Shown here piece after piece: positions 1 to 35,794 of a stretch of 35,794 bases of DNA. The notes under the pieces were generated by a model. That model saw only the letters and a list, made by a program, of their open reading frames with translations. It made no database searches and was not told the DNA's origin. The stretch lies in NCBI GenBank assembly GCA_023301795.1, contig JALZVU010000154.1, positions 1-35,794 on the forward strand, written 5' to 3'. Within the stretch, counting starts at the first letter, position 1. Each line of letters begins with the position of its first letter. Source of the DNA: Granulosicoccus sp. (lineage in GTDB: Bacteria > Pseudomonadota > Gammaproteobacteria > Granulosicoccales > Granulosicoccaceae). A program made the position numbers and the translations under genes.

Positions 1-372
1 ATTGAACATTACAAGGGCAAGGTCGTCTATGTAGATTTCTGGGCATCCTGGTGTACGCCGTGCAGAGCCAGTTTCCCATTCATGCAGACGATGGCAGAGG
101 AGCATGGCGACTCACTGGAAATCGTGGCAATCAACGTCGACAAGCACCGCTCGGAAGCTGATGAGTTCCTCGAACAGTTTGAAATCAACTTTGGTATCGT
201 CTACGACCCCGAGGGAATACTGGCACAATCTTTCGATGTAAAAGGTATGCCAACCTCCTACTTATTTGATCGTGAGGGGCGATTACTGGGCACCCATATC
301 GGTTTCAAGAACAAAGATATCGGCAAGTTGGAATCAGTAATTGCCAAAGCAATCGCTGATCAGGAGTCTTGA
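1..372 (+). CDS. TlpA-like thioredoxin-fold protein, 5' partial
   Basis: The frame is open from base 1, so the start lies outside the window. 123 residues are visible. The redox-active motif is WCTPC at visible residues 17-21, preceded by VYVDFWAS, which is the typical beta strand before a thioredoxin CXXC. The cis-proline signature GMPTSYLFD lies near residue 85. Family members reduce or oxidise periplasmic or extracytoplasmic disulfides; the N-terminal export signal would lie upstream and cannot be seen. The 'WCxPCRxSFP' form is typical of thioredoxins encoded just before DUF4266 and DUF3570 genes, and a DUF4266-like remnant follows at once. I see the fold clearly; the exact substrate is unknown. 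Confidence 0.9.
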   Translation: MEHYKGKVVYVDFWASWCTPCRASFPFMQTMAEEHGDSLEIVAINVDKHRSEADEFLEQFEINFGIVYDPEGILAQSFDVKGMPTSYLFDREGRLLGTHIGFKNKDIGKLESVIAKAIADQES

Positions 373-373
373 G

Positions 374-509
374 ATGAGAAATATCGTCATACTCAGCGCT
401 GCCATGATATTGACCGGAAGACGGTAACGCTGAATGCATTCTTGAGATTCGAGCTCAAGTCGCTTGGAAACCTAACCTAGCGAACCGTCCTGAAATGCAC
501 AGCGTTTAG
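374..509 (+). pseudogene. Decayed DUF4266-like small lipoprotein remnant
   Basis: An ATG two bases after the thioredoxin stop begins MRNIVILSAAMILTG, a signal-peptide-like start, but hits a stop after 17 codons. Shifting by one base near 411-420 reopens the frame to a TAG at 507-509. This second frame reads VAWKPNLANRPEM, which resembles the W-x-x-G-x-L-A-x-PEM core that I recall for DUF4266 proteins. The glycine/cysteine-rich tail usual in that family is absent, and the next gene (opposite strand) ends at 516. I infer a frameshifted, truncated gene whose usual partner, a DUF3570 protein, has been lost here. The alignment is by eye; a short non-coding stretch is the alternative. Confidence 0.42.
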
Positions 510-515
510 AGCTGT

Positions 516-2699
516 TCAGGCAGCATCCTTCGAGGCCTCCCTTTCCTTTCGAGTCAAATCCGCTTGATCAGTGGTAGTAAAACGTAAGTTGATGATGTCC
601 GGTGAAAACAGCATGCTCCACGTCCATTCGAAGAAAATCCGGGTTTTCTTCGCCATAGTCGGCATCAGCATAAGATAGAAGGCACGCCACAGAAGCCATG
701 CCGGAAATCCGTTGAGTCGAATTACACCGAACATCTCGGCAACACCATTCAAATGACCGATGGTGGCCATTGAGCCTTTCGAATTGTAATTGAACGCTCG
801 TGACTCTTCTCCGCGCACCACCCGAGCGATATTACTGGCTAACTGGTGTCCTTCGCGAATAGCGAATTGCGCTGTTGGTGGAGAGTTCTTCCCGTCATGT
901 TCATTGGGTACTATCGCACAATCACCTATCGCCCAGATAGTAGAGTGACCCTGCAATGACATATCCGGATCCACTAGCAATCGTCCTCGATCATTTGGCA
1001 CATTCATTTTCTCAATCAATGGATTGGCTTTAGTACCGATCGTGCAAATGGTGGTTGCACCTTCGACTCGCCCTTGCGTGTCGGTGACTACACCCATCTC
1101 GTCAACCTCAGATACACCGGTATTCAAAATCAGATTCACACCACGCATCGGCATCTGCTTTTTCACATGCTCGCCAAATGTTGAATCCATTTCCGGCAAT
1201 GGCAGTTCATTACGGTGAATGATTGATACCTTCAGATCATTATCGTGTAAGCGCGGATAGTGCTTGTGGGAAGCAAGTATGAAGTCCTGAATAGCACCAC
1301 CTACTTCAACACCACTAAAGCCAGCACCGATAATAATGAAGTGTCCCAGCCACTTGCGCTTTTCAGGATCTTCTTCAAGTTCGGCTTTTTCCATTTGTTC
1401 GATAACGCGATTGCGAAGTTTTAGTGCATCGCCCAGTAGTTTGAATGGCATTGCATGCTTTTTCATACCTGGAATAATATCCAGATTTGCCCGCGATCCA
1501 AATGAAAACACTAGGTGCTCATAGTTGATTGAACCGCTGGTATCCTCACCTTCGAAATGCACTGTCTTTGCATCGATGTCCACGCTGGTGGCCCGCGCAG
1601 AGATAAACCGAGTTTTGCGGATCATTCGCCGAATAGGTGCAATAACATGGCTGGGAAGAACACTGGCTCCGACTACCTCTGCCAGCATGGGATTGAACGT
1701 GGTGTAGTTCTCTTCGCTAAGCAGCACAACTTGCCAATCATTCGATAACATCTTTTCAAGCTTTCCAACCAGTTGCGTACCCGCAAATCCACCGCCAATA
1801 ACAACCACGTTCTTCTTGTCAAGCGACAAAATGTGCTCGACTTCCAGGTCAGTACCAAAGCGAATAAGGCGCAAAGATACCACTGCGCAGATAATCAGCA
1901 GATGAAACAGAATGTTGATGAATCCAATTTTAGAATTCGCAACATCAGGAATAGCCACGGCAACCAAATGCAGTAGGGTTAATGCAACCAGCATCCAACT
2001 GACACTGACAATTTGAAATCCTGTGAGTATGGACAGACCACCGATCAGCGACAACGCAAGCAACACCCCGCTTAACAGTCCACTGTCTGGTAACACCATA
2101 TAGTAGGCCTCGTCACCGAGTCCAAGAAGGAAGGCTCCGAGAAAAGGCAACGCAACGGATGCCCTGATCATGAAGACGCCAAAATTCTTACCGGCGCCGC
2201 TGGTAACGTCTTGGGCTAGGTTAGACACCGTGCCGTACTTCTGCCGTGCTAACCAATGGACAATGCTTGTCCCTCGTCCAATCGCCCAACGTCCACTGCC
2301 CAAAAAGAACATCGCAGCATATAGGCCTGCTCCCATGAAATGGGCAAGGAGGCTGAGTGACCGGATACTGGAATTTGTATCGTTGGCAACAACCAGTAAT
2401 TCTGCAACGAGAGTAATGACAATAAGAGGAGGAACCGCTAGTCTGATATTCCAACCAACGATCAGCATTATTCCGCCGATAATTTCGGCAGCGATAACAA
2501 GATTGAATAGCCATGGGAGATGCGGCTGGAGAAAATCTGGAAAATCGACTGTCATCGCCAGAAAATCACCCGGCATCAGGAGCTTGAAAATGCCTGGAAG
2601 CAGGAAGAATAATCCAGCAGAAATCCGCAAAAGGCCTACACCGGTGTCGGTGAGTTTTTCTGATTGATCTAGAAGTGTTTGATCTTCAGTCGTGTTCAT
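516..2699 (-). CDS. DoxX-DoxX-type II NADH dehydrogenase fusion
   Basis: The 727 residues form three parts. Residues about 20-140 and 175-285 are two membrane regions of the DoxX/quinone-oxidoreductase-like kind, each with about four hydrophobic helices (for example AGLFFLLPGIFKLLMPG). From about 295 onward comes an NDH-2/FAD-dependent pyridine nucleotide oxidoreductase: FAD-binding VVVIGGGFAGTQ, NADH-binding FIIIGAGFSGVEVGGAI, and the late FAD motif STIWAIGDCA. Ordinary NDH-2 proteins have 400-450 residues and pass electrons from NADH to membrane quinone without pumping protons. Here the enzyme carries its own integral membrane anchor, which may also bind quinone; that role is inferred. The ATG at 2699 follows a weak GGAAA. 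The gene is convergent with the thioredoxin and looks monocistronic. Confidence 0.88.
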   Translation of the reverse strand: MNTTEDQTLLDQSEKLTDTGVGLLRISAGLFFLLPGIFKLLMPGDFLAMTVDFPDFLQPHLPWLFNLVIAAEIIGGIMLIVGWNIRLAVPPLIVITLVAELLVVANDTNSSIRSLSLLAHFMGAGLYAAMFFLGSGRWAIGRGTSIVHWLARQKYGTVSNLAQDVTSGAGKNFGVFMIRASVALPFLGAFLLGLGDEAYYMVLPDSGLLSGVLLALSLIGGLSILTGFQIVSVSWMLVALTLLHLVAVAIPDVANSKIGFINILFHLLIICAVVSLRLIRFGTDLEVEHILSLDKKNVVVIGGGFAGTQLVGKLEKMLSNDWQVVLLSEENYTTFNPMLAEVVGASVLPSHVIAPIRRMIRKTRFISARATSVDIDAKTVHFEGEDTSGSINYEHLVFSFGSRANLDIIPGMKKHAMPFKLLGDALKLRNRVIEQMEKAELEEDPEKRKWLGHFIIIGAGFSGVEVGGAIQDFILASHKHYPRLHDNDLKVSIIHRNELPLPEMDSTFGEHVKKQMPMRGVNLILNTGVSEVDEMGVVTDTQGRVEGATTICTIGTKANPLIEKMNVPNDRGRLLVDPDMSLQGHSTIWAIGDCAIVPNEHDGKNSPPTAQFAIREGHQLASNIARVVRGEESRAFNYNSKGSMATIGHLNGVAEMFGVIRLNGFPAWLLWRAFYLMLMPTMAKKTRIFFEWTWSMLFSPDIINLRFTTTDQADLTRKEREASKDAA

Positions 2700-2880
2700 T
2701 AGTTTTCCAGGCTCTTTAATGCGGCTGCCAGAACGATAGTCACCAGCGATAATTTCACATACAGCATAACGTGTAACGTCAATTCAATTTTATTCTTCGC
2801 AACGCGTACGAAGCTACTGCGAGTATCCATACCAGCTTCGATTAACACTTAGTGGCTGATCAGGAACCGTTTAATGGACC

Positions 2881-2908
2881 AAAGGCGGCCCCATGAAGGG
2901 CCGCCTTT
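2881..2908 (-). terminator. Hairpin terminator after the patatin-like gene
   Basis: Perfect 11-bp inverted repeat AAAGGCGGCCC / GGGCCGCCTTT around a six-base loop CATGAA. It lies 88 bp past the stop of the patatin-like gene, in the 297-bp gap before the fusion NDH-2 start. The stem is GC-rich and ends in an A/T run on both sides, so it could act in either direction, but the following T tract is short (CTTTGG on the minus strand). Nothing else was recognised in this gap. Confidence 0.65.
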
Positions 2909-2996
2909 GACATCGATCGGCAATACCTAACAGCCTTCCAACTAAACTACCCTATCACTCAGGGCGTGTACGTCAGAAAACACCAGATACTATCGA

Positions 2997-4115
2997 CTAG
3001 CCCTGATGCTGTGCGCCAATACCTTGAAACAGTTTCGCAATATCAACTGAAGCTTCCTTACCAATCTTGTCAAAATGCTCATCCAACCAGGACTCAGCGG
3101 TAGCACGACCAAGATCTCGCAAGTGAGTCAAGAACGCCCATTCGGCATTCATCTTGGAAGACGCACCCAACGGTAACAAGACGTCTTGATTTTCGACGAT
3201 ATGAATACGCGTGTCACGATACTCGCTGTCAGCAAGCTTTCCCTCTCTTATAAGTCGAGCCACAAAATCAATGGCCCGTAACTCTTTCAACAAGCTGGAA
3301 TTGAAGCTGATCTCGTTAACACGATTCATGATCTCTTGTGGTGTCTTAGGTGCACCCAAGCGCTCCAGCGGGTTAATCTGGATTACCACAATATCGGAAC
3401 AATCGGTGTGTGTATGGAAAGGGAAAAGTGAAGGATTTCCCATATAACCACCGTCCCAATAAGGAACCCCATCAATCTCAACGGCCTGAAAGACCATTGG
3501 CAGACAAGCGGAAGCCATAACCATATCTGCGGTCAGTGTTCTCGAATCAAACACCTTGACCCGCCCCGTTTCTACGTTCGTAGCCGAGATGAATAGCTTG
3601 GTCTTGCTGCACATTCGCACCCGCTCAAAGTCAACCACTTCATGAATCAAATCAAGAAGAGGATTCATATTAAGGGGATTGGTTTGATACGGGGATACTA
3701 TTCGAGAAAGTGCATCAAGCATGTGATAGCCCGGCGAATTATCCAGACTCCAGTTGCCAGAAAATATGTCAAAAGGTGTCCGTTTGATCGGGCTATTCTT
3801 GGTCGACTTACTCATCTCGTGCCAGAAATGCTCCAACGCTTCGCGCGCGCCATCGTTGCCACCTTTCATCAAACCATCGACACAGACAACGGCATTCATG
3901 GCACCGGCAGACGTACCGGATATAGCTTCAAACTCCAAACGGCCGTCTTCGAGCAATCGATCAATAACACCCCATGTAAAAGCGCCGTGTGACCCACCGC
4001 CTTGAAGCGCTAGGTTGATCTTCTTGGTCTTGTCCATCTGCGAAGTCTTTTTTGGAGCTTTAGTGGCAGCTTTGCTGGATGGCGTTGAGCCTTTTGCCGG
4101 ATCAGTGGTTGCCAT
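2997..4115 (-). CDS. Patatin-like phospholipase/hydrolase
   Basis: 372 residues from the ATG at 4115. A longer frame opens at a TTG (4148), but the ATG has GGAG nine or so bases upstream and gives a 14-nt overlap with the preceding gene, so I prefer it. The patatin fold is clear: oxyanion loop GGGSHG (about 39-44), nucleophile motif GTSAG with Ser69, and the catalytic Asp in DGG (about 221-223). The N terminus is Lys/Ser/Thr-rich with no export signal, so the enzyme is probably cytoplasmic. Patatins hydrolyse acyl esters. Its place at the end of a run with bdhA raises a role on polyhydroxybutyrate or its oligomers or granule surface lipid, but that is inference from context only. A strong hairpin follows. 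Confidence 0.88.
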   Translation of the reverse strand: MATTDPAKGSTPSSKAATKAPKKTSQMDKTKKINLALQGGGSHGAFTWGVIDRLLEDGRLEFEAISGTSAGAMNAVVCVDGLMKGGNDGAREALEHFWHEMSKSTKNSPIKRTPFDIFSGNWSLDNSPGYHMLDALSRIVSPYQTNPLNMNPLLDLIHEVVDFERVRMCSKTKLFISATNVETGRVKVFDSRTLTADMVMASACLPMVFQAVEIDGVPYWDGGYMGNPSLFPFHTHTDCSDIVVIQINPLERLGAPKTPQEIMNRVNEISFNSSLLKELRAIDFVARLIREGKLADSEYRDTRIHIVENQDVLLPLGASSKMNAEWAFLTHLRDLGRATAESWLDEHFDKIGKEASVDIAKLFQGIGAQHQG

Positions 4116-4977
4116 GTGCGAGCACTCCGACGGTGGGCACACCTTCAATTTCGCTCATACGCTCCACCACGCCAAAGTAGATTTCTGCGTCAACGTCTCC
4201 GGTGTTCTCCCAATAGGCAGTTGCGCCATTGGCGACACTGCTCCCAGTGCGGTTCGCAAGAGTGACCGGCACTGTAGCGTCCGAGCGATGTTCCTGTACT
4301 TCACCTAACCATACGAAACTCTGCAGTGGCTCACCTGGCCCTGTGAAATCAGGGAGTTTGCCGCCCGGCTCGATGGTAGCCCGGTATGTAGTCAGCGCCC
4401 AGCCGACACCGTAATCACCATGCCAATGGTCACCAAGGTCCACCACACCCAACAGTTCGTTGTTCGAACCGCTAGCGGCTGGCAGATTGAAACTGGCAGC
4501 AGTTGGGACAGGGCCTACTTCAATAGCCGCGGGGTCTTTGGCAACTGGCTGTACGTCAAAAGCGATCAAATGAACGGTCTCGGTGCCTGCGTTACGCCAC
4601 CAATGGGCCAAGCTGCCTTCTTCTTTGGCCAATCCGCCTGTTTTGTGCAGGATCGGTTCAGCCGAAAGACTGGAGTGTTCATAGATCTCACCCGATGCGA
4701 CGGTAAAAACGGCAGGTCGATTATTATGACCGTGAATAGGTACGATGCCCTCTGGACCATTGATAGCCCAGAATCGTGTACGCAGATTACGCCCAGCTAG
4801 CTCGGCTATTCCTTCAGCCTCGAGGGGCTGGGTGGCAACGACCTCGGACTTAAGCTTGGCCCCTTTTGTGGGTCCAGTCAGGCCGAGCATGGTGTCGGTC
4901 TGGTTACCCAGCAAGCTGCAAGCCGTGGCAGTGGTGGCTGCGATGAAAAACGCAGTAATCAAATGAAACGGTTTCAT
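4102..4977 (-). CDS. Exported cupin-domain (lipo)protein
   Basis: 291 residues. The N terminus has a Lys-containing start, a hydrophobic core and a Cys after ATTATA at about residue 20, so it is exported and possibly a lipoprotein, although the lipobox is imperfect (Thr-Ala-Cys preceded by Ala rather than Leu). The middle shows a cupin: HGHNNRPAVFTVASGEIYEH near residues 80-100, with a later His in the second motif region (SLAHWWRN). The C-terminal part looks like a further, more diverged cupin-like half (LGDHWHGDYGVGW). The His-rich motifs suggest metal binding. Upstream AGGGA supports the ATG at 4977. It lies 31 bp after bdhA and overlaps the patatin-like gene by 14 nt, so the genes are co-transcribed. 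Ligand unknown. Confidence 0.75.
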   Translation of the reverse strand: MKPFHLITAFFIAATTATACSLLGNQTDTMLGLTGPTKGAKLKSEVVATQPLEAEGIAELAGRNLRTRFWAINGPEGIVPIHGHNNRPAVFTVASGEIYEHSSLSAEPILHKTGGLAKEEGSLAHWWRNAGTETVHLIAFDVQPVAKDPAAIEVGPVPTAASFNLPAASGSNNELLGVVDLGDHWHGDYGVGWALTTYRATIEPGGKLPDFTGPGEPLQSFVWLGEVQEHRSDATVPVTLANRTGSSVANGATAYWENTGDVDAEIYFGVVERMSEIEGVPTVGVLAHGNH

Positions 4978-5008
4978 AGGATGATCCCTTTATATGTGCT
5001 GTTGTTGT

Positions 5009-5788
5009 CTAGTGGGCAGTCCAGCCGCCGTCGACGGGTAGGGCTGTGCCAGTGATAGAGTTCGCGCTGTCTGAACACAGGAATACAGCAAGACCAGCCA
5101 TTTCTTCAACTGTTGCAAATTTTTTCGTAGGTTGTGCTGCGAGCAATACATCGCGCTTTACCTGTTCTTCGGTCATACCACGTGCCTTCGCCGTATCAGG
5201 AATCTGTTTTTCCACGAGCGGTGTCCAGACATATCCTGGACAAATAGCATTAACGGTTACACCGTATTCAGCAGATTCTAGGGCGACAGTTTTTGTGAGA
5301 CCAACAATGCCGTGTTTAGCTGCGACATAGGCAGACTTGAACGGGGAAGCAACCAGTCCGTGTGCAGATGCGATATTAATGATACGTCCCCAGCCACGTT
5401 CCTTCATGCCACCGATGACGCCTTTTGTGGTGTAGAAAGCTGCAGAAAGATTCAGGTTGATAATAGCCTGCCACTTATCATCAGGAAAGTCTTCAACCGG
5501 CGATACATACTGAATACCCGCGTTATTAACAAGCACATCGACCTTACCAAAAGTTTCCATAGCAAGACCAATCAGTTCCGTTGCCCCTTCAGGCTTCATC
5601 ATATTAGCGCGTGAATAAACCGCCTTGATGCCGTGACGGCTTTCCAGATCTTTACGCGCCTGCTCTACATCTTCAGGCGCCTCAATACCGTTCATGACGA
5701 TGTTCATTCCTGCGGCGGCAAGTCCGTCAGCAATTCCAAGGCCGATACCACTGGACGATCCGGTGACAACTGCTACTTTGTTTTCCAT
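5009..5788 (-). CDS. bdhA: 3-hydroxybutyrate dehydrogenase
   Basis: 259 residues, a classical short-chain dehydrogenase of usual length. The nucleotide motif TGSSSGIG (9-16), NNAG (88-91), catalytic Ser141 in NIASAHG, and Tyr154/Lys158 in YVAAK are all present. The C terminus LPVDGGWTAH and the overall sequence match the D-3-hydroxybutyrate dehydrogenase subfamily, which interconverts 3-hydroxybutyrate and acetoacetate with NAD(H). It lies 86 bp after the MFS transporter and 31 bp before the cupin gene on the same strand. The context fits use of 3-hydroxybutyrate from polymer stores or from outside. Assignment to the subfamily is from sequence recognition, not a search. Confidence 0.88.
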   Translation of the reverse strand: MENKVAVVTGSSSGIGLGIADGLAAAGMNIVMNGIEAPEDVEQARKDLESRHGIKAVYSRANMMKPEGATELIGLAMETFGKVDVLVNNAGIQYVSPVEDFPDDKWQAIINLNLSAAFYTTKGVIGGMKERGWGRIINIASAHGLVASPFKSAYVAAKHGIVGLTKTVALESAEYGVTVNAICPGYVWTPLVEKQIPDTAKARGMTEEQVKRDVLLAAQPTKKFATVEEMAGLAVFLCSDSANSITGTALPVDGGWTAH

Positions 5789-5874
5789 AATTTTGATGCT
5801 CTAGTAATTAAATAGCGAATAAATGAATAACGAACTGAAAATAAATGTAAACCCAGCGTTAAGCAGGATCTTAC

Positions 5875-7035
5875 TTAATGATTGGAAACTGGTACCGGGC
5901 GGCTAAGAGGACGCGCAACTACTAATGATACAGCGGTGACAGCCATGAGAACAAACACGGCACTGTTCCATCCGTTTGCTGTGAATACGCGACCAATAAG
6001 CGCGGCTCCCACTAATCCGCCAAAGTAGTAGCTGGTCAGGTATAGTCCACTGGCAGTTGCTCTATCGGCAGTCGCTGCTGCGCCGATCTGGCCAGAGACA
6101 ACTGCCTGCGCACAAAACGTACCGACGCCGATGGCCGCCAAACCTGCAACTAACATCATAAGTGAACTTGTAAGCAAGGCAAGAAGACCTGCAAACGCCA
6201 TGGACATGGACATCACAAACGCAAAGTAGGCACCCCGCTTTGCCACCATCTTTCCCGCCAATGGTGTTGTGAATACCGCGGGTAGAAAAACGAGATACAC
6301 AAAACCAAGCTGCTGAGAGCTAAGTGAGAAAGGCGCTGCGGAAAGCACGAAATTTACGTAAGTGAATACCGACAGGAACACGAACAGAATTAAAAAACCC
6401 AAAATGAAACTTGCCTGCAGACGGGGATTGGTCAGATGAATTTTCCAAACTTGCATTACCGATGGATCGTTGGGATCAGACACACGCTCGTCAGTCTTGC
6501 TAAGGCACAGGTAGGCAACTAGAGCACCGGCAAGATTGAGTAACGCAAACAGCCAGAAACTGACAGAAAGACCAAACCAGTCTGCAAAATTAGCAGCCAT
6601 TAATCGGCCAACAAGGTTAGAAAGAACGTTACCAGTGATGTAGGCAGCCATAGCACCCGCAGCTTCTGTGACGCTGCACTCTTCCGCAAGATAACTCATA
6701 GTGAGCGTGAACGCTGTGGCCATCAGAGCGCCCTGAGCGATACGCAGCCATGTGAAGATGGTTAGATCGTCTACAAAGCCAAGCATAGTGGTCGGGATAG
6801 ACAGCAAGGCAAGGCTTAGCCAAATACCCTTTACGCGATCAATGCGTCGGCTGAATAACGCCACAACGAGACCTGCGGCGGCCATACCAAAAGTGGATGC
6901 GTTCACTGCCAGGCCCATTGATGCCGGGTCAGTGTCAAAGAAAACCGTTAACTGCGGCAAAATTGCCTGAGACCCAAATAGATCTATTAGCGTAAGAAAA
7001 CTCAATACACCTACAACTATATTTCTGGACAGCAT
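5875..7035 (-). CDS. MFS transporter
   Basis: 386 residues with about twelve hydrophobic segments. The loop between helices 2 and 3 reads SRRIDRVKG, a diverged form of the MFS GxLaDRxGrr signature. A central cytoplasmic loop (SKTDERVSDPNDPS) separates two six-helix halves. The ATG at 7035 is preceded by AAGAGGAC. Such proteins export drugs or metabolites, or import organic acids, in the inner membrane. Its head position in a run with bdhA makes a 3-hydroxybutyrate or short-chain organic acid substrate possible, but nothing in the sequence proves this; an efflux role fits its YnfM/AraJ-like look equally well. Confidence 0.85.
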   Translation of the reverse strand: MLSRNIVVGVLSFLTLIDLFGSQAILPQLTVFFDTDPASMGLAVNASTFGMAAAGLVVALFSRRIDRVKGIWLSLALLSIPTTMLGFVDDLTIFTWLRIAQGALMATAFTLTMSYLAEECSVTEAAGAMAAYITGNVLSNLVGRLMAANFADWFGLSVSFWLFALLNLAGALVAYLCLSKTDERVSDPNDPSVMQVWKIHLTNPRLQASFILGFLILFVFLSVFTYVNFVLSAAPFSLSSQQLGFVYLVFLPAVFTTPLAGKMVAKRGAYFAFVMSMSMAFAGLLALLTSSLMMLVAGLAAIGVGTFCAQAVVSGQIGAAATADRATASGLYLTSYYFGGLVGAALIGRVFTANGWNSAVFVLMAVTAVSLVVARPLSRPVPVSNH

Positions 7036-7108
7036 AGTCCTCTTAGACTCCGAAAAGCACAGCGCGAACTCACTGTGTCAACCAATAAGATGCCGGCTGG
7101 GCTATAAA

Positions 7109-7249
7109 GGTTACAACCTACTGGCACTTACTTAAGCGAAAACTCGTCAATTGTCATTCCCACGTAGGTGAGAATCTATGCGTATCGCGACATTGATTCC
7201 CGCCTGCGCGAGAATGACGAGCTTAAGTAAGTGCCATTCGGTTACAACC
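7109..7249. mobile_element. MITE-like element with TIRs and 10-bp target duplication
   Basis: GGTTACAACC occurs at 7109-7118 and again at 7240-7249, flanking a 121-bp segment whose ends carry a perfect 16-bp inverted repeat (TGGCACTTACTTAAGC at 7122-7137, complement at 7221-7236). Inside are two further inverted arms of about 28 bp with roughly 22 matches (about 7153-7180 and 7191-7218), each resembling the palindromic GTCATTCCCGCG..GGGAATC repeat found in many proteobacteria. There is no coding capacity, so it would have been moved by a transposase acting in trans. The whole segment could fold into a long hairpin and also end transcription between the divergent flanking genes. Confidence 0.78.
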
Positions 7250-7830
7250 CATTATTTTAACGCACAGTCCCTGTCGACGTTTCGTATTATGCGAGCCTAG
7301 ATTAGCGGCAGCATAATCCTCAGAAGTAGTGACATTCCTCGCCATTTTTTGCAGCAGCTATCGATTTAAGATAGGACGAGAGGCAACCCACAATTATGGC
7401 GAGTTTACACTACCAGACAGCATGGAAAATCACTCCATTTCACTACCCATGTGCCACGTCATCTTGAAACCACTGAATAGTCATGGGCTAGGCACTACTG
7501 TAAATAATGCTTAAAATAAGCACTATAGATAACTATGTATTTTCCTACTGGTTACTCCGGCACTTCATTGCCAAGCACATTGCTCGGATTATTATTGTGT
7601 CAAAGAAGGCCGCACCAGACTACGAACATACTGTTGTTATTACCTGTCATCAACATCCGTATTAAGCTGACTGATACAAACCGTTACTTGACGTTCGATA
7701 CTCACAACAGGTAAAACTATGTCCGCGGCGTTGCTACATTTTATGAACAACTTACGCAAGAAAATGCAAATCGCTAAATGGAGGCGCGTAGATTGCTAAA
7801 AACCTAACTCCTACTATTGTTTTCGACGTA
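7250..7830. other. Intergenic region upstream of the CPBP protease
   Basis: About 580 bp of rather AT-rich sequence between the MITE-like element and the protease gene. A 61-codon frame at 7329-7514 has no ribosome site and an unprotein-like composition, so I do not call it. The only structured items seen are a short leader frame (7719-7799) and a strong GGAGG at 7780-7784. The promoter of the protease must lie here, but I cannot point to a convincing -35/-10 pair. Confidence 0.5.
7719..7799 (+). CDS. Possible 26-residue leader peptide
   Basis: ATG at 7719, eight bases after an AGG (CAGGTAAAACT), opens a 26-codon frame ending in TAA at 7797-7799. The peptide is basic and amphipathic in its second half (LRKKMQIAKWRRVDC). 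Its end overlaps a strong GGAGG (7780-7784) that is 46 bp from the protease ATG and so too far to serve it. It may be a leader peptide, or its ribosome site may instead serve an ATT start for the protease. Chance cannot be excluded at this length. Confidence 0.25.
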   Translation: MSAALLHFMNNLRKKMQIAKWRRVDC

Positions 7831-8817
7831 ATGCACACGATTTCCTTCTTTCTACGCTCATCAGCCTTCAAAATCTTCGTGTTTCTTGCAGGCACTTTTA
7901 TTCTTGGGGCAATCATCGCTCCGTATCTTTTCTGGGGTGGAAAACATGTTGTAAGCCAAGGGTGGCTCCACGATGGGCCTCTCCAAGGGCTTAGCGAATC
8001 TATGGGGCGCGCGAAATTCCCTCGGTTTTTTAATCGTTCAGTTCTCATAGCCGCTCTCATCCTGCTGTGGCCAACACTTAAGTGGCTTGACGCGGGCGGG
8101 GCCACGAAAAAGAAACCAATGCTGGAAGCACTCATGCTGCAGCGCAACCCGCTGTGGTGGAAAGAGGGAATCATCGGCTTCACTATCGGTGCCACCGGGC
8201 TCCTGGGTCTCGGATGGCTTTATGTCACCATGGGTTGGTATGTACCCCGTGACCTTACCAAGGCCCTATACAGTATTATATTGAGTGCACTCATCACTGG
8301 TCTAGCCGTTGGTTTTCTAGAAGAATTTATCTTTCGCGGTGCGTTTCATGCTGTTTTTGCAAAACTACTCAAACCTGTGTTGTTATTTTTTGCGGTCGCA
8401 GCTTTTTACGCATTAATCCATTTTTTTAACGTGCCAAAATCAATAGCTGTTCCCGAAACAACGGCAATGACAGGATTCTGGATGTTGGGAGCCATGCTCG
8501 ATCACTTTCTCAGTCAGTTTTCAAATTTCTACTTTCTATTTGCAGAGTTCTCGGTGCTGATCGCTGTCGGGTTTGTCCTTGGCTACACTCGCATGAAAAC
8601 AAAATCACTCTGGCTCGGAATCGGCTTACATGCAGGATGGGTCTTTGGAATAAAAATGCTCAGTTCAACAACTACACGGGCCTTTGATCCGTCAGAAATG
8701 ATGCCATGGCTCGGAGAAACTCTACGGATGGGTGCCGCCTCTACCATCGTTGTAGGCCTTACAGGCATGGGCATCGTACTATGGTTACGCAATCGGCCAT
8801 CGCCAGCTGCTGCCTGA
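7831..8817 (+). CDS. CPBP-family intramembrane metalloprotease
   Basis: 328 residues with about eight hydrophobic segments. The CPBP (CAAX protease/bacteriocin-processing, 'Abi') motifs are in order: EEFIFRG with the Glu-Glu pair and Arg (about 166-172), a Phe-x3-His (FYALIHFFN, about 190-198), and the late LGYTRMKTKSLWLGIGLHAGW with the metal-binding His (about 255-275). These form the intramembrane active site of Rce1-like proteases. Bacterial members process signal or bacteriocin peptides; this one's substrate is unknown. The ATG at 7831 lacks a good ribosome site. An in-frame ATT at 7792 lies eight bases after GGAGG and would add 13 residues, so the start is uncertain. The gene stands alone and converges on the DoxX operon. 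Confidence 0.87.
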   Translation: MHTISFFLRSSAFKIFVFLAGTFILGAIIAPYLFWGGKHVVSQGWLHDGPLQGLSESMGRAKFPRFFNRSVLIAALILLWPTLKWLDAGGATKKKPMLEALMLQRNPLWWKEGIIGFTIGATGLLGLGWLYVTMGWYVPRDLTKALYSIILSALITGLAVGFLEEFIFRGAFHAVFAKLLKPVLLFFAVAAFYALIHFFNVPKSIAVPETTAMTGFWMLGAMLDHFLSQFSNFYFLFAEFSVLIAVGFVLGYTRMKTKSLWLGIGLHAGWVFGIKMLSSTTTRAFDPSEMMPWLGETLRMGAASTIVVGLTGMGIVLWLRNRPSPAAA

Positions 8818-8845
8818 CATCACTGAGCTGAATAACCAAACACTC

Positions 8846-8876
8846 ATCGTCTGTTAATGTTTAACCAACAGACGAT
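8846..8876. terminator. Hairpin between convergent CPBP and DoxX genes
   Basis: Perfect 10-bp inverted repeat ATCGTCTGTT / AACAGACGAT with an 11-base loop, in the 91-bp space between two genes that converge. No strong T tract follows on the plus strand; on the minus strand the following bases (GAGTGTTTGGTT) are moderately T-rich. It probably ends transcription from one or both sides. Confidence 0.5.
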
Positions 8877-8908
8877 ACGTGTTCGTCTTCTCAGGTGCTA
8901 CAAGAACC

Positions 8909-9322
8909 TCAGTGAAACTTACTGCCTATAATGGGTATCGCTTTTCTGTAGAAAAACAGGTTGATCAAGGCAAGTACGAGATACACAACAGCCATTGTGA
9001 ACAACGAATAAGTGGGCTCTGCACCCACTTCCAGTGCGACCTTAGTACCTAACCAGGGCGATAGATGAAACACCACAGCACCGGCAACAATTCCGGTGCA
9101 CAGCGCAGCACCAACGCCTCGTGAACCCGTATAGAACATTAATAATCCAGCCACGACTTCAAGTACACCGGAGAAAATTCTAAACCCCGGCTCGAAGAAT
9201 GAAAGCCCTGATTTTTGCGCAATTGTTTGAAAAACAAGATTTTCAGCGCCAAATTTTTGAGCCCCCATAAATAGCATAGCCAAGCCAAGTACAATCGCCA
9301 ATGCATGCATTACCCACTTCAT
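8909..9322 (-). CDS. Small DoxX-like membrane protein
   Basis: 137 residues from the ATG at 9322, which has AGGTGA about seven bases upstream; a TTG directly before it (9325) is the alternative start. Four hydrophobic helices are visible, with LAMLFMGAQKFGAE near the start and FSGVLEVVAGLLMFY in the second helix, both typical of DoxX-family proteins, small inner-membrane proteins sometimes tied to quinone or thiosulfate oxidation. It lies 40 bp after the aldehyde dehydrogenase gene on the same strand and is probably the last gene of that operon. Its partner and substrate are unknown. Related domains form the N-terminal half of the NDH-2 fusion in this window. Confidence 0.72.
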   Translation of the reverse strand: MKWVMHALAIVLGLAMLFMGAQKFGAENLVFQTIAQKSGLSFFEPGFRIFSGVLEVVAGLLMFYTGSRGVGAALCTGIVAGAVVFHLSPWLGTKVALEVGAEPTYSLFTMAVVYLVLALINLFFYRKAIPIIGSKFH

Positions 9323-9365
9323 CAAATATCACCTATGTTGTAAATATGTTGTTGATTAATTTTAT

Positions 9366-10754
9366 TCATTGCAATACGTCACTCTTTATCAGTAACATTT
9401 TCTCTCGCGTCATTTCGTGCATCGAATACTGAATACCGCCCATTCCCACTCCAGACGCATCACGCCCTCCGAATGGCATCCAATCGACTCTGAACGCCGT
9501 GTGATCATTTACCATGACAGCAGTAGCATTCAATTTATTTGACGTGTCGAGAACATCATTCAGATCATTGGAATAGATAGCTGCCTGAAATGCAAAGGGA
9601 AGCGAATTTGCTCGGGCAATAGCATCGTTCTTGTCGGTATAGGAATAGACGCACACAACGGGTCCAAATATCTCTTTTTGTGACACCGTGGCTGTCTCAG
9701 CAGGGTTTAACAAAACCGTTGGTGGATAGCATGAGTCGGAAAGCTTCTCTCCACCACATAAGACCTTCGCACCACTCTCCCTTGCCTCGTCAACCCATTG
9801 AGCTACCCGATCTACCTCTCTTGGCAGAATCAGAGGGCCCACCTCGGTCTGGGGATCCAGAGGATCACCAACAACCAGATCACCGGCTTTAACCGCCAGT
9901 TTGGTGGCCAGTTCTTCACAGCTACTTTCGTGCACATACACTCGCTGAACTGATACACACACCTGTCCGGCATGATAAAAACCACCTTTTAACACGCTAT
10001 CTACCACTGCATCGATCGAAGCAGTTTGATCGACAATTACAGGGGCCGCCCCGCCATGCTCCAAAGCACATCGAGTACCCGGAGAGAGCTTTGATCGCAA
10101 CATCCACCCGACATTAGCTGATCCAATAAATGAGAAAAAATTCACCCGTTCATCAACCACCAGCTTTTCGGCATCTTCGTTTTCAACAACTAAAGCCTGG
10201 CACCACCCATCAGGCAGGCCAGCCTCTTTCAGTATTTCAACAAAACGCAAACACGACAACGGAGTCGTTTGAGCGGGCTTGATGATTACTGGGGCTCCTA
10301 CAGCAATGGCTGGCACCGTCTGATGCACAATTAGATTAAGTGGATGATTGAATGCACTGATCGACGAGACCACACCAATGGGTTCACGCTGGGTAAACGC
10401 CAGCCTGTTGGCTGACGATTTTGTATGACCCATGGGTATTTGCTCACCCTTGATCTGCGGGATATGCTCGATAGCCAACTTCAGGCCATTGATCGCTCTG
10501 AGCACTTCCACCTTAGAGTCTGCATACGGTTTGCCGCCCTCTTCTGCGGCAATATTCGTAAGCTCCTCTATCTGATCACCCATGATCTGAGCTGCTCGCT
10601 CGAGAATTTCAATACGCTCATAGGCCGGCAGCCATGCTGACCGATCTTGGGTCAACGCGTGAGCACGTGCCAACGCCTGCTCAACATCTGCAGCAGAATT
10701 GATAGCTACCTGCTTGATAAGCTGGCCGTTAAAAGGATTGTTAACATCTAGCAT
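9366..10754 (-). CDS. Aldehyde dehydrogenase family protein
   Basis: 462 residues, slightly short for the family. Key parts are visible: SISAFNHPLNLIVH with the oxyanion Asn, VIIKPAQTTP with the cofactor Lys, FIGSANVGWMLRS in the Rossmann region, the general base Glu in ALEHGGAAP (usually LELGG; His replaces Leu), and the nucleophile Cys in GQVCVSVQRVYV. It should oxidise an aldehyde with NAD(P). It follows the acetolactate-synthase-like gene by 18 bp, so the two are very likely co-translated and their substrates linked. The exact aldehyde is unknown. The EHGG variant marks a divergent subfamily rather than betaine-aldehyde or succinate-semialdehyde dehydrogenase. Confidence 0.88.
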   Translation of the reverse strand: MLDVNNPFNGQLIKQVAINSAADVEQALARAHALTQDRSAWLPAYERIEILERAAQIMGDQIEELTNIAAEEGGKPYADSKVEVLRAINGLKLAIEHIPQIKGEQIPMGHTKSSANRLAFTQREPIGVVSSISAFNHPLNLIVHQTVPAIAVGAPVIIKPAQTTPLSCLRFVEILKEAGLPDGWCQALVVENEDAEKLVVDERVNFFSFIGSANVGWMLRSKLSPGTRCALEHGGAAPVIVDQTASIDAVVDSVLKGGFYHAGQVCVSVQRVYVHESSCEELATKLAVKAGDLVVGDPLDPQTEVGPLILPREVDRVAQWVDEARESGAKVLCGGEKLSDSCYPPTVLLNPAETATVSQKEIFGPVVCVYSYTDKNDAIARANSLPFAFQAAIYSNDLNDVLDTSNKLNATAVMVNDHTAFRVDWMPFGGRDASGVGMGGIQYSMHEMTREKMLLIKSDVLQ

Positions 10755-10772
10755 GACGAGACTCTCGGTAGA

Positions 10773-12410
10773 TTAAACAATACAAGCACTTTCTTTTAAC
10801 AAGACATTGAGTATCGAGTGATTCAGGGAATAGTCGACAGGTAAATCAATGACGTGGACCCCTTTACCGTTAAGTGCCGTCTCCAGAACCTCGACAAAAT
10901 GCGCATGACTCTCAGCTCGGTGACCCGTAGCCCCAAAGCTGTTGGCGTACTGAACGAGATCCGGATTATTAAAGTCTAACCCGAAATTATCAAAGCCAAC
11001 ACCTTCCTGCTTCCACTTGATCATTCCGTAGGCGTTGTCAGTCAATATGATGACCACCAGATCCAGCCCCATACGAACAGCTGTTTCAAGCTCCTGAGAG
11101 TTCATCAAGAACCCACCATCACCGTTCACTGAAACCACCTTTTGCTCCGGATGCAACTGCTTTGCAGCCATGGCTGAAGGTAAGCCAGCTCCCATGGTCG
11201 CTAACGCGTTATCAAGCAATAGCGTGTTCGGCTCGTAGCATTCGTAATTGCGAGCAAACCATATTTTATAAACACCATTGTCAAGCGTCACGATATCTTT
11301 AGCATCAAGATGATCACGTAGAAGGCTGACCAGCGTTTGCGGCAGAATTGGAAAACGAGTGTCTTTAAAGTACTTGGTGACGTGAGAATTCACTTCATCA
11401 CGCACGCGCTCGAAGAAGCTGAAATCTTGATCAAGTTTCCCCAATTGCTCTGTAATGCGCGTAATTGAACTGGAAATATCACCAACAACGTTCAGTTGCG
11501 GGAAATAGACGTCATCAATATTGGCGGCATCAAAGTTGATATGAATAACATGTTTTCCACCTTTTTCCATAAAGAAAGGCGGTTTTTCAATGACATCATG
11601 GCCCACATTGATAATCAAATCGGATCGTTCTATCGCGCAGTGCAGGTAGTCGTCAGCAGATAACGCGGCAGTACCAATATAGCGCTCATGGCGCTCATCA
11701 ACGACACCCTTCCCCATTTGAGTATCGAAAAAAAACAATCCAGATTCATCAACCAGAGCTTTAAGTGCTTCGCTTGTCCGCTTGCGGTTTGCGCCGGCCC
11801 CAATGAGCAGTAACGGTAATTTGGCGGCCTTTATCATTTCAACGGCTTGGTCAATGGAAGGCTGACCTGCATCTGGACGTCGATGTCCTACGACATCAAA
11901 CACCGTTGCATCTGTTTCCTCTTCTGCAATATCCTCAGGCAACTCTATGTACGCGGCGCCTGGCCTCTCATCCATGGTCAAACGGAAAGCCTCGCGCACC
12001 ATGGACGGAATGTTGTTTCCATCAACAACCTGCTCTGAATATTTGGTAACAGGCTTCATCAAATTAACTACATCGACTATCTGAAAACGTCCCTGCTTAC
12101 TTTTACGAATAGGTTTTTGACCGCCTAGCATGATCATCGGCATACCACCTAGTTGTGCATAAGCTGCAGCTGTCACAAAGTTGGTAGCACCGGGCCCAAG
12201 TGTCGACAAACATACGCCAGGTTCTCCTGTCAGTCGACCGTACGTGGCCGCCATAAAACCTGCAGCCTGCTCATGGCGGGTCAATATCAACTGGATGGAT
12301 GAGCCTCTGAGAGAGTCCAGAAAATCAAGATTCTCTTCTCCAGGGATTCCGAAGATGTATTTGACACCTTCATTTTCGAGTGCTTTAACAAACAGATCTG
12401 AAGTTTTCAT
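10773..12410 (-). CDS. Acetolactate synthase-like ThDP enzyme
   Basis: 545 residues with the three-domain layout of thiamin-diphosphate enzymes: PYR domain with the cofactor-activating Glu in TRHEQAAGFMA (about 47), a middle domain (about 190-330), and the PP domain with VNGDGGFLMNSQELETA (GDG...N metal/ThDP motif, about 430-450). It resembles the large subunit of acetolactate synthases, especially the catabolic AlsS kind, which condenses two pyruvates. No small regulatory subunit gene is adjacent, which argues against branched-chain amino acid synthesis. It sits 27 bp after the glutamate-synthase-like gene and 18 bp before the aldehyde dehydrogenase. A different 2-oxoacid decarboxylase or carboligase specificity is quite possible, given these partners. 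Confidence 0.85.
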   Translation of the reverse strand: MKTSDLFVKALENEGVKYIFGIPGEENLDFLDSLRGSSIQLILTRHEQAAGFMAATYGRLTGEPGVCLSTLGPGATNFVTAAAYAQLGGMPMIMLGGQKPIRKSKQGRFQIVDVVNLMKPVTKYSEQVVDGNNIPSMVREAFRLTMDERPGAAYIELPEDIAEEETDATVFDVVGHRRPDAGQPSIDQAVEMIKAAKLPLLLIGAGANRKRTSEALKALVDESGLFFFDTQMGKGVVDERHERYIGTAALSADDYLHCAIERSDLIINVGHDVIEKPPFFMEKGGKHVIHINFDAANIDDVYFPQLNVVGDISSSITRITEQLGKLDQDFSFFERVRDEVNSHVTKYFKDTRFPILPQTLVSLLRDHLDAKDIVTLDNGVYKIWFARNYECYEPNTLLLDNALATMGAGLPSAMAAKQLHPEQKVVSVNGDGGFLMNSQELETAVRMGLDLVVIILTDNAYGMIKWKQEGVGFDNFGLDFNNPDLVQYANSFGATGHRAESHAHFVEVLETALNGKGVHVIDLPVDYSLNHSILNVLLKESACIV

Positions 12411-12437
12411 AATTCGAGCTATTCCTATTGTTGTTTT

Positions 12438-14024
12438 TTATACCCAACGATCTGCTTGAGCAGACTGCAAGTCATCTTTCCAGTCTTGCGGAGCGGTATT
12501 GTCGTCTAGAAGGCATCCGGTCTCCATGACTGGATATAACTGAGCGTAGGATTTCACCGTCGCGCCCTGTACCCGTCGGTTAATATGTTTAGCTTCTAAC
12601 TGATCCAAACTGTCGAGTCCCGCAGCTGCCAGAAGTTCACCCAAGTTGTCAATGGTTGCTTTGTGGAAGTTCGCTACTCGCGTAGCTTTGTCGCTAACGA
12701 CAAGACCTTTGGCACGTTCCGGGTTTTGCGTAGCGATACCAGTCGGACAATGATCTGTATTACAAGTGCGTGCTTGTATGCACCCCAGAGCCATCATCAT
12801 GCCGCGTGCTGAATTGGCCGTGTCAGCTCCAAGTGCGATCACTCGCAATAGGTGAAAGGCGCTAAATATTTTGCCAGAGGCAATTATCCTGAGCTGATCT
12901 CTAAGACCAAACCCGATGAGCGCCTGATTGACAAACATCAGCCCGTCACGCAGAGGTGTACCAATGGAATTGGTCATTTCAGTAGGCGCAGCACCTGTAC
13001 CACCCTCACCGCCATCAACCGTAATAAAGTCTGGCGTTTTACCTGTTTTTTTCATGGCTTTACAAATAGCGAGAAACTCATCTTTGCGACCAACACACAG
13101 CTTGAACCCTACCGGCTTGCCGCCGGAAAGTTCACGCAATTGTTCAACGAAATCGAGTAATTCCAGAGGCGTAGAAAACGCTGAGTGCGATGGAGGCGAA
13201 ACAACATCCTGACCCATTGGAACAAGCCTGATCTTTGAAATTTCTTCAGTCAGCTTGGCGGCCGGCAATATACCTCCGTGTCCGGGCTTTGCCCCTTGCG
13301 ACAACTTGATCTCGATCATTTTCACCGACTCAAGATTTGCAGATTTCTTGAACAGCTCAGGGCTGAATTTCCCTTCCTCGGTCCGACACCCGAAATAGCC
13401 CGTACCGATTTGCCAAACAATATCTCCACCTGCTTCCAGGTGATAAGGGCTCAGGCTACCTTCTCCAGTGTTGTGTGAGAATCCGCCAATCTTGGCACCC
13501 TTGTTCAAAGCCCTGATAGCGTTGCTGCTCAGTGACCCGTAGCTCATGGCTGAAATATTCAACGGTGATGCCATGTACGGTTGTGCACACCTGTCTCCGC
13601 CAAATTTGACACGTGGATCATGGTCGTGCGAATCCTTGGGTACCATTGAATGGTTCATCCATTCATACCCATCACGACTCACGTCAAAGATAGTGCCGAA
13701 CGGTCGTGTGTCACGAGCCCCTTTTGCACGTTGATAAACCAGTGAGCGAAATTCTCTCGGGATAGGCGTACCGTTTGTATCAGACTCAACGAAATACTGC
13801 TGCATTTCAGGCCTGACGGATTCGAGCAAATAGCGGAAACGACCAAAAACCGGATACAAGCGGCGGATGGTTTGCCTGGTTTGCATCATGTCAATGACAC
13901 CCAGGACAATGATTGGCGCAATCACTAGCAGAATCCAGATTGCGGGTGACCACACTATGGATAAACCTAATAATACAATAGGCGCGCTTATAGCGAATAT
14001 CGAAAAATACTGACGTATTGTCAT
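12438..14024 (-). CDS. FMN-dependent glutamate synthase-like protein, membrane anchored
   Basis: 528 residues. Two hydrophobic helices at about 8-45 are followed by the glutamate synthase central/FMN domain: SPLNISAMSYGSLS, NTGEGSLSPYHL, IEIKLSQGAKPGHGG, ITVDGGEGGTGAAP, and the [3Fe-4S] cysteines in CIQARTCNTDHCPTG (near residue 430). There is no N-terminal class II glutaminase domain and no GXGXG C-terminal domain, so on its own it cannot split glutamine. Stand-alone versions of this domain occur in archaeal-type GltB and in methylamine pathways (N-methylglutamate synthase subunit); many more are uncharacterised. It is the first gene of a run with the ThDP enzyme and the aldehyde dehydrogenase. 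The ATG at 14024 lacks a clear ribosome site. Confidence 0.87.
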   Translation of the reverse strand: MTIRQYFSIFAISAPIVLLGLSIVWSPAIWILLVIAPIIVLGVIDMMQTRQTIRRLYPVFGRFRYLLESVRPEMQQYFVESDTNGTPIPREFRSLVYQRAKGARDTRPFGTIFDVSRDGYEWMNHSMVPKDSHDHDPRVKFGGDRCAQPYMASPLNISAMSYGSLSSNAIRALNKGAKIGGFSHNTGEGSLSPYHLEAGGDIVWQIGTGYFGCRTEEGKFSPELFKKSANLESVKMIEIKLSQGAKPGHGGILPAAKLTEEISKIRLVPMGQDVVSPPSHSAFSTPLELLDFVEQLRELSGGKPVGFKLCVGRKDEFLAICKAMKKTGKTPDFITVDGGEGGTGAAPTEMTNSIGTPLRDGLMFVNQALIGFGLRDQLRIIASGKIFSAFHLLRVIALGADTANSARGMMMALGCIQARTCNTDHCPTGIATQNPERAKGLVVSDKATRVANFHKATIDNLGELLAAAGLDSLDQLEAKHINRRVQGATVKSYAQLYPVMETGCLLDDNTAPQDWKDDLQSAQADRWV

Positions 14025-14440
14025 GTTTGTGAACCGTTGTTGTTCAATGGGCGGCTAGAAGCGTGTTCGATTGCAAAGTGATCGCACACCCTCCTCTGTA
14101 ATACATTTTTATTCGAGCTTATTGATGGACAGCTGTGTGACGATGCGCAAGATTCACGTGCAAATCCTGTTAATTGAGTCGAGTGCAATAGTGCATCATT
14201 AAGCGCTCTACAGATGGCCGCTGTTAAATACCGCTGCGTAACGTCACCCAAGCAAAATATTAATCGACCCAACTCAGTTCTACAAGGTGTTATGGACATT
14301 TGTGTCAATTATTCATGGCTTCGTAGTCAATGGATACAATAGTACCCCTCACCAATGCTGCTGGATACTTCATAGATTACTCAGGTATTTGGCAGCAACC
14401 TAATGGTAATCACAGTTGTACTATGTAATTTTGACAAGAC
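14025..14440. other. Intergenic region: promoter side of the glutamate synthase-like operon
   Basis: 416 bp between the start of the glutamate-synthase-like gene and the end of the PGPGW-like gene, both on the minus strand. It must hold the promoter of the former and the end of the latter's transcript. A 95-codon frame (14021-14308) is rich in Ser/Cys/His with no hydrophobic or catalytic pattern and is judged spurious. No hairpin, repeat or operator stood out. Confidence 0.45.
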
Positions 14441-14731
14441 TCATACTCCTCCACCAGTTTCTGTGATTAACGGCAGTTCATCAGGACGGGTGGTGCGAAG
14501 TGCCCTACTGAAACGTTCACCCATCTTGTTCTCCAGCCATGTCATGGATCGATTGAGCCGATGGTACGTTGATCTGTTTTTCTTGATCAGATCCGTAGCC
14601 CTTTTACTGGCGCAGATAATCATGCCTACTCCTACAGTCATAGCCAGCGTACCTCCGGGAATAGGCGTCACCATAGAGAGCAACCCCACAACAAACAGGA
14701 CGACACCTGTAAAAATCATGATAAATCGCAT
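14441..14731 (-). CDS. Small PGPGW-like membrane protein
   Basis: 96 residues. Two hydrophobic segments (about 3-20 and 28-42) flank TPIPGGTLAM, which resembles the PGPGW turn of the 'putative transmembrane protein PGPGW' family but with PGG in place of PGPGW. The rest is a basic cytoplasmic tail (SKRATDLIKKNRSTYHRLNR). The ATG at 14731 has AGGTAG seven bases upstream. The start is 58 bp after the preceding gene of the molybdoflavoprotein operon, so it may be its last member. Function of the family is unknown to me. Confidence 0.68.
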   Translation of the reverse strand: MRFIMIFTGVVLFVVGLLSMVTPIPGGTLAMTVGVGMIICASKRATDLIKKNRSTYHRLNRSMTWLENKMGERFSRALRTTRPDELPLITETGGGV

Positions 14732-14789
14732 GTTAGCTACCTATTCTGGGGGACATTGAGAATGATCACAGAAGACTCGACTAGAAACA

Positions 14790-15527
14790 TCACATCAATC
14801 TCCTCAGCAATCCTATAGAAGACGTGTCAGTTGATTCGACAACTACTTGGTAATTATTAGATGCAACAAAATCTTCTAGCGAAGCATCATTGTTCGAACG
14901 AAACAAGAGAATTCCGTCCATGACATCGGGAATCGGTTTATCAGGTTGGTTCTGCGCAACAGAGACAATGCTGTGTGATTTCACACTGGAGAACATCAGC
15001 TCAATCCGCGTGCCGTCTGTCACCTGCTTCGCGCTGGTCAAGGTCTGCTCATTACCGCGAAAATGATGAACCAGGTAGCTGTACGAGTCCATTTTTACAT
15101 GTGCAAATGTAGCCACAGTGGTTGCCTTAGTCAGGCAGAACGTAAAATCGCTAACGGCTACTGTCCGAAACACGCTGACAACCTTGAAGTAGAGATTTTC
15201 AAGCATGTTACAAAAATTCTGTGCTGAGGGATATTTAACCACCAACAAAACACCTCGCGAATCATCCTGACTTCCGTAAAGCGTTTTCGTAAGTCTGCCC
15301 TTGAAAATGGGCTTGCCCCCCACGCCTGCTACTGATCGGCCAGCAATCAGGTTATAAAAATTGTAGACAAACATAGCTCGGGTGTTAAACCAGTTCACCG
15401 CATGCACCTCTTCGGCCCAAGGGATATGATGATGTGTCTTGCGAATTTCTACGTAGTGATCACCAAATATCTTTGCACGAATAGTCTCCGACACTGAGCC
15501 TGCTGACTGGCTTGTATTAATAGACAT
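14790..15527 (-). CDS. Uncharacterised protein, possible tandem DUF1330/EthD-like domains
   Basis: 245 residues, no signal peptide or membrane segment, so cytoplasmic. I do not recognise the whole protein. Residues about 85-130 (VLLVVKYPSAQNFCNML followed by an FRTVAVSD stretch) have the rhythm of a DUF1330 or EthD ferredoxin-like domain, where a strand, an aromatic helix and an HR-AxxDS-like end recur. A second, weaker copy seems to follow (GILLFRSNNDASLEDFVAS, about 195-215). The gene overlaps the end of the molybdoflavoprotein gene by 11 nt, so the two are translationally coupled and probably work on the same substrate. This could be a substrate-handling or chaperone partner; that is inference. 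Confidence 0.7.
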   Translation of the reverse strand: MSINTSQSAGSVSETIRAKIFGDHYVEIRKTHHHIPWAEEVHAVNWFNTRAMFVYNFYNLIAGRSVAGVGGKPIFKGRLTKTLYGSQDDSRGVLLVVKYPSAQNFCNMLENLYFKVVSVFRTVAVSDFTFCLTKATTVATFAHVKMDSYSYLVHHFRGNEQTLTSAKQVTDGTRIELMFSSVKSHSIVSVAQNQPDKPIPDVMDGILLFRSNNDASLEDFVASNNYQVVVESTDTSSIGLLRRLM

Positions 15528-18500
15528 CGCGTAAGTATCGTTTGTCGTCGACTAATTGCTTTATGTAGGCTATGGCTTCATCAGATGAATAGCGGCCTTC
15601 GCTTTGGACAATGAAGTGTAAAGTCTCATCAACATCTTTTGCCATTTTCTCAGCATCGCCACATACGTAGATAACGGCACCGTTCTGCAGCCACTGAAAA
15701 AACTCCGACGCATTTTCAAGCATTCGATGTTGCACGTAAAGTTTCTCGGCTTGATCACGAGAGAACGCAAGATCCAATCGGTTCAGCACGCCTTGTTCAA
15801 GCCAGCTACTGATCTCTTCCTCGTACAGAAAATCAGTGCTGGCGTGACGATCTCCAAAAAAAAGCCATGATTTGCCGGTCGCCTTACGCCACTGCCGTTC
15901 TTGCAGAAACCCTCGAAACGGTGCTATGCCCGTACCTGGCCCAATCATGACAATAGGTACATCGTCATCTGGCAATGAGAATGCGTTGTCAGGGCCAAAA
16001 TACACATTGAGGTTGTCGCCCACATCTAGCTGATCAGCGAGAAAGCCGGAAGCAACACCGTGATGTTCGCGTCCGTCCACCGTGTATCGAACCGCTCCCA
16101 CGGTTAAGTGAACCTCATTGGGATGAAGATTAATACTGGAGGAGATAGAGTAGCTTCTGGGTGCCAACCGTCCAAGCACGTTACACAGAGCCTCAACGGA
16201 CGTTATCACGCCAGGATTGGTTCTCAACAAGCCGAGGACATCCTTACCCCATAAGTAATCATTTAAGGCAGATTGATCATCACCACGCAGAATACTCTTT
16301 ACCGATTCGTCGTTAGTGTGCTCTGCAATGGCCGCCAATAAAGCGCGGGATGGGGTTCGAATCTCCAGATCCTGTAGTAGGCGTTTGAAAACAGTTTTAG
16401 TGCTATCACCCATTCGTTCGTCGGCATTGCTGTTCACTAGATTCAATAACTCTGACACAAGAGAGTGTCGATTTTCGGGTAGCACATTAATCGTGCCACC
16501 CACTTTGTAGTCCAGTGCCTCGTCAGCCAGTGACAAGCTAAAGTGATAGGTCTGCTTGGACGAGCCTTGCTTGGTCAAGCTGTATTTTTCAGTCAAAGGT
16601 ACCTGCAAGGGATTCTTACGGGTAAACCGCCTCGCGGCGGTCTGACTCGACAGTACGGTAGGGGTATTGATACTGGTTTGATCCCCGATGTCAGAAATCA
16701 TGGGCAGTACAACATCTATCCACTGTTCCGCAACATCATCGTCATTGACGTCACAGTCAGTTCTGTTCAGAATTCTAGTAGCGCCTACTTCACAAAGGCG
16801 CTTATCCCACAGCTTACCCGCCTCACAGAATGTAGCGTAAGTTCTGTCGCCAAAGGCTAACACTGAGTAGTGAGCACGATGCAACCGAGGCGAGTCTGCA
16901 GCACTGAAAGTATCCCACAGTGATTGGGCGTTATCGGGCATATCGCCTTCACCGTAGGTACTGCAAACTATTAATATCCGTTCTATGTCTAAAAGCTCTG
17001 TGGCATCCACATCGTCCATGGCAACCGCTTGTGCCACCATGCCATGATCGCCAGCGCGTTTCACTATGTCCTGTGCAACGAATTCGGCATTACCCGTACG
17101 CGAGCCATAAAGGACCACCAATGGTTTGCCATTGGCTGCCATAGCTTCCGGTGCATCACCCACCTTTTTTATGCTCACCTGCAAGCCTGAGAAAGCGGCA
17201 TTGCCTGTCAACGCATCCACGTGATTGTGATCAGTGATGTCATTGACACTAACACCCGGTTTCGCCTCTGCATACGGGATACGTGTGCCTGCTCGCGTAT
17301 GACCAAATCCGTGAGGTATGGAAATTACGCCGTGCATGAGTGTATCAGTGACTTCAGCAGGCAACGTTATAACACCAACGTCAGAACTGACAGCAATACT
17401 TTGCTGGTCTACGATAGATAATCTTCTTGCATCGTCGGTATTGATCATCGCAGTACAACGCACCTGCCCACTTGCACTCAGTTTTTTAACCTGATGCATC
17501 CAGGAATTATTGGTGCTCACGTGGCGTCTACCGATAAGACGAAACGGACGCTGTTGAGTGTGGCTAACGCTGGCTTGCACTGAATCTGCTTTGTGTTCTT
17601 CTATAAGCGTTTTCAGTGCGTTCACGAAAATATCAGGCGCAATGTGTATTTTTTTGTCGGACGTCAACATCCCCTCGGGCACCCTGGAGACCATGGGACC
17701 TAATCGAATGCCGTGTTTTGAAGCGATAACCTTGTTAAGCGTTAGCCCCGAGAGCCATCTTCTAGGGTGACTAAGCTTTCCATAGGCACCGAACATCAAA
17801 CCCCAGTTGATGATCCGACGCGGCGTTAGAAAACGATGCATAAAACCCCCGCCATTGGGAGACAATCGTTCAATAAGAACCTTGAGCACTTGCCAGTCGC
17901 GTGGGCGCTCATCGTTTGGCGGGAACAGAGCCTCTGAGTACTTAACGTTGTTCGACACCGATATCAAATTAAAGATCAAGTCGTAGTGTTCAATCTCCAG
18001 ACCACTTGGCGTTGGCAGAATAATATCTGCATGGCGTGTTGTCTCGTTAATATAGTTGTCGATAGAGAACATGAACTCGACATCGGGTAGCGTTGCATCA
18101 AGCCTGTGCCCACCGGGGCTGGACAGTACTGGATTACCGCACACGCTCATGAATGCTCGAACCTGCCCTGGCCCTTCAGTGGTAATTTCCTCAGTCATTG
18201 CGGATACCGGCAACTCACCATAAAACTCTGGCATTTTGCGCACTCGACTTGTCCACCGGCCAAATGGGCTAACTTTCGGCTTTCCTCTGGCCAGTTCGAT
18301 TGCCGGAGTTGGAAACATCATGCCGCCCGGCCTGTCAAAATTTCCCGACAACAAATTGATACTATTTATCAACCAGTGGCAAAGACCACCGTGTTTCTGT
18401 GTTGATAACCCCATCCGACCATAGAGAACAGCGCGATCCTGTTGTGCATAGTCTTTGACAAGGCTTTCAATCACTGACACTGGCACACCAGTGATTAACT

Positions 18501-19332
18501 CAGCTTGTTCGGGTGTCATCGCATCGGCTACCGCATCCATAGCCTCTATGCCGACGATATGGTCAGACAGGTGTTGGAGGTCAATGTAGTTATCGCGAAA
18601 AAGAATATGCGCAAAAGCTAGTAAGAAAAACACATCGGTACCGGGCCGGATGAAGTGATGCGCCGTGGCCAGCTTTGCTGTCTCCGTCAAACGCGGATCC
18701 AGGACAACAAACTGACCGCCCCGCTGTTCGATAGCTTTCAGACGCTCGCGAATGCCGGCCGAGGTCATGATGCTGCCATTACTGGCAATTGGGTTAGCAC
18801 CCATAAGGATCATGAAATCAGTGCGATCTACATCTGGCACTGGAATTCTGAACTCATGACCAAACATGAAATGCGCTGCAAAATGATGCGGCAGTTGATC
18901 CATGCTGGTTGCCGAAAAAACGTTTCTGGAACCGATCGCCGCGGTCAGGGTTTTTACAAACAACATCATGCCCATATTGTGCACGACAGGATTGCCCAGG
19001 TAGCTGGCAATCGAATCAGCACCGTGTTCTTTACGAATACGCTTAAGGTTGGTTTCTATCGTTGCATAAGCTTCATCCCAGGTAATCTCGACCCAGTCTT
19101 CGCCGACACGTTTTACAGGTTTGCGAAGGCGACTTGGATCAGTATGCAGCGCCGCCAAGGCCGGAGCCTTGGGGCACATACTGCCCTTACTGAATGGATC
19201 CTGCAGATCAGGCTTGATAACGATATCAACGCCGGCAGAAGCGGCAGACTCACGCTGCATGACTTGAATGCCACACATCGCTTCACACAGATTGCATACC
19301 CGATAATGAACTTGTGGTTCTATCGACATCAT
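15517..19332 (-). CDS. Molybdopterin oxidoreductase fused to CysJ-like NADPH flavoprotein reductase
   Basis: 1271 residues from the ATG at 19332, which overlaps the upstream stop as ATGA; a longer frame to 19425 has a non-conserved N terminus. Order of domains: [4Fe-4S] site C13-x2-C-x3-C-x32-C53 (CNLCEAMCG...SMCPKAP); DMSO-reductase-family molybdopterin domains (about 60-520; LILMGANP-like MILMGANPIAS, VVLDPRLTETA); dinucleotide-binding domain (about 600-710); flavodoxin (about 735-880; YGSRTGNAEFVAQDI); FAD domain (RSYSISSS); NADPH domain (IGPGTGIAPFRGFLQER, YVCGDAEKMAKDV) ending YLRDVY as in CysJ. Electrons should run NADPH-FAD-FMN-[4Fe-4S]-Mo. No twin-arginine signal is present, so it is cytoplasmic. 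Database names for such fusions mention nitrate reductase, but the substrate is not proven by sequence. The metal-ligand region reads SATSMDQLP, with no Cys. Confidence 0.92.
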   Translation of the reverse strand: MMSIEPQVHYRVCNLCEAMCGIQVMQRESAASAGVDIVIKPDLQDPFSKGSMCPKAPALAALHTDPSRLRKPVKRVGEDWVEITWDEAYATIETNLKRIRKEHGADSIASYLGNPVVHNMGMMLFVKTLTAAIGSRNVFSATSMDQLPHHFAAHFMFGHEFRIPVPDVDRTDFMILMGANPIASNGSIMTSAGIRERLKAIEQRGGQFVVLDPRLTETAKLATAHHFIRPGTDVFFLLAFAHILFRDNYIDLQHLSDHIVGIEAMDAVADAMTPEQAELITGVPVSVIESLVKDYAQQDRAVLYGRMGLSTQKHGGLCHWLINSINLLSGNFDRPGGMMFPTPAIELARGKPKVSPFGRWTSRVRKMPEFYGELPVSAMTEEITTEGPGQVRAFMSVCGNPVLSSPGGHRLDATLPDVEFMFSIDNYINETTRHADIILPTPSGLEIEHYDLIFNLISVSNNVKYSEALFPPNDERPRDWQVLKVLIERLSPNGGGFMHRFLTPRRIINWGLMFGAYGKLSHPRRWLSGLTLNKVIASKHGIRLGPMVSRVPEGMLTSDKKIHIAPDIFVNALKTLIEEHKADSVQASVSHTQQRPFRLIGRRHVSTNNSWMHQVKKLSASGQVRCTAMINTDDARRLSIVDQQSIAVSSDVGVITLPAEVTDTLMHGVISIPHGFGHTRAGTRIPYAEAKPGVSVNDITDHNHVDALTGNAAFSGLQVSIKKVGDAPEAMAANGKPLVVLYGSRTGNAEFVAQDIVKRAGDHGMVAQAVAMDDVDATELLDIERILIVCSTYGEGDMPDNAQSLWDTFSAADSPRLHRAHYSVLAFGDRTYATFCEAGKLWDKRLCEVGATRILNRTDCDVNDDDVAEQWIDVVLPMISDIGDQTSINTPTVLSSQTAARRFTRKNPLQVPLTEKYSLTKQGSSKQTYHFSLSLADEALDYKVGGTINVLPENRHSLVSELLNLVNSNADERMGDSTKTVFKRLLQDLEIRTPSRALLAAIAEHTNDESVKSILRGDDQSALNDYLWGKDVLGLLRTNPGVITSVEALCNVLGRLAPRSYSISSSINLHPNEVHLTVGAVRYTVDGREHHGVASGFLADQLDVGDNLNVYFGPDNAFSLPDDDVPIVMIGPGTGIAPFRGFLQERQWRKATGKSWLFFGDRHASTDFLYEEEISSWLEQGVLNRLDLAFSRDQAEKLYVQHRMLENASEFFQWLQNGAVIYVCGDAEKMAKDVDETLHFIVQSEGRYSSDEAIAYIKQLVDDKRYLRDVY

Positions 19333-19766
19333 GCTCGATTGTTGTGGATGTCGCACGCCCGCTTGTAAGGACCGATTAGAAACAATACAAGAATGGCAAT
19401 GGTCAACGCCAGGGAGACGTAGCACATTGGAATTGCGTTGCTGGACGCACCGCGTACGCTACCGCCGCTGGTCGTTGGACAAACACCGCCACCACCCAGA
19501 ATCTCTGCGGCTGAACCCATTAATGCGATAACAAAAGCGGTGCCCCAGCCTACGCAGAAAGAGTACGTTTTGTACTTATTGCCACGCACAAGCAGTGAAA
19601 TAATCATAAGGGAGTAAGCAACCAGCACCACATAGCAAATGGGTACGATACCAATTGCCGGGCAAACCTTGCCCGTGAAATTAGCATAACTCACATTCAC
19701 GGCACCCAGAAAACCGATGCCCAGCAGAATCCAAAGTACGATATCAATAATTTTACGTTGGTTCAT
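19329..19766 (-). CDS. Four-helix membrane protein with duplicated CP...PxCY motifs
   Basis: 145 residues, four hydrophobic helices. Two halves look related: KVCPAIGIVPICYVVLVAY (Cys35, Cys44) and GVCPTTSG...NAIPMCYVSLAL (Cys96, Cys115), each a Cys-Pro before a Pro-x-Cys-Tyr that starts a helix. I do not recognise the family by name. Paired cysteines at helix ends recall DsbB/VKOR-type thiol chemistry or metal binding, but CXXC is absent, so this is only a suggestion. The start overlaps the previous stop as ATGA and the end overlaps the molybdoflavoprotein ATG as ATGA, so the three genes are tightly coupled. The position suggests a membrane partner for the reductase or for the exported propeller protein. 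Confidence 0.78.
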   Translation of the reverse strand: MNQRKIIDIVLWILLGIGFLGAVNVSYANFTGKVCPAIGIVPICYVVLVAYSLMIISLLVRGNKYKTYSFCVGWGTAFVIALMGSAAEILGGGGVCPTTSGGSVRGASSNAIPMCYVSLALTIAILVLFLIGPYKRACDIHNNRA

Positions 19767-21400
19767 GATCCTGACTCGCCTGAGGTTTGCATAAGTTGAA
19801 CGGTTTCATTTCGAAAGCTGCCTTCGGTAATAAACGCAGCGCCGTCTAGTGCTGTTGCCGATACACTGGATGCTTGGCTGTCACCCAATCCGAATATCAG
19901 CATGTGAGATTGATCGGACAATAAGCCTTCACCAACAACAAACGTCTGGATCAACCTGGATCCATCGGCAAGCGTAACTGTAACGACGGTGCCTACCGAA
20001 CCGATGGTGTTGGGCAACTGCACTTTCAAAAAACCTTGATCTCCACCTTCACTCAGAAATACATTCTGTGGACCGAGTAGATTGATATGAACCAAGTCTG
20101 GATATCCGTCCTGATTGAAGTCGGCTGTAAGAGGTGCGATACCAAATTCGCGATTCTGCACACCTGCCTGATCACCCGCTTCAGAAAACTTACCTTGATC
20201 ATCCTGTAGCAAGAACCGGCCGTTTAGTCGCCACATCGGTAGCGCGTGTAGTGGCCAACCTGAATAATTTTCGGATACAACCAAATCATCACGACCGTCA
20301 AGATTGAAGTCTTCAAAGATTGCGCCCCATGAGAATTCGAAGGCAGCTACCTGTCGCTCCTCCGCAGAATCAACAAACGAGAAATCGCCTTGGTTTTCGA
20401 ATAATAACCACTCTGTGTGCAAGACTTGATCTTCTCGCAAATCCCCACGTACCAGTGCGTCAGGCACAGTTGATCCAACGTTAGAGAAGAAAAAATCAGG
20501 GAGGCTGTCGTTTTTCAGATCGGTTACAGCAATACCCATGGGGTACGAGAAATAATCACTGCTGGGGTTAGACATATTCTCAAAGGTCATATCACCATTG
20601 TTTTTCCAGGTGCGAACCGTCCCGGTGTCATGAGCGATCACAATGTCCTCGAGTCGGTCACCATCAACATCGATGAATACTGCTTGAAACGTGTTGTGCT
20701 GATATAGCATTCCAGCCTGCTCGGTGATGTTGTCGAACGTATCGTCACCGGTGTTGATGTATAGACCGCTTATACCTCCATATTCTTGGTTGAATATGGT
20801 TTCGCCTTCCACGTGCTTTCTGGCGATGTAACCGGACACGAACATATCGTACAACCCGTCCCTGTTAATATCAGCAACCGCAACAGACAGCGGTACGGTC
20901 TTTGGATCCAGGTTGAGGTCCAGCTTTTTAGCGGTAAATGTACTGTCAACATTAGTGTACAAAAACACACCTGATTGCCTTGTGATCAGCATGTCGTTAT
21001 CACCGTCGACATCAAGATCCAGTGATATCGCACTGAACGTTTTATCCGGGGTCTCTTTTGTCCATCCCGTATCCGTGGTGATGTCCTCGAAGGTGCCATT
21101 GTTGAATTTATAAAACGCATCCTGCTGATGAATTCCACCGCCTATAAACAGCTCTTCAACGCCGTCATTGTCAATGTCAACAATAGCGCCAGCTGTAAAC
21201 GGAAGTGTTTGGGTTTCATCGTAGGTGGGAACGAAATCAATCACCTGCTGCGTAAACGTAGGTATTGTCAGATTGTCCAGATTGACTGCATAACTGTTAG
21301 AGCGATCACTATGGCTCAGCCAGGTTAATCCAAGCATCAGGCTGATGATTAGCAGCGCTACAAAAAGGACGATGGATTTTAAGAGTTTGCCGATACTCAT
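19763..21400 (-). CDS. Exported FG-GAP/VCBS propeller with ASPIC/UnbV C terminus
   Basis: 545 residues. A hydrophobic stretch at about 8-27 is an uncleaved anchor or signal peptide, so the body is periplasmic or outside. Seven calcium-loop motifs of the DxDxDG kind recur: DIDNDGVEE, DVDGDNDM, DINRDGLYD, DVDGDRLED, DLKNDSLPD, DFNLDGRDD, DFNQDGYPD. They predict a seven-bladed propeller like integrin alpha or CRTAC1. The C terminus (VTLADGSRLIQTF...FGLGDSQASSVSA) matches the ASPIC/UnbV module. Such proteins bind ligands or surfaces; enzymatic activity is not known. The ATG at 21400 has AGGAG eight bases upstream and overlaps the previous stop as TAATG. Placement before a cytoplasmic molybdoenzyme is unusual. 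Confidence 0.9.
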   Translation of the reverse strand: MSIGKLLKSIVLFVALLIISLMLGLTWLSHSDRSNSYAVNLDNLTIPTFTQQVIDFVPTYDETQTLPFTAGAIVDIDNDGVEELFIGGGIHQQDAFYKFNNGTFEDITTDTGWTKETPDKTFSAISLDLDVDGDNDMLITRQSGVFLYTNVDSTFTAKKLDLNLDPKTVPLSVAVADINRDGLYDMFVSGYIARKHVEGETIFNQEYGGISGLYINTGDDTFDNITEQAGMLYQHNTFQAVFIDVDGDRLEDIVIAHDTGTVRTWKNNGDMTFENMSNPSSDYFSYPMGIAVTDLKNDSLPDFFFSNVGSTVPDALVRGDLREDQVLHTEWLLFENQGDFSFVDSAEERQVAAFEFSWGAIFEDFNLDGRDDLVVSENYSGWPLHALPMWRLNGRFLLQDDQGKFSEAGDQAGVQNREFGIAPLTADFNQDGYPDLVHINLLGPQNVFLSEGGDQGFLKVQLPNTIGSVGTVVTVTLADGSRLIQTFVVGEGLLSDQSHMLIFGLGDSQASSVSATALDGAAFITEGSFRNETVQLMQTSGESGS

Positions 21401-22071
21401 TAACTCAGCTCCTGCGAGTTAGCGCCGCTTGTCTGGGCTTTAACTGCAAAGACAAGAGATAACGCAAAAAAGATGAAAAACGCTACATTGAGCGCTATGG
21501 GCATGGTGTGTTTACCGACGGACGGCACAATGGCAAAGAGTATGAAATTAGCAACAATCAAAAGAATAGGATTAAATATCGCCATCCACTTCGGATAATG
21601 AGAACGTCCCGACAAGCACAGTTTGATTATGATGACTGATACCACCAGCGTGGTGATGCGAATGACTTGTAACAACGTCTCGTAGCGTAGGTCGTATAAT
21701 GCAATAAGAGCTTCTATATCAGCGGACGCTGGCAGTTGCATCAGGGCAGAGATGCTGGCTCGTGAACCTATCCACACCACGCCGACGATAAAACCGAAAG
21801 TACCGATGAGAAACGCTGAAAATGCCCAACGGTGGTTCGCAGGACGCAACATCTGGAAGATGTGATAACACCCTATCGGATACAAGGTTGCACCGAATAC
21901 ACCTAGGAAATGTCCAGCCGTCGAGCGAGAAGTCGAGATACCTTGCATGAAATCGTACCCCCCTTCAGTAAACCGAGCTTGCGCGTCATAGTGCAGCAGG
22001 TACTCACCCATACCCACGAGAGTGGCCGCAAGCAGCCCAATGAGCGCTGTGAATATCAGTTTATTTTGCAT
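21400..22071 (-). CDS. Six-helix membrane protein, DUF6796-like
   Basis: 223 residues with six hydrophobic helices (about 4-24, 52-75, 83-106, 130-152, 163-183, 190-212). The first loop reads GEYLLHYDAQARFTEGGYDF followed by GISTSRSTAGHFLG, which I associate with the family listed as DUF6796, although I cannot check it. Conserved Glu, His and Arg near the first two helices might form a polar site. First gene of the overlapping operon; its TAA overlaps the propeller ATG by one base. No function is known to me. The start has only a weak GTAAAG ahead of it. Confidence 0.78.
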   Translation of the reverse strand: MQNKLIFTALIGLLAATLVGMGEYLLHYDAQARFTEGGYDFMQGISTSRSTAGHFLGVFGATLYPIGCYHIFQMLRPANHRWAFSAFLIGTFGFIVGVVWIGSRASISALMQLPASADIEALIALYDLRYETLLQVIRITTLVVSVIIIKLCLSGRSHYPKWMAIFNPILLIVANFILFAIVPSVGKHTMPIALNVAFFIFFALSLVFAVKAQTSGANSQELS

Positions 22072-22713
22072 CTTTACAGTTTTTCTTCGTTTGATTCAAA
22101 AATGAGTCGATACAAGCAGCTGTAACTCAAAGACTCAGGACAAATGTAGTGTTCGTAATCTGGTAACACCTCTGGCTGATTATCCCAACAAATATTAAGC
22201 AATTTCACGATGAAATATTGCTGCCAAAATTAATACCAAGTAACTGATTACTATAAAATTTAAGTTAATCACTCCCTATCACTTACAAAACTCGAAGCCG
22301 CCAAGACAACACCTAGTGACACAAATTTGGAAGGGCATGCATAACAGCGATAATGGAACTACTAGAAATTTTTATGCTCACAGTCACGCGCAGCGAGACG
22401 CTAAGTTTGCCCCAGAACGGAACAGTGTGACAAAGTTCTTCCCTCGAACGTCCAAAATACGGTTAAATGTGCACCACCAGAGTGCGCAACGTTCTAACAT
22501 CTGAAACGTGTGGCGCCGACGAAAAGGGGTTACATAAAGTGTTTCAGTTAGTAAGATGCCTGCCATGCGCGATTGGTTACGCAAAGCATGAAAAAAACTC
22601 CTATATTCGCTGTATGACTCGTCATTTGGCCAATTGACGGTGGTAGCGGCACGACCAAACATGCACTTTAACGCTTGAAGTATCTTGACGTGAACCTCTG
22701 TATAGAACCTGCA
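22072..22713. other. Divergent intergenic region between the molybdoflavoprotein operon and the ECF sigma gene
   Basis: About 640 bp of low-GC sequence between the two divergent transcripts; it must hold both promoters. A weak hairpin, GCAATTTC / GAAATATTGC at about 22199-22221, is visible. A GGAAC (22419-22423), the usual ECF -35 core, is present, but no CGTC/TCGA -10 follows at 16-17 bp, so I do not call an ECF promoter. Frames of 60-117 codons here are not protein-like. Confidence 0.45.
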
Positions 22714-23262
22714 ATGCAATCCTGCGATAGAAGGCAATTAGTTATTGAGCACATCGCTTGGATGCTGGCGTTAGCAGAAAAAATACTCAATGACCATTGC
22801 CTGGCGCAAGACGCAGTACAAGAGTCATTTATAAATGCTTTTCGCTCCTACGACTCTCTTAAGGATCAATCAAAGCTGAAACCTTGGCTCAAACGGATCG
22901 TTGTAAATACCTCTTTGATGCAGCTCCGGCAGATTAAACGGCGACCAGAGCAGTCCATTGAAGAGAATCTACCCGACTTTGACAAAAACGGCTGTCGAAC
23001 AGAAGACACTTGGACGTACCTCATTGGCACCGAAAAAGTACTCGAAAATGAGCTACTTCGTTCGTCCCTACAGGATGCTTACGCTAGACTACCAGACGAC
23101 TATCGCGTAGTTTTACTGCTTAGAGATATAGAAGGCTACGACACTGCAGAAGTTGCATCGTTAGTGAATATATCCCCCGGCAATGTTAAAACACGCCTCC
23201 ACAGAGCCAGATCTGCGTTGAAAAAAATGCTCGAACCAATGCTTCGCGGAGACCGAGATTGA
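22714..23262 (+). CDS. ECF-type RNA polymerase sigma factor
   Basis: 182 residues from the ATG at 22714; the frame opens further upstream to a TTG at 22675, and neither has a clear ribosome site. Region 2 contains AQDAVQESFINAFRSYDSL and LKPWLKRIVVNTSL, the core-binding and -10 reading helices. Region 4 contains LPDDYRVVLLLRDIEGYDT and ISPGNVKTRLHRARSALKK, the helix-turn-helix that reads the -35 element. Length and lack of regions 1 and 3 place it in the extracytoplasmic-function group. It is followed, with a 4-nt overlap, by its likely anti-sigma factor. The target genes are unknown; the divergent molybdoflavoprotein operon is the nearest candidate. Confidence 0.92.
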   Translation: MQSCDRRQLVIEHIAWMLALAEKILNDHCLAQDAVQESFINAFRSYDSLKDQSKLKPWLKRIVVNTSLMQLRQIKRRPEQSIEENLPDFDKNGCRTEDTWTYLIGTEKVLENELLRSSLQDAYARLPDDYRVVLLLRDIEGYDTAEVASLVNISPGNVKTRLHRARSALKKMLEPMLRGDRD

Positions 23263-23567
23263 GAAACACGACACGATTGTCAAGGATGAGTAGATCGATC
23301 AAAGGTCAATTTCTCAAGCGCGTGTACGGTATGTTGACGTGCCGGGAGATAGAAGGCTTCATACTCGCCTATCTCGATGGCGAGCTCACAAGGAAACAAC
23401 TGACTACCTTCAAAATTCACTTACTAATCTGCAGAGAATGTCGTGAATATGTAGAAGCGTATCAACGCGCAGTTGACATCAACAAAGAAGTTCTACGCGC
23501 ATCCGACAAGACTTATCTGAAAGACATTCCTGATGACTTGATTGAAGCAATACTCAAATCAAAGTAG
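23259..23567 (+). CDS. Zinc-finger anti-sigma factor (zf-HC2)
   Basis: 102 residues from a TTG at 23259, chosen because GGAG (23248-23251) lies seven bases upstream and the start overlaps the sigma stop as TTGA. Internal ATGs at 23286 and 23331 are less well served. The zinc motif is complete: LTCREIEGFILAYLDGEL followed by KIHLLICRECREY (Cys, His-x3-Cys-x2-Cys), as in ZAS-domain anti-sigma factors that release their sigma on oxidation or zinc loss. There is no membrane helix after the motif, so it is a soluble cytoplasmic sensor rather than a transmembrane one. It should hold the preceding sigma factor inactive. A short basic N-terminal extension is unusual. Confidence 0.87.
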   Translation: MRNTTRLSRMSRSIKGQFLKRVYGMLTCREIEGFILAYLDGELTRKQLTTFKIHLLICRECREYVEAYQRAVDINKEVLRASDKTYLKDIPDDLIEAILKSK

Positions 23568-23583
23568 CAGTATTCAGGCGGTT

Positions 23584-23614
23584 GCCGGCTTGCCGACAGG
23601 CGCGCAAGACCGGC
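23584..23614. terminator. Candidate bidirectional hairpin between anti-sigma gene and glgB
   Basis: GCCGGCTTG pairs with CAAGACCGGC, nine pairs with one bulge and a GC-rich loop. It lies in the 71-bp gap between two convergent genes, 17 bp after the anti-sigma stop and 25 bp after the glgB stop on the other strand. No clean T tract follows the stem on either side, so function is moderately uncertain. Confidence 0.4.
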
Positions 23615-23638
23615 CACGGATTCCTCATGGGGATTTTA

Positions 23639-25837
23639 TTAATCAGTGTCAGGCTTGTCGTTTACCAAATCCGGTTGCACAAGAAACACCATCGTTGCCA
23701 ATGGCGGTAACGTGATTGACAGAGAATACGGGCGGCCGTGCGTGGTAACAGCCTCTGCTGTCACATCGCCACTACCTACACCACTCCCGCCGTAAGCGAT
23801 GCTGTCGCTGTTGAGTCGCTCAACATAACGACCAGCAAACGGTACACCTATGCGGTATTGCTCATGCACCACAGGCGTGAAGTTACAAACAACAACAACC
23901 AGCTCTTGTGTGGATTCAGCACGTCGAATAAACGCAATAACGCTTTGCTCGTTGTCTGTACAATCGATCCACTCGAATCCGGATGCATCGCAATCTCTCT
24001 CGTAGAGCGCCGGCGTGTCCTTGTATAGTTTATTTAGATCGCGGACCAGGCTCTGTACGCCTGCATGTCGAGAGTCGTCTAACTGGTCCCAGTCCAGCGC
24101 GCTGTGATGATTCCACTCACGACCTTGGCCAAACTCCCCACCCATGAAAAGCAGTTTCTTACCGGGATGGCCATACATGAATGCGTAATACAATCTCAGG
24201 TTGGCGAACTGTTGCCATGGATCGCCTGGCATGCGTGCCAGTATCGAACCCTTCCCGTGTACCACCTCATCGTGAGACAAAGGCAACACAAAGTTCTCTG
24301 TGAATGAATACAACAGACTAAACGTTATCTTGTCCTGATGAAAACTGCGATGAATGGAGTCTTCTTGTAAGAAGCTTAGCGTGTCGTGCATCCAGCCCAT
24401 ATTCCACTTGTAGGTAAACCCCAAGCCGCCCAGATACACTGGTCGGGAAACCATCGGCCAGGCGGTGGATTCTTCAGCCATAGTCATTCCACCGTGAGCA
24501 TGCACCACGGTGTTCATCTGCTTGAGAAATTCAACGACGCTAAGGTTCTCATTACCGCCATACTCGTTAGGGACCCACTCACCCTCCTCGCGCGAATAGT
24601 CCAGATAGAGCATCGATGCGACAGCGTCAACTCTGAGCACATCAATATGATATTCCTCAATCCAAAACAATGCGTTAGCGAGCAGGTAGTTGACCACCTC
24701 TTTTCGGCCATAGTTAAAGATCAATGTACCCCAATCACTATGCGCCCCCTGACGCGGGTCTGCATGCTCGTATAGGTGTGTACCATCGAAGTTTCCAAGC
24801 CCATGGGTGTCACGTGGGAAATGCGCAGGTACCCAATCAAGAATTACACCAATGCCCTCACGATGACAGCGATCTACAAATGCCTTGAATTCAAGCGGTG
24901 TCCCAAAGCGCCATGTCGGCGCATACATACCGATGGGCTGATATCCCCAGGAGCCATCAAAAGGATGTTCTGTAATGGGTAGCAGCTCGATATGGGTATA
25001 GCCCATCTGCTTTACATAAGTCACTAACTCATCAGCTAGCTCATCATAACTAAGCCAGCGTTGTTCGTCCCCACTGCGTCGCCATGAGCCTAGATGAACC
25101 TCATAGATCGACACCGGTGCGTCTAGTGCAGTTGCCTGAGCACGACCAGCTAACCAGCTATCGTCCTGCCAAACCATCGCCTTGTCGTCTGGAACCAGAG
25201 ATGCATTACCCGGTGGAGGCTCGAAGCTACGTCCAAACGGATCTGCCTTGAGTGGCAAAATTGATCCGTCGCTGCCCTTTAATTCAAACTTGTATAGATC
25301 ACCAGCAACAAGACCAGGTACGAAAATATCCCAGACGCCATTATCAGGATGCGATCTCATGACATGTCTTCGACCATCCCATGCATTGAATGGTCCGACA
25401 ACACTAACGCGTTGTGCATTAGGCGCCCATACTGCGAAGTGCGCACCCTTGACGTCTTCACACGTGGTGAGGCGAGCTCCCAGTTTGTCATAGAGCTTTA
25501 AATGAGTACCTTCACCCATCAAAAATCGATCTATCTCACCCAGTAGTGAGGAAAACCGATAAGGGTCGTCTAGCGTGTATGTCTCATTACCTTCATGTAT
25601 CCGCAGCAGGTAGTGTGTGCCTGTGGGTAGCGTCGCTTCAAACACTCCGGAATGTAAACGTGACATTTCAGCCAGCACCGCACCGCTTTTGTCCACGAGC
25701 ACAACCGCATCCGCCTGTGGTTGAAGCGTGCGAACCACCAGCTGCTTATTATCAGTATGAGGGCCTAGTACTGAAAAAGGATCATAGTAATCTCCTCGGG
25801 AAACGGCCTCCAGCGTATCTTTGTCAATCTCGGACAT
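23639..25837 (-). CDS. glgB: 1,4-alpha-glucan branching enzyme
   Basis: 732 residues from the ATG at 25837, which has AGGAA ten bases upstream; the frame extends to a TTG at 25903 but that adds an unconserved N terminus. N1-type carbohydrate module (GDYYDPFSVLGPH), CBM48 (HFAVWAPNAQRVSVVGPFN), then the GH13 barrel: GVILDWVPAHFP, nucleophile Asp in DVLRVDAVASMLYLDYS, acid Glu in MAEESTAWP, and LSHDEVVHGKGS. It moves chain segments to make alpha-1,6 branches in glycogen. It is co-directional with glgC, 130 bp downstream. No glgA, glgP or glgX lies in the window. Everything looks intact. Confidence 0.96.
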   Translation of the reverse strand: MSEIDKDTLEAVSRGDYYDPFSVLGPHTDNKQLVVRTLQPQADAVVLVDKSGAVLAEMSRLHSGVFEATLPTGTHYLLRIHEGNETYTLDDPYRFSSLLGEIDRFLMGEGTHLKLYDKLGARLTTCEDVKGAHFAVWAPNAQRVSVVGPFNAWDGRRHVMRSHPDNGVWDIFVPGLVAGDLYKFELKGSDGSILPLKADPFGRSFEPPPGNASLVPDDKAMVWQDDSWLAGRAQATALDAPVSIYEVHLGSWRRSGDEQRWLSYDELADELVTYVKQMGYTHIELLPITEHPFDGSWGYQPIGMYAPTWRFGTPLEFKAFVDRCHREGIGVILDWVPAHFPRDTHGLGNFDGTHLYEHADPRQGAHSDWGTLIFNYGRKEVVNYLLANALFWIEEYHIDVLRVDAVASMLYLDYSREEGEWVPNEYGGNENLSVVEFLKQMNTVVHAHGGMTMAEESTAWPMVSRPVYLGGLGFTYKWNMGWMHDTLSFLQEDSIHRSFHQDKITFSLLYSFTENFVLPLSHDEVVHGKGSILARMPGDPWQQFANLRLYYAFMYGHPGKKLLFMGGEFGQGREWNHHSALDWDQLDDSRHAGVQSLVRDLNKLYKDTPALYERDCDASGFEWIDCTDNEQSVIAFIRRAESTQELVVVVCNFTPVVHEQYRIGVPFAGRYVERLNSDSIAYGGSGVGSGDVTAEAVTTHGRPYSLSITLPPLATMVFLVQPDLVNDKPDTD

Positions 25838-25967
25838 GGCAAGCTTTTCCTGAATGTGTATTGCAAGGCGCTCGAGCCGAATCGCTATCGAATTTTCGCG
25901 CAAAGAACTCTATGAACAATTTTTCGTGTGCGCTCCTTGCACACGGTTTTCAGCACACAAACAAACG

Positions 25968-27242
25968 TTAGCGCATGGTGTGCAGGTTCTGACCCAACAT
26001 GTCAGGAGTGACCAATACCACACCCTTTTCGGTGACTCGAAAACCACGCGCTTTATCCTGCTCATGATCCTCACCGATTACCGTGTTCTCTGGCAATTTA
26101 CAACCTCGATCAATAATCGCCTTGTTGATTCGGCAATGTCGTCCGATTTCAACATCAGGCAAGATCACTGAATCAGTGACTGCAGTATGTGAGCGCACGG
26201 TAACGTTGGAAAATAACAAGGAACCGGTAATACGCGCACCCGAGATCAGACAACCACCAGACACCATGGAATCGTGTGCTTCTCCACGACGGCCATCATC
26301 GTTAAAGATAAACTTTGCAGGGGCCAGTTGGAGCTGATGCGTCAGGATTGGCCAGTCCTTATCGTACAGATCCAATTGTGGGTCTATCGATACAAGCTCC
26401 ATATGCGCTTCCCAGTAAGCATCCAGCGTTCCAACGTCTCGCCAGAAAGCTTGGTTTCCGGTTTCCGAATCACGGAACGGATAGGCAAATACGCGATTAT
26501 TCTCAATCATAGATGGGATGATATCTTTGCCAAAATCATGCTCAGATTCTTTGTTATCGGCATCAGCAATTAATTGATCATAGAGAAACTGTGTATTGAA
26601 TATGTAGTTACCCATAGACGCCAGAGTAATCGAATCGTTGCCTGGAGTAGGCGTAGGATTAGCTGGTTTTTCATCAAAACGCAGAACACGGTTACCCTCG
26701 TTTACTGTCATGACGCCAAACGATCCTGCAGCCTCTGCGATTGGCACCTCCAGGCATGAGACGGTCATGTCCGCCTCGTTAGCCACATGAAAGGCCAACA
26801 TCGGTCCATAATCCATTTTGTAAATATGATCACCTGACAGAACCAACACATAATCGGGTTTGTGCGTACGGATAATGTCCAGGTTTTGATAGATAGCATC
26901 GGCGGTACCGGTGTACCACTCGCCGCCGGTACGTTGTGATGCCGGTAGCACCTCAACGAATTCGCCTAGCTCGCTTTGGAAGTTGCTCCAGCCCCGCCCC
27001 AAGTGACGTACTAGAGAGTGCGCCTTGTATTGTGTAAGCACCCCTATTCGTCGAATGCCGGAATTAACGCAGTTCGAGAGAGGGAAATCGATGATGCGAA
27101 ACTTGCCACCAAAGGGGACCCCGGGCTTAGCACGCCAATCAGTCAGCTCATAAAGTCTTGAGCCACGGCCACCAGCCAGCACTAATGCCAACGTATTTTT
27201 AGTCAGACGGCTGACATAACGCGAATCCTGATCAATCGACAT
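25968..27242 (-). CDS. glgC: Glucose-1-phosphate adenylyltransferase
   Basis: 424 residues, usual length. The nucleotide-binding start [17 protein letters not shown] (about 14-30), [20 protein letters not shown], the catalytic-base segment [13 protein letters not shown], and the glucose-1-phosphate region [11 protein letters not shown] are present, with the left-handed beta-helix at the C terminus ([25 protein letters not shown]). It makes ADP-glucose for glycogen synthesis, the controlled step, and is normally allosteric. The ATG at 27242 has AGAGGT seven bases upstream. It is upstream of glgB on the same strand. Confidence 0.97.
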
Positions 27243-27290
27243 ACAAATACCTCTTTATCTTGTTTTCGGTGCAGTTCATGGATTGCTCAC

Positions 27291-27338
27291 GAAGCAATAG
27301 TTATTCGCTCAGATGAAGCAATAGTTATTCGCTCAGAT
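27291..27338. repeat. Perfect 24-bp tandem duplication over a stop codon
   Basis: Bases 27291-27314 and 27315-27338 are identical. The second copy (first in the direction of the mannitol dehydrogenase-like gene) encodes the last residues Ser-Glu and the TAA; the first copy repeats the same codons and stop outside the gene. The reading frame is unaffected. It looks like a recent slippage duplication. Confidence 0.93.
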
Positions 27339-28824
27339 AACGACGTAGCACGCTTTGCGTACCATCCGCCCACAACGCATTTAACGCTTGCGCAAACGGT
27401 TCACTGAAGTGTTTGTTTTTTGCCAGATCACCGTATACATCATGCATGGATAGCCAGGCATCCGGGGATTTTCGCGCCAAGTTCGCATGATAGGAAAGTT
27501 TGTCCCAGGATGGATCATTGGGTTCTATTAAAGCACCGCTTTCGGTTTCACCAAAACAATACCTGCACCACAGCGCAGAAGCCAATGCCAAGCCATTAAC
27601 GTTAGAGCCCTCGCTAAGACAGTCACGCACACTGGGAATGATGAATTTTGGCTGTCGGTTTGAGCCGTCATGACACAGCCTGCGAACAGTATCAGCAACA
27701 TGAGGATTTGAAAACCGCGAGATAATACTCGCATAGTATTCGTCCAGATCGGTGTTGGGTACGGGTGGTACGATGGGCAGAATTTCTTTGCGCTCTACCT
27801 TGTCGAGAAATCCACCAATCAACGGATGTTGCATTGCATCTCTGGATCCTTCTATATCGAGTAATCCGGCCGGATACGCAATTAGAGCATGCCCACCGTT
27901 GAGAATACGGAGTTTCATGATTTCGAACGGCGTGACATCATCAACGAAACAAACGCCAGCTTTATCGAATTGTGGACGACCGTCGACAAACTTGTCCTCC
28001 AATACCCATTGCAGGTAGTCTTCGCAAAAAACCGGCGCGGCGTCAGTGATCTGTAGATCTTCTAACGCTTGGCGTCGCTCACGTGGACCTGTGGCCGGAG
28101 CAATTCGGTCAACCATGCTGTTCGGAAAGCTTGCGTGAACATCAATCCACTCAGCCAACGCCGGCTCAACCAGCTGTGCCATACCCACCACTGCGCGCCT
28201 CGTCACCTCACCATTATGTGGAACGTTGTCGCAGGACATAACGGTAAACGGCTGCTGACCGTTGTCTCGGCGTGTTCTCAAGGCGTGGACTATGAGCCCA
28301 AACACAGTAGATGGACAATCAAAGTGTTTCAAGTCAGCCTGGATTGCCGGATGATCTTCATCGAAAAGACCGGTGGCCGCATCTACAAAATAGCCTCCTT
28401 CTGTAATAGTCAGTGAGACGATACGAATGTCGGAATTCGTCAAGTAAGTCAGGATCGCTGTTTCATCGGCCACTGGCAGGTAATCGATCATGGCTCCAGT
28501 GACACAAGAATCACAATTGAGCTCAGATCGGGCGGTGACAGAACCTAACCAATCCTGTTTTAACAACAGCTCACGTGTCACTGCATCCCCAGCCATTACA
28601 CTAGCCCCAACGATAGCCCAATCGTGGTCCAGTCCCTCGTTCATCAATGAGTTTAGATAAATCCCTTGGTGAGAACGATGGAAATTACCAACACCAAAAT
28701 GCAGAATCCCGGCAGATAGCGATGATCGCGCATAGCTCGGCCGCCCGATAGCTTTTGGCAGATCATTGAGCGTATCCAGCGTCAGAAGTGCTGGGATGTT
28801 CAATGCTGAAGCTTCATCCATCAT
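27325..28824 (-). CDS. Mannitol dehydrogenase-family polyol oxidoreductase
   Basis: 499 residues, typical for long-chain polyol dehydrogenases (mannitol 2-dehydrogenase, fructuronate reductase group). The NAD-binding part starts ILHFGVGNFHRSHQGIY (about 40-57). The catalytic motif Lys-x4-Asn-x2-His is in IMKLRILNGGHALIAYP (about 305-320). It should oxidise mannitol or arabinitol/sorbitol to a ketose; exact substrate cannot be read from sequence. The ATG at 28824 has AAGGA six bases upstream. It is transcribed away from an AraC regulator and a polyol-type ABC importer, as in the mannitol/sorbitol loci of Pseudomonas and Rhodobacter, which supports mannitol or a related polyol. The alternative, fructuronate reductase (uxuB-like), is less likely here. 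Confidence 0.88.
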   Translation of the reverse strand: MMDEASALNIPALLTLDTLNDLPKAIGRPSYARSSLSAGILHFGVGNFHRSHQGIYLNSLMNEGLDHDWAIVGASVMAGDAVTRELLLKQDWLGSVTARSELNCDSCVTGAMIDYLPVADETAILTYLTNSDIRIVSLTITEGGYFVDAATGLFDEDHPAIQADLKHFDCPSTVFGLIVHALRTRRDNGQQPFTVMSCDNVPHNGEVTRRAVVGMAQLVEPALAEWIDVHASFPNSMVDRIAPATGPRERRQALEDLQITDAAPVFCEDYLQWVLEDKFVDGRPQFDKAGVCFVDDVTPFEIMKLRILNGGHALIAYPAGLLDIEGSRDAMQHPLIGGFLDKVERKEILPIVPPVPNTDLDEYYASIISRFSNPHVADTVRRLCHDGSNRQPKFIIPSVRDCLSEGSNVNGLALASALWCRYCFGETESGALIEPNDPSWDKLSYHANLARKSPDAWLSMHDVYGDLAKNKHFSEPFAQALNALWADGTQSVLRRYLSE

Positions 28825-29187
28825 GGTTATCCTTTGTTGTTAACGCAGTGGATAGCAGAAGACGGTACCCCAATCAGACAGCACGTCACAATTGAGCTCC
28901 TCCTAATAGGCGGATAACGAAAGTATCGTTGTCACAACTCAAAGGCCAATACTCTGATAGCCAATACTAATACCAGCCGTGGATGGCCGAATTGAGCGAT
29001 AAAAACGTGAAAAAATCAACGAATGATCAAATAAGAGCCAAAAAACACGAATTTTTTTGCTTGAAGAGAATAAGGAACCCGACTAAGATAACGCTAATGT
29101 TACGAAATGCGCTCGTTAATCATGCTGCAGGGCTTGTGACTGCAAGACGCATGGTTTCTTTGTCACTTAAACTGGAGATCTGTGTGG
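28825..29187. other. Divergent control region of the polyol locus
   Basis: 363 bp between the polyol dehydrogenase and the AraC-type regulator, containing both promoters. A 79-codon frame (28983-29222) has no ribosome site and runs into the regulator gene in another frame, so I reject it. Two copies of GCCAATACT lie near the middle and are listed separately. Confidence 0.5.
28946..28969. promoter_or_regulatory. Direct repeat, candidate AraC-type operator
   Basis: GCCAATACT occurs at 28946-28954 and 28961-28969, start-to-start spacing 15 bp, about 122 bp upstream of the polyol dehydrogenase start and 219 bp upstream of the regulator start. AraC/XylS proteins bind direct repeats, though usually with about 21-bp spacing. 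Binding by the neighbouring regulator is inference. Confidence 0.35.
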
Positions 29188-30075
29188 ATGTCCGACGCAG
29201 TACATTTTCCCCTATCTCCTGAGCTGGGGCCCGCTGAGACGGATCCGCGGTCAATTCACGCGTTCTGGCATGGGTACCCCAGCCCACTGATACGATGGCA
29301 CTTTCACAACGAATTCGAGTTGCATTTAATTGTCGCCAGCAAAGGGCGCGTGTTTGTTGGTGATCATGTTGGTGATTTCACACCCGGTCAATTGATACTG
29401 ACAGGACCCTATCTGCCGCATAACTGGGTCAGCCAGGCACCCCCTGGTGACGTCGTTGACATGCGCGATGGCGTCATTCAATTTCGTAAAAGCCTGGTGC
29501 AATCCATGGCGTCAGTGGCACCTGAGGTCGAGAAATTATTGCCATTGCTCGCTCGTGCCAGTGCAGGAATACAGTTCAGTAACAGCCTGTGTGCAGATGC
29601 TGAAAAGTGGTTTGACGATATCATCAACAGCGAAGGAATACGTCGTATCGGGCTGTTGCTTGACCTGCTCGACCGTCTCTCGCATGAACGCGAGTACCGT
29701 AGCCTTTCAACCATTCCTTCCAAACAAAACAAGGGATCAGAAGTACTGGTGAAGCTTGAGCAAATGAAGGCTCATATTAGTGAGCATCATGCGAATGAAC
29801 TGCACATCGAGTCCATAGCGCATCACTTTGGCATGACCCAGAGTTCGTTTTCGCGCTTTTTTTCAAAAGCGACAGGCAATAGTTTCACCCAGTTTCTGAA
29901 TTCGGTCAGGATCGCACATGCCTGCGAGCTGCTCAGCGTTTCTAGAATATCCATTACAGATATTTGTTACACCGTCGGATATAACAACGTAGCAAATTTT
30001 AATCGTCGTTTCCGTGATCTAAAAGGATTGACACCTAGCGAATATCGAAAAAGTATAGAGTTCGGGCATCAATAG
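29188..30075 (+). CDS. AraC-family transcriptional regulator
   Basis: 295 residues from the ATG at 29188, chosen because TGGAG lies ten bases upstream; a GTG two codons earlier is possible. The N-terminal half is a cupin sensor domain (RWHFHNEFELHLIV, GQLILTGPYLPHNW). The C-terminal half has the two helix-turn-helix motifs of AraC: ELHIESIAHHFGMTQSSFSR and ISITDICYTVGYNNVANFNR with the closing FRDLKGLTPSEYRK. It probably senses a polyol and activates both the dehydrogenase and the importer operon that flank it. The next gene starts 181 bp downstream, so the importer may have its own promoter. Confidence 0.92.
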   Translation: MSDAVHFPLSPELGPAETDPRSIHAFWHGYPSPLIRWHFHNEFELHLIVASKGRVFVGDHVGDFTPGQLILTGPYLPHNWVSQAPPGDVVDMRDGVIQFRKSLVQSMASVAPEVEKLLPLLARASAGIQFSNSLCADAEKWFDDIINSEGIRRIGLLLDLLDRLSHEREYRSLSTIPSKQNKGSEVLVKLEQMKAHISEHHANELHIESIAHHFGMTQSSFSRFFSKATGNSFTQFLNSVRIAHACELLSVSRISITDICYTVGYNNVANFNRRFRDLKGLTPSEYRKSIEFGHQ

Positions 30076-30119
30076 CGTTGTTCTGATTTATTTTTTAGAC
30101 CAATCTAACACCATAAGTG

Positions 30120-30138
30120 TTGTGCATCATCTGCACAA
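30120..30138. promoter_or_regulatory. Perfect palindrome upstream of the importer operon
   Basis: TTGTGCA-TCATC-TGCACAA, a 7+5+7 inverted repeat, in the 181-bp gap between the regulator and the first permease gene, 118 bp before the permease start. With an AT-rich run just before it and no T tract after, it looks more like an operator for a dimeric regulator (for example LacI- or Crp-like) than a terminator. The binding protein is unknown. Confidence 0.4.
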
Positions 30139-30256
30139 ACACGCTGAGGTGGTGAGCCCGAACAGATCGTTGATCCAAATCGGTTTTGAATAATATTCCA
30201 AAAAGTACCACCATGATTCTTGTACGGTCTAAACGCAACATAGGAGACGTCGTTTA

Positions 30257-31135
30257 ATGGCGACCCAGCACTCGCGATCTGCAGCCCGATTGATGTTAGC
30301 ACCTGCAGTTGTCCTGCTACTTGGCTGGATGCTAGTGCCTCTCACCATGACGCTCTACTTCTCGTTCAAGAAATATTTACCGTTGCGAGGCGATACGCTC
30401 TCTGGCGGTCTCGACTGGGTAGGCTTCGAGAACTACTCGCGCTTTATCGGCTCCAGCGCCTTTTGGCCTAGTGTTCAAGCCACCTTATTAATAGTCGGAA
30501 GTGTCCTGGTGATCACTGTGGTCCTGGGTATTTTGCTCGCTATATTGCTGGATCAACCCATGTGGGGTCAGGGAATCGTTCGTATTCTCGTGATATCCCC
30601 GTTTTTTGTCATGCCGACTGTATCTGCGCTGGTATGGAAGAACATGTTCATGGATCCGGTCAATGGACTACTTGCTCACCTATTTGAGTTTTTCGGTGCA
30701 GAACCTGTGCTCTGGCTGAGTGAGGCCAGCATGGAGTCAATAATATTAATCGTGAGCTGGCAATGGCTGCCATTCGCCACTCTTATATTACTAACAGCCA
30801 TTCAGTCACTAGACAGCGAGCAACTTGAGGCATCAGAAATTGACGGTGCACCGATCCTAAAGCGGTTCTGGTACATAGTGCTGCCACATCTTGGACGCGC
30901 CATTACTGTTGTGGTCCTGATACAAACGATATTTTTGCTATCGATTTTTGCTGAAATTTTCGTCACCACGGGTGGCGCTTTTGGCACAAAAACACTCACG
31001 TATCTCATCTTTCAGCGTGTGCTGGAGAGTCAGAACATAGGCCTGGGTTCTGCGGGTGGGGTGTACGCCATTATTCTTGCCAATATCGTTGCGATCTTCC
31101 TGATGCGCATCGTTGGCAAGAACCTTGACAAGTGA
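30257..31135 (+). CDS. Polyol/sugar ABC transporter permease (MalF/SmoF type)
   Basis: 292 residues with six hydrophobic helices. The cytoplasmic EAA loop that meets the ATPase is EQLEASEIDGAPILKRFWYI (about 195-214). The ATG at 30257 follows AGGAG with ten-base spacing. It forms a heterodimer in the inner membrane with the permease encoded 11 bp downstream. Sequence flavour and context match the sorbitol/mannitol importers SmoF/MtlF. No substrate-binding protein gene precedes it, which is unusual for the group. Confidence 0.9.
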   Translation: MATQHSRSAARLMLAPAVVLLLGWMLVPLTMTLYFSFKKYLPLRGDTLSGGLDWVGFENYSRFIGSSAFWPSVQATLLIVGSVLVITVVLGILLAILLDQPMWGQGIVRILVISPFFVMPTVSALVWKNMFMDPVNGLLAHLFEFFGAEPVLWLSEASMESIILIVSWQWLPFATLILLTAIQSLDSEQLEASEIDGAPILKRFWYIVLPHLGRAITVVVLIQTIFLLSIFAEIFVTTGGAFGTKTLTYLIFQRVLESQNIGLGSAGGVYAIILANIVAIFLMRIVGKNLDK

Positions 31136-31146
31136 GGAAATAGACC

Positions 31147-31977
31147 ATGGCTCGCAATGTAACTTCAGGCCGCAAAACGATCAATACGTTGGCTGCCTGG
31201 GCAATTGGCATACTTATTTTCTTCCCGATCCTGTGGACGATCTTAACGAGCTTCAAATCTGAAGCCCAGGCGATCAGTGATCCACCAATATTTTTCTTCT
31301 TTGACTGGACACTCGAGAATTACTCTGTTGTTCAAGAGCGGTCCAATTACATGCGATTTCTCTGGAACTCCGTAATCATTGCCGGAGGTTCGACCATTCT
31401 AGGGATAATCATCGCAGTGCCTGCGGCATGGTCAATGGCCTTTGTGCCATCGAATCGTACCAAAGACATTCTGTTATGGATGCTCTCCACCAAAATGCTG
31501 CCAGCGGTTGGTGTGTTGTATCCGATGTACTTGCTTTTCATCAAGATGGGGCTTCTGGACACTCGCATCGGATTGGTCATCGTATTAATGCTGATCAACA
31601 TGCCCATAATTGTGTGGATGCTGTACACCTACTTCAGAGAGATACCGGGTGAGATTCTGGAAGCTTCACGGATGGATGGAGCATCACTACGCGATGAAAT
31701 CATCTATGTTCTGACACCGATGGCATTGCCTGGTATTGCATCTACCCTGCTCCTCAACTTTATACTGGCCTGGAACGAAGCGTTCTGGACCCTGAATCTA
31801 ACTGCTGTAAACGCGGCACCACTAACAGCCTTTATTGCCAGTTATTCGAGTCCTGAAGGACTTTTCTTTGCCAAGCTCAGTGCAGCCTCAACGATGGCTA
31901 TCGCACCGATTCTTCTACTTGGCTGGTTCAGCCAAAAGCAACTCGTCCGTGGTTTGACATTCGGCGCAGTTAAATAG
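31147..31977 (+). CDS. Polyol/sugar ABC transporter permease (MalG/SmoG type)
   Basis: 276 residues, six hydrophobic helices. EAA loop at about 175-195: [20 protein letters not shown]. The ATG has GAGGAAA six bases upstream, made from the end of the previous gene and its stop. It pairs with the preceding permease to form the channel of the importer, and is followed seven bases later by the ATPase gene. The C-terminal end ([21 protein letters not shown]) is the usual one for SmoG/MtlG proteins. Confidence 0.9.
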
Positions 31978-31984
31978 GTCATTT

Positions 31985-32989
31985 ATGGGACAGATAGTGC
32001 TCAGTAAGGTCAAAAAGGCCTTTGGCGATGTTGTTGTTATACCGCCATTGGATTTGACAATAGAAGACGGTGAATTCACCGTTTTCGTGGGACCCTCGGG
32101 TTGTGGAAAATCCACACTCTTGAGGCTCATAGCGGGGCTTGAGGATGTGTCATCGGGCTCTATTCAGATAGATGGAAGAGAGTCCAGTGATGCACCGCCC
32201 TCAAAACGCGGTCTGGCGATGGTGTTTCAGTCGTACGCACTGTATCCACATATGACGGTACGCAAGAACATCGCTTTTCCATTGCGTATGGCGAAGATGG
32301 ACAAAGCTGAGATTGAGAAGCGTGTAGACAACGCGGCTAAGGTTCTCAATCTGGCTGACTACATCGATAGACGCCCGGGTCAACTTTCGGGTGGACAACG
32401 CCAGCGAGTGGCTATCGGCCGCGCTATCGTTCGTGAGCCATCGGCATTTCTGTTTGACGAGCCTCTGTCAAACCTTGATGCGGCACTACGCATGGGCATG
32501 CGCCTCGAGATCTCCGAGCTGCACAAGCGTCTGGATACCACTATGGTATACGTCACGCATGATCAGGTCGAAGCGATGACCATGGCTGACAAGATTGTTG
32601 TGTTGAACGCCGGAAACATTGAACAGGTGGGCTCACCTCTTGATCTCTACCACAAACCTAAAAACATTTTTGTTGCCGGATTTATCGGCTCACCAAAAAT
32701 GAATATGATCACAGGTGAGACAGCAGCCGCTCATGGAGCTCACACAATCGGTGTAAGACCTGAACACATCGACGTATCTGATTCAGGTGGCACTTGGTCT
32801 GGTGTGGTTGGTGTGTCCGAGCACTTGGGCTCTGATTCGTTTTTTCACATCCACGAAACTGGCCTTGCTGACATGATCACGGTTCGCTCTGGTGGTGAAG
32901 TTGGATTTACGCGCGGAGACCGAGTTAGTCTGACTCCTCGCCCCGACATGATCCATAAGTTTAACGAGCAAGGCGACAGAATTTCATAA
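31985..32989 (+). CDS. Polyol/sugar ABC transporter ATP-binding protein (MalK/SmoK type)
   Basis: 334 residues. Walker [10 protein letters not shown] (about 38-46), Q-loop [13 protein letters not shown], signature [14 protein letters not shown] (about 135-148), Walker [14 protein letters not shown], and the switch His in [12 protein letters not shown]-terminal regulatory domain follows from about 240 ([10 protein letters not shown]), and is shorter than in the usual 360-370-residue MalK proteins. It drives import through the two permeases just upstream. The gene ends the operon; a strong hairpin lies 16 bp past the stop. Confidence 0.93.
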
Positions 32990-33004
32990 GCGCGGATATT
33001 CAAG

Positions 33005-33034
33005 CCGAACGCGGATCAAAGATCCCGCGTTCGG
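33005..33034 (+). terminator. Hairpin terminator of the polyol importer operon
   Basis: Ten-base perfect stem CCGAACGCGG / CCGCGTTCGG with loop ATCAAAGATC, 16 bp after the ATPase stop. The following bases (TAGCCTCCTCGTCCG) are only moderately T-rich. It lies between convergent genes and may serve both. Confidence 0.65.
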
Positions 33035-33144
33035 TAGCCTCCTCGTCCGTCTGATTCTTCGCTCAAGCGTCACAAATCAATGCCTTTTCGCAGGCAACCC
33101 ATCCAACGCCAGGATTAAGGCTACGGGTGATGACATGCCAGTTG

Positions 33145-33828
33145 CTAAGCAACATAGGCACGCTTTAACAAACCATCTCTGTCAAGAATTGCATGTTGAC
33201 TGCGAGACCAGGTAATCAGCCCTTCTTTTTCAAGAATCTTCAATTCTCGTGAGACCGCTTCGCGGTGTGAGCTTATCCGGTCGGCAAGTTCTGTTTGGGT
33301 AGGCACGCTATCTAATATGACCGGCTCTTCCTTCTCGCCAGTCTCATACGCAAGCCTAAGCAATTCAAAACGTATACGTTGGTTTACACTGTAGGTTGTG
33401 TACTCGTAAACTCGTTGAAGTTGCCGACGGACCATCGCCACCAACCGTACCAGTACTGCGCGATTTACAGAAGAGTAGTCGTCCAGCAACGTTAGAAACG
33501 TGGCTTTATCGAAGGATGCTATCAGGCACGTCGAGGTACACAGACAGTCGCCAGTGCGCGGACCATCATCAATAGCTGACAATTCACCAAACAACATACC
33601 AGGCGACAGATCCTCAAAGAAAACCTGTTTTCCCTGTTCACTGTAGGCACAGGCCCGGACACTGCCGCTGATCAGAAAATAGACATTGCCGGCTGCCCCC
33701 GACGAGATGACATATTTACCCGACGGGTATTCCGCGCACTTCATTCTTGCAGCGATTTCTTCTCGCTGCTGTGTATTGAGATCACGGAAGATATCAAAGA
33801 GGCTCAAAGTGACTGCGGAAGGCGTCAT
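33145..33828 (-). CDS. Crp/Fnr-family transcriptional regulator
   Basis: 227 residues. The N-terminal cyclic-nucleotide-binding-like domain spans about 10-125 (GNVYFLISGSVRACAYSEQG, LSPGMLFGELSAIDDGPRT), followed by the dimer helix and a winged HTH (PTQTELADRISSHREAVSRE, about 172-191). The phosphate-binding cassette FGELSAIDDGPRT keeps the Gly-Glu and Arg-Thr that contact cAMP in Crp. Cysteines do not form the N-terminal Fnr iron-sulfur pattern, so it is not an oxygen sensor of that type. It lies downstream of the haloperoxidase on the same strand with a 154-bp gap that includes an imperfect hairpin (33842-33866), so it is probably separately expressed. Target genes unknown. Confidence 0.9.
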   Translation of the reverse strand: MTPSAVTLSLFDIFRDLNTQQREEIAARMKCAEYPSGKYVISSGAAGNVYFLISGSVRACAYSEQGKQVFFEDLSPGMLFGELSAIDDGPRTGDCLCTSTCLIASFDKATFLTLLDDYSSVNRAVLVRLVAMVRRQLQRVYEYTTYSVNQRIRFELLRLAYETGEKEEPVILDSVPTQTELADRISSHREAVSRELKILEKEGLITWSRSQHAILDRDGLLKRAYVA

Positions 33829-33982
33829 TCCTAACTTGTTCCTGGAGGCTTGGGCGAAGCCTACCAGAACAGTCCTGTCGCTGTAGAAATTGCGCTAGGG
33901 TATCCGGAGATCGTCGCCAATGCCGTAGTGTTGGCTTTCCGGACACCCAAGACGCGTCAATGGTATTTCAGAACATTACGCT

Positions 33983-35794
33983 TCACGCTGGAACGTCTTC
34001 ATGTCTAGAGCGAACTGGCGCTGCGGGTGAGACTGGGGTGGGGCTCGGTAGATGCCGAGTCCACCAGACATCACGATCCACATTGTTGCCTTGCGAGTCT
34101 GTAATCTCAACATTCACCTGAGTGCCTCCACCAGTCTTGGACAGATGTACGAAATCGCCATCGAAACTGTGAAACGACATTTCCATGGGTTCATTTACCA
34201 ATGTCATATGCTCGATGAGAATTCCTGTGGAAACGCGCTCCCCCATCCTTAGCGACTCGTAATAGTCGGTGTAGAAATGAACACCTGCCATATTCCGACC
34301 AATGGAAATATTCGCCGCAAGCTTGTTCAACTCACCCGAGATGGTAAGCGTCTCGCTCAACGTGCCAGCGGCGCGAATATCTCGAATTTTCTGGCCTTCA
34401 CTCTCCACCTGAAAAACAGGTAGATTTTCGGGCCATTCCACCGCTGTTCCACCAGATTCGGTGGTGTGGAAAAACGCCTTGAGTATGGTGACACACCCGC
34501 CTGCAACGGTTGCATGTCCGGCACCGTAACTTGGATGCATGGGTGAGCCTTCAGCAAACGCCATGGGAAGCAGAACATTTTTGTCATCATCCCAGTTTGC
34601 CGGGTCAAGCTCGCCTGCCTCGTTACGCAGATGGGGATCTGCATGGTGAGCACTGTCGCCCTCTTCATGGAGTGGACGATCAGCTCTGGCGACCATATCA
34701 GCTCGGCGCGACTTGTTATGCTGGTTGACCAATGCAAGCAATGGCGCAAGACCAGAATTCATTTTATCAAGCGAGACTTGGGTTGTCGCTTGGAGCGGAT
34801 TTGGTACAGAGCCAAGAGCACCTGCATTGAGCGTTAACAGAGCGCCAAGACGTTCCGGCCGCGCGCGCCTGTGATAGTTGTATTTCTGCCGACGGACCGC
34901 TTTGAGACAGCGTGTGGCCACTTCGGTCACTAGCGAGAGAATATGGGGCCCACCGAAGGTTGCAAAACCCTGTCGGCTGTCTTGTGCTGTACGATCTGGA
35001 AATCCTGGACCTTCCACACCGTCTTTGATAACCGGCTGCTGAAACTTGAAGCCCTTGGAACCCAGCATGAATAGACACGAGTTCAGGTATGCCTGATAAA
35101 GCTGATCCAGTTTTACGTAGGTCGCCAGATCGCGAGGTGTGTTGATAAACCGTCGGGGTAAGTCACTGGTCATATTGGATGCACTAAAATCAGCGCCATT
35201 CTGAACATCCAGATACGCATTCCAGTGCAACATATAATCAACAGCTTCGGGAAAGAACGACACCTTCTGATCAATCTCTTGACTGCCGTAGCTTAGCGAG
35301 GAATTTGAATAGACATCGGGACCATCTGTCGCTTCTTTGTGCAGACGTGTGCCCTGCACCATGAACTGCGATAGATAGGGCCCTGCTTTGACGCCCGGCC
35401 CCGATCCTCTGAAGACATTTTTGCGAACAAATACACCGTCGTTGGGTGGGATATCGATATCGTGATCTGCATGACTTGCGAATCTGGCAGCACGTCGACG
35501 ACGCTCTTGTAGAGACAGGCCAGCTTCGGTTTTGTCTGTATACCATCCCACACTTACCATAGCGTCAATGACATCATCTACCGCGATTCCGGAAGGTGTC
35601 TGTACTGACGAATTTGCCGTTATTTGTGTGAATGGTATGTCACGCAATAAAGCCAGAGCGTAGACTTCCGCCATTTCAGCCTCTAATTCATCTGACCCTA
35701 ACGCTGGCGCTGGCGGCATGCCAACAGCATCAGCATCAGGCCCCTCGAGGGAATAATAATGACCAGCACGCGCACTCTCCCATCCTCTCCATTT
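33983..35794 (-). CDS. Vanadium-dependent haloperoxidase, 5' partial
   Basis: 603 residues are visible. The ATG at 35719 is not the real start: the frame stays open upstream to the window edge and reads GHYYSLEGPDADAVG, like the body of the protein. Vanadate-site residues in order: Lys and Arg in KYNYHRRAR (K-x7-R), the HPSYGAGHA segment, and Arg/His in GRNMAGVHFYTD (R-x5-H). Family enzymes oxidise halide with hydrogen peroxide to hypohalous acid, and belong to the PAP2 acid phosphatase superfamily. The common Ser-Gly-His is Ala-Gly-His here. The C terminus ends in a Pro-rich tail. Bromo- versus iodo-peroxidase cannot be told from sequence. The export signal, if any, lies outside the window. 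Confidence 0.9.
   Translation of the reverse strand, partial: KWRGWESARAGHYYSLEGPDADAVGMPPAPALGSDELEAEMAEVYALALLRDIPFTQITANSSVQTPSGIAVDDVIDAMVSVGWYTDKTEAGLSLQERRRRAARFASHADHDIDIPPNDGVFVRKNVFRGSGPGVKAGPYLSQFMVQGTRLHKEATDGPDVYSNSSLSYGSQEIDQKVSFFPEAVDYMLHWNAYLDVQNGADFSASNMTSDLPRRFINTPRDLATYVKLDQLYQAYLNSCLFMLGSKGFKFQQPVIKDGVEGPGFPDRTAQDSRQGFATFGGPHILSLVTEVATRCLKAVRRQKYNYHRRARPERLGALLTLNAGALGSVPNPLQATTQVSLDKMNSGLAPLLALVNQHNKSRRADMVARADRPLHEEGDSAHHADPHLRNEAGELDPANWDDDKNVLLPMAFAEGSPMHPSYGAGHATVAGGCVTILKAFFHTTESGGTAVEWPENLPVFQVESEGQKIRDIRAAGTLSETLTISGELNKLAANISIGRNMAGVHFYTDYYESLRMGERVSTGILIEHMTLVNEPMEMSFHSFDGDFVHLSKTGGGTQVNVEITDSQGNNVDRDVWWTRHLPSPTPVSPAAPVRSRHEDVPA

Follow-up and report, generated by a model that had tools for sequence, protein, structure and literature searches.

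The cluster described here is made up of two modules, an envelope module (A: g1, g2 and g3) and an enzyme module (B: g4, g5, a specific SDR and, often, g6). Module A also occurs alone, and every one of the 14 genomes with module B also has A. The set is rare. Its retention as a group by bacteria that are mostly marine and only distantly related to one another points to a single pathway, not yet described. The original prediction, that no described pathway contains this set, agrees with our literature search, which found no published description of it, nothing joining ASPIC, UnbV and molybdopterin, nothing on DUF6796 and nothing on Granulosicoccus with molybdopterin; a search for a fusion such as g4 returned matches concerned just with flavodoxin partners and nitrite reductases.

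Gene cluster organisation

In the window (the whole 35,794-nucleotide stretch of Granulosicoccus sp. DNA that was analysed), the list of open reading frames confirms five overlapping minus-strand genes, g1 to g5 (Table 1). The overlaps are as first described: 1 nt between g1 and g2 (TAATG), 4 nt between g2 and g3 (ATGA), 4 nt between g3 and g4 (ATGA) and 11 nt between g4 and g5. The third of these takes the start of g4 to be the ATG at 19332, with a second ATG at 19329 being equally possible. The small g6 follows 58 nt after g5, and whilst its presence and position were correctly given, its likeness to PGPGW scores 16.5, which is below the cut-off of 23.3. The surroundings hold two groups of genes which had not been mentioned previously, an ECF sigma/anti-sigma pair upstream of the cluster (22675-23567, plus strand) and, downstream, the genes for a glutamate-synthase-like protein, an acetolactate synthase and an aldehyde dehydrogenase.

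Table 1. Genes of the cluster and its surroundings, with positions in the window
Gene	Product	Module or setting	Position	Strand	Basis
g1	DUF6796 membrane protein	A	21400..22071	-	Pfam DUF6796 54.2 bits (cut-off 26.9)
g2	Membrane-anchored FG-GAP / ASPIC-UnbV propeller	A	19763..21400	-	Pfam
g3	Four-helix membrane protein, two cysteine pairs	A	19329..19766	-	Hydropathy, homologue alignment
g4	Mo-pterin/4Fe-4S + CysJ-type flavodoxin-FAD-NADPH reductase	B	15517..19332	-	Domains, motifs, trees
g5	245-aa protein, predicted tandem ABM/DUF1330-type fold	B	14790..15527	-	g4 adjacency, model, structure matches
g6	Small PGPGW-like membrane protein	Often with B	14441..14731	-	tblastn
	Glutamate-synthase-like FMN protein	Downstream neighbour	12438..14024	-	Pfam Glu_synthase 292.3 bits
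	Acetolactate synthase large subunit	Downstream neighbour	10773..12410	-	NCBIfam PRK08322 840.8 bits (cut-off 509)
	Aldehyde dehydrogenase	Downstream neighbour	9366..10754	-	Pfam Aldedh 422.5 bits
	ECF sigma factor	Divergent from g1, possible regulator	22675..23262	+	Pfam
	Zinc-finger anti-sigma factor		23259..23567	+	Pfam zf-HC2 32.2 bits

The reductase and its partners

The product of g4 matches the Pfam families Molybdopterin, Molydop_binding, Flavodoxin_1, FAD_binding_1 and NAD_binding_1. Its Mo half (Molybdopterin 126.5 bits, Molydop_binding 62.6 bits), taken with an FeS cluster motif, C-x2-C-x3-C-xn-C, that is present in 14/14 members, places it in the bis-pterin Mo/W oxidoreductase superfamily. 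CysJ-type diflavin reductases have FMN, FAD and NADPH motifs as their hallmarks, SRDQxxKxYVQ among them, and seven flavoprotein motifs match all 11 fused members, bar one FMN pattern in L037. Against g4, the NCBIfam model for the CysJ sulfite reductase flavoprotein (TIGR01931) scores 558.1 bits, under its cut-off of 668.15. Domains and motifs fit the NADPH-FAD-FMN-FeS-Mo fusion that had been proposed, but to call it a self-contained NADPH-driven reductase was too strong, since three of the 14 members lack the flavoprotein half and consist of the Mo half alone.

All 14 members have an aspartate at the Mo-ligand column, position 145 in g4, where the NasA/Fdh-like rows have cysteine. Judged by sequence, the Mo half falls in a branch that carries aspartate at the site taken by cysteine in formate and nitrate reductases, and this aspartate is probably a ligand of the metal in the Mo/W centre. 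A nitrate-reductase reading of the fusion was rejected on the trees, the aspartate in the ligand column and the model score (170.7 bits for NCBIfam NasC, with a cut-off of 1100). Both trees exclude domains of 350 residues or fewer, and the Mo tree left out L005, L006 and L007 as duplicates of L116-L118. Each half of the known nitrate-reductase fusion lies on a separate branch from that of g4, and the joining of the Mo half to a CysJ-type flavoprotein is apparently independent of that fusion.

No Pfam family matches g5 above its cut-off; nine of the 14 members match DUF1330 at E up to 1 (best 4.4e-5), and the g5 of the window does not. Its structure model (pLDDT 88.5) and the matches to it support the earlier guess of a tandem ferredoxin-like fold. 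A profile comparison matches the first half to RPA0582 (E 1.1e-4), and sulfur oxygenase reductase aligns with the model as a whole (Z 14.6, 3.4 Å, 199 residues). Among the closest folds are PenE, SnoaB, an anthrone oxidase-like protein and further small-molecule enzymes, with identities of 6-10% to the full-length matches. The fold predicted from this model is a tandem ABM/DUF1330 ferredoxin-like alpha-beta fold. There is no invariant histidine or cysteine in the 14-row alignment of g5, which thus gives no sign of metal or haem binding. Chlorite dismutases have a conserved proximal histidine, and a chlorite dismutase-like haem protein was rejected for g5 because histidine is invariant nowhere in the 14 rows.

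The five genes proposed as the set are indeed present in all 14 genomes, but the list was incomplete, as the specific SDR, encoded in all 14 reductase genomes, belongs to it too. At E 1e-80 this SDR is found in four of 143 relatives, the same four that have full-length g4 and g5 (naive hypergeometric 6e-8, with kinship ignored). A profile of the SDR matched nothing in the PDB at a strict limit of E 1e-35. The copy in the window genome (G000) is on a different contig (C59), and an SDR-like gene at window positions 5009-5788 was accordingly rejected as the cluster SDR; a possible remnant between g6 and the glutamate-synthase-like gene amounted to just a 17-residue match (E 0.85). By tblastn, g6 is found in the window and in seven of the 13 other loci, with one more recognised by eye in L140.

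The envelope module

The genes of module A encode what we refer to as the DUF6796-ASPIC-CPxPxC trio (g1, g2 and g3, respectively). A simple hydropathy scan gives five strong helices for g1, and not the six previously counted. The description of g2 as a seven-repeat ASPIC/UnbV propeller was borne out by Pfam, with seven stretches of FG-GAP_3 (111.8 bits, cut-off 26.9) and a match to UnbV_ASPIC (28.4 bits, cut-off 23.4), and the same scan shows one N-terminal anchor. For g3 it gives four helices which, with the cysteine pairs C35/C44 and C96/C115 conserved in 26/26 homologues, are in line with the four-helix, cysteine-motif membrane protein first described. The topology predicted from hydropathy and loop charges places one pair in each of two loops that are probably periplasmic. 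There is no conserved CXXC in the 11-row alignment of g3, no Pfam family above cut-off, no match in a PDB sequence search at E up to 10 and nothing significant by Foldseek. VKOR heads its structure list (Z 11.2, 3.0 Å, 124 residues), in which unrelated helical bundles reach 10.5.

Occurrence of the two modules

Using g4 as the sole query, a genome scan, which depends on short exact peptide matches and so recovers close relatives only, found 13 more loci in three phyla. With the window included, g5 lies directly after g4 in 14/14 loci, and at least one of g1-g3 is within 6 kb of g4 in 11/14, in varied orders, as would be expected from the claim that homologues would be neighbours elsewhere. Both g2 and g3 are present in 13/13 other reductase genomes, and a g1 homologue in 14/14, one copy being a fragment at a contig end. 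Recurrence of the neighbourhood in other phyla indicates that the coupling of the genes goes beyond chance. In the trees, the three Woeseiaceae form a single clade, as do the four Granulosicoccaceae, so there have been fewer independent events than there are genomes. The two-module system has probably spread by horizontal transfer.

That the genes encode one machine was the original prediction, and the recurring neighbourhood speaks for it, but the two modules are separable. At least 17 genomes have module A and no B, and in G413, G414 and G420 module A is located apart from the reductase. The g3 gene is found in 20/143 relatives, 16 of which have no reductase module (15 of these 16 also have g2); in 2/289 alphaproteobacterial genomes (the class to which G417 belongs), one being G417 itself, a reductase carrier; and in 4/107 of the family of G418 (Woeseiaceae), three being reductase carriers and the fourth G765. 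A g5 profile found nothing in 17 genomes with module A and without the reductase, a set that held no positive control; the same profile picks out G000 as the one hit among 369 sampled Gammaproteobacteria. In L103 and L108 the trio g1-g3 is followed by acetolactate-synthase and aldehyde-dehydrogenase genes, with no module B. Both of these genes are also carried by L140, and a glutamate-synthase-like gene adjoins the cluster in L037, L039 and L140 as well.

Protein distances correlate closely between g4 (Mo part) and g5 (r=0.91) and between g4 and the SDR (0.81), and correlations are 0.66-0.95 within modules compared with 0.51-0.68 for B against A, in a test that omitted the SDR of G000 and G415, g1 of G416 and G422 and, for the three unfused members, the flavoprotein half. 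The weaker correlation between modules means that A may be an older system, with B merely accompanying it.

Proposed mechanism and alternatives

The explanation that we tentatively favour, at somewhat less than an even chance, is a two-module redox system in which B reduces an oxidised small molecule with NADPH and A serves B at the envelope. Electrons from NADPH would pass through FAD, FMN and 4Fe-4S to the bis-pterin Mo (or W) centre of g4, and this centre would reduce a small molecule, probably organic, in the cytoplasm. As the constant partner of g4, g5 probably binds, delivers or rearranges the substrate or product, and the SDR would perform a second carbonyl/alcohol step. In the envelope, the anchored propeller g2 would act with DUF6796 protein g1 and with g3, which probably shuttles electrons or disulfides in a somewhat DsbB-like manner. 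Module A may then handle the compound, or the compound's redox consequences, at the membrane; we infer this link between A and B from their co-occurrence, and a substrate or signal would, as originally suggested, cross the envelope. A bolder form of this scheme, which seems to us rather unlikely, is an undescribed trans-envelope reductive pathway in which a split DsbI-like thiol/propeller device would be coupled to the aspartate-ligated Mo enzyme and its own NADPH fusion, such that a compound or disulfide outside the cytoplasm is reduced at the cost of cytoplasmic NADPH.

Several other readings need to be considered. It is somewhat unlikely that these are two independent systems, an older envelope device A and an unrelated catabolic or detoxifying B, which share a mobile pool or a marine niche. 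The genomes with A and no B, those in which A is apart from the reductase, the trio of L103 and L108 with its different neighbours and the weaker distance correlation between modules are all consistent with this, but all 14 B genomes, from three phyla, hold all three rare A genes, and a niche alone would not set the two modules side by side, as they are, in varied orders, at the 11 of 14 loci where at least one A gene is no further than 6 kb from g4. We judge it unlikely that the Mo enzyme, g5 and the SDR form a biosynthetic or tailoring pathway that modifies an aromatic, polyketide-like or lipid compound for export or display by A; the folds closest to g5 (the anthrone oxidase-like protein, PenE and SnoaB among them) and the constancy of the SDR argue for it, and the clustered loci have neither a recurrent synthase or ligase gene nor, by Pfam, a recognised transporter in module A.

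The annotation of a known fusion of the same architecture as a nitrate/sulfite reductase, next to nirBD, might suggest that g4 is a cytoplasmic reductase of an oxyanion or an S- or N-oxide (nitrate, chlorate, sulfoxide etc.), the other genes being accessory. We regard this as improbable given the aspartate in place of the cysteine of nitrate enzymes, the NasC score far under its cut-off and the different branches of both halves, and oxyanions need neither an SDR nor an ABM-fold partner. Finally, g3 could be a metal-binding or structural disulfide protein in a sensor, in which the propeller would sense conditions outside and the sigma pair would pass the signal on, inducing B where present. The absence of CXXC from g3 would suit such a role, as would the fact that, of the 28 loci with g2, five (the window among them) have an ECF sigma gene no more than 5 kb from module A; however, the remaining g2 loci showed no sigma gene, and the regions upstream of the sigma and module A genes yielded no shared promoter motif, the best pairs covering 4/10 regions, as they likewise did in 4/30 shuffled sets. 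We consider the sensor highly improbable, and within the two-module redox system that we prefer, the ECF sigma/zinc-finger anti-sigma pair may act as a switch in some hosts.

The gene set offers a handle on aspartate-branch Mo enzymes, DUF6796, the CPxPxC four-helix protein and bacterial ASPIC propellers, and for the first, second and third of these nothing found here assigns a role. Given its rarity, its spread over three phyla and its retention as a group, the set is one for which a single knock-out or a single purified enzyme would be informative. Were the trans-envelope pathway true, it would give the trio and the aspartate Mo branch their first role. The set also indicates that fusion of a CysJ-type flavoprotein to Mo enzymes has happened at least twice, in one case to a branch that differs from nitrate reductase.

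Comparison with known systems

The known fusion resembling g4 is the Burkholderiaceae 'bifunctional nitrate reductase/sulfite reductase flavoprotein', which combines 4Fe-4S Mo, flavodoxin, FAD and NADPH parts in one chain and, in seven records of the plasmid collection, aligns to 94-99% of g4 at ~30% identity. It has cysteine at the ligand column where g4 has aspartate, both its halves are on branches other than those of g4, and it adjoins nirBD, with nitrite reductase neighbours in L123. Its Mo half scores 86-95 bits against the window query, compared with 577-689 for standalone Deinococcus and Streptomyces enzymes. These standalone proteins, annotated 'molybdopterin-dependent oxidoreductase' (Deinococcus, Streptomyces and some Gammaproteobacteria), are the nearest relatives of the Mo domain outside the cluster, with 36-47% identity to it among the Deinococcus and Streptomyces plasmid matches listed and 41-46% in G064, G057 and G054. 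They share the aspartate column with g4 but are unfused, and the annotations examined give no function for them; in the stretches examined nothing is annotated as an SDR, a propeller or DUF6796, and none of the cluster's families is found repeatedly around L116-L118. For g5, the fold likeness is to the DUF1330/ABM superfamily (RPA0582, the anthrone oxidase-like protein and sulfur oxygenase reductase), at the low identities given above.

For module A, the likeness of g3 to the VKOR fold is of a degree that common helical bundles also show, and there are parallels in anatomy. As described in PMC4460558, DsbB has four helices and two exported loops that carry one cysteine pair apiece, and the epsilonproteobacterial DsbI has five helices and a CXXC, lacks the second cysteine pair and joins its DsbB-like domain to a periplasmic propeller. 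The predicted anatomy of g3, with four helices and two exported cysteine pairs, is like that of DsbB but without CXXC. Whereas DsbI, in that account, unites the DsbB-like domain and the propeller, g3 and g2 are separate genes, and the propeller here, unlike that of DsbI, is an FG-GAP/ASPIC protein.

Composition of the gene set

The gene set is real, rare and conserved, and is undescribed in the literature searched. ORF coordinates in the window bear out the original prediction that five minus-strand genes overlap, and a sixth, g6, lies 58 nt past them. Hydropathy shows no transmembrane segment in the reductase g4, and no export signal is visible in its sequence, so it is probably cytoplasmic.

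Features of the gene set and its surroundings
Feature	Locus	Coordinates	Description
g1	window		DUF6796
g2	window		anchored FG-GAP/ASPIC propeller
g3	window		membrane protein, four helices
g4	window		reductase
g5	window		245 aa
g6	window		small, PGPGW-like
Stretch without convincing gene	window	14025-14440	416 nt
Putative glycogen branching enzyme and glucose-1-phosphate adenylyltransferase genes	window	23639-27242	assigned by eye
Membrane-like protein	L031	1636-1977	113-118 aa
Membrane-like protein	L032	3925-4266	113-118 aa
Membrane-like protein	L038	9888-10244	113-118 aa
Membrane-like protein	L043	9338-9694	113-118 aa
Membrane-like protein	L138	9408-9755	113-118 aa
Thioredoxin-fold CPGC protein/rhodanese genes	L105	6603-7211, 7337-7786	
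Thioredoxin-fold CPGC protein/rhodanese genes	L106	11898-12506	
Thioredoxin-fold CPGC protein/rhodanese genes	L038	3523-3981	
TPP enzyme	L112	13168-15144	Hellea
Second g1-g2-g3 copy	L114	9179-11777	G425, Hellea

Scanning 84,980 genomes with g4 as the only query returned 13 loci, or 14 with the window added; the scan depends on short exact peptide matches and therefore sees close relatives only. The hosts are Granulosicoccus and relatives, Woeseia and relatives, Hellea, Robiginitomaculum, Hyphomicrobiaceae, Parvularculaceae, Opitutales and Sulfurimonadaceae. At all 14 loci g4 is followed on the same strand by g5, with gaps of -65 to +15 nt, the first of which rests on an automatically assigned start. 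g5 is itself rare (1 of 369 sampled Gammaproteobacteria, that one being the window's own genome), and g6 is present in the window and in seven of the 13 other loci.

ORF clustering across loci revealed a short-chain dehydrogenase (SDR) near g5. Its gene is at most 2 kb from g4 in 10 of 14 loci, 6.0 kb away in L032 and 8.3 kb away in L031; the window's genome carries it on a separate contig, C59. Of 143 relatives, four have the SDR at E 1e-80, and these are also the four with full-length g4 and g5. The SDR contig of genome G415 starts with a g6-like gene, followed by the SDR and by glutamate-synthase-like, acetolactate-synthase and aldehyde-dehydrogenase genes; the position that the SDR takes there, with the g6-like gene on one side and the glutamate-synthase-like gene on the other, is filled in the window by the stretch without a convincing gene listed in the table. 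Five genomes, four of them picked out by clustering and L138 by eye, have a small membrane-like protein after the SDR; it may also belong to the set, and its L031 copy had no Pfam match.

Ancestry of the reductase

All 14 reductases form one clade (100/100) in the Mo-domain tree, adjoining standalone enzymes of Deinococcus, Gammaproteobacteria and Streptomyces through forks of which several are weak. Every fused member (11 in all) has the flavoprotein motifs, except that L037 lacks one FMN pattern. At the remaining loci (L040, L041 and L042) the chain stops after the Mo domain, and because g5 directly follows, this is not a contig-end effect. Since these rows are nested in the Mo clade, with moderate support, their flavoprotein half was probably lost; another donor must supply their electrons. 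D145 of g4 aligns with a cysteine that serves as the Mo ligand in thiosulfate reductase and formate dehydrogenase; NasA-type rows also have cysteine in this column, whereas the g4 branch has aspartate. D145 is, we infer, a candidate Mo-binding residue.

The envelope trio and its proposed link to the reductase

In 11 of 14 loci g4 has one or more of g1-g3 (module A) no more than 6 kb away. None was found near g4 in L031, L032 and L038, and in these genomes g1, g2 and g3 are grouped at a separate site away from g4. All three genes are present in 14 of 14 genomes with module B (g4, g5, SDR and often g6), the g1 of G416 being a fragment at a contig end. Among 143 relatives g3 occurs in 20, every one within the window's family, four with the reductase and 16 without; 15 of these 16 have g2, and the alphaproteobacterium G432 also has g2-g1-g3. 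A search of these 17 genomes (the 16 and G432), run without a positive control, returned no g5. Elsewhere g3 is rare: it is found in 2 of 289 members of the class of G417, one of them a reductase carrier, and in 4 of 107 members of the family of G418, three of them carriers. Three Woeseiaceae and four Granulosicoccaceae each form a single clade in the tree, so there are fewer independent events than genomes. Correlations of pairwise protein distances are 0.66-0.95 for genes of one module and 0.51-0.68 for genes of different modules. Because L103 and L108 have the trio followed by acetolactate-synthase and aldehyde-dehydrogenase genes with module B missing, module B looks to have been inserted between these in the window, unless it was lost in the others.

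The Hellea genome G425 has a second, diverged copy of the trio, apart from its reductase locus. In Granulosicoccus genomes, module A is adjoined by a rhodanese and by a thioredoxin-fold CPGC protein, which carries a Tat signal in L105. In Hellea a homologue with no visible signal is found 0.5 kb upstream of the reductase.

An ECF sigma/zinc-finger anti-sigma pair lies opposite g1, facing it. In 5 of 28 g2 loci (27 plus L141), namely the window, L039, L035, L112 and L141, ECF sigma genes are found no more than 5 kb from module A, and one more is about 8 kb away in L113; a common promoter motif was looked for and none found. Beyond the sigma pair the window has its putative glycogen-related genes, encoded on the other strand. 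In L112 a TPP enzyme, whose N-terminal stretch is putatively Rieske-like by eye, adjoins the sigma factor and module A.

Proposed function and comparison with known systems

In the best-supported account, g4 would use NADPH to reduce an oxidised small molecule; g5 and the SDR would be its partners in the pathway, and g1-g3 the envelope part of the system. NADPH-driven reduction is suggested by the domains of g4 and their conservation, and the link between the modules by co-occurrence.

The g5 model (pLDDT 88.5) has two ferredoxin-like halves, the first similar to DUF1330, and as a whole it can be aligned with ABM-type proteins, among them sulfur oxygenase reductase and anthrone oxidase-like protein. 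Its invariant residues include N45, W46, N59, K76, R91 and R121, with no invariant His or Cys in the alignment, so that substrate binding would fit better than metal binding. A fused enzyme of Burkholderiaceae, adjoined by nirBD in L123, is separate from g4 in the trees of both halves, and for this reason we take the two fusions to have arisen independently.

The g3 pairs C35/C44 and C96/C115, each with prolines, are invariant in 26 of 26 homologues and lie on the predicted periplasmic face, which is the anatomy of DsbB as given in PMC4460558. No CXXC was found in g3, and its match to VKOR (Z 11.2, 3.0 A, 124 residues) does not exceed helical-bundle level, so we do not claim it as a DsbB/VKOR member. 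According to the same paper DsbI, with five helices and a CXXC but no second cysteine pair, combines a DsbB-like domain with a periplasmic propeller, and PMC11208910 describes DsbB and VKOR as having a common structure without sequence identity.
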